From: an uncultured delta proteobacterium
GTDB lineage: Bacteria; Desulfobacterota; Desulfobulbia; Desulfobulbales; Desulfocapsaceae
Length of the DNA stretch: 64,000 nucleotides
Reading direction: 5' to 3'
Assembly: GCA_903901335.1 (NCBI GenBank)
Contig: CAIUQR010000083.1
Coordinates: 16,866 to 80,865 of the forward strand
Every line of letters starts with the position of its first letter. Within the stretch, counting starts at the first letter, position 1. This document shows positions 1 to 64,000 of the stretch, one piece after another. The position numbers and the translations under genes were made by a program. The notes under the pieces were generated by a model that did not search any database, was not told where the DNA came from, and saw nothing but the letters and a program-made list of their open reading frames with translations.

Positions 1-356
1 AACGGCGACTCCGCGAAAACCTTCCCTTCCGGTGTGAGGATTGACACACGATTATCGAAGATGCGCTGCAGGCCGGTCATGCTGTCGAGGAGGTCCTGAG
101 CGCGATCCGGATCATCGAGTACCTCCTGAGGAATTCTGAGCGCCGCATCGATGAGCTGGTTATGAGCAGCGGTCAGTGTCTTATCAATCTCACCCGCTAA
201 ACCAGTCACCATGACGAACTGATCCTGGGCAATGGTAGCTTTGAGCTGTTGCTCAAAGTAAGAAAACATAATAAATGCCACGGTGGACATCAGGGAGATA
301 ACCAGGACTGAGACGGCAATAGTGATTTTTGATTTTAATCTGAATTGATACGCCAT
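1..356 (-). CDS. N-terminal part of a membrane sensor protein (Cache-like periplasmic region), truncated by the window edge
   Basis: Reverse-strand reading MAYQFRLKSKITIAVSVLVISLMSTVAFIMFSYFEQQLKATIAQDQFVMVTGLAGEID...; TM helix then sensor-like region; open to window start. Confidence 0.6.
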   Translation of the reverse strand, partial: MAYQFRLKSKITIAVSVLVISLMSTVAFIMFSYFEQQLKATIAQDQFVMVTGLAGEIDKTLTAAHNQLIDAALRIPQEVLDDPDRAQDLLDSMTGLQRIFDNRVSILTPEGKVFAESP

Positions 357-550
357 CTTCACGCCTCCGTTTTTTTAGGAGATTGACTTCGGGAAAAGTC
401 AGTTACCGGATTATGGACAGTAACTATTTATTACGTCAATTGTTTGGCAATCTCAAGGATATTCAGGAGCTATTGTGTTGATTATGGATTTCAAGACAAT
501 AACAGGGACGTCAAGAGGTGATCACATCAAACGGCGGCCACTGTCTTCCG

Positions 551-596
551 GTTCAGGACCCGCAACATCCTCTCCAGGTTGTTACAGGTCCTGAAC
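551..596. repeat. Inverted repeat GTTCAGGACC / GGTCCTGAAC
   Basis: Perfect 10-bp arms at 551-560 and 587-596 in an intergenic region. Confidence 0.6.
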
Positions 597-731
597 GAAT
601 CAGCCATATCCCGCCCCCTTTGTGAAGAGGCGAGCGATGGGACGGCAGATCCGTGTTCTTTCTCTTTCTTAAACCAGTTCCAGGGTGCCGGTTTTTTAAA
701 ATACATTTAAGGGTCCGTTTGATATCGATTT

Positions 732-1130
732 CTAGCTTGTTTTAATTTCAATTTTTTTCGGTTTTGCTGCGGAAGTTTTGCCCAGATGCAGCTGTAAAAC
801 CCCATCATGCAGTTCAGCGCTGATATTTTCAGTATCGATGGACTGAGGCACTGAAAACACCCGATGATATTCCACATCGCCGAACTCTTCCCAGACCACG
901 GCGCCTTCAACGTTCAGTTTACGGGTGCCGGTGAGGGTCAGTTTGCCGTTATCGATATGTATCGTCAGGTTTTCACGGGTGACGCCGGGGAGATCGGCAT
1001 TCACGAGAATCTCGCTCTCGTTTTCGAGAATGTCCACTTCAGGGACAATCGAACGGAGCTGACGAGTAGGTTCAATTTGCGTATCTGCCTTTTTTGTCAT
1101 TGCGGTCTCGCTCATATCCATAACCTCCAA
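732..1130 (-). CDS. Hsp20/alpha-crystallin family small heat shock protein
   Basis: ILVNADLPGVTRENLTIHIDNGKLTLTG... alpha-crystallin signature. Confidence 0.93.
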   Translation of the reverse strand: MEVMDMSETAMTKKADTQIEPTRQLRSIVPEVDILENESEILVNADLPGVTRENLTIHIDNGKLTLTGTRKLNVEGAVVWEEFGDVEYHRVFSVPQSIDTENISAELHDGVLQLHLGKTSAAKPKKIEIKTS

Positions 1131-1163
1131 GGTGATCTTTTGGGTAGTCTGTCCGAAATGTCT

Positions 1164-1610
1164 TTATCCTATAGGTATCTGGCGCGGTGTTGCAGCAGCC
1201 GATTTGGCGAGGGACAGACGCAGGATACCATTCTGCAGGGCTGCCTCCACCCTCTCTGCATCGATGTCGGCCGGGAGGGTGAAACTCCTGGTAAACGACA
1301 GTGTGTTTCTCTCATTGCGATGGATGGAATAGCCTTGAGGGGGTTCAGTTTTCCGTGTGCCGCTCAACTCGAGGTAGTTCCCCTGGACTTTTACCGAAAG
1401 GTCTTCCTTCGAGAAGCCTGGAACCTCCGCCCGGACTTCGAACTTACCGCCAAGATCGTAGATGTTTGTTTTTGGTGTGCTTGCCTCGCCGGCCCATCCG
1501 GCATTCCATCGGTAGGAGCGGTCAAAATCCGAGGAAAGGCCATCGATACCGGTGCGAAGCAGATTAATGGTTTTGAGCATTCGGTCGATCTCACTCCATC
1601 TCGTCGACAT
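1164..1610 (-). CDS. Hsp20/alpha-crystallin family small heat shock protein (second copy)
   Basis: FEVRAEVPGFSKEDLSVKVQGNYLELSGTRK; AAGGAGG upstream of MSTRWSEID start. Confidence 0.93.
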   Translation of the reverse strand: MSTRWSEIDRMLKTINLLRTGIDGLSSDFDRSYRWNAGWAGEASTPKTNIYDLGGKFEVRAEVPGFSKEDLSVKVQGNYLELSGTRKTEPPQGYSIHRNERNTLSFTRSFTLPADIDAERVEAALQNGILRLSLAKSAAATPRQIPIG

Positions 1611-1670
1611 AGTATTTCCCTCCTTGGTTGAATTTTCTTTCAAGATCCGGATATTCTGGGGTTTAAAGGC

Positions 1671-1919
1671 TTATCTTGAGATCTGCGTCCTTTTCTGCCT
1701 GCCCTCTTCCAATTTAAAGTCCAGCTTGACAACATTTCCGGCAGCCGGCCCTTTCGGACCCTGGACAATCTCAAAGCTGACAGGCTGGCCTTCGTTCAGG
1801 GATTTATAGCCTTCTCCCTGAATGCCCGTATGGTGGACGAAAACGTCCTTTCCGTTTTCCTGCTCGATAAAGCCATAACCCTTGTTCGAATTAAACCATT
1901 TCACTTTTCCTTTCAACAT
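1671..1919 (-). CDS. Cold-shock domain protein (CspA family)
   Basis: [31 protein letters not shown] motif. Confidence 0.95.
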
Positions 1920-2038
1920 GTTATAAAACTCCTGTTGGTTATGGTCCCTCCCGGGGACCTCTTCTTGAGATGCCGGATTGCCGATTGCTGAATCAAAAAA
2001 TCTTTGCAGAAAACGTGCAAATATTTTTTTGTAAGTGA

Positions 2039-2551
2039 CTAAAGAGAAGGATTCCGGTCTTTAGGTTTCGGACTTCCGAACCGTGACAGGGCTTCCTGGG
2101 AGGCCTTCTTCAGCTCTTTCCAGGAGGCCTCAATGCCCTTTTTCGTGGACTGCCACATTTCCTCGCTTACCCCCGTGAGATCATGTATTTTCAGCTTAAT
2201 TTCATCTTCGAACTTTTTCTCCAGCCTTTTGATATCCTCCAGGGCTTCGGTCTTCCTTTTTCCAGCCATGCTCTTGGCCCTCGCCTTCAGGGTATCGATT
2301 TTGTCATTGAAGCCTTTCAGTTCAGCCTTGATTTTTCTCAGATACACCGCTCTCTTATTTTCCGTGCTGCTGCCTGGAAGGCAATCACTTCTCCAGCAGC
2401 AGTCGGACTGATCGCAGGAATCAAGCCCTGTCTGGAAACAGGGCGAATTTCCTTCTTTTTTCTGGATGGCATGAATCAGATCGACTTTTCCTGTCTTGCC
2501 TGGTTTCAGACCCAGTGCTTCGGCCCTTGCCCTCACCTCTGATAGTTGCAT
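2039..2551 (-). CDS. SAP/Rho_N-like small protein with EGNxPCFQ...CDQxxCCWRxDCL motif and long helical C-terminal extension
   Basis: [58 protein letters not shown], shared with the genes at 3231 and 3731. Confidence 0.75.
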
Positions 2552-2593
2552 GATTCAATCTCCCTTTTGCTGAAAATCATGGTCTCCATAATG

Positions 2594-3169
2594 TTACATT
2601 TTCAACCAACTCTCTTTCTGCCTTTCATAGCATTCGGGACAACAGCCATGGGTAAGGTCGGCCCCGCTTTTTTGACTCAGGTATTCTTCCAGCTGCCGCC
2701 ATCTCCCTGCTCCATATTGGGTGCCGGTATCATCCCGGATTTTTTTGCAATACATACAAATCGGGATCACCTTTTCGTAAATCTTGTTTTTTTTCAATGC
2801 ATTCTGCTTTTCCAGGACTCGTCCCATCCTCAGGACCAGTTCATCGGCATCACACGGTTTAAGAAGAAAATCATCTGCACCTGAGCGAAGCGCCTCTATG
2901 GCCAGGCTTATATCACCCTGGCCGGTGAGGATGAACACCCCGGTTTCCGCATTGATCTTTTTTATCTCCTGCAAGACCTCGAGGCCGCTGATTCCGTCCA
3001 TGGCCAGATCGGTAATCACCAGGTCGAAAACACCGGTCCGGAATTCATCTAAGGCAGCTTCACCGCTTTTTGCTGTTTTCACATAAAAGTTATTTCTCTC
3101 CAGGTAGTTGCCAAGAGATTTCAGAACAGGTTCCTCATCGTCAACCAACAGGACAGCCTTGTTACGCAT
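2594..3169 (-). CDS. Response regulator with C-terminal CxxCKKIR...HGxCPxC Cys module
   Basis: VLLVDDEEPVLKSL... receiver; tail IPICMYCKKIRDD...HGCCPECYE; strong SD before MRNKAV. Confidence 0.88.
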   Translation of the reverse strand: MRNKAVLLVDDEEPVLKSLGNYLERNNFYVKTAKSGEAALDEFRTGVFDLVITDLAMDGISGLEVLQEIKKINAETGVFILTGQGDISLAIEALRSGADDFLLKPCDADELVLRMGRVLEKQNALKKNKIYEKVIPICMYCKKIRDDTGTQYGAGRWRQLEEYLSQKSGADLTHGCCPECYERQKESWLKM

Positions 3170-3230
3170 TGTCTCCCCCCCCTCTGCAGGCGTATGCCGT
3201 GCAAAGTGACTCACGCATTGGCCTTTCGTT

Positions 3231-3410
3231 TCAGATCAGACAGTCTTTCCGCCAACAACACTCCACCTGATCGCAGGAACCGCCGTTCATCTGAAAACAC
3301 GGCTGATTACCCTCCTCGGTCTGAATTTTTCTGATGAGCTCAGTCTTCTTCAGCTTTTCGGTTTTGATGCCCAGTTCCTTCGCCTTCTTTTGCACTTCCG
3401 TCATTTTCAT
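3231..3410 (-). CDS. Small SAP/Rho_N-like protein with Cys motif
   Basis: MKMTEVQKKAKELGIKTEKLKKTELIRKIQTEEGNQPCFQMNGGSCDQVECCWRKDCLI; AAGGAG upstream. Confidence 0.8.
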   Translation of the reverse strand: MKMTEVQKKAKELGIKTEKLKKTELIRKIQTEEGNQPCFQMNGGSCDQVECCWRKDCLI

Positions 3411-3479
3411 AACCAGTCTCCTTTCCTCTCGTCTGTTAAATCCCGGCATGGCCAGGCAGCTGAGCTTGGCTGCCCTCAC

Positions 3480-3686
3480 CTATGCCGCTCTGTGCTTCAT
3501 TAAATATTTCACAAACTTCCGTTTTGCATTCTGGTAATCGTTCCAACTGTAATGATTGATATTTTCTTCGATATCGAACAGGCTTTGATAGTACACCGCC
3601 AGGTTTTGCAGGCCGTTTTCACTCCCTCCATCTTTGCCGATCATTTTGGGCTTCGCGGGTGTTCCGGTAAAGTTCAGCATTTTCAT
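3480..3686 (-). CDS. Hypothetical small protein (68 aa)
   Basis: Intact ORF on the same strand as its neighbours, preceded by GGGGGA. Confidence 0.5.
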   Translation of the reverse strand: MKMLNFTGTPAKPKMIGKDGGSENGLQNLAVYYQSLFDIEENINHYSWNDYQNAKRKFVKYLMKHRAA

Positions 3687-3730
3687 TCCCCCGTGTCAGG
3701 GCAATACCGCTGCTTCATGGTTTCCCCGGC

Positions 3731-3964
3731 TTACGATGTTGAGGCCTTGCGTCCAAGTACCAGGCAGAATAATCTGTCAGGAATTTTGACCCGGCATTCC
3801 TTTCGCCAGCAACATTTTTTGTTATCGCAGGACCTGCCGTTTATCTGATAACACGGGGGATTGCCTTCTTTGATCTGGATTTTTCTGATGAGATCAGCCT
3901 TTTTGAAGTTATCGATTTTGATACCCAGTCTCTTCGCCTTCTTTTGCACTTCCGTCATTTCCAT
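3731..3964 (-). CDS. Small SAP/Rho_N-like protein with Cys motif
   Basis: MEMTEVQKKAKRLGIKIDNFKKADLIRKIQIKEGNPPCYQINGRSCDNKKCCWRKEC; AAGGAG upstream. Confidence 0.8.
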   Translation of the reverse strand: MEMTEVQKKAKRLGIKIDNFKKADLIRKIQIKEGNPPCYQINGRSCDNKKCCWRKECRVKIPDRLFCLVLGRKASTS

Positions 3965-4221
3965 GAACAAGCTCCTTTCCTGTAATCTTGCAATGATTGT
4001 GCGGTAATGAGATACAAAAGCAATCGGTGTCCGTCCGGAAACGGCCATCCCTCCCCCTGGCTCTCCGTCGCTTGCAAACGTGGATTTTTGGGATACAGAT
4101 CAGGTAATCAAGCGCGTCGATATTGAGATCTATGGCTCGTGTTCCGGACAGACACGCGAACTTGTCTTGAGGTTAACTGTGGAGGAAGAGCGCGGCAAAG
4201 ACAATACTGCAGCTCTCGGGA

Positions 4222-4247
4222 TAGTACGGTAACAAAATACCGTACTA
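4222..4247. repeat. Perfect hairpin TAGTACGGTA-ACAAAA-TACCGTACTA overlapping the stop codon of the RR gene
   Basis: 10-bp perfect stem, 6-nt loop; no T-run. Confidence 0.6.
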
Positions 4248-5240
4248 GAGGATGGATGTGAGGAATTTCTTGAGGTTTTTCCCTTGGTTTTTTATCCCGA
4301 GTTTTTTTCTGATATTTTCTCGATACGATTCTATGGTTCTCAAAGAGAGTCCTAAGAGATCGGCTATCTCTTTTGAGGATTTATTCTGCCTGATAGAGTG
4401 GACAATCTGCAATTCCCGAGGGGCCAGTCTGGCATTTATCAGGACACTGTCATGAGGATGTTTCGAGAACACATCCAGCAGATTCGCCTGCGCGGTTTCC
4501 ATGTAGTTCTTCGTTGCACCGCTTGCCCGGGTCTGGGCTTTTTTCAGGAGCGGAAGCACCGTCTCCACCGTCTTGGCGGCAATTTCCCGTCTGATCTCGC
4601 TATGCTCCTTATCTCTTCTCTTCAACATGACGTTCATGGTGGTGTTGATATCATGAAGTTCCCGGTTTTTTTCCTGCAATTCCTTTTCTTTTACCAGCAC
4701 TTTTTCCAAGGCGGTTTTCAGCTCGTCGACCGTTCGGGTCAACTCAGCCGTTCTTTCCACGACCTGGTGTTCCAGGTTGGCCCGGGATTGCTGGAGTTTC
4801 ATTTCCACGGCTTTTCGGGCGGCAATCTCGCCTTTGAGGCGCTCATTCTGGTCTCTCAGCCTGGCAACCAGATCCTGCTTTTCAAAGCTGCGTCGCGCCT
4901 TGCTGAGGAGGTCGTCCATATCGCAGGGCTTCTGGAGATAATCATCAGCTCCGAGCTGGAGGGTTTGCACGGCTGAACCAATATCACCCTGTCCGGTCAG
5001 GATGATAACACCGATATCCGGGTAGAGATTCTTCGCCTGTGTCAACACCCCTATACCATCCACCCTGGGCATGAACAGATCGGTAATGACCAGGTCGTAT
5101 CGCCTGGCGCGAAGCTCGTCTATGGCCTTCCGGCCATCTGTTGCGGTGGTGACGGTAAAGTTGTTTTTTTCAAGGGCCCAGCCGATGGAAGTCAGGATGG
5201 CCTCTTCATCATCAACCAGGAGTATCGATTTATGGTTCAT
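4245..5240 (-). CDS. Response regulator: receiver, coiled coil, LuxR-type HTH
   Basis: SILLVDDEEAILTSIG...; C-term LAPRELQIVHSIRQNKSSKEIADLLGLSLRTIESYRENIRKKLGIK. Confidence 0.9.
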   Translation of the reverse strand: MNHKSILLVDDEEAILTSIGWALEKNNFTVTTATDGRKAIDELRARRYDLVITDLFMPRVDGIGVLTQAKNLYPDIGVIILTGQGDIGSAVQTLQLGADDYLQKPCDMDDLLSKARRSFEKQDLVARLRDQNERLKGEIAARKAVEMKLQQSRANLEHQVVERTAELTRTVDELKTALEKVLVKEKELQEKNRELHDINTTMNVMLKRRDKEHSEIRREIAAKTVETVLPLLKKAQTRASGATKNYMETAQANLLDVFSKHPHDSVLINARLAPRELQIVHSIRQNKSSKEIADLLGLSLRTIESYRENIRKKLGIKNQGKNLKKFLTSIL

Positions 5241-7299
5241 TGTGTGCACTCATAACGGGCAGAAATACCGAAAACATCGAGCCCTTGCCGGGTTCGCTTT
5301 TGACATCGATTTGGCCGCCATGTTTTTTGATAATACCGTAACTGACGGATAAGCCGAGGCCGGTCCCTTTCAACTCGGACTTGGTGGTGAAAAACGGTTC
5401 AAAGATATGGGGAAGATGCGCCGGACTGATGCCTGTGCCGTTATCCTCGATATGGACGACAACGTCTTCCCCGATTGTCTCGGTGGCGATAGTGATTGTC
5501 CCGCCTCCTTCACAGGCGTCTGCGGCGTTGGTGAGGAGATTGAGAAAGACCTGTTTCAGCTGATCGGGAACCGCCATGATGGAGGGAAGGCCGGCATACT
5601 TTTTTACAACCGTTATGTCGCGGGCATGCAGGTCTTTTTTCCCGATCAGGAGGAGCGCGTCCAGGGTTGCGTGCAGATCAGTCGGCGCAAGTTTGCCGGT
5701 AGTGGGCCGGTAGAAATCCCTGAGATTGGCGATGAGGTTCTTCATCCGGTGACATTCCTGGAGTGCCAGCGCCACGAGTTCCTCCTCCTTTTTTTCAAGG
5801 GGAACGTACTGCCTTATCCCTTTGATGATGGTCATGACGCTCTGGAGAGGATTGTTGAACTCATGGGCGATGGAGGCGGAAAGACTCCCCACCGCTGAGA
5901 GCTTTTCCGCATGGAGCAGCTGTTCGTGCGACTTCTGCAATTCCAGCGTCCGTTCCCGGACCCGTTGCTCCAGCTCCTCATGTGCTTTTTCCAAAGCCTC
6001 CCTGTTTTTTTGTTCCTCGGTAATATCGAAGGCGTAATGGAGGTAGAGATCTCCGCCCACTGGAATCCAGTGGGCATCCCAATACATGCCAAGCCCCCAG
6101 AACTGATCATTTAAGGCAACACCTTTGTCCCAGAGTTTTGGGGCAAGGCACCAGGGACAGGGGGCCTCTCTCTGCCCCCAGCTTGCATAGCATTTCCTGC
6201 CCGGAACGGCCCCTACCGCAACGGCCGCCCTATTGGAAGCAACGATCTCCCGTGTATGGTATTTCAGAAGCAGAGCAACACAGGGGAGGGCATCCATGAA
6301 CAGCTGCCGCAATCTCATCTCGCCGTGTAATTTCTCCTCCGCCTCCTTGCGCCGGGTGATATCCCGGCCGACAGCCTGGTACTCAATGACCTCGCCCTTC
6401 TCATTATAGAGGGCCCGGCCGCACCACTGCTGCCAGGATATCCTGCCGTCCGGCAGGTGGACCCGGTGTTCAATGGTTTTCTCCGGACTCAGCGGGGTCA
6501 GATGCTTGAAATGATCCCCCACCAATGGCAGGTCGTCCTTATAAATATCCGGCAGATAATTGGTGCCGAGGATCTCCTGATAGTTAACGCCGAAACACCG
6601 GCAATAGGCGTCGTTGACAAAGGTCAGCCTGCCTTGGGGATCGAACCGGCAGATCAGATCGTTCTGGTCCATGACTATGGCCCGGTATCTTTCCTTGAGG
6701 TGACGGAGCCTGGCCAGCTCCGCCTCTTTGTGAACGGAAATATTGCTCACCACAACCCGGTATTGCCCCGGCGGATCAAAACCTTCCGTATTGATGACTG
6801 TTTCCACCAGGGCGTGGAAAAAAGGCCCGTCTTTTTTCTGCAGCCGCAATTCAAAGGATTGCCTCTCTTTTGTCTCCAGCAGCTTTTTACGGTGGAGATA
6901 AAAGACATCCTGATCATCAAAGGCGATGAAAGCGGAAAACTGCTGCCTGAGCAGCTGACCTCTTGCCCCCCCCAGAAGAGCGGCAGCGGTCAGGTTGGCC
7001 TCAAGAATCGTCCCCTTGTCGCTTAAGGTCAGATAGGCAACCGGGGCAAAGTCATAGAGGTCGGCATAACGGCGGCGGGACTTTTCGAGCTCTTCCTGGG
7101 TTTGGCGCAGATCTTCGTTTTGCAGCTCCAGTTCGATTCGGTGGGTATCGAGTTCATTTACCAGTTCGCGGATATCCTCCTGAAGCACCTCCGCCTTGCC
7201 GGGTGTTTCCTCCGGAAACGTCTGGGCACGTCGTCGCAGTTCGCAAAATTTATTGTCGCCGGATTTTTTTTCCATATCACTCTTTGGGCTCCCCCTCAC
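5230..7299 (-). CDS. PAS-domain sensor histidine kinase
   Basis: Multiple PAS regions; H-box SIAHEFNNPLQSV; N/G boxes NLLTNAADACEGG, VEDNGTGI, GTGLGLSVSYGI; GTG start at 7299 or ATG at 7275. Confidence 0.92.
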   Translation of the reverse strand: MRGSPKSDMEKKSGDNKFCELRRRAQTFPEETPGKAEVLQEDIRELVNELDTHRIELELQNEDLRQTQEELEKSRRRYADLYDFAPVAYLTLSDKGTILEANLTAAALLGGARGQLLRQQFSAFIAFDDQDVFYLHRKKLLETKERQSFELRLQKKDGPFFHALVETVINTEGFDPPGQYRVVVSNISVHKEAELARLRHLKERYRAIVMDQNDLICRFDPQGRLTFVNDAYCRCFGVNYQEILGTNYLPDIYKDDLPLVGDHFKHLTPLSPEKTIEHRVHLPDGRISWQQWCGRALYNEKGEVIEYQAVGRDITRRKEAEEKLHGEMRLRQLFMDALPCVALLLKYHTREIVASNRAAVAVGAVPGRKCYASWGQREAPCPWCLAPKLWDKGVALNDQFWGLGMYWDAHWIPVGGDLYLHYAFDITEEQKNREALEKAHEELEQRVRERTLELQKSHEQLLHAEKLSAVGSLSASIAHEFNNPLQSVMTIIKGIRQYVPLEKKEEELVALALQECHRMKNLIANLRDFYRPTTGKLAPTDLHATLDALLLIGKKDLHARDITVVKKYAGLPSIMAVPDQLKQVFLNLLTNAADACEGGGTITIATETIGEDVVVHIEDNGTGISPAHLPHIFEPFFTTKSELKGTGLGLSVSYGIIKKHGGQIDVKSEPGKGSMFSVFLPVMSAHNEP

Positions 7300-7355
7300 A
7301 TGCGTAGCGAAGGTATGAAACCCGTGCTCTTACATTGCTGAAATATGTACTTCCT

Positions 7356-8324
7356 TCATTTTTCCGGGGTGCCTCGATCTACTTTCTTCATTTGGGGGTA
7401 ATGCTTCTCTACACATTCCGGGCAGATGCCATGGCTGAACTCGGCCTCGGTGTGGTCGCGGATATAGACTTCCACCTGGCTCCAGTAGCCCTGGTCGTCG
7501 CGGATTTTCTTGCAGTTGGCGCAGATGGGCAGAATGCCGCGCAGAGTCCGGATGTCATCGATCAATGCCTTCTGCAGTGCCTCCTCGGCCTGCTTTAACC
7601 TGCTGATGTCGCTTATGACGACGCGGAACACGAACGCCCCCATGGAAGCCTCGACCGGGGATTCACCATCGGCCTTTTTCCCTGATCCCGCCGCCAGTTC
7701 CTGCCTGACTGTTGCCTCCAGAAAGCCCCAGAATACCGTGCCGTCCTCTTTTACCATCCGCAGTTCGCAGGCCAGCGGTTCACCTGTTTGCCCTGAGCTT
7801 TCCTGCTCCGAGTCCAGCCGGACCGTCGAACAGCTCGCAAGGAGCTGCTTGAGATACCGATAATAGATATCCTGGTCCTCTTTGACGATAAATCGGCTGA
7901 GCGGCTGTTTTATGAGCGTGGCCCGCCCCACGCCCAGCAGGGTAGCGGTGGTGAGATTTGCCTCCAGAATCAGTCCCTTTTCGCTGATGGTGCAGTAGCC
8001 CACCGGCGCCAGGTCATAAAGGTCGAAATAGCGGTCCTTCGCGGCCTCCAGTTCCGCCTCAATCCGGCGCAGTTCCTCATTCTGAATTTCGAGCTCGATC
8101 TGATGCACCCGCAGCTCATATAACATATGCTGCATCTCTTCGGCTGACAGGGCCTGCAGGCCTTCCTGTGACAGGCCCGCTTTTCTCCGGAAGATATCTT
8201 CCGCCAGCCAGCGCAGGGTCAGTTCTGCCTGTTCTGAACTTAATTGAAATGACCCCGCCTGCGGCGAGCCGTTCGTAGCCGCTGAAGGGACGGCATCTTC
8301 GGGTTGTTTATCTTTTTTTCTCAT
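7356..8324 (-). CDS. PAS-domain protein with C-terminal CxxCKKIR/HGxCPxC module and no kinase domain
   Basis: PAS YDLAPVGYCTISEKGLILEANLTTATLLG; tail ILPICANCKKIRDDQGYWSQVEVYIRDHTEAEFSHGICPECVEKHYP. Confidence 0.85.
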   Translation of the reverse strand: MRKKDKQPEDAVPSAATNGSPQAGSFQLSSEQAELTLRWLAEDIFRRKAGLSQEGLQALSAEEMQHMLYELRVHQIELEIQNEELRRIEAELEAAKDRYFDLYDLAPVGYCTISEKGLILEANLTTATLLGVGRATLIKQPLSRFIVKEDQDIYYRYLKQLLASCSTVRLDSEQESSGQTGEPLACELRMVKEDGTVFWGFLEATVRQELAAGSGKKADGESPVEASMGAFVFRVVISDISRLKQAEEALQKALIDDIRTLRGILPICANCKKIRDDQGYWSQVEVYIRDHTEAEFSHGICPECVEKHYPQMKKVDRGTPEK

Positions 8325-8367
8325 TGTGTATCTCCTTCATTCTGCGGTTGTCTGTCTTTCATCCCCA

Positions 8368-11300
8368 TCAGGTCTTGAGGCCGACGGTCATCATCGCACA
8401 GGTAAGGCCGATGATCAGGCCTTCGGCGTCACGCAGGGGTTCCACGGTCAGGTCATAGAAGTGCAGTTTCCCGTCAAGAGTGATCCGCACCTCCTGCCGG
8501 GACCCCTTGCCGCTTTCCAGAACCTGCCGCTTGATGGTTGTAAGATTGGCGGCATCTTCTGCCGATAGAAAATCGGCATCTGTCCTGCCGAGAATCGCCT
8601 GAAAGGGGAACCGGGCAGCGGAATTGCAGACCCAGGTATAGCTCAGTTCCGTATCCTGGTTAAAAACCGCCAGGGAAGCGGCCTGAAGCGCAACTCGCAT
8701 CCGCTCTTCATTGAGTTGCAGGGCGTCCTGCGTATTCTTCGCTCGCGTGATATCAACAAAGGTAATCACCGCGCCTTCAATCACATTGTCGAGGGTGCGG
8801 TAAGGCAGGATACGCATCGAGTACCACTTTCCCTCGGCTGTCTGGACATCCACTTCCTGGGGAACCAGGGTGTCCAGCACGGCCCTCGTGTCCGACACCA
8901 GGCGGTCGTAGCCCACCAGATTGGAGACGATATGGCCCACGGGTCTGCCGACATCGCTCAGGATAAGGTTGATGACCCGGGTGGCGGAAGGGGTGAAGCG
9001 CAGGATGTGCAGCCCATGATCGACAAAGACGGTGGCGATGCCGGTACCGGCCAGAAGGTTGTTCATATCGTTGTTGGCCTGCGACAGATCGGCAACTTTG
9101 GTCTGCAGTTCGGCATTGACCGTGGCCAGCTCCTCGTTAACGGATTGCAATTCCTCCTTGGAGGTCTCCAGTTCCTCGTTGGTGGATTGCAGTTCCTCGT
9201 TCACCGACTGCATCTCCTCGTTCGAGGATTTCAGCTCTTCGTTGGAGGTCTCCAACTCCTCGTTGGCCGTCTGCAGGTATTCCTCCTTGGCCTGCAGCTC
9301 CTTTTTAAGTGTGGCGATGCGGGCATCAGTGTCACTCTCGGGGCCGGAGGCAGGCAGGGCGGTCGCCTGCCCATTGAGAATTTCGGCACGGCTCTGTACA
9401 GCCGACGCCTGCTCCAGGATAACCAGATACAAAAGCGTCTCAGCTGTCGCGGCCGGGTGTGCCCATTCGGCAAGCTCAGGACGGACAGCAACCGGGCGGA
9501 TGGTCAGGTTGACCGTCGTGAAGTCGCCGTTCGTTTTAACCCGCAGACCGAAGCGACTGACAACTTCTTTTATACCGGCGGCCTTATGCAGGGCTGTGGT
9601 CAGTTCGCGCCGCAGTCCTTCGCGGGCCATCTTCAGGATGTTGTTGATGCCGGCCTCGCCGGGGGCCGGTTCCAGATACATCCCGGTGCGGCCGTGCAGA
9701 TAGAGGATATTGCCCTGACTGTTGACGAGCACAGCGGCAGGGACGGTCTGCTGCAGGAGCGCCTGCTCGGTAAGCTCGCGCAGTTGAAACGTAGCTGCAC
9801 CGGCCGTCTTTTCGGCAACTCGCGGAAACGCCGCTCCCCTCATCGGCGGAAGAAACCGGCCGAGTGCCGCGCGCTGGGTGCTGTGAAAGTCTTCCTTGCG
9901 TTGATACAATTTCGCTTTGCGATCAACGGCCGTAAAAAGATCGTCAAAATCCCCGATGGTCTCCGAGGTGCCCAGGAAGAGAAAACCGCCGGGGTTCAGC
10001 GCGTAGTGGAACAGGGGGATGATTTTTTTCTGCAGGTCTCCGCCCATATAGATGAGCAGATTGCGGCAGCTGATCAGATCGAGCTTGGAGAAGGGCGGAT
10101 CTTTAATCACGTTCTGCTCGGAAAAGACCAGCAGGTCGCGGATGCCTTTGTGGATGCGGTAGGCGCTGCCGTTGGACTCGGCCGTAAAAAAGCGCGCCAG
10201 CCGCTCAGGCGTAATGTCGGCGGCGATGCTGGCCGGATAGAGGCCGGCCCGGGCCATCGCAATTGCCTGTTGGTCAATGTCGGTGGCGAAGACCTGCACC
10301 GTGTAGTTCTGTCTCAACGCCTCCAGGTGCTCCTGCAGCAGGATGGCGAGGGAATAGGCCTCCTCGCCGGTGGAACATCCGGGCGACCAGACCCGGACTG
10401 TGGCGCTTGCCGACTTGCCGATAAAGAGCTTGGGGATGACCTGTTCCGTAAGTGCCTTAAACACCTCCGGATCGCGGAAGAAATTGGTGACGCCGATCAA
10501 GAGGTCCCGGAAAAGCGCCTCCACCTCCGCCGGAGTCTGCTGCAGATACTTGACGTACCCGTCTATCGTGGTGACCTGATGGACGGCCATGCGCCGTTCG
10601 ATGCGCCGGTTGATGGTACTCGGTTTATACTGGGAAAAGTCGTGACCGGTCTGGGAACGCAGCAGGATATGAATCTTCTTCAGCGCATTCTCGGACTTGG
10701 GCTCCCTGGCGATAGCGGGCCGGGGGGGCCTGCCGAAGGCATGCGCTACATAGGCGGTGAGCTGGGCGGGCATCTCGGCCGGGGGGAGCTCGTAGTCCAC
10801 CAGGCCGGTAGCGATGGCGCTGCGCGGCATACCATCGTACTCGGTGGATTCGGGGTTCTGGGCCATAACCATGCCGCCCTCACCCTTGATGGCCCGCACG
10901 CCCTGAGTGCCGTCGCTGCCGGTCCCGGAAAGGACGATACAGATGGCCCGCTCGCGCTGATCCTGGGCGAGCGAGCGAAAGAAGAAGTCAATCGGCAGAC
11001 GCTGGCCGCGCGGCAGGACCGGCTCCAGCAATTGCAGCGTGCCGTTCAGAAAGGCCATATCCCGGCCCGGCGGAATGATGTAGGTGCAGTTGGGTTGAAC
11101 CACCATGCCGTCCTCAACCTCGAAGACCTGCATGCGGGTATAACGCCGGATCAGGTCGGTGAGAATGCTCTTATGGTCCGGGGCCAGGTGCTGCACCAGC
11201 ACAAAGGCCATGCCGGGATCGGTGACCGCCGACATGCCGGAAAAAAAGGCCTCGAAGGCCGCCAGTCCTCCGGCCGACGCACCGATGCCGACGATGGGAA

Positions 11301-11430
11301 AACCGGCCACCGGACCCTTGGCCGTATCTTCCGGGTCAGGGACACCTCCTACAGACTTCTGTGTCTTGATCACCTTTTCCCTGCTCGTTGCTTCCGTTGC
11401 CTTTGTTTGTTCTTTTTTTCTTGCCGTCAT
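8368..11430 (-). CDS. CheB-CheR fusion with PAS domains
   Basis: Che[29 protein letters not shown]; Che[28 protein letters not shown]; NEELxS coiled coil; PAS tail; SD before MTARKK. Confidence 0.94.
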
Positions 11431-11548
11431 AGAGGCCTCCGCTACCAATGATCAATTGCAAACCGATCGCCTCTTCCGATCTCTCCCCGGTCTTGCCTGC
11501 TCACCGAGATCTGGAACATTGCCGGGACGGGAGTGAAACGATTTTTTT

Positions 11549-12664
11549 TCAGGTGTTTGAGGGATACACTTTTTTCATAATTTCTTCATAAATATCCGGG
11601 TATAATTTCTTGGCGCATGCAGGACACATGCCATGGGAGAATTTGGCCTCGGAACGGTTTTGAATGTAAAATTCCATCTGTTCCCAATCGCCTTTAGAAT
11701 TGCGGATCTTTTTGCAGGAAGCACAGGTGGGAAGCAATCCGCTCAAGGTCTTGATCTGGGCCAGCGCATCTTGAAGTTCGAGAATCACCGTATCCCTTTC
11801 CTTCCCGTATCGCTTCCGCTCTGCCACCTCGCTTGACAGGACGGCAGTCCTTTCGGCGACTTGATTTTCCAGATCTTCGTTTATTCTTTTCAGCTCATCC
11901 TTGACCCGAAGAAATGTTCTGAAAATATAAAAGAAAATCAAGGAATAGGCCAAAAAGCGTTGTATATGCCAGAACCACCAGTCCTCAGTCCATATCAGGG
12001 AGACACGAAACTCGTAGGATGATAAACCCAACAAGGAAAACACCCAGGTAAACAGATAGGACTCTATTGTGCCGGAACGCAGAAATTCGAGCAGATAATA
12101 GACTGCGGCGGCAAGTAAGAGAGCCGCCGTGATGTAATTGATCCCTATCGCAAAAGGAGTAAATTCCCCGTTCAGCAGCATCGCCGGAAAGGATTCACGT
12201 GAATAGAGCACCGCCAATCCAGTCAGAGCGGAGATGCAGGCAACCACCCAGGGAACTGTTTTTATCTTTGCGATTGTACCGGAACCCGGCAGCCACACCA
12301 GGGCAAACCAGACACTGCCGAAGATATTCCTGAGACTGTGCAGCAGATGAAAACCCTGGCCGGAGATCGAAACGGCAACGAAGGTATCTAAAATGCCCAT
12401 CATCAAAAACCCCATGGACAACAGAAAATATTCCCCTTTTTCTCTCTGCCCGTCCTGATGGAAATTCAGGAACAGCAGCGAGATGGAAATTGCTGCCAGG
12501 GCTCCGAACGCTTCAATCGAGGAATGGAGCTGTTCATTGACCAGCGGGAGACCGTGGAAAAAAAAATCAGGGAGAATGGAGACCAGGAACGACCCGGAAA
12601 AGAGTACGAGGAGGAGGAACAGGCAGAACGGCCGGCGGTGTTGGGTAATGAACATTTCCCGCAC
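11549..12664 (-). CDS. Integral-membrane (MASE3-like) sensor with coiled coil and C-terminal CxxCKKIR/HGxCPxC module
   Basis: About seven hydrophobic segments; tail LLPTCASCKKIRNSKGDWEQMEFYIQNRSEAKFSHGMCPACAKKLYP. Confidence 0.75.
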   Translation of the reverse strand: MREMFITQHRRPFCLFLLLVLFSGSFLVSILPDFFFHGLPLVNEQLHSSIEAFGALAAISISLLFLNFHQDGQREKGEYFLLSMGFLMMGILDTFVAVSISGQGFHLLHSLRNIFGSVWFALVWLPGSGTIAKIKTVPWVVACISALTGLAVLYSRESFPAMLLNGEFTPFAIGINYITAALLLAAAVYYLLEFLRSGTIESYLFTWVFSLLGLSSYEFRVSLIWTEDWWFWHIQRFLAYSLIFFYIFRTFLRVKDELKRINEDLENQVAERTAVLSSEVAERKRYGKERDTVILELQDALAQIKTLSGLLPTCASCKKIRNSKGDWEQMEFYIQNRSEAKFSHGMCPACAKKLYPDIYEEIMKKVYPSNT

Positions 12665-12739
12665 TCCAAGGAGAGGTTATCTCGAAAAACGCAGCTTAAC
12701 TCTCGAAGAATAACCGATCCCCCCCCCCCGACACTACAA

Positions 12740-13483
12740 CTATTTGAAAAATTTCAGAAGCGCATGCAGGGTTGTCAGCGGATGGGGCGGACAGCCGGGG
12801 ATATAGAGATCCACCGGCAGGATACTGTTCAGGTCGCCTATTATCTCACTGCTCCCGTAGAACGGCCCTCCGGAAATCGAGCAACAGCCACTGGCGATCA
12901 CCACCTTCGGTGACGGCACGGCCTCGTAGGTTGTCAACAGGGCCGTCTTCATATTCATTGAGACCGGTCCGGTGACATGGATGCCGTCGGCATGCCTCGG
13001 CGAGGCGACAAAATCGATGCCGAACCGGGAAAGGTCAAAAAAAGGCGTATTCAGAACATTGGTATCGGCCTCGCAGGCATTGCAACCGGCGGCCGATACC
13101 TGACGCAGCTGCAGAGACCTCCCGAAGAGCTTTTTAAAATGGGCCTTGGCGTGAGCGGCAAGGTCCGGAAGCTGACCGTCCGTGATCAGATCCTGCCGAT
13201 TGGCGGCACCCAGTTCAAAATTCTGGCTGAAACGGACAAAGGTGCCATTCTCCACTGTCTCGCATTGACCGCAGAAGGTGCAGCGACCCAGATCGATCAG
13301 CAGCCGTTCCGGATCTATCGCCTCCTGCGGGCATATCTGAGCGCATTGCACGGCCACGATCTTCGGGCAGTCTTTATTGACGATGGGCAACCCCCGATAT
13401 CGTGAATAAAGGGTAATGGGCTCCTTGGGATAGGAAGAGGTTTTGCATCCCTGCTCAAATCTATTCTTGATTACCTTCAACAT
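12740..13483 (-). CDS. Ehr/Hyf-type complex small (NuoB/HyfI-like) subunit with N-terminal ferredoxin-like region
   Basis: CTFCGQCE; AAGCNACEAD; ASGCCSISGGPF; YIPGCPPHP. Confidence 0.88.
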   Translation of the reverse strand: MLKVIKNRFEQGCKTSSYPKEPITLYSRYRGLPIVNKDCPKIVAVQCAQICPQEAIDPERLLIDLGRCTFCGQCETVENGTFVRFSQNFELGAANRQDLITDGQLPDLAAHAKAHFKKLFGRSLQLRQVSAAGCNACEADTNVLNTPFFDLSRFGIDFVASPRHADGIHVTGPVSMNMKTALLTTYEAVPSPKVVIASGCCSISGGPFYGSSEIIGDLNSILPVDLYIPGCPPHPLTTLHALLKFFK

Positions 13484-13544
13484 GACTTACAACCTTCCAG
13501 GTAGAGCGTGAGGACCTGCCGAGGCAGTCAGCACGATGTATTCG

Positions 13545-15065
13545 TTACAGATCATAGCCGCAGTACGACAGATTAAAGCTCTTGTTACAGAGGGGAAAAT
13601 CCGATATCTCCTGATTCCGAAGCGACATCGCCAGGCCCATCCAGTTATGAAACGACGGGTCTTTGATCTTATACCGTTGAATCCGCCCGGTCTGATCCGT
13701 CAGAACACAGTGGGAAACCTCACCGCGCCACCCTTCGTTGACGGTCACCACCAATGCGTCCGGGGCAAGCTCGTGCCGCCGCATCTGTACTGCCTGGCGT
13801 GTCTGTTCATATTGGCTGAGCATCATCTCAATCAGAGCAAGAGAGTGGAGGATCTCTTCCCGCCGGACCTCGGCCCGGCTGTTGACATCGCCGTTGGTAA
13901 CGGCGTTGGTATTGCCGGGCAAAACCGCATAGCGTTCGGTCGGAAAGGCAATCCGGGCGTCATAGGCCAGCCCGCAGGCACGGCCGGCATAACCGACGAG
14001 CCCCAGGTCCTTTGCCGCCGCCAGGGACACCGTGCCGGTGTGTTCGAACCGGGCCTGGACGGTATGGGCCGAGAAGAGCAGATCGCAGACATTTCTGATC
14101 TCCGGCGTGACTTCAGAGAGTTTCTGCGCGATCAGCAGGCGTTGTTCATCAGCCATCACCTGGGTTATCCCGCCGGGACGTAAGAGCCCCTTGCCGAAAC
14201 GGTTGCCGGACAGGACCTGGAGAAGGTTCAGGAACTCGCCGCGTATCCGGCCGAAATAGGCAGCGGGTGGATTAAAGGCGACATCCCCGCTCAGAGCCCC
14301 CAGATCACCGATATGGTTGGCGATCCGTTCAAGCTCCAGGGCGATCACCCGGACGATACTGGCACCCCTGTCGACCTGCAGACCGGCCAGGGCCTCGATG
14401 GCCTGGCAGCAGCAGAGGTTATGGCCGATGCTGGTATCACCGGCAATGCCCTCGCAGATAACCGGCAGACGTTTCTGCGGCACCTCGGTCAGCATTTTTT
14501 CAATGCCGCGGTGCTGATATCCCAGTTGGATCTCCAGATGCAGGACCTCTTCACCGGCGCACTGGAACCGGAAATGGCCGGGCTCGATGATACCGGCGTG
14601 TACCGGCCCCACCGCCACCTCATGGATCGACTCCCCTTGCACCTGGAAGTACTCGTAGTTACCGGGGATATCGATTGCATAATCATTGCCGAAGATATCG
14701 GGCAGTCCCGGATAATTGGCATGATAACGGACAGGTTTCAGCCAGGGGTGTCCGTTCGGCCTGATGCCGTACTGTTCGGCAATCTCCCGCTCGAACAGTT
14801 GAAATTTTTTGCTGCCTGCCCTGGTCAGCGACGGGAAGGACTCCCCGACCTCGGTGCCGATCAGAAAGAGATCGTCATTTCTGAGGACGGCAAGGAGTCT
14901 GTTGCTTGCACCTTCCCTGTAGGCAAAAAACTGGACAACGGAGCCATCCTCACCGACAAAATCCGTCAGGGACTGCAGAAATTCGTCCAGGTCGATCATG
15001 GGGATGGCGGCACGATCAACACGCTCGCCGTTGACAATCTTCAGGAGGTTAGCCATGGATTCCAC
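13545..15065 (-). CDS. Ehr/Hyf-type complex large subunit (HyfG/NuoCD-like) without canonical NiFe cysteines
   Basis: L1 region CEGIAGDTSIGHNLCCCQAIEALAG; L2 region DFPLCNKSFNLSYCGYDL at C-terminus. Confidence 0.88.
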   Translation of the reverse strand: MESMANLLKIVNGERVDRAAIPMIDLDEFLQSLTDFVGEDGSVVQFFAYREGASNRLLAVLRNDDLFLIGTEVGESFPSLTRAGSKKFQLFEREIAEQYGIRPNGHPWLKPVRYHANYPGLPDIFGNDYAIDIPGNYEYFQVQGESIHEVAVGPVHAGIIEPGHFRFQCAGEEVLHLEIQLGYQHRGIEKMLTEVPQKRLPVICEGIAGDTSIGHNLCCCQAIEALAGLQVDRGASIVRVIALELERIANHIGDLGALSGDVAFNPPAAYFGRIRGEFLNLLQVLSGNRFGKGLLRPGGITQVMADEQRLLIAQKLSEVTPEIRNVCDLLFSAHTVQARFEHTGTVSLAAAKDLGLVGYAGRACGLAYDARIAFPTERYAVLPGNTNAVTNGDVNSRAEVRREEILHSLALIEMMLSQYEQTRQAVQMRRHELAPDALVVTVNEGWRGEVSHCVLTDQTGRIQRYKIKDPSFHNWMGLAMSLRNQEISDFPLCNKSFNLSYCGYDL

Positions 15066-16476
15066 CTCCGATTATCTGGATGGTATGAAGGATTTTCTGA
15101 TAGATACCGTCCGGAATCCAGATACAGAGTCCGATGGAGGTGAGAAGCAGGACAAAGGAGGGCATGATCCGGAAAAATTTCTCTTTTATCAGCACCTCCT
15201 GCGAGGTCTCACCAAAGGATATATCCATCACGATCCGGGCTGCACCGGCAAAGACCAGAATCAGACCAAAGATCAAGACTCCGACACTTACATAACGGCC
15301 GGCCTGGAAGGCGCCGATAATGATCAGGATCTCGCTGATGAAGATCCCGAAAGGCGGAAATCCGGAGATCCCGGCGAATCCGGCAAAAAACGAGACGAAG
15401 GTCTTCGGAAAGAGCTTCACCATATTACCGACCTTGGGGACGAGTTTGGTCCCGAACCCAAGCAGGATGTTGCCGGATGACAGGAACAAGGATGACTTCA
15501 ACAGCGAATGGTGGATCAGATGCAAGATGGCGCCGTAACCGGCAATCCCGCCCACACCGACACCGAAGGCGATAACCCCCATGTTTTCAATACTGGAATA
15601 GGCCAGCATCCTCTTATAATCGGGCTGGTTCAGAATAAAGATACCGGCGACCAGGACGGAGAAAAGGCCAAAGCCTATCAGAACGTTGCTGGAGAAGGCC
15701 CCGAGGCCTGCCACATTCATCAGGGCATGAACCTTATAGATCCCGAGGAAGGCGCAGTTCAGAAGCGCCCCGGAAAGAAGGGCCGAGACCGCGCTCGGGG
15801 CCTGGCTATGAGCATCCGGCAGCCAGGTATGCATCGGAGCCAGGCCCATTTTCGTCCCGAAGCCGATGATGACAAAGACAAATCCGGCCTTCAGCCAGAG
15901 GGGATCGAGCTGTTTTGCCACCTGGTTCAGCGAGGAGAACGAAAGCGGCACGTCGACGTTGCCGATATCCATGGAGAGCGTAATAAAGAAACACCCGAGC
16001 AGGGCCAGGGCGATACCAACCGAACAGATCATAACATATTTCCAGGTGGCCTCCAGGGCCTCCTTCGACCGCTTGATGAAGATCAACGGTGCACTGACCA
16101 GGGTGGTGGCCTCGATCGAAATCCACAGCACAATGGGATGATCCGAGAGAGCGACCATGCTCATGGTGCCTAAGAAGAGCAGCATGCAACAGATAAAGAC
16201 CGGCTCATTCTTCAGGCCCGTCTCACTGACATAGGCAACTGCATAGATAGAGATAAGTGCAAAGATAAAGGAGGTAACCAGAAGGACAAGCATCCCCTCC
16301 GGAGTGACCTTGAAAAAATTGATGAAAGCCGGGGTAAGTTTTCCGAGCCATCCCAGAACGGTCAGCTGCAGGTGCAGAAAGGCCGTGATGATCAGGAGCC
16401 CTCTTCCCAGGGTCGTCGGCAGAAACAGCGCCATAAGCCCTCCGAGGACGGGCAGAATGAATACATACTCTATCAT
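15049..16476 (-). CDS. Antiporter-like membrane subunit (HyfF/NuoN-like)
   Basis: Proton-pumping NuoL/M/N-type sequence, e.g. FGTKMGLAPMHTWLPDAHSQAPSAVSALLSG. Confidence 0.92.
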   Translation of the reverse strand: MIEYVFILPVLGGLMALFLPTTLGRGLLIITAFLHLQLTVLGWLGKLTPAFINFFKVTPEGMLVLLVTSFIFALISIYAVAYVSETGLKNEPVFICCMLLFLGTMSMVALSDHPIVLWISIEATTLVSAPLIFIKRSKEALEATWKYVMICSVGIALALLGCFFITLSMDIGNVDVPLSFSSLNQVAKQLDPLWLKAGFVFVIIGFGTKMGLAPMHTWLPDAHSQAPSAVSALLSGALLNCAFLGIYKVHALMNVAGLGAFSSNVLIGFGLFSVLVAGIFILNQPDYKRMLAYSSIENMGVIAFGVGVGGIAGYGAILHLIHHSLLKSSLFLSSGNILLGFGTKLVPKVGNMVKLFPKTFVSFFAGFAGISGFPPFGIFISEILIIIGAFQAGRYVSVGVLIFGLILVFAGAARIVMDISFGETSQEVLIKEKFFRIMPSFVLLLTSIGLCIWIPDGIYQKILHTIQIIGGGIHG

Positions 16477-16480
16477 ATCT

Positions 16481-17134
16481 TTAATCCTTTAAGCTTCCGA
16501 GAAAGGTCGTATCGACATCATCAAAGGCATCCTTGATGTTATGCAGGATAATGCCCATGATCATCACCCCGACCAGCAAGTCGAGAAGGACACCGAATTC
16601 AACCACATAGAGTGTATGGGACTGTTTGGTCAGGGCCGTACCGGTCAGATAGATGCCGTTTTCGAGCATCAGATAGCCGATGACCTGGGTGATCGCCTTT
16701 CGCCTGCTCATCATCAGGAAGAGGCCGGCGGCCAGGGTGGTTATCGCCGTGATCAACAGCAGCTCGCGTCCGGCCGCCAGAGTAAGGTGCAACTTCTGTG
16801 TTACGATGGTCGACACAAAAATCACAACTAATCCGGCCAGAAGAGAGGCGTGATAGCCGATAATGGGTTCAACCTCGCGCTTGATCGCAATCCTCTGCAC
16901 GGCCATATACAGCAACCAGGGAATCAGCACTCCCTTGATCAGGATCATGATCTGAAAGAAGATGATTCCGCCGTGATGAACTTCAGCCTTGTATTCAAGC
17001 AGGAGCGGAACCAGAGAGACCATGATACCCTGCAGGGCCATGATTTCCACGAGCGCCTTCAAGCGGTTCGACCCGAGAGAAAGCAGCACCGACAGCAGGA
17101 TTATCACCAGAACCGCATCAGTTATGTGTGTCAT
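16481..17134 (-). CDS. HyfE-like membrane subunit
   Basis: Hydrophobic, NuoK-like C-terminal part; position in operon between HyfC- and HyfF-like genes. Confidence 0.85.
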   Translation of the reverse strand: MTHITDAVLVIILLSVLLSLGSNRLKALVEIMALQGIMVSLVPLLLEYKAEVHHGGIIFFQIMILIKGVLIPWLLYMAVQRIAIKREVEPIIGYHASLLAGLVVIFVSTIVTQKLHLTLAAGRELLLITAITTLAAGLFLMMSRRKAITQVIGYLMLENGIYLTGTALTKQSHTLYVVEFGVLLDLLVGVMIMGIILHNIKDAFDDVDTTFLGSLKD

Positions 17135-18051
17135 CAGACCAACCCCATGGTAGTAAGAATAGCGGCAAACGTGACCAGCGCAAATGAAGTCAGGATATAT
17201 TTGGGGACCAGATTCATTTTGAAACGCGCTGTAATGGATTCCGTTACACCGATCGCCACATAGATCATTGCAAGCGTGCCGACAAAGACCGCACCGCCGG
17301 CCGCACCGCCGGCAAATTTTGCCGGGATCAGCAGGTGGGAGATGAAGGCGGCGTAAAAGAAGAGTTTGTAAAATGCTCCCAGCTCGATCAAGGCCAGATC
17401 CGGACCGCTATGGTCTAGGATCATTACTTCATGGATCATCGTCAGCTCCAGATGGGTGGCCGGATCGTCGACTGGCACCCTGGAGTTCTCAGTAAGAAGG
17501 ATCATAAACATCGAAACAACGACAAACAGCAGCAGCGATCCGTTCGGACTCATCAGGGTGATCGGATTCTGACTTTGGAAATAATCGGTAAAACTCAGCG
17601 ATCCGTTCATCCTGTAAAAAAGGATGAGGACCATAAAGACCGTGGCCTCGGCCAGTGTCGAGAAAAATGCCTCCCGGGCGGCGCCCATCCCTTCAAACGG
17701 CGAGGCCGTGTCCAGGGCAGCCAGGATCGTGAAAAACCGGCCTATTCCCATGATATAGAAAAGCACGATCACGTCGCCATGAAAAAAGAAAACCGGTTTG
17801 ACCCCGGCCAAAGGAAAAAACAGCAGAGCCATCAGAGCCGTTGCAAACGATACGGTAGGCCCCATCTTGAACACGAAACTTGTACTGGTGCTGTAGACCG
17901 AACCTTTTCGCAACAGCTTGGCCAGCGTGTAATATTTAATCAAAAGCGGCGGGCCTTTTTTTCCGGCAAAAAAGGCCTTGACCTTCAAAATAATGCCTGG
18001 GAAAAGTGGTGCCGCAAGGGTAGCCAGGAGGAAGGAGAGCATTGATTCCAT
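17134..18051 (-). CDS. HyfC/NuoH-like membrane subunit
   Basis: GIILKVKAFFAGKKGPPLLIKYYTLAKLLRKGSVYS; ENSRVPVDDPATHLELTMIHEVM. Confidence 0.92.
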   Translation of the reverse strand: MESMLSFLLATLAAPLFPGIILKVKAFFAGKKGPPLLIKYYTLAKLLRKGSVYSTSTSFVFKMGPTVSFATALMALLFFPLAGVKPVFFFHGDVIVLFYIMGIGRFFTILAALDTASPFEGMGAAREAFFSTLAEATVFMVLILFYRMNGSLSFTDYFQSQNPITLMSPNGSLLLFVVVSMFMILLTENSRVPVDDPATHLELTMIHEVMILDHSGPDLALIELGAFYKLFFYAAFISHLLIPAKFAGGAAGGAVFVGTLAMIYVAIGVTESITARFKMNLVPKYILTSFALVTFAAILTTMGLV

Positions 18052-18093
18052 ACACTGATCTCTTTGAAAAAAGAATTCCCTGTAGAACTGCCG

Positions 18094-20049
18094 TCAGATA
18101 AAAAGCAGCAGGACAATAATTGTCAGAACGATATAGCCTATATACAGCTGTATATTGCCGTGCTGAATCCAGCGCATCTTGCCAAGCACCGTCAGAAGCG
18201 GTCCGATTATAGCCTTGTTCAGCCCGATCTCAGCGACATCATCGACCCTGGATGCATAGGTCGTCTTTGTCGGGAAGATTTCGTTAATGCCGGAATAGGA
18301 CGTATTCACCTTCACAAAGGGCTTGAAAAATTCGACGATGCTCATTGCATACGACGTACCGGTGTACTGCATCCGGACCGTCGGCAGGGTAAAACCGCAG
18401 CCCCAGGTGGGCCCGCGACTCACCTCCTTTTTCATATAAAAGATCCGGCGCAGGACCGTGCTGAGCACCAGAATTCCCAGGAACAGGCGAGCGGCAAAGG
18501 CCAGATTCCGGGCTATACCGGCGATAATATCGGGACCCACGGCTCCAACCCCCTGCATATCACGCAGGCCCAGGAAGACAAGATTGATAAACGGCTCGGG
18601 AAGAACGCCAATGACAAGACAGGATAAGGCCAGGATCACCATCGGTGCGGTCATCGTCAAACCGCATTCAACGGCACCGGCAACATTTGCCGATCGCGGC
18701 TCGCCCAGGAAAACGATCCCGATCACCTTGGTGAAACAGGCCGCCGCCAGACCACCGATCAGGGCCAGGGAGATAATCGAGAGCATCATCAGTATGAAGG
18801 TCGAACCATTCTGATTAAGCCCCTGAAAGGCGGCGTAATAGATCAAAAATTCACTGATGAAACCATTGAACGGCGGCAGTCCGGAAATCGAGATCGAACC
18901 AACCAGAAAGGTCCTGCCGGTGATCGGCATATTCTTGATCAGGCCACCCATCTGATCGATATGACGGGATTTCGACTTCTGCAGGACCGCACCGGCGCCC
19001 AGGAACAGCAGGGATTTGAAGATCGAGTGGTTCAGGACATGGAGGAGGCAGCCTGCAAAGCCAAAACCAGCCATGGCCCGGTTCCCTGAAGAGACCCCGA
19101 GCATACCGATCCCCGCTCCGATCAGGATGATGCCGATATTCTCGACGCTGTGATAGGCCAGCAGTTTTTTGATATCATGTTTGCCGAGTGCATAGACGAC
19201 GCCCAGCACCCCGGAGATCATGCCGAAGACGAGGACGGTCTGACCGAAAATCGGATCGGTGACCGCTAGCAGGCCATAGAGGCGGATGATCCCGTAAATC
19301 CCCATCTTGATCATGACCCCGGACATCACCGCCGAGATATGTGAGGGAGCGGCCGGGTGGGCATGGGGAAGCCAGATATGAAACGGAAAAACGCCGGCCT
19401 TGGAACCGAAACCGACCAGGGCCAGAAAAAACACGATCAGCTTTGCTGCTGACGGTATGCGGGCGAACTGATCGAAGGCAAAGCTGCCGGTATGGCTGTA
19501 GGCGACCGCAAAGGCGGCGAAGATGAACATCGCCCCGGCCTGCGCGAAGATGAAGTAGAGATAGCCCGCCTTTCTCGTGGTATCCCGCTGATATTCATAC
19601 ATGACCAGGAAGAACGAGGAGAGTGACATCAGCTCCCAGACCAGCGCAAAGGTGATGATATTCTTCGCAGTTACGACTAAGGCCATCGAGATGATCAGCA
19701 AGGTGAAGAAAAAAAAGTTCACGGCCGTCCGTCCCGACTGTTGCTCTTTATTCATATAGTGAAAGCTGTAGAGCGCCGTCAACGGACAGATAAAAAATAT
19801 CGGTATCAGAAAAAAGGCGGAGAGGGAATCAATAGAGAAGGACAGGGTGAAAAGATGCAGCCAGGACCAGGAGACGGTCATTATCTCCGGATTCCGGAGC
19901 GGAAGGACAACCGCATACAACCCGATTAAGCAGCCGACAGCGGTGATAAAAATATATCCGGCTTTCATCGAATTGAACAACCGGTGAGTGAAAAGGGGGA
20001 AAGCCCCACCGGTCAACAAGAGCCCAAGTGCAACAAGAAAGGTCTCCAT
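18094..20049 (-). CDS. HyfB/NuoL-like antiporter-like membrane subunit
   Basis: GFGSKAGVFPFHIWLPHAHPAAPSHISAVMSGVMIKMGIYGIIR. Confidence 0.92.
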   Translation of the reverse strand: METFLVALGLLLTGGAFPLFTHRLFNSMKAGYIFITAVGCLIGLYAVVLPLRNPEIMTVSWSWLHLFTLSFSIDSLSAFFLIPIFFICPLTALYSFHYMNKEQQSGRTAVNFFFFTLLIISMALVVTAKNIITFALVWELMSLSSFFLVMYEYQRDTTRKAGYLYFIFAQAGAMFIFAAFAVAYSHTGSFAFDQFARIPSAAKLIVFFLALVGFGSKAGVFPFHIWLPHAHPAAPSHISAVMSGVMIKMGIYGIIRLYGLLAVTDPIFGQTVLVFGMISGVLGVVYALGKHDIKKLLAYHSVENIGIILIGAGIGMLGVSSGNRAMAGFGFAGCLLHVLNHSIFKSLLFLGAGAVLQKSKSRHIDQMGGLIKNMPITGRTFLVGSISISGLPPFNGFISEFLIYYAAFQGLNQNGSTFILMMLSIISLALIGGLAAACFTKVIGIVFLGEPRSANVAGAVECGLTMTAPMVILALSCLVIGVLPEPFINLVFLGLRDMQGVGAVGPDIIAGIARNLAFAARLFLGILVLSTVLRRIFYMKKEVSRGPTWGCGFTLPTVRMQYTGTSYAMSIVEFFKPFVKVNTSYSGINEIFPTKTTYASRVDDVAEIGLNKAIIGPLLTVLGKMRWIQHGNIQLYIGYIVLTIIVLLLFI

Positions 20050-20080
20050 TGGTCACCATTGACAGAATATTGCGCGTGCA

Positions 20081-20096
20081 AGCAATGTGTAGGCCA
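20081..20096 (-). promoter_or_regulatory. Putative sigma54 -24/-12 promoter TGGCCTACACATTGCT upstream of the Ehr operon
   Basis: GG-N10-GC spacing with TGGC and TTGCT; about 20 nt between predicted TSS and the ATG at 20049. Confidence 0.5.
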
Positions 20097-20239
20097 TTAC
20101 AAGCACTGACGTTCCGACACGATTCCGCACCTGATGAACCGTGCCTCTACCATCAAGGGCCCGTTACCTGCCACACCCATACGCCGCATATCTGTATGCT
20201 GTAACCAATATTCAGGACGGGCCCGTTTTTAAACTGCAC

Positions 20240-22402
20240 TCACTTATCAGACGGTAGATATTTTGTCAACGGGCAATTATCACAACCGGCCCGGGGAAGA
20301 TCGGTCCCCTCATGAACTTTTTTGGTCAGGGCTGCAACAGCTGCCTTGCTGTCGGCATAAATGTTTTCCTTGCCTATTTTATGAATAAGCCCCGTGCGGT
20401 TCATAACCTTGGCGACCTGTCCTTTAATACCGCACATTGCAAAACCAAGGCCTGCGCTCTCCATCCGTTTGCGGAGCATCTCCAGGGCCTCTTCACCGGA
20501 GGCATCCATGTCGTTGATGCCCCGAGCATCGAGCAGGATGTACCGAAGGTCGGGCTGTTCATTTCTGAACTTGAGGACCTGCTCATCCAGATAACTGGCG
20601 TTGGCAAAAAAGAGCGCACCGTCAAATCGCACGACGGAGATATGGCGACACCCCTTCAGGCGATAATCTTCAGCACAGCTCAGCACGTTCTCCTCATTCA
20701 AAGAGAGGCTGGCCACCACCGGGCGCATGGATTTATAGAGAAAGACCGTCATCGACAGCACAACGCCGACCATGATACCCTTGTCAAGGTGGGGGGCAAA
20801 GTAGAGGGTGATCACAAAGCTCAAAATAGAGATAGCCCCGTCATACCACTGGGCCTTCCAGGCATGCAGAAAGCCTTTAACATTGATCAGTCCGATGACC
20901 GCCATCATGATAATTGCCGCCAGCACCGCCTGGGGAAGATGATAGAGTAAGGGGGTGAAAAAAAGCAGGGTGATGACCACCACGATGGAGGTAACCACTG
21001 CGGAAATCCCTGAAACGGCACCGGCCTGGAGATTGACGGCTGAACGGGAAAAGGAGCCGGAAACGGAATAGCTTGAGCTGACCGAACCCAGCATGTTGGC
21101 AAGCCCCTGACCTATCAGTTCCTGGTTCGGATCGATTTTCTGCCCGGTTTGAGCGGCCATGGCCTTGGCAATGGCAATGGCCTCCATGAAGCCAAGTAAC
21201 GAGATAATGACCGCCGTCGGCAACAGTTTTAAGAAGCTGTTGACGGAGAGGGCCGGAACGGTAAATTTCGGCAGGCCTTCAGGAATCTGACCAACCACGG
21301 CGCCGCCGCCGACAACCTTCATTTTGGTCAGGTTCAGTGGAGAATTACCGACCTTCAGTCGCCAGATGGTGCCGTCGGTGACGCTGCCGGCAGGAACAGC
21401 ACCCTTTACGAAGAAGGAATATTTCTTCTCCTTTTCAACAGCCTCGAACTTCATCTGCCTGAGGTCGGCGCGAATCTGCCCGAGATGTGCTTTGAGGGCA
21501 TCCATCCTGGCTGTTAAAATTGCGGCCTGACTTTCGAGATTGATGAGTTCAATGGATTTCCCGCCATGTCCATGGCCCTCCTGGGCCTTGATCTCGGCAT
21601 CGATTTTGAGGTTTATTTCCTTCCTCTCCTTGGCCAGGGATGAATTCTCCTCAATAATCTTATTAAATTCGATTACCTGCTCCTTAAGACCGGGGGCTTG
21701 CAGAGCAGAAATTTCTACCTGAACATCCTTGTTGAAGCCGGTAAAATAGGAGATACAGGTCGTGATGACAACGGCTACCAGAACATTTGGTATCCGCCGG
21801 TCGATTTTTCGTAAACCGACCATAATGATCACGGCACCGACCCCATAGATCAGTGTGGGGAAATGGGTATAGTCGAATGCGGCCTTACAGACCCGGATCA
21901 TAGTCTCATAATGGTGCGTGGCCTCGTTGACATCGACCCCGAAAAATTTTGAGAACTGAGAGGTGGCGATAATGATCGCCGCGGCATTGGTAAAGCCGTT
22001 CACAACCGGATGGGAAAGAAAGTTTACGACCAGGCCAAGGCGCAATACACCGAGGGAAAACTGGAAGACCCCGACGGTAAAGGCAAGGACGATGGAATAG
22101 GCGATGAATTCGGCAGAACCGGCAGTGGCCAGCGGCTCCAGAGAGGCAGCCGACATCAGAGAAACAACCGCGACGGGTCCGGTTGCCAGTTGCCGACTGG
22201 AACCGAACAGGGCAGCCACCATAGGGGGCAGAAAAGCAGCATACAACCCGTAATAGGCCGGAAGACCGGCCAGCTGGGCATAGGCCATCGACTGCGGGAT
22301 CAAAACAAGGGCAACGGTAATACCGGCCAAAAGATCAATCCTGAATTTGCCGGCATTGTACCCTTCGAACCAGGAAAGAAAGGGGAACACGTAATAAAGC
22401 AT
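20240..22402 (-). CDS. SulP family anion transporter with STAS domain and central coiled-coil insertion
   Basis: IPQSMAYAQLAGLPAYYGLYAAFLPPMVAALFGSSRQLATGPVAVVSLM; C-term STAS VVRFDGALFFANASYLDEQV...DARGINDMDASGEEAL. Confidence 0.92.
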   Translation of the reverse strand: MLYYVFPFLSWFEGYNAGKFRIDLLAGITVALVLIPQSMAYAQLAGLPAYYGLYAAFLPPMVAALFGSSRQLATGPVAVVSLMSAASLEPLATAGSAEFIAYSIVLAFTVGVFQFSLGVLRLGLVVNFLSHPVVNGFTNAAAIIIATSQFSKFFGVDVNEATHHYETMIRVCKAAFDYTHFPTLIYGVGAVIIMVGLRKIDRRIPNVLVAVVITTCISYFTGFNKDVQVEISALQAPGLKEQVIEFNKIIEENSSLAKERKEINLKIDAEIKAQEGHGHGGKSIELINLESQAAILTARMDALKAHLGQIRADLRQMKFEAVEKEKKYSFFVKGAVPAGSVTDGTIWRLKVGNSPLNLTKMKVVGGGAVVGQIPEGLPKFTVPALSVNSFLKLLPTAVIISLLGFMEAIAIAKAMAAQTGQKIDPNQELIGQGLANMLGSVSSSYSVSGSFSRSAVNLQAGAVSGISAVVTSIVVVITLLFFTPLLYHLPQAVLAAIIMMAVIGLINVKGFLHAWKAQWYDGAISILSFVITLYFAPHLDKGIMVGVVLSMTVFLYKSMRPVVASLSLNEENVLSCAEDYRLKGCRHISVVRFDGALFFANASYLDEQVLKFRNEQPDLRYILLDARGINDMDASGEEALEMLRKRMESAGLGFAMCGIKGQVAKVMNRTGLIHKIGKENIYADSKAAVAALTKKVHEGTDLPRAGCDNCPLTKYLPSDK

Positions 22403-23280
22403 AAGGACACCTCGGATGTTCTATGTTTTAAATATGTTAGTACCCTTGCTCAAGAGCAGGAATGGCTGACACCGTGCTTCAATGCCTCCATTTTTATCTG
22501 TTCCCTCAAGAAAAGGCATATAAATTTCAGGATTGGATGTAAAAAATGCCTCGGACGTCAAGACTGTGTCCGGCCTATGGTTTTTTGTTTGAGCAGACCA
22601 TTCAACTGCATGGGCAGGAGGAACAAGAGCATTGAAGCGAGCAGGGGGACGGATCAGCAAACCCGAAGAATAAGAGGCCGATGCGAAAAAAAGCAGGTCT
22701 CCGGAAGTACTGCACAGGTTATCGTTTGAAAGGGGAAAAAACACAACTGCCGACCGTTCATTACCATCAGAGGTTCCGTCAGAATACCCGGTCGACAACC
22801 AGGAATCTTACCAACTTCCCCTAAACAAATGGTTAATTTTAATAGTTAACATCATGCTCGAAATGATTTATAGCAATATCAGGCCGTTAACCATATCAAG
22901 CAAAAAATTTTAAACCCGCTGCTGACAGGTATCAACGCGGTAGGATTTCACATTTTTTTCTAAAAATGTCAAGAGAAAACAATCCAAAAGGAAACCACCT
23001 GGCATCCGGACACCAGCATAGAAACTGATAGGTTTGTTGAATTAGAATTGAGAAAACAATCTGTTCGGTGCACAGGTAATGGCTGCGGCCACCCTCACTT
23101 TCCTCTCAAAACAGGTTTCCAGGCCTCTAGCCTGGGCTGAAGGTTTTGGGGGAGGGACGTTGAACAAGGTATCAATTTACTTTCCACCGGATTTTTAGTA
23201 GATGTATTACTTCCTTGACAAGCAGAGTTCCTCTTAACAAAACCTTCTGATTTCTTTTTGGAAAAATCGGAGACAATGCA

Positions 23281-24699
23281 ATGATCAACGCGTTTCAACT
23301 GAACCTCAGAGTCAAAATCATGTTTATCCTCGGATGTTATATCCTGGGGATCATGAGCATGGACTTCGTTTCCTATGACGATTTTAATACGACAGAGGAG
23401 AAAATCGAAATACTGGAGCTGGCCTACAGTCTGAACAATATCATTCTTGAAGCACGGCGGTATGAGAAAAATTTCCTTCTGTATAATGAGAAGGAGGCAT
23501 TCCAGGAAAACAAAAGGTATCTAGCCCAGGCCATTACGACCGAAAAGGAGATTCTTGACAAGGGAGGGAAATTAAAAGTGACCCCTCTTCTGAAAGAGCT
23601 CGATGAGCAGATCGTTGCCTACGGAAAGAATATGGAGCAGCTTTCGCTGCAAATGCCCCATGATAACGGCGAACACTCCTCTGTTGTCGACCGACTCCGC
23701 GACAAGGGCAAGCAGATGACGGAGCTCACTGAAAAGATAGTTGATTTTGAGCGCAACCAGATTCATGTAAGTCTTCTCGTTCTGAAAAAACAGCTGGTGG
23801 CGTGGTCGGCCTTTGCGTTGATGCTGGGTATTCTCCTGCCCTTCCTGATGATCCTGAAGATCTTCGAACCATTGTCTATCATCAAGAAAGCCACTGAAGA
23901 TATTGCACTGGGCCGCTTCAACAGGATTGAGGTAATCGATACCAAGGATGAGATGCAACAGGTCATAGAGGCCTTCAATATCATGGTCCGCGAGCTTGAA
24001 CGCAGACAGGACCAACTGGTTCAATCGAAAAAGCTTTCGTCCATCGGCACACTCACTGCCGGTGTGGCGCACCAGCTCAACAATCCGCTCAATAATATTT
24101 CAACCTCCTGCCAGATTGCCATCGATGAACTGGCCTCGGGAGATATCGAATTGCTCAGTCGCATGCTGAAGAACATCGATCAGGAAACACTGCGGGCCAG
24201 GGATGTCGTCAAAGGACTTCTCGAGTTCTCCAGAGTCCAGGAATTTTCCCTGAAACCCTCGCAGCTGTCGTATGTGGTCAGCCGGGCCTTGCGGCTTGCC
24301 CAGAGCCAGGTCCCCTCCGATATCGATATGGTTGTGGAGATTCCTGAGCATATTACGCTGCCGATGGACTCACAGCGCATGCAGGAAGTTTTTATTAATC
24401 TGATTATCAATGCAGCGCAATCCATTCAAGGCAAGGGCCAAATTATGATAACCGCTGCGAAGGATGAAAACGCTGATGAAATCGTCATCGAGGTCCGCGA
24501 TACAGGGCAAGGAATCCCGAAGGAGATTCAAGGACAGCTCTTCGATCCCTTCTATACGACCAAAGAAGAAGGCCAGGGTACCGGTCTCGGTCTCTCGGTT
24601 GTCTATGGTATTATTCAGAAACATCAAGGAAGCATTACTGTGCAGAGTGAAACCGGCCAGGGAGCATCGTTTTTTATCCGTCTCCCTTTAACAAGCTAA
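23281..24699 (+). CDS. Membrane sensor histidine kinase (HAMP), HK1
   Basis: ILEARRYEKNFLLYNEKE sensor motif; GVAHQLNNPLNNIS H-box; GTGLGLSVVYGI. Confidence 0.93.
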   Translation: MINAFQLNLRVKIMFILGCYILGIMSMDFVSYDDFNTTEEKIEILELAYSLNNIILEARRYEKNFLLYNEKEAFQENKRYLAQAITTEKEILDKGGKLKVTPLLKELDEQIVAYGKNMEQLSLQMPHDNGEHSSVVDRLRDKGKQMTELTEKIVDFERNQIHVSLLVLKKQLVAWSAFALMLGILLPFLMILKIFEPLSIIKKATEDIALGRFNRIEVIDTKDEMQQVIEAFNIMVRELERRQDQLVQSKKLSSIGTLTAGVAHQLNNPLNNISTSCQIAIDELASGDIELLSRMLKNIDQETLRARDVVKGLLEFSRVQEFSLKPSQLSYVVSRALRLAQSQVPSDIDMVVEIPEHITLPMDSQRMQEVFINLIINAAQSIQGKGQIMITAAKDENADEIVIEVRDTGQGIPKEIQGQLFDPFYTTKEEGQGTGLGLSVVYGIIQKHQGSITVQSETGQGASFFIRLPLTS

Positions 24700-24723
24700 A
24701 AATACACTTTATTTCGTGAGGGC

Positions 24724-26085
24724 ATGAAAACCCGGAAAATCCTCATTGTCGACGATGAACCTATCGCCCGTGACAATCTCGCTCATATCTTGAAAAAGGA
24801 TGGGTACGTACCGCTTCTTGCTGAAAATGGCGAGCAGGCGTTAGATATCCTCCGACAGGAGGAAGTCGATCTCGTTCTCACCGATTTACGGATGAAAGGG
24901 CTGGACGGCATGGCGGTTCTTTCTGAGGCCAAAAACCTGTGGCCATCAACCGAGGTTGTGGTCATTACCGGCTACGCCAGTGTTGATACGGCTGTTGCGG
25001 CCATGCGCCAGGGAGCTTATCACTATGTTTCCAAACCCTTCAAGATAGAGGAATTGCGCGCCATCGTTGAAAAGGCCCTGGAAAAGAACCTCTTGCGCAA
25101 AGAAATTCATGCCTTGAGGGAACGGGTGTATTCCCAGACCGGAACCTCACGGATTATCGGGCAGAGCCCGAAGATCCAGGCATTGCGCGAGACCATCAAT
25201 CAGGTCGCCCAACTCGACTGCAATGTGGTGATCCAGGGAGAAACCGGAACCGGCAAGGAGCTGGTGGCCAGAACCATCCATGACCTGAGCCCCCGATCGG
25301 AAAAACGGTTTGTGGCGTTCAACTGCGGCGCCTTTACCGAAGAGCTGATCACCAGCGAGCTCTTCGGCCACGAGCGCGGGGCCTTCACCGGGGCGAACAA
25401 GATCAAGAAAGGACTTCTGGAGATGGCTGAAAGAAGCACCGTTTTCTTTGATGAAATCGGAGAGCTCCCCCTTTCGATGCAGGTGAAGCTCCTGAGGGTG
25501 CTGCAGGAGCGGACCTTGCTGCGCGTCGGCGGAACAGAAGAAATTCCTATTGATATAAGGGTAGTGGCCGCAACCAACAAGGATCTGAGAAAAGAGGCTG
25601 AGGAGGGCGCCTTCAGAACCGATCTTTTCTATCGGCTGGATGTCCTGACCATTAACGTCCCTTCTCTTTCCGAACGCAGAGAGGACATCCCTCTTCTCGC
25701 CAACCATTTTCTCTCCAAACATTCCCGTCCGGAAAGGGTTGCCCCGAGGTTGTCCCTGGAGGCCGCCCAGCGGCTGATGTCCTACGAATATCCCGGCAAT
25801 ATCAGAGAGCTGGAGAATATCGTCCAGCGCATTTTAATCCATTGTGACGGAGAGGTGGTAGAGCCGCATCACCTTATGGACGATCTGCATACCAGTTCCG
25901 CCGTCGTCGTCCGCGACACCAGGCAGAACTGGCCGTCTTTGAATGAACATGAAAAGCGGTATATCCTGGAGGTCCTCGACGAGGTTGAGGGCAACAAATC
26001 GTCAGCTGCAAAAATTCTCGGCATCGATCGCGTTTCGCTGTGGCGCAAGATTAAACGCTATGGGCTGGAAGACCCTGACGCGTAG
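24724..26085 (+). CDS. Sigma54-dependent NtrC-family response regulator, RR1
   Basis: ILIVDDEPIAR receiver; GETGTGKELVAR, GAFTGA, FIS-type HTH. Confidence 0.96.
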   Translation: MKTRKILIVDDEPIARDNLAHILKKDGYVPLLAENGEQALDILRQEEVDLVLTDLRMKGLDGMAVLSEAKNLWPSTEVVVITGYASVDTAVAAMRQGAYHYVSKPFKIEELRAIVEKALEKNLLRKEIHALRERVYSQTGTSRIIGQSPKIQALRETINQVAQLDCNVVIQGETGTGKELVARTIHDLSPRSEKRFVAFNCGAFTEELITSELFGHERGAFTGANKIKKGLLEMAERSTVFFDEIGELPLSMQVKLLRVLQERTLLRVGGTEEIPIDIRVVAATNKDLRKEAEEGAFRTDLFYRLDVLTINVPSLSERREDIPLLANHFLSKHSRPERVAPRLSLEAAQRLMSYEYPGNIRELENIVQRILIHCDGEVVEPHHLMDDLHTSSAVVVRDTRQNWPSLNEHEKRYILEVLDEVEGNKSSAAKILGIDRVSLWRKIKRYGLEDPDA

Positions 26086-26181
26086 GGCCTGTCCGCACAT
26101 ACGCTTTTTCGAAATCGCATCCTGTAAACAGAGGTCTTCCTCTTCAGCATCACCCCTCTTCCAGGCCACGACCGGAATTGA

Positions 26182-27537
26182 CTAATCGAGACCGAACAGT
26201 TTCATCTTGCGCCAGAGCGTTGTTCGCGGAACGTCAAGAATCTTGGCTGCAAGCCCCTTGTTATAGCCGGTATTCTCAAGAACTTTTTCAATATATCTCC
26301 GCTCCATTTCTTCCAGGGAATGCAATCCGGCGCCTTCGAGCGTATCGAATTCAAGTTTCTGCAGGTCCTTCGGCAGATCGTGGGCTGTAATCTCTTCGCT
26401 CTCCGTCAGGGCAACAGCTCTCTCTACGATATTTTCCAGTTCCCGGACATTACCCGGATAACTGTAATTGACGAGAATCTGCAGAGCCTGCGGTTGCATT
26501 CCGGTAACCTGCTTGTGAAATGCCAGGCTGTACTTTTCGATAAAATGGCGAATGAGAAGGGGAATGTCCTCCCGCCGCTCCGATAATTGCGGCAGGGCAA
26601 TGGTTACCACATTGAGCCGGAAGTAGAGATCCTCACGGAAGGCGCCCTGTTCCACCTCATGTTTGAGATCTTTGTTGGTCGCTGCAATGATCCTGATATC
26701 CAGATCAATGGGTTTCGTGCCTCCTACGTGAAATATCTGCCTTTCCTGAATGACGTGCAGAAGCTTCACCTGCATATTCAATGGCATTTCACCAATTTCA
26801 TCGAGAAATACGGTGCCTCCGGCCGCCGATTCAAGCAGACCGACCTTGGTTGCCGTCGCTCCGGTAAAGGCGCCGCGTTCATACCCGAAGAGTTCACTGT
26901 TGATCAATTCATCGGCAAAGCTGCCGCAATTAAATGCGACGAAAGGACGATCCATTCTCGGGCTGAGCCGGTGGATGGCCCGGGCCACGAGGGCCTTTCC
27001 CGTACCGCTTGCGCCTTGCACGAGGACGTTGCAGTCCACGGGAGCAACCTTGCGGATCATCGCAAACAAGTCCTGGATAACGGAACTGTTGCCGATGATC
27101 GAGGTCAGTCCCGAATCACCTTTGAGCGCCTCTCGCAGCTGCAGGTTTTCAAGGCGCATGGAGATCTTGTCCTGGGCGCCTTTGGCCAGGAGGCGGATCT
27201 CGGCGAGATTGACCGGCTTGGCGATATAATGGTAGGCGCCCTTGCGGATGGCCTCTACGGCAGTTTCCACGCTCTTGTGCCCGGTGATAATGATCACCTC
27301 GGTTTCTGATCTGAGTGCCTTGATCCGCGACAATATGTCGAGGCCATCCAGATCGGGCAGACGCATATCCAAAAAGACGATATCAAACGGTTGCTGGACC
27401 ATTCGTTCCAAAAAGGAACGTCCCATGATAAAGGCCTCGACCTCAAAACCCTCGCGCAGTAGAGCCTGACTGAGCCTCCGGCAGACAATCTCCTCATCAT
27501 CCACAATAGCCAGTTTAAACGTCATGATGCGGTCCAT
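26182..27537 (-). CDS. Sigma54-dependent NtrC-family response regulator, RR2
   Basis: LAIVDDEEIVCRRL; GASGTGKALVARAIH; ERGAFTGAT; NKGLAAKILDVPRTTLWRKM. Confidence 0.96.
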   Translation of the reverse strand: MDRIMTFKLAIVDDEEIVCRRLSQALLREGFEVEAFIMGRSFLERMVQQPFDIVFLDMRLPDLDGLDILSRIKALRSETEVIIITGHKSVETAVEAIRKGAYHYIAKPVNLAEIRLLAKGAQDKISMRLENLQLREALKGDSGLTSIIGNSSVIQDLFAMIRKVAPVDCNVLVQGASGTGKALVARAIHRLSPRMDRPFVAFNCGSFADELINSELFGYERGAFTGATATKVGLLESAAGGTVFLDEIGEMPLNMQVKLLHVIQERQIFHVGGTKPIDLDIRIIAATNKDLKHEVEQGAFREDLYFRLNVVTIALPQLSERREDIPLLIRHFIEKYSLAFHKQVTGMQPQALQILVNYSYPGNVRELENIVERAVALTESEEITAHDLPKDLQKLEFDTLEGAGLHSLEEMERRYIEKVLENTGYNKGLAAKILDVPRTTLWRKMKLFGLD

Positions 27538-29045
27538 CCCATAAAGTCTTTGCCGTTCGATTCTGAAACATGGGGGAGTAAGACGGTAAATCGTGTCCCT
27601 CGACCTGCTTCGCTGAAGAGTTCAATACGGCCTCCATGCCGTTTAATGATCGCATAGCAGACCGCAAGCCCAAGGCCGGTTCCCTTTCCCACCTCCTTAG
27701 TCGTAAAAAACGGTTCGAATATTTTATGCTGGATCTCCTGTGGAATCCCCGGACCGTTGTCCTCAACGGTGAAACTGAGAAATCCGGGCGTTGCGGCCCG
27801 ACCTACATGCATTCCGATCCGTCCGCCCTGTGGGGTCGCCTGTATGGCATTGAGTAACAGATTGGTAAAAACCTGCTGGAGGTTTCCGAGGTTGCCTTGA
27901 AGGATGGGGAGGTCTCTTGCAACGGAGGTTTCAAGGTGTAGGCCAACCATTTTGAACTGATTTTTGATCAGTCCAATGGTGCTTGTCAAGATCTGTGCAG
28001 GTGCGAGCGCACTGAATACCGGATTTTCTGTGCGACTGAAATCCAGGAGATTTTTTACGATATCTGCGGCACGTTCTGCCTGGCTGAGAATATCATTGAT
28101 CATTTCCGTACAATCTTCATCCATTTCATCAGCATACCCCTCCCTGAGACAATCCGCAGTAAGAGCGATATTATTGATGGGATTATTTAATTCGTGCGCG
28201 ATTCCTGCAGTAAACGTACCGATAGCGGCAATTTTTCTCGCCTGAATCAAATTTTCCTGATTTACCTCCAACTCATGCGCCATACGGTTGAAGGCCTCAA
28301 TCAATCCGGAAATCTCTTCCAGGCGAACTCCATCATAATGAATGGGACTAAAATCCCCGCGTCCAACCAGACGCGTTGTCTCCATCACCACATCCAGGGG
28401 TTTCAACAAGGCATGGGAAATAATCCAGAGAACCAGGGCCATCAGCAACAGGAGGATGGCAAAAAATGCAAAGGGAAGAATCGAGGTCTGGGCGATGGTT
28501 GCATGGATACGTTTTCGTTTGATCTCACGAAAATGATCCGCGGCATCAATCAAGGTTTTGCCTAAATTACGAAGCATTTCAGGTTGTACCTGGTCTCCCT
28601 GGCTGATATTGCCGACCAGTTTGCGGTAATTTAGCAAGGTCTTCTGGAAATTGGAAAACGACTCCTCCCCGACAAGCCGTGGTAGATCCACTGCAAGCTC
28701 TGTAACGAGCGTATCGATGCGATCCAGGTATTCCTTGCTCTCCATCAGACTCTTATTGTCACCGTAAATCAGAAAATTTTTCTCAAACCTGCGTACCTCG
28801 AGGATATTATTCAGGACATCATCATACCCCTCACTCAGCAGCATTCGGGTTTTGAGCATGGAAAGATTCCAGAGATTAAAACCGGTGAGGGCGGTGATGG
28901 AAAGAAATGTCACGGTGAACATGATGAAAATCTTTCCCCTGATCGACCCTGGTCGCAGATATTGCAGGCAAATATGAGACAACCTCTGCCAATAAGACCT
29001 CGGCACACCACTCATCTGATAACCCTCCACAAAATAATCCGGCAC
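27522..29045 (-). CDS. Membrane sensor histidine kinase (HAMP), HK2
   Basis: [18 protein letters not shown] sensor motif as in HK1; [26 protein letters not shown]. Confidence 0.93.
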
Positions 29046-29050
29046 CAGCT

Positions 29051-29109
29051 CATTCCATTTTGAAACATCCCTGTAAAGAAGATACAGGATTTTGTTTCAA
29101 CATGGAACA
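29051..29109. promoter_or_regulatory. Two putative activator sites, class A: CATTCCA-TTT-TGAAACA (29051-29067) and TGTTTCA-ACA-TGGAACA (29093-29109)
   Basis: Near-palindromic 7-3-7 elements with centres 42 bp apart, 70-130 bp upstream of a sigma54 promoter. Confidence 0.5.
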
Positions 29110-29181
29110 AAAAACTATCCTGAAAAAGATACTTCCAGTCTATCTACTTAAAATAACACTATTTATTCAATAATTTGAAAG

Positions 29182-29197
29182 TGGCATCAACATTGCT
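29182..29197 (+). promoter_or_regulatory. Sigma54 -24/-12 promoter TGGCATCAACATTGCT
   Basis: TGGCA and TTGCT with exact GG-N10-GC spacing, 26 nt upstream of the uspA ATG. Confidence 0.8.
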
Positions 29198-29222
29198 TAT
29201 TTAAAACCAGCTGAGGAGTTTC

Positions 29223-29645
29223 ATGAAAAAAATACTTGTAGCAATTGATGGCAAACATGCAGCATGGGAGGCCCTCTCGCATGCCTGCTCTCTGGCCACA
29301 CGAATTGATGTCCAACTTAATGTCCTTCTGGTGAATCCACCGGGTGGTAGACGTCTGTCCAGCGCCGAAATGGAAGTGAAGGACCAAATCAGGAAAAAGA
29401 TTGAACTGCTCATCGAAGCCGCCAAGGCAGAAGGGATCAAGCTCAATTATTATGTTACGGAGGGTATTTATGATGACGAGGTGATCAGTTTTATCAACAA
29501 TAACAAAATAACACTTCTGGTATATGAAACACTTGAAGGGGATACACGACCGGCAAACAAGGAGTTGGCGTCATCTCTGCGCACGCTCCGGCACAGAATA
29601 TCCTGTACAATTGAGGTCGTGGCCCCTAAGAAAACACAGATCTGA
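29223..29645 (+). CDS. Universal stress protein family (single domain)
   Basis: MKKILVAIDGKHAAWEALSHACSLATRIDVQLNVLLV; TEGIYDDEVISFI. Confidence 0.82.
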   Translation: MKKILVAIDGKHAAWEALSHACSLATRIDVQLNVLLVNPPGGRRLSSAEMEVKDQIRKKIELLIEAAKAEGIKLNYYVTEGIYDDEVISFINNNKITLLVYETLEGDTRPANKELASSLRTLRHRISCTIEVVAPKKTQI

Positions 29646-29654
29646 ACTATCACT

Positions 29655-29716
29655 CCTCAAGGGGGTATAAGTTCCTTCACGAAGTAATTTTCTTAAAAAA
29701 ACAGGAAAATTACTTC
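29655..29716. repeat. Left copy of inverted element: CCTCAAGGGGGTATAAGTTCCTT followed by hairpin GAAGTAATTTTC / GAAAATTACTTC with A7 loop
   Basis: 23-bp block matches the reverse complement of 31502-31524 at 22/23; 12-bp perfect hairpin. Confidence 0.8.
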
Positions 29717-29740
29717 TAAGTCACTAATCGAGAGGATTGT

Positions 29741-30679
29741 ATGAGCCTTACAATGAATCTTTATCTCCCTATAGCCGGCAACAGTGTGAATTGTCTGGCA
29801 ATATTTGGGCTTGGAGGGATTGTCGGTCTTTTGTCCGGCATCTTTGGAGTGGGCGGAGGGTTTCTGATGACACCGCTGCTTATCATGATGGGCATTCCGC
29901 CGACGGTGGCCGCATCGTCGGATTCCAACCAGATAGTCGGCGCCTCCACCTCGGGGACCCTGGCGCACTTCCGTCTGGGCAATGTCGATATCAAAATGGG
30001 CTTTCTCCTGCTCATAGGCGGTATAGCGGGCGGCACGGTGGGCGTACAGATCATCAAGATCCTGCGTCAACTGGGCAATGCCGATTTTCTCATCAGTATT
30101 ACCTATGTTCTTATGCTGGGCTTCGTCGGCGGATACATGTTCCTGGAGAGTCTCCAGGCCATGCGCAAGTCTTCCCAGGGGAGGCACACCGCTCCTTCCT
30201 CTAAAAAGGAATCGGTTTACGCAAGAATGGTCCGCACGATGCCGTTCCAGACGGATTTCAAACGTTCCGGTATCCGGATTTCAGCATTGATGCCGCTGGT
30301 TCTCGGCACTCTGGTGGGAATTCTCGCAGCCATCATGGGCGTCGGCGGCGGCTTCATCATGGTCCCGGTCATGGTCTATATGCTGCGCATGCCGATGCAT
30401 GTGGTCGTGGGTACCAGTCTCTTCCAGATCCTTTTTACCTGCATCAACGTCACCGTCATGCAGGCCACCCAGAACCACACCGTCGATTTTGTCCTCGCCC
30501 TTCTGCTCCTGCTGGGCTCCGCCCTCGGCACCCAGGTTGGAGCCAAGCTCGGCAAAAAACTGGGCGGAGAACAGTTGAAAATCCTTCTTGCCTCACTGGT
30601 TCTGATCGTGATGTTCAAGATGCTCTTCGATCTCCTGGTCCAACCGGATATTTTGCTAGCCTATATGGGAGGACATTAA
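29741..30679 (+). CDS. TSUP (TauE/SafE) family membrane transporter
   Basis: GLLSGIFGVGGGFLMTPLLIMMGIPPTVAASSD...GTLVGILAAIMGVGGGFIMVPVMVY tandem repeat. Confidence 0.92.
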   Translation: MSLTMNLYLPIAGNSVNCLAIFGLGGIVGLLSGIFGVGGGFLMTPLLIMMGIPPTVAASSDSNQIVGASTSGTLAHFRLGNVDIKMGFLLLIGGIAGGTVGVQIIKILRQLGNADFLISITYVLMLGFVGGYMFLESLQAMRKSSQGRHTAPSSKKESVYARMVRTMPFQTDFKRSGIRISALMPLVLGTLVGILAAIMGVGGGFIMVPVMVYMLRMPMHVVVGTSLFQILFTCINVTVMQATQNHTVDFVLALLLLLGSALGTQVGAKLGKKLGGEQLKILLASLVLIVMFKMLFDLLVQPDILLAYMGGH

Positions 30680-30680
30680 A

Positions 30681-31451
30681 ATGAAAACCAGTAATCACAT
30701 ACAGTTCGCATGGCTCTCCGTCCTTCTTCTGATGGTTTTTCCCTGCCTTTCCCTTGCTGATGAGACAGGGGGCATATCCACAACACCCACCAGTATCGAG
30801 ATGGGCGCACAGTACGACGGCATCAACTTGAAGGTAAAGGGCACTGTGCCGGCCGGCAGCGATGTCATCCTGCATCTCACCGGAGCCGTCCGTGACCTGC
30901 ATCTTCGACAAAAGGGCAAGGTCGGTGGTCTCCTCTGGATGAATGTCGGCACGGTGACACTGACGAATGTCCCCAATGTCTCTCTCATTGATACCTCCCG
31001 GCCATTCAGCGAGCTTGGCGGTGTTGCCTCCCCCTTCAGACTCGAAAGCCTGCGCAATGTTATCAAGATTGAGCAGGACACCAAGGCTGAACAAATCGAT
31101 ATCCCGCATGAACTCTTTCTCCTGAAAAAACACGAAAGGCTGTATAATGAAGCAGAGAAAGGTGTGCATCTCGGTCCGGTCGAAGGATCCATATCATCGT
31201 TTTCAGCTGAACTTGCAATCCCGTCCGCCCTTGCTCCGGGGGAATACCAGGTTGAAGCCATTGCCATTAAAGATGGTGCCGTGGTGGGCAAATATGCCAC
31301 GACCGTAAGAGCTGAACTGATCGGCTTTCCCAAATGGTTAAGCAAACTTGCCTTTGAAAAAAGCCTTCTCTATGGCATATTGGCAACGGTCATCGCTGTT
31401 TTCGCCGGCCTGGCCATCGGTCTTGTATTCCAGAGCAAGGGAGCTCATTAG
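30681..31451 (+). CDS. TIGR02186-like membrane-anchored protein
   Basis: Signal peptide, periplasmic domain (VPAGSDVILHLTGAVRDLHLRQKGKVGGLLWMNVGTVTLTNVP), C-terminal TM; adjacent to TauE. Confidence 0.75.
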   Translation: MKTSNHIQFAWLSVLLLMVFPCLSLADETGGISTTPTSIEMGAQYDGINLKVKGTVPAGSDVILHLTGAVRDLHLRQKGKVGGLLWMNVGTVTLTNVPNVSLIDTSRPFSELGGVASPFRLESLRNVIKIEQDTKAEQIDIPHELFLLKKHERLYNEAEKGVHLGPVEGSISSFSAELAIPSALAPGEYQVEAIAIKDGAVVGKYATTVRAELIGFPKWLSKLAFEKSLLYGILATVIAVFAGLAIGLVFQSKGAH

Positions 31452-31526
31452 TACCTTACAGAATGTTTTCTTGTTTTTTTTATAAGAAAATATTCTGTCT
31501 CAAGGTACTTATACCCCCTTGAGGGG
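31450..31526. repeat. Right copy of inverted element: 23-nt-arm hairpin with T8 loop, then AAGGTACTTATACCCCCTTGAGGGG
   Basis: Arms 31450-31472 and 31484-31509 (one CTC bulge, one GU pair); 31502-31524 matches the left copy in inverted orientation. Confidence 0.8.
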
Positions 31527-31550
31527 TGTTAGCAGTCATAGGGTCTCTGT

Positions 31551-34118
31551 ATGTTACGCGTTTTGAAAAACCTGCTCGCCTTCCGGCGTCACCCGAAAAA
31601 GGTACTCCCGTTTTCTGTTCTCTTTAAGAAATTTCAGAGCATCCTAGAGAGAAACAACCAGATCCTGGAACTTATAGCCGATATGGGTGACAAGTTGGGA
31701 GGCGAGTACGTTTTTGACCGCCGCTATGTGGAGGTTGTGACGGAAAAGCTTGGAGACCTGGTCTTCAAGCTGATTTCCGATCTCAGTATCTTGAACCAGC
31801 GCAGGAACACCGAACTTTTTATTGCCTGCGAGCACATTCGTCAGGCAATCCAGGAGGAACTCTCCGGAAAACCAGTTCTCACAACGGGCAAATCCGTCCT
31901 GCCGTTAAGTGTTCTTGGCCATGAACTGACTGAACAGGCCGGCACCAAAATGGCGAACATCGGCGATATCCGCAATCGTCTGGGCCTGTCCACACCGGAC
32001 GGTTTTGTCATAACATCCCATGCCTTCTCTGAATTCATGCAACACAACGGTCTACTTGCCAAGGCGGAATCAGCCATGAAATACTGGCACGACAAGGACG
32101 ATGCTGCCTTAAAAGGCCTTGCCGACGAGATGCAGAAAAGTATTTTTGCGGCCTCGCTCCCGCGTAAGCTGGTCGCAGAGATACTGGCGGAGTTTGACCT
32201 GCTGGCTGAGCGATTGAAGCTGCGCAATATCACTGTAGCCATGCGCAGCAGCGCCTCTGGTGAGGATGGGGCCAGCAGTTTTGCCGGACAATACGAAACC
32301 GCGCTCAATGTCTCGCGCGACCAGCTTATTGATGGCTATCGCCGGGTAATAGCCAGTGCCTATACCTTCAAGGCCTGGCACTATCGCCTCTACAGAGGCT
32401 TTCATGAACATGAAACGACCATGGCGGTCGGTTGTCAAGTTATGGCCGAGGGTCTTGTCAGTGGAGTTCTGCACACCTACGCACCCCATCTCGCCGATCA
32501 GGTCATGGTCGCAAACGCGGTATGGGGGCTCTGTTCCCCTGTGGTACGAGGAGAGCGAGCGACGGATACCATCGTCTTTGATCGCACTCCTCCCTACACC
32601 CTGCGCTCACTTTTAGTCGCCGACAAGGCACAACGTCTCGTGCTTGCCCCTGGAGGAGGCACGGTCTGGGAAGATACACCGGAAGAACTGCATGAAGCCC
32701 CGAGCCTGAGCGAGGAGCAAATGAAAAACCTTGCCGAGGCAGCGATGACGCTCGAGCGCTATTACAAACGACCTCTGGAAATTGAATGGACTTACGATTT
32801 GGCGGGCAACCTGCAGATTTTGCAGTCGCGGCCGTTGCGTTACTGGGGTGCCTCACCCGCATCAGAGGAGCAGATAGGCAACGCTACCCGTAACGCAGAA
32901 ATCGTTTTTTCGGGAAAAGGGTTCGTCGCCCAATGCGGTGTCGCTATTGGAGAAATATTCCTGGTTGAAAATGACGCCGATCTCGAGGCCTTCCCCCATG
33001 GCGCCATCATGCTGGCCCGGCATACTTCTCCCCGCTATGCCAGCATTATGCACAAGGCCAGAGGGATCATCACCGATGTGGGCTCCGCTACCGGCCATAT
33101 GTCAACGCTGGCCCGTGAATTCCGGGTACCGACCATCGTCAACACCGAAGTGGCTACCAGCCTGTTACGTACCGGGGACGAAATCACCCTGGATGCAACC
33201 CAAAATTCCGTGTATCGAGGCCATATCACCGCTCTGGACCGTTTCGAGCTGATCGAAGAGGAGGTCTTTGAAGATTGGTACGAATACCGAATGCTTCGCC
33301 GGGTGCTCAAACATATCAGTCCGCTGAATCTCCTCAACCCGCAGGGTGATGATTTTGTCCCCGCAGCCTGTCATACCTTCCATGACATCACCCGGTTTAT
33401 TCATGAGATGGCGGTTGAAGAACTTATTCACCTGAGCGAAAAACGGGAGGCACAGTATCTTTCCGCCCCTAAACGCCTGGAGGCAGATATCCCCTTAGGT
33501 CTCATGGTCATAGATGCGGGTGGCGGCACGACGTGTCCGCCGGAGGCCCGCTCCATCACTCTGGAGCAGGTCGTTTCTCTGCCGCTGCATGAGTTACTGG
33601 GGGGCCTTATCGGTTTAGGGATGTGGTGTACCGACCCTGTTCCTGTCGATCTGGGCAGCTTTATGTCAAGTGTCACCCGCACCTTTTCCTCCTCAATGGC
33701 CAGCCCGAAAGAAATCGGCAGAAACCTGGTCGTGGTCCTTCCGGATTATATGAACATCAACATGCGCCTCGGCTATCATTTTACGATTATTGATGCCTAT
33801 ATCTCCCAAGAGATGAACGATAATTATATCTATTTTCGGTTTCTGGGAGGAGTAACAGAATTCATCCGCCGTTCCCGAAGAGCAAGTTTCATTGCCAAGG
33901 TACTTGAACACTTCGACTTTCGAGTGGAAATACATGGAGATCTTGTGGTAGGGAGATTAAAGAAACTTTCTTTGCTCCGCATGTCGGAACGGATGCGTAT
34001 GCTGGGAGGACTGGTCGGCTATACGAGGCAGCTCGACGCGCGAATGCACTCGGACGACGATATATCCAGCCATGCCGAGCTCTTTATCAACGCTATGAAA
34101 AGCGTAATCGGAGGATAA
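31551..34118 (+). CDS. PEP-synthase/PPDK-like protein, paralog 1: ATP-grasp, phosphohistidine swivel and uncharacterised C-terminal domain
   Basis: MRSSASGEDGASSFAGQYETALNV; IEWTYDLAGNLQILQSRPL; DVGSATGHMSTLAREFRVPTIV; C-terminal block YMNINMRLGYHFTIIDA...NYIYFRFLGG. Confidence 0.88.
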   Translation: MLRVLKNLLAFRRHPKKVLPFSVLFKKFQSILERNNQILELIADMGDKLGGEYVFDRRYVEVVTEKLGDLVFKLISDLSILNQRRNTELFIACEHIRQAIQEELSGKPVLTTGKSVLPLSVLGHELTEQAGTKMANIGDIRNRLGLSTPDGFVITSHAFSEFMQHNGLLAKAESAMKYWHDKDDAALKGLADEMQKSIFAASLPRKLVAEILAEFDLLAERLKLRNITVAMRSSASGEDGASSFAGQYETALNVSRDQLIDGYRRVIASAYTFKAWHYRLYRGFHEHETTMAVGCQVMAEGLVSGVLHTYAPHLADQVMVANAVWGLCSPVVRGERATDTIVFDRTPPYTLRSLLVADKAQRLVLAPGGGTVWEDTPEELHEAPSLSEEQMKNLAEAAMTLERYYKRPLEIEWTYDLAGNLQILQSRPLRYWGASPASEEQIGNATRNAEIVFSGKGFVAQCGVAIGEIFLVENDADLEAFPHGAIMLARHTSPRYASIMHKARGIITDVGSATGHMSTLAREFRVPTIVNTEVATSLLRTGDEITLDATQNSVYRGHITALDRFELIEEEVFEDWYEYRMLRRVLKHISPLNLLNPQGDDFVPAACHTFHDITRFIHEMAVEELIHLSEKREAQYLSAPKRLEADIPLGLMVIDAGGGTTCPPEARSITLEQVVSLPLHELLGGLIGLGMWCTDPVPVDLGSFMSSVTRTFSSSMASPKEIGRNLVVVLPDYMNINMRLGYHFTIIDAYISQEMNDNYIYFRFLGGVTEFIRRSRRASFIAKVLEHFDFRVEIHGDLVVGRLKKLSLLRMSERMRMLGGLVGYTRQLDARMHSDDDISSHAELFINAMKSVIGG

Positions 34119-34119
34119 G

Positions 34120-34548
34120 ATGATAGCAGAAAAAAATCCCGCGGGACCCCGGCTCCGCATCCTCATTCTTGATGACGAACCGATTGTCTGCAAACGGCTG
34201 AAACCCACATTTCAGAAGATGGGATATGAGGTCGAGACCTTTACGGACAGCGCTTCCGCACTGGCCAGGTTACGCGAGACTACCTTCAATATTGTCATCA
34301 CCGATCTCATGATGGAAGGCGCCGACGGCATGCAGGTTCTCCTGGGGGCCAAAGAATCATCACCGGACACCCAGGTTATCGTTATCACAGGATTTGCAAC
34401 CCTGGATACAGCCAAGGAATCCTACAGGAAAGGCGCCTTTGATTTTGTTGCCAAACCTTTTAAGCTTGGTGATATACTGGATTGTGTCAAGCGAATTGAA
34501 GAAAAACAGCGGGGAACCAGGCTCCCCGGTCCTGATGCACAACCGTGA
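34120..34548 (+). CDS. Stand-alone receiver-domain response regulator
   Basis: ILILDDEPIVCKRL...VITDLMMEGADGMQVL...VITGFATLDTAKESYRKGAFDFVAKPF. Confidence 0.93.
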   Translation: MIAEKNPAGPRLRILILDDEPIVCKRLKPTFQKMGYEVETFTDSASALARLRETTFNIVITDLMMEGADGMQVLLGAKESSPDTQVIVITGFATLDTAKESYRKGAFDFVAKPFKLGDILDCVKRIEEKQRGTRLPGPDAQP

Positions 34549-37247
34549 ATTCTACCGATAGCCTGCAGAGCGCGAGAATGTGGTGGCAACGACTCATCGG
34601 AAAAAACCGGCCGGCCCGCAGAGATGCCGCCGAAATCGATATCTGGCGCCTGCAATCTCTTTTCAATAATTTCAGAAGGATACTCTTTCTCAACAATGCC
34701 ATATTGGAAGATATGGCCCATATGGAACGTGCCCTTGGGGGAGAATATATTTTCGACAGGACCTTCCTTGAGACATCGGTCCGCACCATTGCCTCACGTG
34801 TCCACCATGTTACCTACAACATTAATGCCCTGACAGGGAACGCCTACATCCCTCTCTATGATAAGTATCAGGATATCCGGACAATCCTTGACGATATCCT
34901 CTCAGGCAATGTCCGTGCCCTTGCCTGCGCCCCGGTTCTGCCTCTCCATGCCGTCGGCTGGGAGATGGAACCGCTGGTCGGCATCGATCTGGTCTGCCTG
35001 GCGGAACTGCGGCATCATCCGGGAATCCGGATGGCGGAGGGTTTTATTATCACCGCTGAAGGCACCCGGGCCCTGAGCGGACGGGAGTTGCCGGATGCGG
35101 ATCGCACCCGCATCCCGATTGCAGAGGTGAGGGCGGCGATCGACGAGCAGTTCAATATCTTGCTGAGCAAACAATCGGTACGAGGTTTTTCCGTGGTGGT
35201 CACCCGGATCGAGGGCGAGGAAGAACTGGTCCGGGAACTCGGGAGGTTTTCTCTGGTGCCTGTTGCGGATGGTTCCGGAGTGGCTGTTCTTCAGGAAGGT
35301 TCGATTCTTGCTTCATCTGCAACCTTCACACCGGTGGCTCCGCCGGAAATCATCACACCCCCGCCTTCCCCAGACAGCCTCCCTGTCGACCATTACGTCC
35401 AGGGTCTGGAGCAGATAGTCCGCACGGTTTTTTCATGGTTAGCTCCAGCCGGGAAGGAACCGGTAGACCACATTGCTGTCTTTGTCCGTCGTTCACCACC
35501 GGCGATCATTTCCGGAACCGTACAGACCCGGACAAGGATCTCCTGTTCATTTGAGACCCTGGCCATTACCGCCAACCTGCAGGATACAAATGATGCCGGT
35601 GACACCTTCCTGCTCCGCCGGACATATCCTTTCGATCTGATCCAGTCAACCATCAGTCCGCGCCCTGCCGGCTACCGTTTCCCCGACGACAGCCTCGCTA
35701 CAAGCCAAGGGGCTGCGTACAGTTCGTTCGGGCGAGGATCGGCCCTGGTGGAAATCAAGATGATGAAAAGATTGGCGGAAACGGCAATGACACTTGAACG
35801 GATGCTGGGTTCGGCGGTTGCCGTGCGATGGGAGTGCCTGGGTGATGGCAGCTTCCGTATCACCGGCCTTACCCCGATGCCGGTCATGCTCGAAGAGATC
35901 CCCGGCCATGAACTGGTCCTCGAACGCGAGGCAGCAGAAATCCTCTGCCAAGGCGGCCAGATGGTACAATCGGGTGTTGCCGCGGGCAGTGTCGTCCATG
36001 TAACCGACGAGATGACTCCCTCGGACTTTCCCGCCGGGGCCGTGGCTGTCGCCCGGGCAGCCTCACCGCAATTAACCCCTGTGCTGCAGCGGGCGGCCGC
36101 CGTCATCACTGAAAACGGTACGACAACCGGTCACCTGGCCACAGTCGCCCGGGAATTGCGGCTGCCCGCCCTCTTCGGTGTCCCTGGCGCACTCGCCCTG
36201 CTTCCTCCGGGAACTGAGGTGACGGTGGATGCCGGCGAGACCACTGTCTACCGGGGGATTCTCGACCTGCTGCTGCGACACGGAGCAAGAGAAATGGACC
36301 TCTCTCCTTCCGACCCGGAATACAGGACCCTGCGCCGGCTGGTGCGTTTCATCATGCCGCTGAATCTGGTCAACCCCGAATCGCCCGACTTTTCAGCCCA
36401 GGGATGCCGGACCTTCCATGATATCATCCACTTCTGTCATGAAAAGGCGGTTGACGAACTGGCTCATTTTCAGGAGCATCGACCGGGACTGGGCGCGATC
36501 CGCACCCGGCGGATGAACCTTGGCGTACCGATGGATATACGGGTCCTCGATATCGGGGGGGGGATGACGACACCGGCCACCGACGAACCAACCGCCGACG
36601 AGGCCCGCTCCGAGCCTTTTTCGATCTTTCTGGAAGGGCTGCTCAACCCTCAGGCCTGGGCAACTGAGCTCCCCTCCCTCGGGCTCAGGGATATCCTCTC
36701 CAGCATGCCCCGCAGCATGGGCATGCTTTCCGAATCGGTCGACAGCCTCGGAGAAAACCTGGCCATTGTCAGTCATGATTATATGAATGTCAGCCTCCGT
36801 CTCGGGTATCATTTCAGTGTCATCGATGCCCATCTGGGGAGTGATGGTTCCCGCAACTACGTCTATTTCCGGTTTGCCGGAGGCCTGGCCGACCCTGAAC
36901 GGCGCGGTCGCAGAGCGACCTTCATCAGCACTGTCCTCAAAGCCATGGACTTCAAGGTATCGATGAAAGGCGATCTGGTTATCGGCAGGCTGAAATCGGC
37001 AGAGTCAGCTACATTGCGTTCGGCCCTGTCCATTTTAGGGGCATTGACCGCATTTTCACGCCAGCGTGATACCGGCCTGTACAGTGATGCCGATACGAAT
37101 GCCCTTTTTATACTTTTTGCCAGCACCTTTTTAAGCGCCTTCAACCGGACAATCCCGTCAGTGCATGATCAGCCGGAACCGGAGTCCGTCAAAACGGCAG
37201 ATCCAGGAAATTCAGGAAAAAACGATGATACTGAGCCGCTTAATTGA
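34545..37247 (+). CDS. PEP-synthase-like paralog 2 with degenerate ATP-grasp and retained swivel His
   Basis: Lacks RSSAxxED motif; keeps ENGTTTGHLATVARELRLPALFGV; shares N- and C-terminal blocks with paralogs 1 and 3; GTG start overlapping the RR stop. Confidence 0.82.
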   Translation: MNSTDSLQSARMWWQRLIGKNRPARRDAAEIDIWRLQSLFNNFRRILFLNNAILEDMAHMERALGGEYIFDRTFLETSVRTIASRVHHVTYNINALTGNAYIPLYDKYQDIRTILDDILSGNVRALACAPVLPLHAVGWEMEPLVGIDLVCLAELRHHPGIRMAEGFIITAEGTRALSGRELPDADRTRIPIAEVRAAIDEQFNILLSKQSVRGFSVVVTRIEGEEELVRELGRFSLVPVADGSGVAVLQEGSILASSATFTPVAPPEIITPPPSPDSLPVDHYVQGLEQIVRTVFSWLAPAGKEPVDHIAVFVRRSPPAIISGTVQTRTRISCSFETLAITANLQDTNDAGDTFLLRRTYPFDLIQSTISPRPAGYRFPDDSLATSQGAAYSSFGRGSALVEIKMMKRLAETAMTLERMLGSAVAVRWECLGDGSFRITGLTPMPVMLEEIPGHELVLEREAAEILCQGGQMVQSGVAAGSVVHVTDEMTPSDFPAGAVAVARAASPQLTPVLQRAAAVITENGTTTGHLATVARELRLPALFGVPGALALLPPGTEVTVDAGETTVYRGILDLLLRHGAREMDLSPSDPEYRTLRRLVRFIMPLNLVNPESPDFSAQGCRTFHDIIHFCHEKAVDELAHFQEHRPGLGAIRTRRMNLGVPMDIRVLDIGGGMTTPATDEPTADEARSEPFSIFLEGLLNPQAWATELPSLGLRDILSSMPRSMGMLSESVDSLGENLAIVSHDYMNVSLRLGYHFSVIDAHLGSDGSRNYVYFRFAGGLADPERRGRRATFISTVLKAMDFKVSMKGDLVIGRLKSAESATLRSALSILGALTAFSRQRDTGLYSDADTNALFILFASTFLSAFNRTIPSVHDQPEPESVKTADPGNSGKNDDTEPLN

Positions 37248-39978
37248 TATTTTCCGCAACCGGAAACAGGCGAGAGAGAAAGAGGCCCTGACGGAATTGA
37301 AGGCACGCTATCATGCCTTTCGGATATTTCTCGAAAATAACGGCAGGGCACTTGAGCTTCTTGTGACTATCGATGGTCTGCTCAATCGCGGCGAAGAAAT
37401 CGAAATCCGGGCCTCGACCGAAGAGCTGCTGGCCGTTACCGGAGAGCTGGTCGACGGCCTGAACCTGCTCTCCGGAGATGGCCATGCCGGGCTTTACCCG
37501 CTCCATGGTCATATGGCCGCAGACGTGTTGAAACATCTGGATATTCTCTCCGATCATCCGACACTTCAGGCCTACTGTCCGGCACTGGACGAGCTTGCCC
37601 CCGAAGCCCAACTCCTGGCCGGGACGAAGGCAGCCAATCTGGCCCGACTTAGGCGTTTAGGGCTGCCGGTTCCCAACGGATTCGTCTGCACGACCAGAGC
37701 CTGTAAGAGGTTTATCGCAGGTGGAAAATTGGCAGCCGATATCCGCAGGATTTTACAGGAAGTTGAGTATTCGCAAAAAGATGTCCAGCAGGCAGCGACG
37801 CAGATCAAAGAGATGATTCTGCATGCACCGCTGCCCGAGGAAATTTCCACGGCGCTGACGGAGGCGTACAGACAGCTCGAAATGACGGAGGGCCGGGACG
37901 GCAATCATGCCGGACCGTTCGCTATCTCGGTACGCAGCAGTGGTGTATCGGAAGATGGAGTTGAGCACTCGTTTGCCGGCCAATACACTTCTCTCCTCAA
38001 CATCACCGGCATTCAAGCACTCTTTGACGCCTACCGGGAGGTTGTGGCCAGCGGATTGAGTGCCCGGGCGCTTTCTTACCGGCAGAACGCCGGGCTGTCA
38101 CTGGCCGATTTTGATTTTGCGGTATTGTGTCAGGTTATGGCTGACTCCTATTGTGCCGGTGTGCTGTTTACCCGCGATCCCTCCCAGCCGGAGAGCGAGC
38201 GCATGCTGATCAGCGCCGTCCCCGGTCTCGGAACCACTGCCGTAGACGGTTCCGCGGCAGCTGATCTCTACCGCCCCCAGCGAACTCACCAACGAAAAGT
38301 CACCCCCACCGGACACCGGGGAGGCAAGCCGAAAATCTCCAGGGCCCGCGCGGACCAACTTATGGAAGGCGCTGAAATCTCTCACAAAGCATTCCGGGAA
38401 GTGCCGGCAGCGGCAGGCGGTCTGGAGTTGGAACCCTTTCCGGCACAGGATGCTGAGGCACCCCTGTTGTCGGCTGAAATACTGGAAGAACTGGTGGACT
38501 TCGGGGAGATGCTTGAGAGTCTGGAAGGGATAGGGCAGGATGTTGAGTGGGCCTACTCAAAAGAGACGGGTTTAGCCATCCTGCAGATGCGCCCGTTGCT
38601 CCTTTCTTCCAGCAAGGGCCGAAGATTGCGCATGCCGGCGACCACTGTGCCGATCGTCTCCGGAACCTGCGCCGTGCATGGAAAGGCGGTAGGCAGAGTC
38701 CGCATTGTTCATTCGGCAGCAGAATTGATGCAGATCGACAAAACGCTCTCCGACGATACCACACTTGCACCCTGCATCCTTGTCCTGCCGCAGAGTATCG
38801 TTGATTCCGCGCGTCTTTTACAGACCTGCGCCGGACTTATCATCGAGGTCGGAAATCCGACGGATCACCTGTCCTGCATCGCCCGCGAATATGGTGTGCC
38901 GATGATCACCGGCGCTCAAACGGCTGTGTCGCGACTGCGTGAAGGGCAATGGGTCATTGTCGATGCCGACCAGGGCATGGTCCTGGAGGCCCCTGACTCC
39001 ATCCGGGACGCCGTTTCCCAGGCCCACACGGAACAGCAGACGGCACGGAGGAAGAAGGATTATCCCGGCCCGGCGCAGACGAGACACACCATCGTGCCGC
39101 CGGAGAGGCAGACATTGCGAAGAATGATCGTCCCTCTTAACCTGACCGATGCCTACGGCCCGACATTTTCCCGGATGGAGTGCAGGTCTATCCACGATAT
39201 CATCCGCTATACCCATGAAAAGGCGGTGCTCGCCATGTTCGATGCCGGGGATATGATCATGGAGGAGGCGGGTGGTCTGTTGCGGCCTCTGGATATCGGC
39301 GTTCCCTTCTCTTTTCTGGTGATAGATGTCGGAGGTGGGGTACGCAGGGAGGAAAAGACCTCTTTGCGGCAACGACTGGCGCTGCAGCACCCTTTGTCCA
39401 GAGCAGACATCCTTTCGGTGCCGCTGGCCGCACTCTGTGACGGACTGACCACACCGGGGCTTAGCTGGCATTCCGGACCGGACATCGACGCCCTGCCGGG
39501 AATTATGTCCCGGAGCATGCTGGACACACGGGGTGCCCGCCCGGCAGGATCATTCAACTACGCCCTGGCCGCCCGTGACTATCTCAACCTCAACGCCAGG
39601 GTCGAGTTCCACTTTGCGATGCTCGACGCCGTATGCGGAAAAGATACACATGCCAACTATATCCGCTTCCGGTTTAAAGGGGGTGGGGCAGGACTCGAAC
39701 GCGGCCATCGGCGGGCGGTCTTTCTCCGCCGGGTTCTTGAAGCCAACGCATTTTACACAACGGTAGCGGGTGATTTGATTACCGCCTCGCTGACAGGGGC
39801 CACAAAAGAGGTTGTTCATGCGCGGCTGGTCATGATCGGACGACTGCTCGGCTTCAGCAGATTTCTGGATGGGGTCATGACGAACGACGAAACTCCCGAG
39901 AAATTGGCTGAGGCATTTCTTGCCGGACGATTTGACACACGGGTCGTACAGAAAGAACTGGAAAAGGGTCGATTATAG
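37225..39978 (+). CDS. PEP-synthase/PPDK-like paralog 3
   Basis: ISVRSSGVSEDGVEHSFAGQYTSLLNI; DVEWAYSKETGLAILQMRPL; VGNPTDHLSCIAREYGVPMITG; shared C-terminal block. Confidence 0.87.
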   Translation: MILSRLIDIFRNRKQAREKEALTELKARYHAFRIFLENNGRALELLVTIDGLLNRGEEIEIRASTEELLAVTGELVDGLNLLSGDGHAGLYPLHGHMAADVLKHLDILSDHPTLQAYCPALDELAPEAQLLAGTKAANLARLRRLGLPVPNGFVCTTRACKRFIAGGKLAADIRRILQEVEYSQKDVQQAATQIKEMILHAPLPEEISTALTEAYRQLEMTEGRDGNHAGPFAISVRSSGVSEDGVEHSFAGQYTSLLNITGIQALFDAYREVVASGLSARALSYRQNAGLSLADFDFAVLCQVMADSYCAGVLFTRDPSQPESERMLISAVPGLGTTAVDGSAAADLYRPQRTHQRKVTPTGHRGGKPKISRARADQLMEGAEISHKAFREVPAAAGGLELEPFPAQDAEAPLLSAEILEELVDFGEMLESLEGIGQDVEWAYSKETGLAILQMRPLLLSSSKGRRLRMPATTVPIVSGTCAVHGKAVGRVRIVHSAAELMQIDKTLSDDTTLAPCILVLPQSIVDSARLLQTCAGLIIEVGNPTDHLSCIAREYGVPMITGAQTAVSRLREGQWVIVDADQGMVLEAPDSIRDAVSQAHTEQQTARRKKDYPGPAQTRHTIVPPERQTLRRMIVPLNLTDAYGPTFSRMECRSIHDIIRYTHEKAVLAMFDAGDMIMEEAGGLLRPLDIGVPFSFLVIDVGGGVRREEKTSLRQRLALQHPLSRADILSVPLAALCDGLTTPGLSWHSGPDIDALPGIMSRSMLDTRGARPAGSFNYALAARDYLNLNARVEFHFAMLDAVCGKDTHANYIRFRFKGGGAGLERGHRRAVFLRRVLEANAFYTTVAGDLITASLTGATKEVVHARLVMIGRLLGFSRFLDGVMTNDETPEKLAEAFLAGRFDTRVVQKELEKGRL

Positions 39979-39990
39979 GGGCGAATTGCC

Positions 39991-40683
39991 TCAGGCGTGA
40001 TAGAAACGCAGATCCGGCAACTCCACCGCGGTCAGGAAATTACCATACACCGCTCCTGTGTCGATGCCGATGCGGTCGGTCATGACCAGCGGAGTTTCAA
40101 AAGGCACGTGGCCGAATACGATGATTTGTCCCGTCAAGCAGAAGTCTTCCCTGGCTAATCGCCTGCTGGCCAGAAGACTTGCCTCGGCATACCGCTGAGA
40201 CTGCGGGGCATCCGTCCTTGTTTTCGCCAGGGCCAGTTTCTCTTCATCGATATCCGCATGGGTAAAAAGATAGTTACCGGCGACAAAGGAAAACTTGAGC
40301 GTCTGCAAGAAATCCTGATGTTCCGGAGGCATACAGGAAAGGTCCCGGATCATGCGCACCGAAGAGCCATAGCTTGCCGCCGTCGCCTCGACCCCCATCG
40401 TGCGCAACATATGCAGGGTTTCCACATCCCCCGTTGCCGCATAGTCCAAGAGCGCCTGTTCATGGTTTCCTTTGAGAAAAACCACCTGGTTACAGGTTGC
40501 TCTGATGTGCAGAAGGGTGTCGAGAACCTTTCTGGAATCCGGCCCCCTATTGATATAATCTCCAAGAAAAACAATAATATCCTCGTCGTTATCGACAGGC
40601 AGGCGTCCCAGAAGGCTACTAAGCTTGTTATTACAGCCATGGATATCACCTATTGCAAATATCTTTCGTACCGGCGGAAACAT
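39991..40683 (-). CDS. PPP-family metallophosphoesterase (serine/threonine phosphatase-like)
   Basis: FAIGDIHGCNNKL; FLGDYINRGPDS; FLKGNHEQALL; FGHVPFETPL. Confidence 0.93.
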   Translation of the reverse strand: MFPPVRKIFAIGDIHGCNNKLSSLLGRLPVDNDEDIIVFLGDYINRGPDSRKVLDTLLHIRATCNQVVFLKGNHEQALLDYAATGDVETLHMLRTMGVEATAASYGSSVRMIRDLSCMPPEHQDFLQTLKFSFVAGNYLFTHADIDEEKLALAKTRTDAPQSQRYAEASLLASRRLAREDFCLTGQIIVFGHVPFETPLVMTDRIGIDTGAVYGNFLTAVELPDLRFYHA

Positions 40684-40686
40684 TAC

Positions 40687-42717
40687 CTACCTCTTGGCCT
40701 CAAGGACCCTGTCGACGACCTCATCTGCACTAGCTACAAGCGCCAGTTCGAGCCCTTCTTTCACGTCGATGTCAAGGGCTTCAACCTCTTCTTTGTTGGC
40801 CCGCGGCAATATAACACACCGCACACCCGCCCGTTTGGCGGCAAGAATTTTTTCTCTGATACCACTGATGGGGAGAACCCGCCCGCTGAGCGTCATTTCG
40901 CCCGTGAGCGCCACATCCCGGCGGGCTGGACGCCGGGTGAGGAGGGACAGAAGCGCTGCAAATATGGTTATGCCTGCTGATGGTCCGTCTTTCGGAATGG
41001 CCCCGGAGGGAAAGTGGATATGGATGTCGATGTCTTTGAAAAAATTGTCGATTATGCCGAATTCGAGAGTCCTGCTCCGGATAAAACTAAGCACGGTCTG
41101 TGCCGATTCCTGCAACACATCACCTAGCGAACCCGTCAACAGAAGCCTCCCCGAGCCGGGCATTGAGACGGTTTCGACATTGATGATCTCGCCTCCCGTC
41201 TCGGCCCAGACAAGGCCTGTCGCAATACCGATTCGCGCCTCCGCTTCCGCCGCTTCCCGGAAAAATTTCCGTGGGCCGAGAAGACGGGAAACGGTGTCGG
41301 CGTCCATTTCCACGGTCTGGTCATACTTCTCTGTTTTCAAACTGAGCAGCGCAATTTTTCGACAGATATCGGCAAGTTCCCTTTCAAGATTCCGCAGCCC
41401 CGATTCTCTCGTATAGTCTGAAATCACCCGCGAAATCGCTTCCGGAGAAAAATGAACAGTCTCTCTGGGCAACCCTGCGGCCTTGAGTTGCCGGGGCAGA
41501 ATGAACTGTTGCGCGATCTTCAGCTTCTCCTTTTCAGTATATCCTGCAAATTCGATGCGCTCCATACGATCGAGAAGAGGGCCGGGGATTTTTGAAATAT
41601 CATTAGCCGTAGCAATAAACATGATCCGGGAAAGGTCAAAAGGAACATCCAGATAGTGGTCCGAAAATCGGACATTCTGTTCAGGATCAAGGACCTCAAG
41701 AAATACAGAGGCCAGATCGCCGCGAAAATCCTGACCGATTTTATCTATCTCGTCCAGCATAAAAACCGGATTATTGACTCCCACCCGCCTCAACTCCGTG
41801 ATAATACGACCGGGCAGGGCGCCGACGTAAGTTCGCCTGTGGCCGCGCAATTCTGCCTCATCCCTGAGACCCGCAAGAGACACTCGCACGAACTGACGCT
41901 GCAGGGCCTCGGCAATGGCCCGGCCGACCGAGGTCTTGCCGGTGCCGGGAGGCCCGGTGAAGCAGAGTATCGGGCCTTTGCCCATTTCGACGAAGATCTT
42001 CTTTTCCAGAACCTCTTTTACTGTCTTGCGCAACTCGTCGAGGTTAACGGGCTTTCCGAGGTAATGAGCCGCCCCTTTCTTCAGGGCCTCCACCGCTGAG
42101 CTGACAGTGGCAAAGCCCGTCACCATGATCACTGGGATATCCGGAGACGCCCGGTTGATCTGCTGCAGCAGTTCAATACCGTCCATACGCTCCATCTTCA
42201 GATCGGTGATAACCAGATCTATGTCCGTCCTGGCCAGAACCTTCAGGGCCTCAAGGCCGTTATCGGCACTGTGACAGATGTACCCGTCCTTTTTCAGCAC
42301 ATGTTCCATATTGGAACGGGCTATCTCTTCATCATCGACGATCAGGATATTCTGCTGCGCCTTGCTGCACAGGGTCTTGGCGGCCAGAAATTCAAGAATC
42401 CGTTGTTTGACCTGGGAGAGGCCATAGTGCCTGGTATCGAGAAGAGACTGGGCCCGAGCCAGTTCAAGTTTGCCCTGCGAGGATGTGTTCCACGGCAAAG
42501 AGAGCACCAGTTCTATATAATTGAAACCGACGGAATACTCGGCAACAGCAGAATCGGTTTTCTCGAGTTTTTCAAGCTCCTTGGAAACCGCCTCGGTGAC
42601 ATAAGGAGGAAGACCTGCCTCATCTATCCGGGAGCGAAGCTTAGCCAGGGGAGAGACTGGCTCCGATGTCCCCTGGGGCGATTCCACAACATGTTCAACT
42701 TTTCTTTTAAAAAACAT
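40687..42717 (-). CDS. Lon-type ATP-dependent protease with receiver domain inserted before the AAA+ module
   Basis: GPPGTGKTSVGRAIA; GHRRTYVGALPGRI; PKDGPSAGITIFAALLS (Ser); GRVLPISGIREKILAAKRAG (Lys); internal NILIVDDEEIAR...TDLKMERMDG receiver (about 41998-42357). Confidence 0.93.
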   Translation of the reverse strand: MFFKRKVEHVVESPQGTSEPVSPLAKLRSRIDEAGLPPYVTEAVSKELEKLEKTDSAVAEYSVGFNYIELVLSLPWNTSSQGKLELARAQSLLDTRHYGLSQVKQRILEFLAAKTLCSKAQQNILIVDDEEIARSNMEHVLKKDGYICHSADNGLEALKVLARTDIDLVITDLKMERMDGIELLQQINRASPDIPVIMVTGFATVSSAVEALKKGAAHYLGKPVNLDELRKTVKEVLEKKIFVEMGKGPILCFTGPPGTGKTSVGRAIAEALQRQFVRVSLAGLRDEAELRGHRRTYVGALPGRIITELRRVGVNNPVFMLDEIDKIGQDFRGDLASVFLEVLDPEQNVRFSDHYLDVPFDLSRIMFIATANDISKIPGPLLDRMERIEFAGYTEKEKLKIAQQFILPRQLKAAGLPRETVHFSPEAISRVISDYTRESGLRNLERELADICRKIALLSLKTEKYDQTVEMDADTVSRLLGPRKFFREAAEAEARIGIATGLVWAETGGEIINVETVSMPGSGRLLLTGSLGDVLQESAQTVLSFIRSRTLEFGIIDNFFKDIDIHIHFPSGAIPKDGPSAGITIFAALLSLLTRRPARRDVALTGEMTLSGRVLPISGIREKILAAKRAGVRCVILPRANKEEVEALDIDVKEGLELALVASADEVVDRVLEAKR

Positions 42718-43094
42718 ACCACCTTCCCCTTACAGTTTTCCCTGTTATCCCAGAAAACGGGACGCTACCCAAACGATGATAACGTTTCCCCGCCATATGG
42801 AAATTCAGCCGGCTCCTGGTCACCCGTCGAATAAATGATCCAAACCCGTCGAAATGAAATGCAATATTAATTCCAGTCTGCATCTTTCGATCAGCTATCC
42901 TGTAAAAAAACTCTCTGCAATATTCTCCCCTTCTCAATAAAAAACGTCAGTAGAGGCACCTATCCTACCCCCAACCGACCAGCCCGACAATCCTTCTTTT
43001 CAATATGACGGCCAGATCGGCCACCCGGTCTCTGTCCATCTGCCCGAATTGGATAATCTGCCGAGGAGTTACCTCTCATACTCATTCCGCGTCG

Positions 43095-43184
43095 TGTTGC
43101 ATCCTGCACAGGGATGTTGCAATATGTAACACTCGATTAAACATATCCCGCTAAATTTCTGTGATATTGTTGCTCTCTGCAACA
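43095..43184. promoter_or_regulatory. Three putative activator sites, class B: TGTTGCA-N3-TGCAACA-like (43095-43111, 43115-43131, 43168-43184)
   Basis: TGTTGCA-TCC-TGCACAG, TGTTGCA-ATA-TGTAACA, TGTTGCT-CTC-TGCAACA. Confidence 0.6.
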
Positions 43185-43227
43185 CCCTAATTAATCTCAT
43201 CTATTCACAGTAAAATATATTGTTATA

Positions 43228-43240
43228 AATCAATATATTA
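43228..43240 (+). promoter_or_regulatory. IHF-consensus site AATCAATATATTA
   Basis: Exact match to WATCAANNNNTTR, between the activator sites and the sigma54-like promoter. Confidence 0.5.
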
Positions 43241-43256
43241 CACAAACAAGAAGACT

Positions 43257-43272
43257 TGGCATAGTTTTTGAG
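43257..43272 (+). promoter_or_regulatory. Sigma54-like promoter TGGCATAGTTTTTGAG
   Basis: TGGCA at -24; -12 element TTGA instead of TTGC, correct spacing. Confidence 0.45.
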
Positions 43273-43315
43273 AATAGAGAGCAAACACATAATCATTTTC
43301 GCATACGGGACGATC

Positions 43316-44173
43316 ATGGGACAAGAAAATACATCCATCTTTACAGAGCAATCGGCAACTGAGATATCCGAAGGCGACTTCCCGGCACCGGCACGGAATA
43401 AAACACCGTATATCCTGGTCGTCACCAGGAACGGCCATATGGCCGAACCGGTGATGGACTATGCCCTTAATGTCGCAGAACGTCTGAAATATTCTATACT
43501 TGCCGCCTATATAAACACCCTGCCGTTTTACCGTGACGGCGGAAGACGGAGCAAACTTTTCGCCGCAGCCATGCTGGAAAGTTCAAAGCTGTTCAGGGAA
43601 AAGGGCGAGGCCAGGTCCATCCCGATCGAACACACAGACGCATCAGGGAAAATAGGCAGGGCCGTTAAACATCTCTGTCATTTGGAAAAACATATTGAGT
43701 TTGTCGTCATAGATCAAGGAATCAGCATGAAAGAGGTGTCCTCTCAATCTCCTGTTCCCGTATTCAGCGTCATTTACACCCAAGCAAAGGCAGGTCGTGT
43801 TTCCAAGACCACTCACAATAGAACTTTAAATGAAGGAGTATCGCGTATGTCCACAACCACAAGCAAAAAACGACATGTAAAGAATTGTTTCATCTTTGGG
43901 GCTCTTACTGCCGGGCTGTATGCAGCAGTCTTTACCAACCAGGAACTCGTTATGAAATATTTTACCAAAGGCGGTTTCTTTGCCCTTTTGCCTGTTGCCG
44001 TTGTCTTTGCCCTTTCCTATGTCCATGGCAATTTCACGAGTTCGTTCTGGTCGGCTCTCGGCATTGAAGGTTCTAAAACCACCGCGACAAAGAAGGCGGA
44101 TATCCGCAAGGATGCCCCTGCTTCCGTCGATATCAGAAAAGACACCAGACCTCGCGCCCAGGTAAATGCCTGA
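43316..44173 (+). CDS. UspA-like domain fused in frame to a small C-terminal membrane domain
   Basis: YILVVTRNGHMAEPVMDYALNVAERL; NCFIFGALTAGLYAAVF and GGFFALLPVAVVFALSYV TM segments; internal AAGGAG-N8-ATG at 43833-43849. Confidence 0.8.
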   Translation: MGQENTSIFTEQSATEISEGDFPAPARNKTPYILVVTRNGHMAEPVMDYALNVAERLKYSILAAYINTLPFYRDGGRRSKLFAAAMLESSKLFREKGEARSIPIEHTDASGKIGRAVKHLCHLEKHIEFVVIDQGISMKEVSSQSPVPVFSVIYTQAKAGRVSKTTHNRTLNEGVSRMSTTTSKKRHVKNCFIFGALTAGLYAAVFTNQELVMKYFTKGGFFALLPVAVVFALSYVHGNFTSSFWSALGIEGSKTTATKKADIRKDAPASVDIRKDTRPRAQVNA

Positions 44174-44262
44174 TATTTCAATAACGCCAGGCCTTAAAGA
44201 TGCACACAAGATAAGAGAATCAATACCTTGATGAGAGAAAATTTAACTATTCGGAGAGAACC

Positions 44263-45327
44263 ATGCACGGACCAGTCACGGAAGTACTTCAATTTATAGA
44301 TCTCACTACATACACCGTCGTCTTTTTATTCATCGTCGGTTTTATCGGCGGGCTGGTGAGCGGTTTCATCGGCTCCGGCGGGGCCTTTGTTCTGACTCCC
44401 GGCATGATGAGCCTGGGTGTACCGGGGACCGTCGCGGTCGCCAGTAATATGTGCCACAAGTTCCCTAAGGCCCTGGTCGGTGCCATCAAGCGCTATAAAT
44501 ACGGCCAGGTCGACATCAAGCTTGGCCTCATCATGGGCGTTTTTGCCGAGATCGGTGTCCAGGTTGGTATCATGATACAACGGCATATCCTGGAAAAATT
44601 CGGCCCGGCAGGTTCCAACCTCTATGTCAGTTTCATCTTTGTCCTGGTACTGGTTATTGTCGGTGGCTATGTCATGCGTGACGCCATCAAGATGAAGAGT
44701 GCCGTTGGAGATGCCGTCGTGACCCCTCCTATTGCCAAACGCCTGCAAAAGATCGAACTCTGGCCGATGCTTACCTTCAAGACCGCCAACCTCCGGATAA
44801 GCATGTGGTTTCTTATTCCTGTCGCCCTGGCTACCGGCATGCTGGCCGCGACCATTGCTGTGGGAGGCTTTATCGGGGTTCCTGGACTTATGTATATCAT
44901 CGGTGCCACCAGCATTGTTGCCTCGGCATCTGAACTGGTTATCGCCTTCGTCATGGGACTGGGCGGCACACTGATCTGGGCCTATTACGGCACGGTCGAT
45001 ATCCGTCTGGTCATGATCATTCTTGCCGGTTCTTTGTTCGGCGTCCAACTTGGCGCCATCGGCACCACCTATGTAAAAGACTATATGATCAAATACGTTA
45101 TGGCCACCATCATGCTGATCGTTGCGGTGAGCAGATTTCTGGCTATCCCGAAGTATCTGAACCAATTGAACGTCACCTCCCTTTCCGAGGGCATTGTAAA
45201 AATCATGACCCAGACCAGCTTCTACGTCATGTGTTTCGCCCTCCTGGTCGGTGCCGGTATCATTCTGTTTAATCTGTTTAAAGCCCGAAGTCTTGAAAAG
45301 GCAATACCTGTACCTGTGAGAGGATAG
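44263..45327 (+). CDS. TSUP (TauE/SafE) family membrane transporter (second)
   Basis: GFIGGLVSGFIGSGGAFVLTPGMMSLGVPGTVAVASNMCHKFPKALVGA. Confidence 0.92.
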   Translation: MHGPVTEVLQFIDLTTYTVVFLFIVGFIGGLVSGFIGSGGAFVLTPGMMSLGVPGTVAVASNMCHKFPKALVGAIKRYKYGQVDIKLGLIMGVFAEIGVQVGIMIQRHILEKFGPAGSNLYVSFIFVLVLVIVGGYVMRDAIKMKSAVGDAVVTPPIAKRLQKIELWPMLTFKTANLRISMWFLIPVALATGMLAATIAVGGFIGVPGLMYIIGATSIVASASELVIAFVMGLGGTLIWAYYGTVDIRLVMIILAGSLFGVQLGAIGTTYVKDYMIKYVMATIMLIVAVSRFLAIPKYLNQLNVTSLSEGIVKIMTQTSFYVMCFALLVGAGIILFNLFKARSLEKAIPVPVRG

Positions 45328-45329
45328 TC

Positions 45330-46214
45330 ATGTCCAGTACAGTCAGGACCATTCTGGTAGCCATTGACCCAACGCCCACCGGTCAATCTACATTCCGGCA
45401 GGCAATTCGATTGGCAGCGTCCATGCGGGCAAAGTTAGTCGCCGTTTCGGTTGCTCCTCGATATGAGGGAAACATGAATCGTTGGAAAATCGATGACGCA
45501 GACGAGCAGATGGGCAATCTCTTTAAAAATTGTCTGCAGGATGCTGAAAAAACGGCAGCATCTCTTGGTCAATCGGTACGGACCGTCTACAGAATGGGAG
45601 ACCCCGGCGAGGAAATTGCCACTCTGGCCGAAGAGGCAGGAGCAGGGCTTCTGGTCATCGGTTCCCCGAAACGTTCCTTTGTCGAACGTGTGCTGCTTGG
45701 ACGCATAGCCGCGCAGATTGTCGGTTTGAGTCCCTGCGATGTTCTGATGGTCCCTGAAAACGCCGAAGTCAATTTTTCCCGGATCCTGGTGGGAATCGAT
45801 GGGTCACGGCACAGCATGGAGGCAGGACAACGCGCCATCGACCTGGCACTGAGCTACGGAGGCGAGGTACATGCCCTTGCCGTCCTTGATGTCCCTGTCG
45901 ATCGCAGCCTGCTGTTCGGGGTACTTGCCGAGGCTGAGACCAAAAACTTTTCCGCCTTGGAAACGGTGGCAGGACAGGGGAAAAAGATGGGTGTATCCGT
46001 GGTCACAAAACTCGGAGATGGCTCCCCTTATGTAACCATTGTCAAATACGGCGAGGAAAAACAGATGGACCTGATTGTCCTTGGATCATATGGCCGGACC
46101 GCTCTGACAAGATTGCTGTTGGGAAGTGTGGTGGAACGGGTGGCGGCGCTCTCGCACCTTCCCACTCTGGTTGTTAAAAAACTGGGCAGCAACGGGATCC
46201 GTGATCTGGTCTGA
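45330..46214 (+). CDS. Universal stress protein with two UspA domains
   Basis: TILVAIDPTPTGQSTFRQAIRLA...LVIGSPKRSFVERVLLG; ILVGIDGSRHSMEAG...IVLGSYGRTALTRLLLGSVVERV. Confidence 0.95.
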   Translation: MSSTVRTILVAIDPTPTGQSTFRQAIRLAASMRAKLVAVSVAPRYEGNMNRWKIDDADEQMGNLFKNCLQDAEKTAASLGQSVRTVYRMGDPGEEIATLAEEAGAGLLVIGSPKRSFVERVLLGRIAAQIVGLSPCDVLMVPENAEVNFSRILVGIDGSRHSMEAGQRAIDLALSYGGEVHALAVLDVPVDRSLLFGVLAEAETKNFSALETVAGQGKKMGVSVVTKLGDGSPYVTIVKYGEEKQMDLIVLGSYGRTALTRLLLGSVVERVAALSHLPTLVVKKLGSNGIRDLV

Positions 46215-46309
46215 TATTTTTTACCCCTACTCTATCAGGTTGTGCAGTAACGGTCTTAAAAAACAGAACAAGAGCTTATGTCAAACGCTTGCAGCAAGGA
46301 GGATGGATT

Positions 46310-46603
46310 ATGGAACTGAGTCAGTATTTTACAGCACTTGTGCTGGGTATATGTGTCACCCATTTGTTATGGACGGCCAGTGCACATATCAGCACCTGGC
46401 GGGATGTTCGCAAAAATAGCCGTTCGCAGAAAACGTCTGTCAATGCGGAACCCATTCAAGAGAGAAGTGACTGGTATGTCTTTTTCAGCTGTGCTGATCT
46501 CGTCGGGCCGGACCGGGGTAAAAAGAGCACTGCTTCCGTCAAAGAGATCAGGCCCCAAACGCCGCCGAAAAACCCGCGGCCGCTGGCAAGGCCCAGTGCT
46601 TAA
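46310..46603 (+). CDS. Small membrane-anchored protein of unknown function
   Basis: MELSQYFTALVLGICVTHLLWTASAHI; AAGGAGG upstream. Confidence 0.6.
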   Translation: MELSQYFTALVLGICVTHLLWTASAHISTWRDVRKNSRSQKTSVNAEPIQERSDWYVFFSCADLVGPDRGKKSTASVKEIRPQTPPKNPRPLARPSA

Positions 46604-46640
46604 AGTTAAAGCAACCTCCGTTCCAGTCTTCTTCACTGCT

Positions 46641-46678
46641 TCCCAATCGGACTGCGCGTCAGCACAGTCTGGTTGGGA
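46641..46678 (+). repeat. Intergenic RNA hairpin TCCCAATCGGACTG-N10-CAGTCTGGTTGGGA
   Basis: 14-bp stem in + strand RNA with two G-U pairs; no T-run follows. Confidence 0.5.
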
Positions 46679-46839
46679 CAACAAAAGGCAGGTCTTCCTT
46701 ATCGCATCACCCTTCCGGAAAAGAGGCATCGGAAAATTTCCACCGATAGCTTATCTCCTTGTCTTTCATGTTGCTGTTTCGTAGAATTCAACAATCCACA
46801 TAAACTTTCTTACATTTTCTACGGCTGCCACACCGGATC

Positions 46840-47619
46840 TTGGACTATTCAACAGAACCAGAAGAGATTTTCTCTCAGTTAAGTGCCGAGAGATATTGTG
46901 AATTCTATGATATCGAGATGACCGGTTTCGATGCCGATCTGGGATTCTATCTCTCCGCCCTTGAAGAAAGGATGGACATTCTGGAACTTGGCTGCGGCAG
47001 CGGCCGACTTACACGGGCACTTGCAGCCCGTGGCCACAGGGTAACCGGCATTGATATCTCTTGCGAGATGCTTGCCAGGGCATCGAAGGAAGATACTACG
47101 AATATAACCTATCTCTGCGAAGACATGGCAAATTTTTCACTTCAAAAGAGGTTCGGCGCCATTATTATCCCCTACAATACATTAAATCTTCTGGGAGAAC
47201 CGGGTAAGGTGAAGGACTGCCTTCAGCACAGCAGAAATCATCTGCAGGAAAACGGCCTCCTTTTGCTCGAGATCTTTCTTGCCAACGCTCAGCCTGTCCC
47301 CACTGAAAATGCCAAAACCTTCCAGTTTCAAATCTACACGACACCGGACGGTGGAAAAATAATCAAAGAGACCCTTAAACATTACAGGGAGGAGGAACAG
47401 CTTATTATCTTACGGGAAAGATATCGTGTCCGGCCGGCAACCGGGAAAGGAGAGGATCTCAGTCATAGCATGAAGTTGCTGGCCCTCCCCCATGCAGCCT
47501 GGGTTCGACTGATTACTGCGGCAGGATTCACAATCACTACGCAGTATGGCGACTATTCCTTATCCCCGTTCGTTACAGGAAAAGACAGCCGGCTCCTCCT
47601 GACCGCACGTGCTCAATAA
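46840..47619 (+). CDS. Class I SAM-dependent methyltransferase
   Basis: MDILELGCGSGRLTRALAARGHRVTGIDIS. Confidence 0.9.
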   Translation: MDYSTEPEEIFSQLSAERYCEFYDIEMTGFDADLGFYLSALEERMDILELGCGSGRLTRALAARGHRVTGIDISCEMLARASKEDTTNITYLCEDMANFSLQKRFGAIIIPYNTLNLLGEPGKVKDCLQHSRNHLQENGLLLLEIFLANAQPVPTENAKTFQFQIYTTPDGGKIIKETLKHYREEEQLIILRERYRVRPATGKGEDLSHSMKLLALPHAAWVRLITAAGFTITTQYGDYSLSPFVTGKDSRLLLTARAQ

Positions 47620-47678
47620 GCTGGTCTATAAATCTTGACTCACATTATTTTTAAAAAAAGCCGCAATAAAAATGAATT

Positions 47679-47694
47679 CTTGACCTGAATCAAG
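47679..47694. promoter_or_regulatory. HcpR-type site CTTGACCTGAATCAAG upstream of hcp
   Basis: Fits TTGAYYYRRRTCAA; about 165 bp upstream of the hcp ATG. Confidence 0.65.
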
Positions 47695-47859
47695 GATAGC
47701 ACCCTCCCCTTTCTGTATATTCAAAGCATCAAAGGACGAACCCCCAGGAATACATTCGTCCCCGTACTTCGAATCAGCACATTGAAACGTCTCGCCCCAT
47801 ATGCTCAAATCACGGTATCTGCATTTGTGGATATCAAAAAATTTTCAGGAGGAAACATC

Positions 47860-49494
47860 ATGTTTTGTAATCAATGCGAACAGACAGCCCAGGGAACCGG
47901 TTGCACTAAAATCGGTGTATGTGGAAAACAAGGAGAAGTCGCGTATCTGCAGGATCTTCTTACCTATGCCTTGCAGGGGCTCTCGCTTGTCGCCAATGAA
48001 GGCCGGAAAGTCGGGGTAATCGATAATGCCATTAATCTGTTCACCGCCGAGGCTATTTTTTCCTGTCTTACCAATGTTGACTTTGACCCGGCTCGCTTCC
48101 AGAATTGGATTTATAAGACTGTCCAACTCCGTGAGTCCATGAAAGAAAAGGTTAAAGCAGCCGGCGGTACTGTTAAATTTGAGGCTGATGCAGCCTCCTT
48201 TACTCCCGCTGAGACCCTCAGTGGTCTGGAGGCCCAGGGGGAACAGCTGAATTTCATCAAGTCGCTCGACGACAACGAAGACCTTCGTTCTTTGAAGCAG
48301 ATCTCACTTTTCGGTCTCCGAGGTCTGGCTGCCTATACCGACCATGCCGCCATCCTCGGTCAGCAGGACGATACCGTCTATGCCTTTATCCATGAGGCCA
48401 TGTCTCAACTCACCCGCAAGGATCTCGGGCTGAACGACCTGGTCGGACTCGCCCTGAAGTGCGGAACCGTGAACCTGAGGGCCATGGAACTCCTTGATGC
48501 CGGTAATACCGGTACCTACGGCCATCCTGTTCCGACCGAGGTCCCCCTCGGCCAGAAGAAGGGCAAGGCCATCCTTGTAACCGGCCATGACCTGAAAGAC
48601 CTGGACATGCTGCTGCAACAGACCAAAGGAAAAGGGATCACCGTCTATACCCATGGCGAGATGCTGCCCTGTCACGGCTATCCGGAATTGAAAAAATACG
48701 ACCACTTTTATGGCCATTACGGCACCGCCTGGCAGAATCAGCATAAAGAAATGGATGTCTTCCCCGGCGCCATCCTCTTTACCACCAACTGTATCCAGAA
48801 ACCGAAAGATTCGTACAAGGCCAATGTATTCACCACCGGCCTGGTCGGCTGGCCCGGTGTCACCCATATCGGCGCCGGCAAGGATTTTTCCCCGGTCATC
48901 AACCGGGCCCTCGCTCTGGATGGATTCACCGGGGATGCCGCCAAGGGCACTGTCCTGGTCGGCTTTGCCAGAAATGCCGTCCTGGGTGTTGCCGACAAGG
49001 TCATCGAGGCCGTAAAATCCAAGGCCATTCGCCATTTTTTCCTGGTCGGCGGCTGTGATGGTGCTAAATCCGGACGCAATTATTATACTGAATTCGTCGA
49101 GAAGGTCCCGTCGGATTGCATCGTCCTGACCCTGGCCTGCGGCAAATTCCGCTTCTTTGACAAGAAACTGGGCGATATCGGCGGCATCCCGCGTCTGCTC
49201 GACGTTGGACAATGCAATGATGCCTACTCGGCCATCCAGATCGCGGTTGCCCTGGCCGGTGCCTTTAATTGCGGGGTCAATGATCTGCCTCTGTCGATGA
49301 TCCTTTCCTGGTATGAGCAGAAGGCCGTCGTCATTCTGCTGACTCTGCTCAGTCTGGGCATCAAGGACATCCGTCTCGGACCGTCCCTGCCGGCATTCAT
49401 CACCCCGAACGTGTTGAATGTACTGGTGGAAAATTTCGCAATCAAACCGATTGCGGCTACCCCGGACGAGGATCTGAAGACAATTCTGGGCTAA
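47860..49494 (+). CDS. hcp: Hybrid cluster protein / hydroxylamine reductase
   Basis: MFCNQCEQTAQGTGCTKIGVCGK; GGCDGAKSGRNYYTEF; TLACGKFRF; LDVGQCNDAYSA. Confidence 0.97.
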   Translation: MFCNQCEQTAQGTGCTKIGVCGKQGEVAYLQDLLTYALQGLSLVANEGRKVGVIDNAINLFTAEAIFSCLTNVDFDPARFQNWIYKTVQLRESMKEKVKAAGGTVKFEADAASFTPAETLSGLEAQGEQLNFIKSLDDNEDLRSLKQISLFGLRGLAAYTDHAAILGQQDDTVYAFIHEAMSQLTRKDLGLNDLVGLALKCGTVNLRAMELLDAGNTGTYGHPVPTEVPLGQKKGKAILVTGHDLKDLDMLLQQTKGKGITVYTHGEMLPCHGYPELKKYDHFYGHYGTAWQNQHKEMDVFPGAILFTTNCIQKPKDSYKANVFTTGLVGWPGVTHIGAGKDFSPVINRALALDGFTGDAAKGTVLVGFARNAVLGVADKVIEAVKSKAIRHFFLVGGCDGAKSGRNYYTEFVEKVPSDCIVLTLACGKFRFFDKKLGDIGGIPRLLDVGQCNDAYSAIQIAVALAGAFNCGVNDLPLSMILSWYEQKAVVILLTLLSLGIKDIRLGPSLPAFITPNVLNVLVENFAIKPIAATPDEDLKTILG

Positions 49495-49520
49495 GGCCGG
49501 AAGTACTTCTCATCCCACCA

Positions 49521-49557
49521 AGACGGGACACGCATCACCGTGTCCCGTCTTTTTTTG
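49521..49557 (+). terminator. Rho-independent terminator downstream of hcp
   Basis: AGACGGGACAC-GCATCACC-GTGTCCCGTCT followed by T-run. Confidence 0.92.
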
Positions 49558-49601
49558 TCCTTTCGGTTCCATCTTCAATTTTCTTAATTTTTCTTTTCCG
49601 G

Positions 49602-49617
49602 TTTGACCCAGGTCAAA
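49602..49617. promoter_or_regulatory. HcpR-type site TTTGACCCAGGTCAAA upstream of ferredoxin-like gene
   Basis: Perfect 7-2-7 palindrome fitting TTGAYYYRRRTCAA. Confidence 0.75.
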
Positions 49618-49740
49618 GATATTCCAAGCCATTCTGATAGACTGAGCTTAGAATATCGGTATAGGACCGATAAAATCCGACTCACCCTGATGGCAACAAG
49701 ATATACTTGAATTCCATCATCTTTATCAGCGAGGCAGACA

Positions 49741-50502
49741 ATGAAAAGCATGCGAAAAATAATCAAGATCGACGAAGAACTCTGTAATGGCTGTGGTCAG
49801 TGCGTTCCCGATTGTGCGGAAGGGTCTCTGGCCATCATCGACGGAAAGGCGCGACTAGTGGCCGATAAGTTCTGCGACGGTCTGGGCGCCTGTCTCGGCG
49901 CCTGTCCGACCGGAGCGCTGACCATAGTGGAACGGGAGGCGGATGAATTCGATGAAGAGGCCGTGGAAGAGTATCTTGCCGCAAAGGAGAAAGAGGCGAA
50001 ACCAGCCCCCCCAGCCAATCTGCCGTGCGGTTGTGCGTCATCCCACTTGCAGACATTTACGCCTAAATCCTCTTGCCAGGCCGCCAATACACCCACGGTC
50101 CAGTCTCCGGGGGCCCATTCGAATTCCGTGCTCAACCACTGGCCGATCCAGATCCGTCTGATCCCGCCGCATGCGCCCTTTTTACAGAATGCCGACCTGC
50201 TGATCGTGGCCGACTGTACGGCCGTTGCCGTCGCCGGTTTTCAGCAGAAATACATGGTCGGCAAGACGGTCATGATGGGCTGTCCGAAATTTGATGATGC
50301 TGAAGGCTATTCCCAGAGGTTTGCCGAGATCATCGAGACCTGCAACCTGAAGAGTCTAACCATCCTGATCATGGAAGTCCCGTGCTGTTCGGCCATGAAT
50401 GTGATTATCAAAAAGGCGATAAAGAAGGCCGGGAAAACCGTGCCGGTCGAGCAGATCACCATTTCGACCCGGGGTGAGGAACTGGAGCGGATCAGTTGGT
50501 AA
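49741..50502 (+). CDS. 4Fe-4S dicluster ferredoxin-like protein adjacent to hcp
   Basis: CNGCGQCVPDCAEG and CDGLGACLGACPTGAL. Confidence 0.88.
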   Translation: MKSMRKIIKIDEELCNGCGQCVPDCAEGSLAIIDGKARLVADKFCDGLGACLGACPTGALTIVEREADEFDEEAVEEYLAAKEKEAKPAPPANLPCGCASSHLQTFTPKSSCQAANTPTVQSPGAHSNSVLNHWPIQIRLIPPHAPFLQNADLLIVADCTAVAVAGFQQKYMVGKTVMMGCPKFDDAEGYSQRFAEIIETCNLKSLTILIMEVPCCSAMNVIIKKAIKKAGKTVPVEQITISTRGEELERISW

Positions 50503-50692
50503 TGTGACCATTGCCTGTACAAACATGGGGGGATCACGACATGATTTTCGATGGTTTTTGTCAGTAGATACAGACACAAAATATGATTGTATAATAGAAA
50601 AAGTTGATGATTGTGCTCAGATATATTGGTATCATCCAAGAATCTAACCGCATCTAGATCAAGAGATTATGCTAGAATTTACGGAGATTACC

Positions 50693-51520
50693 ATGTTGAA
50701 AACAAGTCTCGTTATGTCATTGTTTTTTTGGTTTTTCTTTTTTTGTATCCAGCCTGTTATGCTCTTTGCGGGCAAAGGAGACAAGGTGATTCTGGCACAT
50801 CCTGTCACTGTCTATCCCGGTAGTATCCGAGAAGTTGCAACTGAGAGGACTATCTGGCTTACAAAGGACAAATTTGCTGACGTCAAAAAATATTATGAGA
50901 CGAAAAAAGATCCTGGCGATCGTCTCGAACCCTTCCGGAAGGAGAATGAAACCGGGATAAATCTTGTTTTTCATAAGACCATCAATGGCCAAAACCAGTC
51001 AGTCCTGGAGGCCCAGGTTTCATCCCGTACCCCCGACAGCAACTTCCATAAGGCCTTGAGAGAATTACAGGCACAGGCCGCAATGGGAAAGCACAGTCAA
51101 GCTGAGTATCAGCAATTGGAAGAGAAATATAAGGATCTTCATCTTGCCTACTTTCGCCAGATAGAAGATGCAGACGGTCGGATGATAAGCGAAGGAGAGG
51201 TGATTTACCGAAAAGCCTGGAAGGAAGCCCATCCCAAAACAAAATCGACGGATTCAGCCGCAGAACACACCGAGGGCAAAGCCAGGGCGCAGGAGCAAAA
51301 AAGACAGATGCAGGAACTGAAAACCAAGGGCGACATTGCTGAAACTATGCAATTGGCCCAGCAGTCAAACAAATCCCCCAGTCAGACCTCTGCCGACGCA
51401 GCTGCCATGTCGGCTATGAATCGCGACACCTGGGATCTTTGGGTAAAATGCCTTGAAGATGTTAACAGGGCTGCATTTTGGACACGGCTGTACTTTAACA
51501 GCAACGCATTAGGGCAATAG
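50693..51520 (+). CDS. Hypothetical exported protein
   Basis: N-terminal signal MLKTSLVMSLFFWFFFFCIQPVMLFA; GGAG upstream of MLKTS. Confidence 0.65.
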   Translation: MLKTSLVMSLFFWFFFFCIQPVMLFAGKGDKVILAHPVTVYPGSIREVATERTIWLTKDKFADVKKYYETKKDPGDRLEPFRKENETGINLVFHKTINGQNQSVLEAQVSSRTPDSNFHKALRELQAQAAMGKHSQAEYQQLEEKYKDLHLAYFRQIEDADGRMISEGEVIYRKAWKEAHPKTKSTDSAAEHTEGKARAQEQKRQMQELKTKGDIAETMQLAQQSNKSPSQTSADAAAMSAMNRDTWDLWVKCLEDVNRAAFWTRLYFNSNALGQ

Positions 51521-51543
51521 CAGAGAATGAACTCGCGGGACAC

Positions 51544-52260
51544 CTATTGTGTTTTTTCGCTCAGAGACAGCTTGATTCCTGCGGCTGTCCCGGTAATCCC
51601 AAGCCCCACAGCCTGCAGGAGTTGGAATATCGGCCTGCCGAAACAGAACAACTCTTCGGCAAGAGGCAGGTCATGGGCTTTTACCACCTGGTCACGAAAG
51701 CCCAAATCGGCATCGACCAGCCTCTGCAGTTCAGCAAGGTCATGTAAGGAATCAGCCAGGAGAGCATCACGAATGAGCTCCATATCGGGACAGGGACAAA
51801 GCCGTTCGTGTTCTTCGACCAGCAGACGCAGGGGATCTCCCACGGCCAGGATATCCAGCCTGGTCAACAGATCTTTTCCGATACGTGCCAGAATTTCATC
51901 GGGATCCCAACACTTCAGCACCCGGCAGGCTGATGGCCGCAACGCATACATGGTACAACCCTTTCCGGCTGCATAATAGAAACAGCGCCACTCCCGGGCA
52001 GTACCGCAGATCTTCACCAGTTCATACGCCACCGCCTGGACCCGGCCGGTGAGCGGGTCGTGGGCGAGTTCCCCTTTACGGATAGTTATCAAACTGTTGA
52101 CAGGAAGTTTCCCGCTTCTGATAATTGCGAGATCTTCGATATGGAGAGCCGGGCCGCCTTTCAGGCAGCAGGTCCCGCATTGCCTGCATTTTGTCTGTAT
52201 TTCGTTCATTGCCTTCCCCGGCAGCATGATTCGACCTGGCCAGGTCGCGTTAAAAATCAA
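51544..52260 (-). CDS. YkgJ-type zinc/iron-chelating cysteine cluster protein
   Basis: KCRQCGTCCLKGGPALHIED...CTMYALRPSACRVLKCW. Confidence 0.85.
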   Translation of the reverse strand: MIFNATWPGRIMLPGKAMNEIQTKCRQCGTCCLKGGPALHIEDLAIIRSGKLPVNSLITIRKGELAHDPLTGRVQAVAYELVKICGTAREWRCFYYAAGKGCTMYALRPSACRVLKCWDPDEILARIGKDLLTRLDILAVGDPLRLLVEEHERLCPCPDMELIRDALLADSLHDLAELQRLVDADLGFRDQVVKAHDLPLAEELFCFGRPIFQLLQAVGLGITGTAAGIKLSLSEKTQ

Positions 52261-54127
52261 TCACAAAGCTATAGACGCCTTCTTCGACCATGCTCTGCAC
52301 CTTGCAGCCGGAGTGATTGAAGACGGCCTGCATCCTTTTGTTATTGCGAAGCACCTCGGCGGTAAAACCGGAAATCCCGCCGGCCTTGGCGATCTTGACC
52401 AGATGCTTGAACATGAAGGTGCCGAGCCCCTTGCTCTGCCACTCGTCCCGAATAACGAAGGCCACCTCGGCCCGGTTGGTCCGTTCATCCAGATAATATC
52501 TTCCGACAATGATGATTTCATCGCCGAAGGCCTCCGGCAGAGTCCCGACAATTGCAACATCCTTTCGATGATCGACGTAGACAAAATTCTGGATCTGTTT
52601 CTGTCCGAAACGCTGACTGTGGCTCATGAACCGATAATAGATGGTCTCCTGGGACAGATCATAGAGCAGACCGCGCATCATCGGCTCATCGGTCGGATGG
52701 ATCGGCCGGAAATGGATGACCGTCCCGTCATTGAGCAGGCAGGTGGTCTTCATATAATCCTGGGACGGAACAATGAATTTTCCCTCCACATCGGCAAACT
52801 CCTGCCGGATGAACTTTGCCTCAACGGCCTCTTTTAGGAGGTGCGGACGATGGTCGGGATGGGCAATCGAGATTAAGGCTAAAGTCCGGTCCTGCACCGA
52901 TTTCCCGTGCAGATAGGCGACACCGTTTTCGGTAACGACATAATGCACGGTCCCCCTGCTGATCACTACCCCCGAGCCCGAGGCAAGATTCGAGACGATG
53001 CGCGACCTGCCGTCCTCGGTCGTGGAAGGCATGACGATGATTGGGCGACCGTCGCTGGAATAGGCGGCCCCCCGGTTGAAATCCACCTGGCCGCCGATAC
53101 CGGAGGAAAAGTTTCCGCTCTCCGAATCGGAACAGATCTGCCCGGTGAGATCAATCTCGAGGGCCATATTGATCGCGACCATCTTATTCTGTTTTCCGAT
53201 GATCTTCGCGTCGTTCACATAGCGGGTCGGCCTGAAGGAAAACTTTGGATTATCATTGATATACCGATAGAGTTTGTGAGATCCCATCGCAAAACTGGCA
53301 ACCACCTTTCCCCGGTCCGTAGATTTCCGGATCCCGGTCACGGCCCCTGACTCCATCAGGTTCATGATCTCATCCGACATCAGTTCCGTGTGAATGGCCA
53401 GATCACGCTTGCCGGTCAGAAAGGGAGCGACCACCTGGGGGATGCGGCCAAGGCCCGGAACACGCCCCATTCCGAATTCCACCGTCGCCCCATCCGGCAC
53501 CAGGGCAGCCACAAGCTTGCCGATCTTTTTCCCCACCTCGGTCCCCGGCTCCTCATCCCTTTCAATGAGCGGCATATCGGCCTCCACCAGGATATCCAGG
53601 TCATAGACATCAATCAGGCTATCCCCTCGGGTCCAGGGCATCTGCGGGTTCACTTGGGCAATCACCAGGGATGCGTTTTCGGCGGCACTTTTTACGATAT
53701 CAACCGAGATGCCGAGGCTCATTTTCCCCCTGCTGTCGGGAGGGGTGACCTGTATCAGGGCCACATCAAGCGGCAGCTGGCCGGAATCAAACAGCATCGG
53801 GATATCCGACATCAGAATGGGCGTATAATCGCCGCGACCTTCGCGAAAGATATTGCGGACATTATGACCGATGAAAAAAGAGTTGACCTTGAAACAGTCA
53901 GCATATTTCTGTTCCGCATAAGGTGCATTCCCTTTGGTCATCAGCTGCACGATCTCAACATCCGCCAGGGTTCTGGCAGCATCGGTCATCGCCTCGACCA
54001 GGATCGTCGGCTCTCCGCAGCCGGTCCCGAGAAAAACCCGGTTTCCGGACTTGATGTTTCCAAGCGCCTTCCTGGGCGTCTGGATCATATCCTTATATTT
54101 TTCTTTCCAGTTCGCATCGTATTCCAT
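52250..54127 (-). CDS. Acetyl-CoA hydrolase/CoA-transferase with C-terminal GNAT domain
   Basis: RVFLGTGCGEPTILVEAMTD; GIGGQVDFNRGAAYSSDGRPI; GNAT IRDEWQSKGLGTFMFKHLVKIAK. Confidence 0.92.
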   Translation of the reverse strand: MEYDANWKEKYKDMIQTPRKALGNIKSGNRVFLGTGCGEPTILVEAMTDAARTLADVEIVQLMTKGNAPYAEQKYADCFKVNSFFIGHNVRNIFREGRGDYTPILMSDIPMLFDSGQLPLDVALIQVTPPDSRGKMSLGISVDIVKSAAENASLVIAQVNPQMPWTRGDSLIDVYDLDILVEADMPLIERDEEPGTEVGKKIGKLVAALVPDGATVEFGMGRVPGLGRIPQVVAPFLTGKRDLAIHTELMSDEIMNLMESGAVTGIRKSTDRGKVVASFAMGSHKLYRYINDNPKFSFRPTRYVNDAKIIGKQNKMVAINMALEIDLTGQICSDSESGNFSSGIGGQVDFNRGAAYSSDGRPIIVMPSTTEDGRSRIVSNLASGSGVVISRGTVHYVVTENGVAYLHGKSVQDRTLALISIAHPDHRPHLLKEAVEAKFIRQEFADVEGKFIVPSQDYMKTTCLLNDGTVIHFRPIHPTDEPMMRGLLYDLSQETIYYRFMSHSQRFGQKQIQNFVYVDHRKDVAIVGTLPEAFGDEIIIVGRYYLDERTNRAEVAFVIRDEWQSKGLGTFMFKHLVKIAKAGGISGFTAEVLRNNKRMQAVFNHSGCKVQSMVEEGVYSFVIDF

Positions 54128-54208
54128 GTTGCCACCCTGCTACTCTCGTTAATCTCTTCCATCTATCAAAAAGACGGGAAAAAAATTGTAATAAGCGTTC
54201 CACCCCCG

Positions 54209-56305
54209 CTACAGAGGACTCAGTGTCATCCGCACATCCACAACGATCGGCTCCGAGCCGAATTCACCAACAATAAACGGGTTGATATCCAGCTCAAGAA
54301 TCTGCGGAAAATCGGTGGTCAACTGGCTGATCCGCTGCAGACCTGAGGCAATCGCCCCGATATCCACCCTTTTTTGTCCGCGTTTTCCCTCCAGCATGGC
54401 ATACGATCTGGTGGACTTCAGCATCTGCACGGCCTCGGTCTCGGTGATAGGGGCCAGATTAAAGGTGACGTCCTTCAGGACCTCGACAAAAATACCGCCA
54501 AGTCCGAACATCAGCATCGGTCCGAACTGCGGATCCCGGTTCATGCCAAGGATGACCTCCAGGCCTTTTCCGGCCATCTCTTCTACGTAAATGCCCTCGA
54601 TCACTGCATCAGGCACCCTCTTGCTGATCTTCATGATCATCAGATCAAACGCATCCTCAACGGACTCGGCATCATGCAGGTTCAACTGGACCCCGCCCGA
54701 ATCACTCTTATGGATTATATTCGGGGAGGCAATTTTCATGGCCACCGGATACCCTATCCTGTCGGCTATCTCGACTGCCTCTTCGGCATTGGCGGCAAGC
54801 GAACCTTTAGGAATTCTGAACCCATAGGCACTGAGGATATCCTTGCCCTTTCCCTCACTGATCTGCAGCAGTCCATTCCGCTGCTTGCGGGTAATGATCC
54901 TCTCCACCCGCCTTTTATTGACCCTGAACCGGGTGACCCGCCGCGGAGGGCGGCTTTTCCAGAGTGAATACTGATACATCGCCCGAAGAGCAGCAACAGC
55001 CCGTTCCGGTGAATCAAAAACCGGAAGACCTGTTTCGGACAAGACCTTGCGACTGGGCAGTATCTCCTCGCCGCCCATGAAAGCAGCGAAAACGGGTTTG
55101 GAACCATCCAGGAAGCTGGCAATATCCAGGGCGGTCTGCTTCGGATAGGTCATGACCTGCGGGACCAGAATGACAAGAATCGCATCCACCTCCGGGTCAC
55201 TCTGGGCGCTTTCGATGGCGGCCATATAGCGACCGGGCGGGGCATCACCCAGGACATGAACGGGACTGGGGAAAGATGCGATCCTCGGGAGTCGGTCGCG
55301 CAGGCTGCTGGTTGTATTGCTGTTGGGGGAGGCCACACACATCCCGGCCCTCTCCACCGCATCAGCGGCAATGGTTCCGGCGCCGCCGGTATTTGTGATA
55401 ATAAGGATCCGGTTGCCCGCAGGTAAGGGTTGCAAAGCAAAGGCCGTGGCATAGTCAAACAGGGCCTCGAAGGAATCCGCCCGGACGACACCCGAACGTT
55501 TAAAGGCCGCTGCATAAGCGGTATCCACCGTGGCCATCACACCCGTATGAGAGGCGGCAGCCTTTAGGCCCGCCTCGGTGGTGCCTGATTTCAGCATCAC
55601 CACCGGCTTGATCGAGGCTGCTTCTTCAGCGATTTTCACAAATTTTTCGCCGGTGCTGATATCCTCAAGATAACCGACAATGACCTTGGTCTGTTCGTCG
55701 GCGGCAAGTTCGGCCAGGATATCAACTTCAGTGATATCAGCTTTATTCCCGACACTTATCACCTTCGCTATCCCCAGATGACGGCCCGCTGCGAGATCAA
55801 GCATCGCCGCGCAGAGGGCGCCCGACTGCGAGAAAATGGAGATGTTCCCCGAATCCGGCATCTTTCCGGCAAACGAGGCATTCATGCAATGTGCGGTGTT
55901 GATCAAACCAAGGCAGTTAGGACCCAGAACACGGACACCATACCGTGCACACATCCTTACAATTTCCTGTTCCAGCAGGTGCCCTTCTTCATTCAACTCC
56001 CTGAATCCGGACGTGACGATGATTATCGCCTTGACATTAGCCTGAAGACAATCGTTGACGGCCTCCAGGATTGTCTCTTTCGGCACGGCAATAATAGCCA
56101 GATCAACACCTTGTTTGTATGTTTGAAGATTCGGATAGCAGCGCACATTAAAAATGGCTGCGGCAGAGGGGTTGACAGGCACAATCGTCCCTTGAAAACC
56201 GCCATGAACCAGATTGGCCAGCAAATCGTATCCAACCTTTCCCGACACACGGGAAGCACCGATGATAGCAATGGATTGAGGTCGAAAGAGCGCATCAAGG
56301 CTCAT
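54209..56305 (-). CDS. Acyl-CoA synthetase (ADP/NDP-forming) family
   Basis: LFRPQSIAIIGASRVSGKVGYDL; SQSGALCAAMLD; C-term ATP-grasp PVAMKIASPNIIHKSDSGGVQLNL; AAGGAG before the MSLDALF start. Confidence 0.93.
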   Translation of the reverse strand: MSLDALFRPQSIAIIGASRVSGKVGYDLLANLVHGGFQGTIVPVNPSAAAIFNVRCYPNLQTYKQGVDLAIIAVPKETILEAVNDCLQANVKAIIIVTSGFRELNEEGHLLEQEIVRMCARYGVRVLGPNCLGLINTAHCMNASFAGKMPDSGNISIFSQSGALCAAMLDLAAGRHLGIAKVISVGNKADITEVDILAELAADEQTKVIVGYLEDISTGEKFVKIAEEAASIKPVVMLKSGTTEAGLKAAASHTGVMATVDTAYAAAFKRSGVVRADSFEALFDYATAFALQPLPAGNRILIITNTGGAGTIAADAVERAGMCVASPNSNTTSSLRDRLPRIASFPSPVHVLGDAPPGRYMAAIESAQSDPEVDAILVILVPQVMTYPKQTALDIASFLDGSKPVFAAFMGGEEILPSRKVLSETGLPVFDSPERAVAALRAMYQYSLWKSRPPRRVTRFRVNKRRVERIITRKQRNGLLQISEGKGKDILSAYGFRIPKGSLAANAEEAVEIADRIGYPVAMKIASPNIIHKSDSGGVQLNLHDAESVEDAFDLMIMKISKRVPDAVIEGIYVEEMAGKGLEVILGMNRDPQFGPMLMFGLGGIFVEVLKDVTFNLAPITETEAVQMLKSTRSYAMLEGKRGQKRVDIGAIASGLQRISQLTTDFPQILELDINPFIVGEFGSEPIVVDVRMTLSPL

Positions 56306-56522
56306 ATGGACTCCTTGGAAAAGATAAATGAGAAACGGGTGTTGATTAGAGGTCCATCCATGATGTATCCTAAACAACTATTGATCAACAAATGATAACC
56401 GTCTGGGAATTACAGGGAAGTTCAGGGAAACATATCATATCTGAAGCGAATGCAGTAATCCGGAGAAATCGTTTTCATCGCGTAACAAGCTATATGGAAC
56501 TTAACATTTTTACAAGATAATT

Positions 56523-56786
56523 ATGAAAGTGACCTTTTATGCTTCAATCCTCTGTCCACGTTGTCATTTCGCTCGCAGATTGCTGCTGGAAATACGCCAC
56601 AACGACGAGGAGATCGAAATTGAAGAAATCGATGTGCTGGCCCATCCCCTGCAAACATGGTCTGATGGAGTCCGGATCTTTCCGGCCCTGAAGATCGGCG
56701 ACAGAATCCTCAGCGGGATTTTCCTTGGCAGAAAAATGATTGAGACATTCATAAATGAAACTCGTTCCATTGTAAAGAACTCTTGA
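56523..56786 (+). CDS. Glutaredoxin/thioredoxin-like small protein (CPRC)
   Basis: MKVTFYASILCPRCHFARRLLLEI. Confidence 0.75.
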   Translation: MKVTFYASILCPRCHFARRLLLEIRHNDEEIEIEEIDVLAHPLQTWSDGVRIFPALKIGDRILSGIFLGRKMIETFINETRSIVKNS

Positions 56787-56873
56787 AATTCAACAAAGGG
56801 TTTTTTTATGGAATGAACCTTGCAATTATAACGACAAACACCGTCTCAATGAAATTCTTCGCTAGCGGGAGGC

Positions 56874-57068
56874 ATGGCAATGGAAGTAAATATGAATGGT
56901 ATGGCCAGCAGGGAAATGTCCCTCTACAAGCAGAATGCCAACCAGGACATATTGCAAAAGACTCTTGAAAAAACAGCAGAAATCAAACAAAGACAACAAG
57001 CCGGGGAGCCACGAGTCGTAGATCAGGTCGGTGGCCGGAAACAGGGAAAAATCGACCTGTACGCGTAG
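56874..57068 (+). CDS. Small protein, possibly YjfB-like putative motility protein
   Basis: MAMEVNMNGMASREMSLYKQNANQDILQKTLEKTAEIKQ. Confidence 0.45.
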   Translation: MAMEVNMNGMASREMSLYKQNANQDILQKTLEKTAEIKQRQQAGEPRVVDQVGGRKQGKIDLYA

Positions 57069-57118
57069 CGCGCACTCTATTTCAGACAGATACATGGAAC
57101 GTATCCGTAACCTCAATC

Positions 57119-57148
57119 CGGTGATTGTAACCCGCGTTACAATCACCG
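57119..57148. repeat. Perfect inverted repeat CGGTGATTGTAAC-CCGC-GTTACAATCACCG
   Basis: 13-bp perfect arms, 4-nt spacer, intergenic. Confidence 0.8.
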
Positions 57149-57357
57149 CCCCCTTCCCACGCCTTCCGGACCGATATAATCAGCTGGAAGAATTGGCTGC
57201 AACTATCAACCTCCTGAAAAACAAACCCCTTGCAATGAAATATCCCCACGGATAAGATTTCATTGTGGGTAATCCTCCCTGCCATCAGTTTATCGGGGCT
57301 CTCAATTAAAATCAGAAGAATTTTATTCTTCTTTTTACACAACACATAAAAGATACC

Positions 57358-58092
57358 ATGAAATATCTATTCATTATTCTCACTATCATCATGACCATCA
57401 CCGCAGCAACGTTTCTTTTTATCTTGCCGGATCAGCCGAAGGAAAAAAAAGAAATTCTTGTCACCATCAACGGACACGACATATCACGCGGCGATATCCT
57501 GGAGGAAGGAGCAACAGGGTCTCATCATGAAAACACTACTGATTTTCTCAATTCCGTGATCACCAGACAACTCCTCATAGAAGAAGCACAAAAACACTCT
57601 ATCGACAAAGAATTGAGCTTTCGCAAGGAGCTGAAAGAGTATTATGAACAATCGCTTATCAAAATATTGATGGAGAGAAAAAACGAATCGCTCCAGGCCC
57701 AGGTAAATGATCAGGAAATTCAAAATCTTCGAAACTGCTTCGGAAAGACATATACCTTCAGGCTGTTAAAGACCAGAGAACCGCCGAAAGTTGATTTTCT
57801 CAAAAGCAATGGGACTCTCCACTCCGCCCGCTTTGAGGATCTGAGCGAGAACCTTCAACTGATCCTCGCCAATCTTAAACCGGGGGAAATGGCGATGGAA
57901 TTTGAAACCGGTAACGAGAACTCTGCAGTTCTGTTGGAAAAAATCGAAGGCGCCACCGACGCATCAGCCTCAATTGATCCCGAAAGGGCACGCAGGATCT
58001 TGATAGAGCACCACAAGAGGCAGCAAATCAGCAACTGGATTATCGAGTTACGTAAAAGTGCTTCCATTACTTTCCAAAAGCAGAAGGAATAA
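57358..58092 (+). CDS. SurA/PpiC-like (EpsD-like) exported foldase-type protein
   Basis: Signal anchor; VTINGHDISRGDILEE...FLNSVITRQLLIEEAQKHSID. Confidence 0.65.
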   Translation: MKYLFIILTIIMTITAATFLFILPDQPKEKKEILVTINGHDISRGDILEEGATGSHHENTTDFLNSVITRQLLIEEAQKHSIDKELSFRKELKEYYEQSLIKILMERKNESLQAQVNDQEIQNLRNCFGKTYTFRLLKTREPPKVDFLKSNGTLHSARFEDLSENLQLILANLKPGEMAMEFETGNENSAVLLEKIEGATDASASIDPERARRILIEHHKRQQISNWIIELRKSASITFQKQKE

Positions 58093-58094
58093 CC

Positions 58095-58703
58095 ATGAGC
58101 CGGGACTATCAACGAAAGAATAGAAACTTTTTTATTAAGAAGGACCTGCAGGGCAAGATGATTCTGGCAATCTTTGTCTCGGTACTCGGCGGCTGCCTGA
58201 TTTTCATCCTGCTCTTCGGCCTCTTTTCCGCTGATACCATGACCATCAGCTACAGCAATAATTCTCTCCAGATGGGTCAGACACCAATAATGCTTCTGAA
58301 AAAGGCTATAGCTGCCAACTGGGTTTTGATTGTTATCGGCGGAACTCTGCTCGTAATACTGGCAATGATCGGAACCCACCGTATCGCCGGCCCTCTCTTC
58401 CGTCTCGAAAAGGCCTTAGACAATATGGAAAGAGGAAATCTCAATGACAGTATCCATCTGCGCAGCACGGATGAAGGCAAGGATCTTGCAAATAAAATAA
58501 ACAATTTCAATAAAATACTATCAGAAAGGATTGGCGATATCACGAAGCACTCAACGGCTGTGCATGATCTGCTGATTCAACTCCAGGCCAATGAAACGGC
58601 AAAACTCCGCCCCGAAGAGATCGAATCAATCAGCCGGGCAATTGAAAAAAATAATAATAAAATTCGAGAAATAGTCCGATTTTTTACACTCACAGATGCG
58701 TAA
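58095..58703 (+). CDS. HAMP-domain membrane protein without recognisable output domain
   Basis: Two TM segments; RIAGPLFRLEKALDNMERGNLND. Confidence 0.7.
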   Translation: MSRDYQRKNRNFFIKKDLQGKMILAIFVSVLGGCLIFILLFGLFSADTMTISYSNNSLQMGQTPIMLLKKAIAANWVLIVIGGTLLVILAMIGTHRIAGPLFRLEKALDNMERGNLNDSIHLRSTDEGKDLANKINNFNKILSERIGDITKHSTAVHDLLIQLQANETAKLRPEEIESISRAIEKNNNKIREIVRFFTLTDA

Positions 58704-59229
58704 GACTTTTTTCATCATAGCCGGACTTATCTTTATCACCATCTCTTTTGTTCCGGTGGTCTCCAGCGAACAGAGAGAAAGCAGGTATGTCACACTGAAG
58801 TACAGCAGCAAAGAGATACTCCGCACATTCAATGATCATCTCTCTCTTGGCAGTTCTCTGAGCAGAATGATGAGAAAAAACACGGTGACTATCGAGGATG
58901 AGGTACTTGCAAAAACCGATATAATCGTTGAAAAGGCAGAGACCGTTCTGGAGATGTTTCCAAGCAATCTGCATTTCACCCTTATTCTCCTGCCGGCATC
59001 GGAAGATATCTCAAGGGTTTTCAATCAGAAATATAATAAGAATGTAAACTACCTGTCTTTTTATTCGCTCTCCGAGAAAACGATCTATATTTCGGTTGAT
59101 GACGCCAATCTGAGCATACTTGCCCATGAGATAGGGCATGCAATCGTTGACCGCTTTTTCGATGTCCGGCCACCATACAACATTCACGAACTGATGGCCC
59201 AGTTCACCGAAAAACATATTACTGATTAA
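58696..59229 (+). CDS. Exported HExxH-type putative metalloprotease
   Basis: Signal peptide; ILAHEIGHAIVDRFF and INxHELMAQF-like context. Confidence 0.65.
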   Translation: MRKTFFIIAGLIFITISFVPVVSSEQRESRYVTLKYSSKEILRTFNDHLSLGSSLSRMMRKNTVTIEDEVLAKTDIIVEKAETVLEMFPSNLHFTLILLPASEDISRVFNQKYNKNVNYLSFYSLSEKTIYISVDDANLSILAHEIGHAIVDRFFDVRPPYNIHELMAQFTEKHITD

Positions 59230-59272
59230 AAAGAAGCGAATACTTCAAATCATCGCCAGGCCTTCTTTTTCC

Positions 59273-61615
59273 TTACTTTTTTTCGCTTATCCTGTCGATC
59301 TTATTTCTGACGGACTCATTCTTAGGCTCCAGCAGGAGCGCCTGCTGATATTCCTCTTTTGCCCGATACATAATACCTTCCTTGGCATAATAATCCCCTA
59401 ATAAGACATGAAACGGGGCATAATCAGGAGTTTTTTCGATACCAAGCCGTATAATTTCAAGGGCTATCCTGTCTTCTTTCTGAGCGCTATAAAAACCATG
59501 GAGTGTAAAAAACCACCCCGGCTCTATCCTGGTTTCACCCGCCAGAAAATCAACGGCATGGTCGTAAAAAAATCGGGTATCTTCAATATTCCCCATTTTC
59601 TCAGAAAATGCTCCATACCGAATCCAGGCATCCACCGTTTCAGGTAAAACGAATGCCGTCTCTTCCCTGGTAAAGGAAAACCTTTGCAGCAGAGGTATAA
59701 CGGCAGTGACAAGTCTGGTATTCAGCACAAGCCCTTTTCGAATAACCTCGATGGCACTTGTCCGCTGATCCGTACGCAACAACCATTCGGCTTGCGTCAA
59801 GATCAGATCATCTTTCCTCGGTGTCCTTTCCGCCCCTTTTGTCATCAGAATTTCAGCATACTGTTGACGATCTTTCGGCAGGGACAAGGCTATGCGTTGG
59901 AGAAAAGCCCCTTCCAGCGGATTCTTTTTTCCTGCCTGCAGATAATACGCAAAGGCCTTGTCGGAATTCTTCAGGTATCCTTCCACATCTCCCAGTAAAA
60001 ATGGATACATCCCGCTCAAAGGATCCAGGCGCGCCCCCTCTTTGACGGTCAAGGCAACCTCCTGCAGATATTTTTCCGACAGTTGCCGACTGAGGTAGAT
60101 ATTTCTCACGTCTTCATACTTCCAGAGGGCCAGCATCGATCTCCCCGGCACCAGCAGCACTGCGCCTAAAAAAATCAGTCCAAAGAGAAGGAAATTTTTT
60201 TTCGATGCCCAGGACATGTCTCGAAGCAGGGTCGATTCCCCCTGATACTGAAATCTGGTATTCCCGGCCGAGACCAGAAGCCCGCAGAGAAAGAAAAAAT
60301 AAAGCCCGTCGGCTCCATTATGCATATTGAAATCACTGATGCTGTGAACAAGCATCCCGATTATACCGGTCAACGCCCCGATACTTATTAAAATCGAATA
60401 CCTGTCCCGCCTTCGGCCTATCATCTTCCAGCCTTCACGGATAACAGCGATCATAAACCACGTGAAAAAAACAAAACCTGTTACCCCGCTTTCAGTCAGC
60501 AACTCAAGATAATCATTATGGGCATGATCATACATGAAATAACCAGGAATAGTCTTGTACTGGGGGAAGATATTAACAAATGTGCCCAAACCGCTTCCGG
60601 TAAGCCAGAAGTCCTTAAATACTTTGAGTGTATCTCCCCAAATTGCAAACCTGTCGATATTGAGTTCTCCGGTGGATTTGAATATTGCATCAAATCTCTC
60701 AATAATCGGATCCCAACCGAACCATGCCACCGAAAGAATCAGAGCGGCTGCGATACCAATAAAAAACAAACCTGAATATCTCGATTTCTTCCATGCTAAA
60801 AAAAGAAAAAATAATGAAAAAGAAAGAGATAATGCAATCACCCCTCCCCGGCTGAGGCTGATAAATACAGATGAGACCAGCGTTAGAACCCCTAATCCCA
60901 GGAATATATAAAGACTTCCACCAGTTATCGTGAAAAAGGTGACGACCCGAGACCGCAAGGACTCTTTAGAACTGATAAGAGGCCTGTAATACAGACAAAG
61001 TCCAAGCGCTAGGGGAGAGATCATCTCCAAATATCCGCAGTACTGTGATCGATTGACCCAGGGGCCGGACGGATGAGCATTAGACGGAGAGGGACGGAAC
61101 CAGTAGATCTTATCAGGGGAGGAAAATTTCTGGAGGATTGCAAGAACCGCGATACCTATCGCCAGCCAGGCGCAGATCTTCACCGTCTGTTTCAACCGTT
61201 CGCCCTGGGTCAGTATTTGAATGGTGAGGATATAAAAAAGGAAATACGATACCAGTCGTAAGGATTCCAGCGCAGTCCCCTTTTGATAGACTGTCAACGG
61301 CATCCACGGATTCCCCTCAAGCATATCATAAACGGGCTTATAGGCCTCATACGATGACGGAGACAGGATCTTAACGATAGAAACGGGGAGAGGAACTATC
61401 TGGAGAATCATCCAGCCGACAAGGAGGAGCAACGGCACCATCCCTGGGACTGACAAAAGATGCGGTGATGCATTTGTCGGTTGGATACTAAACCAGAGAA
61501 CAGCCAGACCAATCAGAACCTCAACGGTCAACATGGACCATTGCTCAACCGTACCGAAGGCAAGGGGAGCAAAGATCAGTATGCTGATGAAAAGAACGTA
61601 AGGTATCTTTTTCAT
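59273..61615 (-). CDS. O-antigen ligase/polymerase-like membrane protein with C-terminal TPR-like region
   Basis: Many TM helices; SRGGVIALSLS; YDHAHNDYLELLTESGVTGF. Confidence 0.85.
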   Translation of the reverse strand: MKKIPYVLFISILIFAPLAFGTVEQWSMLTVEVLIGLAVLWFSIQPTNASPHLLSVPGMVPLLLLVGWMILQIVPLPVSIVKILSPSSYEAYKPVYDMLEGNPWMPLTVYQKGTALESLRLVSYFLFYILTIQILTQGERLKQTVKICAWLAIGIAVLAILQKFSSPDKIYWFRPSPSNAHPSGPWVNRSQYCGYLEMISPLALGLCLYYRPLISSKESLRSRVVTFFTITGGSLYIFLGLGVLTLVSSVFISLSRGGVIALSLSFSLFFLFLAWKKSRYSGLFFIGIAAALILSVAWFGWDPIIERFDAIFKSTGELNIDRFAIWGDTLKVFKDFWLTGSGLGTFVNIFPQYKTIPGYFMYDHAHNDYLELLTESGVTGFVFFTWFMIAVIREGWKMIGRRRDRYSILISIGALTGIIGMLVHSISDFNMHNGADGLYFFFLCGLLVSAGNTRFQYQGESTLLRDMSWASKKNFLLFGLIFLGAVLLVPGRSMLALWKYEDVRNIYLSRQLSEKYLQEVALTVKEGARLDPLSGMYPFLLGDVEGYLKNSDKAFAYYLQAGKKNPLEGAFLQRIALSLPKDRQQYAEILMTKGAERTPRKDDLILTQAEWLLRTDQRTSAIEVIRKGLVLNTRLVTAVIPLLQRFSFTREETAFVLPETVDAWIRYGAFSEKMGNIEDTRFFYDHAVDFLAGETRIEPGWFFTLHGFYSAQKEDRIALEIIRLGIEKTPDYAPFHVLLGDYYAKEGIMYRAKEEYQQALLLEPKNESVRNKIDRISEKK

Positions 61616-61623
61616 GAATTACA

Positions 61624-63846
61624 TCATTCGCTGTCCTTGGTATAATAGGTTGTATACCCGGAATAATACGAGCCGGCGGCATTACTTTTGGTTTGGCCGT
61701 TCAAGACAAAACCCAGAAAATGACAGCGTACATCCGTCAACTTCTTCAATCCGCTCTGAAGCATCTCATAGGTAGTTTTTCCCGCTCGAACGACGACAAT
61801 CGTGCCATCGACAAGTTGCGTCAGGGCAAGACTATCAGTAACACTCTGTACCGGTGGTGAATCGAGAAGAACAAAATCAAAGCTTTCAGACATCTTCTCC
61901 ACAAGAGTCTTCATCTTCTTGGAACTCACTAATTCAGATGGATTTGGCGGGATGGGGCCTGAGGAGATGATAAAAATCTCCTCGCCTGGGACTTTATGAA
62001 CAATATTTTCTTGTGTATTGCCGGTCAGAAAATTACTCAAACCCAATACATTCTCCATCGCAAATAAGGAATGTATTCTAGGTCTGCGCAGATCACAATC
62101 AACGATTAAGACTTTCTTATTCCCCTGGCATAAAATACGCGCAATATTCAGAGTTGTTGTTGTCTTCCCCTCTTTAGCCTCCATACTGGTAACCAATATG
62201 GTTCTGGGGGGATGCTCGGCTGATGACAACAACAAGCCAGACCGGATAAGACGATAACTTTCAGCAATCGGTGACAACGGTTGCTGCAGGACGTGTGATT
62301 CGATACTGCTTCCCGGCCCCTTCAGTTGTTCAACGGTTCCAAGGACAGTCAGCCCAAATCGGGTCTCCAGGTCATTTTCGGATTTTACCGTATTATCCAG
62401 ATATTCAATCAAAAAAGCACAACCGATACCGCTCATCAGACCTATGATCAGGCCCAGGGCGAGATTTCGTTTCTTGTTCGGTTTCGATGGTGCATCAGGA
62501 AAGGCAGGATTTTCGACGACCCAGATATTCACACTCTGTGATTGGTCTGTCACACCTTCCTTCTTGATACCAGCCGTAAGTGCTTCATAAACCGCCCGGT
62601 TGGAATCGACATCCCTTTTCATTATGGAATATTGGACGAATTTTTCATTCAGATTGAGAAGATCATTTTTAGTCGATGTCAGTAATTCCTGGAGGTTATT
62701 CTCCTGTGATTTTGCCAATTCATACGAATTTTTCGTTGTAGCAATCACCCGATTGATCTCAGATTGCTGTTGGTTCAGGAGTTCGCTTAATTCATCATTG
62801 GCCTTGACCATGGTTGGATGTTTATTGCCGAATTTCTTAGACAATTCTTTAATATTCTGTCGAGCCTTGAAAATTGACTCACGCGAACTTTTAAGCACTG
62901 GATTTTCAGCAAATACCGGAACATTTCCTAACTGTTGTATATTGGTCCCAGCCTCTTTTATTTTATTGAATACATCTTCCAATGACTTTTTTTCAGCCTG
63001 CGCCTTGGACATTTGAGAGCTGAATTCCGTCAACTTCTGAGGATAAATCGTCAGCTTATTTTCAACAGTCACCAGGTCGTTTGCCCGCATATATTGCTGC
63101 AGGGCCTTTTCCGAATCCTCAAGTTTTTTTCTCTCATCATCGGCCTTGGCCGTCATCCATTGGAGCGCGTATTTGCTGGTGGTGAGTTTCATATCAAGAA
63201 TCTCATCCATATACGCTTTGATCAGGGCGTCAGCAACCAATTTGGCCATGGCTGGATGTTTGTCTGAGTAGGCAATCTCGACAATCTTTGTTTTTTTGAC
63301 AAGCTTCACTGCAAGTCTTTTTTTTATCATTAAGGCAATACTGTCTTCGTCTGACAAAATCTCCTCGTTCCCTTTCAGACTGGATCCGAATGTATCGCCT
63401 CCACCCTGATTGTTTTTTGCCGGACCGAAAAGCCTGTCTACAAATTCCTGAATACCTGTACCAATCGTTGCAAAAAAAGATGAGGGATCTTTTTTATCCT
63501 CAAGAAAATTATGCCTGTAGTTCGTGGCGAGTTTCAGATTATCAACAACCCTTCTTGCCACCTTCATACTCGTGATAATTTCCGACTGAGTCTCCAGGAA
63601 TTCCGGATCATAAGTCGCATACTGATTTTCAAGGCCGGCAGAGCCATGGTTGCGTTCGATAACGACCTCTGAGGAAGAGGTGTAGAGAGGTGTCGCAGAG
63701 AAGGTAACAATAACCGTGAGGAAAAAAACCACCCCAAGAATGGTGAAGACGATGTTCTTTCTCTTCAGAATAACGAAAAAATATTCGCGCAGATTCACTT
63801 CCTGCTCATCATCAAGAAACGGGTCCTGCGCCTGATTATTATGCAT
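61624..63846 (-). CDS. Wzz-type chain-length protein fused to a BY-kinase (CpsD/CapB-like)
   Basis: Wzz N-term; ILVTSMEAKEGKTTTTLNIARIL; VLIVDCDLRRPRIH; Tyr-rich tail YYSGYTTYYTKDSE. Confidence 0.93.
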   Translation of the reverse strand: MHNNQAQDPFLDDEQEVNLREYFFVILKRKNIVFTILGVVFFLTVIVTFSATPLYTSSSEVVIERNHGSAGLENQYATYDPEFLETQSEIITSMKVARRVVDNLKLATNYRHNFLEDKKDPSSFFATIGTGIQEFVDRLFGPAKNNQGGGDTFGSSLKGNEEILSDEDSIALMIKKRLAVKLVKKTKIVEIAYSDKHPAMAKLVADALIKAYMDEILDMKLTTSKYALQWMTAKADDERKKLEDSEKALQQYMRANDLVTVENKLTIYPQKLTEFSSQMSKAQAEKKSLEDVFNKIKEAGTNIQQLGNVPVFAENPVLKSSRESIFKARQNIKELSKKFGNKHPTMVKANDELSELLNQQQSEINRVIATTKNSYELAKSQENNLQELLTSTKNDLLNLNEKFVQYSIMKRDVDSNRAVYEALTAGIKKEGVTDQSQSVNIWVVENPAFPDAPSKPNKKRNLALGLIIGLMSGIGCAFLIEYLDNTVKSENDLETRFGLTVLGTVEQLKGPGSSIESHVLQQPLSPIAESYRLIRSGLLLSSAEHPPRTILVTSMEAKEGKTTTTLNIARILCQGNKKVLIVDCDLRRPRIHSLFAMENVLGLSNFLTGNTQENIVHKVPGEEIFIISSGPIPPNPSELVSSKKMKTLVEKMSESFDFVLLDSPPVQSVTDSLALTQLVDGTIVVVRAGKTTYEMLQSGLKKLTDVRCHFLGFVLNGQTKSNAAGSYYSGYTTYYTKDSE

Positions 63847-63882
63847 GCTGTAATTAGGAGTCTGAAGTTTACCGTAAAGATC

Positions 63883-64000
63883 TCATGCCGCCATCCGCAT
63901 TAACGCGGTCACGAGAGAATTAACCACCGATTTGCGTGGAGTTGGGCAAAGTATCGAAAAATTATCGTCTAAGGCCGCCTTTGCCACCAATCTTCGGACA
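63883..64000 (-). CDS. C-terminal end of an unidentified CDS, truncated by the window edge
   Basis: Open minus-strand frame ending ...VRRLVAKAALDDNFSILCPTPRKSVVNSLVTALMRMAA*. Confidence 0.4.
   Translation of the reverse strand, partial: VRRLVAKAALDDNFSILCPTPRKSVVNSLVTALMRMAA

Follow-up and report, generated by a model that had tools for sequence, protein, structure and literature searches.

What do three tandem PEP-synthase-like genes do when each ends in a domain that is not the PEP/pyruvate barrel, and when all three lie among genes for transport and signaling? We addressed this question in the window, i.e. the whole stretch of 64,000 nucleotides analyzed here, which derives from an uncultured member of the Desulfocapsaceae (contig CAIUQR010000083.1). 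A preliminary description of this DNA had proposed that three paralogs, here called P1, P2 and P3, each combine an ATP-grasp region, a swivel region with a phosphocarrier His and an uncharacterized C-terminal block of about 280 amino acids, and that they may transfer phosphate through the His to an unspecified acceptor. Our results show that P1-P3 do not form a new superfamily, but the dikinase plan with this C-terminal domain, amid transport and signaling genes, is new.

Results

Gene content of the window

The tandem arrangement was borne out: P1, P2 and P3 are full-length open reading frames of 855, 900 and 937 amino acids in one operon-like run (Table 1), with a common His motif and C-terminal block. 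Identity to P1 is ∼31% for both P2 and P3. The start codon of P2 is GTG. For P3, a start at 37225 (Met21, MILSRLIDIF) is the more probable one on sequence comparison, since relatives in two other loci (L008 and L009) begin there. The stand-alone receiver (REC) gene at 34120-34548 was absent from the preliminary description. The candidate sigma54 site ends 26 bp ahead of the first gene of the operon; across the whole window the number of sigma54-like matches is not above chance.

Further genes surround the run. Upstream, two complete histidine kinase/sigma54-activator pairs lie side by side, at 23281-26085 (+) and 26182-29045 (−). At 40687-42717 (−) the window encodes a Lon-type protease with a REC ahead of its AAA module (Response_reg 4e-32, Lon_C 8e-76), and a Lon-type reading frame also adjoins the triple in L008. 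A second transporter/stress set is found near the triple at 43268-46214 (+), consisting of a 301 amino acid protein without a Pfam match, a TauE protein (44263-45327) and a tandem-Usp protein (45330-46214).

Table 1. Features of the dikinase-like operon and its flanks, in coordinates of the window.
Feature	Position	Strand	Basis
Response regulator/sigma54 enhancer-binding protein (REC + Sigma54_activat + HTH_8), divergent from operon	26182..27537	−	Pfam
Sensor histidine kinase (HAMP, HisKA, HATPase_c), divergent from operon	27522..29045	−	Pfam
Candidate sigma54 −24/−12 promoter TGGCATCAACATTGCT, 1 mismatch	29182..29197	+	Motif scan
Usp (universal stress protein)	29223..29645	+	Pfam PF00582 6e-10
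TauE/SafE-family anion transporter	29741..30679	+	Pfam PF01925 3e-48; neighbor conserved
TIGR02186/Alph_Pro_TM membrane protein	30681..31451	+	Pfam PF09608 1.5e-41; neighbor conserved
P1, dikinase-like, intact ATP-grasp, His swivel and new C-terminal domain	31551..34118	+	ORF, Pfam, family alignment
P1 ATP-grasp (PPDK_N), aa 128-437, catalytic residues kept	31932..32861	+	Pfam, alignment
P1 phosphocarrier His516 in GSATGHMSTLARE	33096..33098	+	Invariant in 158/158 members
P1 C-terminal domain, aa 575-855	33273..34115	+	Alignment, AlphaFold model
Stand-alone CheY-like receiver (REC), between P1 and P2	34120..34548	+	Pfam PF00072 6e-26
P2, pseudo-dikinase, degenerate ATP-grasp, intact His swivel and C-terminal domain	34545..37247	+	Pfam, alignment
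P2 C-terminal domain, aa 591-868	36315..37148	+	Alignment
P3, dikinase-like, intact ATP-grasp, His motif GNPTDHLSCIARE, C-terminal domain	37165..39978	+	ORF, Pfam, alignment
P3 C-terminal domain, aa 647-924	39103..39936	+	Alignment
Metallophosphoesterase (PPP/ApaH-PrpE-like), convergent	39991..40683	−	Homolog adjoins 22/24 triples

P1 and P3 carry the ATP-grasp and His parts of a dikinase

Pfam assigned PPDK_N to P1 (6e-73) and P3 (4e-68), and the swivel domain PF00391 to P1 (1e-19), P2 (1e-16) and P3 (6e-14). His516 and R522 (P1 numbering) were retained in all 158 full-length members of the family. The swivel His region claimed earlier for the three proteins was confirmed. The claim of an ATP-grasp in all three stood for P1 and P3 and failed for P2, in which PPDK_N was not matched even at E≤1. 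Nine ATP-site residues (K133, R232, S233, S234, E238, D239, E412, Q425 and R427, P1 numbering) were all present in each of the 134 members that are not P2s, and none of the nine is kept in the P2 of the window.

P1 and P3 share with PEP synthase (pyruvate, water dikinase, PpsA) the order of an ATP-grasp followed by a His swivel, as well as the catalytic residues. A full-length structural model matched PEP synthase, RPH, HpeI and PPDK in Foldseek, the best hit of all being PEP synthase (PDB 2ols, E 4e-25). Unlike PEP synthase, P1-P3 possess an additional helical N-terminus of ∼110 amino acids, for which Pfam gave no match and the PDB only chance coiled-coil matches; they carry the new C-terminal domain and no PEP/pyruvate TIM barrel; and their family is linked to REC and TauE genes. 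No HisKA (DHp) or HATPase_c domain was matched by Pfam in P1-P3. The RPH model of NCBIfam, whose cut-off is 999 bits, reached 166, split over two separate stretches.

No curated family or solved structure matches the C-terminal domain

P1 and P2 share 40% identity over 280 amino acids in their C-terminal blocks (E 2e-73), and nine residues (H611, D612, H618, H743, G766, G767, R777, G819 and D829, P1 numbering) are invariant across the 158 full-length members. PEP-utilizers_C (PF02896), the TIM barrel, was absent from P1-P3 at E≤1 in Pfam, and the true PEP synthase of the same genome (G000:C34), used as a positive control, has all three domains, with PF02896 at 4e-60. Alignment of the C-terminal profile with the barrel of that PEP synthase by hhalign gave no similarity. 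AlphaFold2 predicted the domain confidently (mean pLDDT 86.8, pTM 0.77) as a mixed alpha/beta fold, and a Foldseek search with this model did not match PpsA or PPDK. We consequently reject a PEP/pyruvate TIM barrel identity, in agreement with the preliminary description.

The same description had called the block uncharacterized, and profile searches and structure prediction gave it neither a curated family nor a solved structure. The C-terminal ∼280 amino acids had no match in Pfam, NCBIfam or the PDB; no member of a set of 59 C-terminal sequences showed a convincing Pfam family match; and the profile of these 59 sequences retrieved nothing from the PDB sequences at E≤10. Foldseek matches of the model were not significant (best E 0.02 in the PDB and 5e-3 in a viral library). 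YbjN and type III chaperone-like folds (2plg, 4h5b, 3kxy, 1k3s) recurred among the weak matches. A YbjN-like fold was not supported by hhalign (probability ∼0.1%), a weak test since the YbjN set, drawn from the phylum, was small and partly of doubtful reading frames.

P2 is a conserved pseudo-dikinase

The ATP-grasp region of P2 has retained its length. P2-type genes were found in 24 loci from several GTDB families, a number that is not a frequency since most of these loci were chosen for showing several matches. Each of the 24 P2s keeps between zero and three of the nine ATP-site residues, and K133, S234 and Q425 are missing from all of them; since a missing RSS motif was the criterion by which P2s were recognized, only the six residues outside 232-234 test the loss independently. 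H516, R522 and the invariant residues of the C-terminal domain persist in all 24. When P2s are compared with one another, identity is 0.31 in the ATP-grasp, where P1s and P3s from these genomes reach 0.49; it is 0.55 in the His domain and 0.49 in the C-terminal domain, values comparable with those of the partners' domains. Phylogenetic analysis of the His and C-terminal parts grouped these 24 P2s, and no other sequence, in one clade (support 0.99); the P3s grouped together with a single additional member (support 0.98).

The position of P2 is equally constant. It is always the middle gene of a triple, with both P1 and P3 in order in 23 of the 24 loci, and each of these 23 complete triples has a REC separating P1 from P2 (20 as open reading frames, 3 by six-frame search). 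The loss of the ATP site, together with retention of the swivel His and the C-terminal invariants, argues that P2 is a conserved pseudo-dikinase, old and functional, which by its sequence is no ATP-dependent enzyme on its own and whose His is probably charged in trans by another protein.

Conserved neighbors

Clusters containing the C-terminal domain are usually accompanied by TauE/SafE, stand-alone REC and histidine kinase/sigma54 genes. Among 40 clusters (L044-L076, loci selected solely by a match to the C-terminal domain), 33 had a TauE/SafE gene no further than 10 kb away, and the remaining 7 had none in that range; the genome of the window has ∼7 TauE genes in 4.8 Mb. A stand-alone REC on the same strand lay within 600 bp in 33/40 of these clusters, compared with a mean of 8.5 and a maximum of 16 in 300 trials with positions drawn at random from these loci. 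The phosphorylation residues (Asp/Thr/Lys) were intact in 70/70 adjacent RECs.

Two types of neighborhood were distinguished. The type seen in the window runs divergent HK/EBP - Usp - TauE - TIGR02186 - P1 - REC, and sigma54 −24/−12 sites with at most one mismatch were present upstream of 25 of 44 such operons, versus ∼1.3 expected. The second type, which belongs to another subfamily, comprises DVU0150_fam, TauE and DUF4881, often with a sensor-type sigma54 activator like DVU0151. The transport operon DVU0150-DVU0146 is under the sigma54 activator DVU0151 (PMC4641369), and its elements, a DVU0150-family gene, TauE and a sensor-type sigma54 activator, adjoin other members of the present family as well. 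DVU0150_fam (NF040783) occurs phylum-wide and cannot serve as a marker that singles out Desulfovibrio genomes. The C-terminal domain family was also present in 56 of the 57 genomes carrying DVU0150_fam, often at a distance of 3-12 kb, and this co-occurrence suggests a shared function for the two families.

Phosphatase genes follow dikinase-like genes in different settings, a DSP/PTP-type enzyme immediately after the dikinase-like gene in the nitrate-cluster loci L108 (9721-10866) and L104 (6972-8081) and the metallophosphoesterase after P3 in triples. The two phosphatases are unrelated and occupy similar positions.

Distribution of the family

Within one phylum, to which all counts refer, the C-terminal profile was present in 107 of the 297 genomes searched, in 119/146 genomes of the order and in 80/119 of one other family, with up to 9-10 copies per genome. 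Open frames bearing the domain almost always encode the full-length protein. The genome of the window has five copies, three of them in the window and one each on contigs C138 and C155. A scan of genome contigs returned only two close relatives, and a plasmid collection searched with the C-terminal domain gave no match. The copy on C155 (L065), a member of 1060 amino acids, has a LamG/concanavalin-like extension of ∼210 amino acids after the C-terminal domain (8153-8791, minus strand), for which the Pfam matches were weak and below cut-off (best E 0.002).

Relation to the Desulfovibrio nitrate cluster

Our literature search returned no description of the family other than PMC4001038, in which loss of the TauE, REC or dikinase-like gene of a “nitrate cluster” conferred nitrate resistance (Korte 2014, PMC4001038). 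One of our loci, L108, reproduces the Dde gene order gene by gene in Pfam terms (DUF169-TauE-hypothetical-PtxB-HK-REC-dikinase-like-DSP), and the C-terminal domain scores 249 bits in its PPDK-like protein; in L104 a C-terminal-domain protein lies between PtxB-like and DSP genes. On the basis of this identical gene order, DVU0246/Dde_0604 probably belong to the family. The nitrate cluster (DVU0251-DVU0245/Dde_0597-Dde_0605, PMC4001038) resembles the window in combining TauE, REC, a dikinase-like protein, HK and a phosphatase. It differs in having a single dikinase-like gene and no P2 or P3, a DSP in place of the metallophosphatase, and a PtxB-like binding protein. Moreover, the C-terminal domains of the nitrate-cluster branch are only 28-31% identical to that of P1, and the window copy represents a different branch.

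Korte et al. suggested a leaky thiosulfate transporter, and a native substrate other than nitrate is likely (PMC4001038). Some caution is warranted, as the pooled fitness values for DVU0250 and DVU0245 are at odds with those of the other cluster genes (PMC4001038), and the transposon insertions behind the phenotype may be polar.

Discussion

We tentatively favor, with somewhat less than even confidence, a REC-gated His-phosphotransfer module of P1, P2 and P3 that controls the TauE/SafE anion transporter. P1-P3 would follow the dikinase plan of PEP synthase and PPDK and have a new acceptor or output domain where the pyruvate barrel would otherwise be. Given the conserved catalytic residues and the chemistry of the family, P1 and P3 would bind ATP and phosphorylate their own swivel His. 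The earlier proposal of His-phosphotransfer is retained for P1 and P3, with an acceptor other than pyruvate as the natural reading, and not for P2 by itself. P2, apparently unable to use ATP yet keeping its His and C-terminal domain, would be a dedicated His-plus-acceptor subunit, most likely phosphorylated in trans; we infer P1 and/or P3 as the charging proteins. The C-terminal domain would receive or sense the phosphate.

There is precedent for such a division of labor. In HpeHI, CreHI and phenylphosphate synthase a separate ATP-grasp polypeptide phosphorylates a His-plus-acceptor polypeptide in trans (PMC12167813), and the latter has the role that we propose for P2. P2 differs from it in retaining a degenerate ATP-grasp remnant and in accompanying two complete paralogs. 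The acceptor domain is also different, and no aromatic catabolism genes are conserved near the P1-P3 family.

Regulation of the module would be exerted by the REC, which, once phosphorylated by a histidine kinase, would gate it, probably by docking on it, and expression may be under sigma54 control. The module would act in one pathway with the adjoining TauE/SafE transporter, switching or supporting anion transport, so that its output would be the activity of the transporter or of its partner; for the triple of the window itself, this link is a putative one. In its most far-reaching form the hypothesis holds that P1-P2-P3 form a heteromeric dikinase, an ATP-driven His-phosphotransfer machine of a new class, in which P2 is charged in trans, the receiver gates the assembly, and a C-terminal domain of new fold passes the phosphate on and thereby controls a TauE-type transporter. 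We consider this extended version, which would couple a phosphorelay to transport somewhat in the manner of the sugar PTS, possible but rather unlikely.

An unlikely but serious alternative is that P1 and P3 are metabolic dikinases, whose C-terminal domain binds a small molecule (e.g. an oxyanion or organic acid handled by TauE) which they phosphorylate, with the REC and HK merely regulating them. RPH, which phosphorylates rifampin, and HpeHI, which phosphorylates phenols, combine the ATP-grasp/His engine with other acceptor domains (PMC12167813; PMC4844700), and the invariant His, Asp and Arg residues of the C-terminal domain resemble a binding or catalytic site. RPH (PDB 5hv1) and the small-molecule dikinases, like P1-P3, reuse the dikinase engine with a non-pyruvate acceptor domain. 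The order of parts in RPH is ATP-grasp, rifampin-binding acceptor domain and C-terminal His, whereas in P1-P3 it is ATP-grasp, His and C-terminal domain, the last without a detectable relative. However, the neighbors of the family are a transporter, receiver, kinase, Usp and phosphatase, with no conserved catabolic or biosynthetic enzymes nearby, and a pseudo-dikinase retained with its full C-terminal domain better fits a regulatory assembly.

It is less probable still that P1 and P3 serve as alternative histidine kinases, passing the phosphate from their His straight to the aspartate of the neighboring REC. The intact phosphorylation residues of the RECs, which adjoin a dikinase-like gene in most clusters, would be expected if this were the case. 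Yet the classical histidine kinases of the same clusters suffice as donors, and the large C-terminal domain would have no role. Furthermore, no swivel His of the dikinase superfamily is known to phosphorylate a REC.

That P2 is a decaying duplicate in a triple without joint function would account for its strongly degenerate ATP-grasp, but is very improbable given a single clade spanning 24 loci, fixed gene order, and the His, Arg and C-terminal invariants kept throughout. Ordinary PEP synthase paralogs with a merely diverged barrel are hardly credible: PEP synthase models are the best NCBIfam matches of P1 and P3, but they cover the ATP-grasp and His parts only and score far below cut-off, and the C-terminal domain lacks PF02896, profile similarity to the barrel, a (beta-alpha)8 fold and a PpsA/PPDK structural match.

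In conclusion, the presented data describe a common, multi-copy family of the phylum that has neither a domain entry nor an assigned chemistry. In P2, its conserved pseudo-dikinase, the family offers a natural test case for in-trans phosphorylation among dikinases. With the C-terminal domain linked to TauE transporters, receivers and, probably, the nitrate cluster, the reason why Desulfovibrio becomes nitrate resistant upon loss of a PEP-synthase-like gene, a genetic result now ten years old, becomes directly testable, and the tie of the family to this cluster bears on the control of souring by nitrate.
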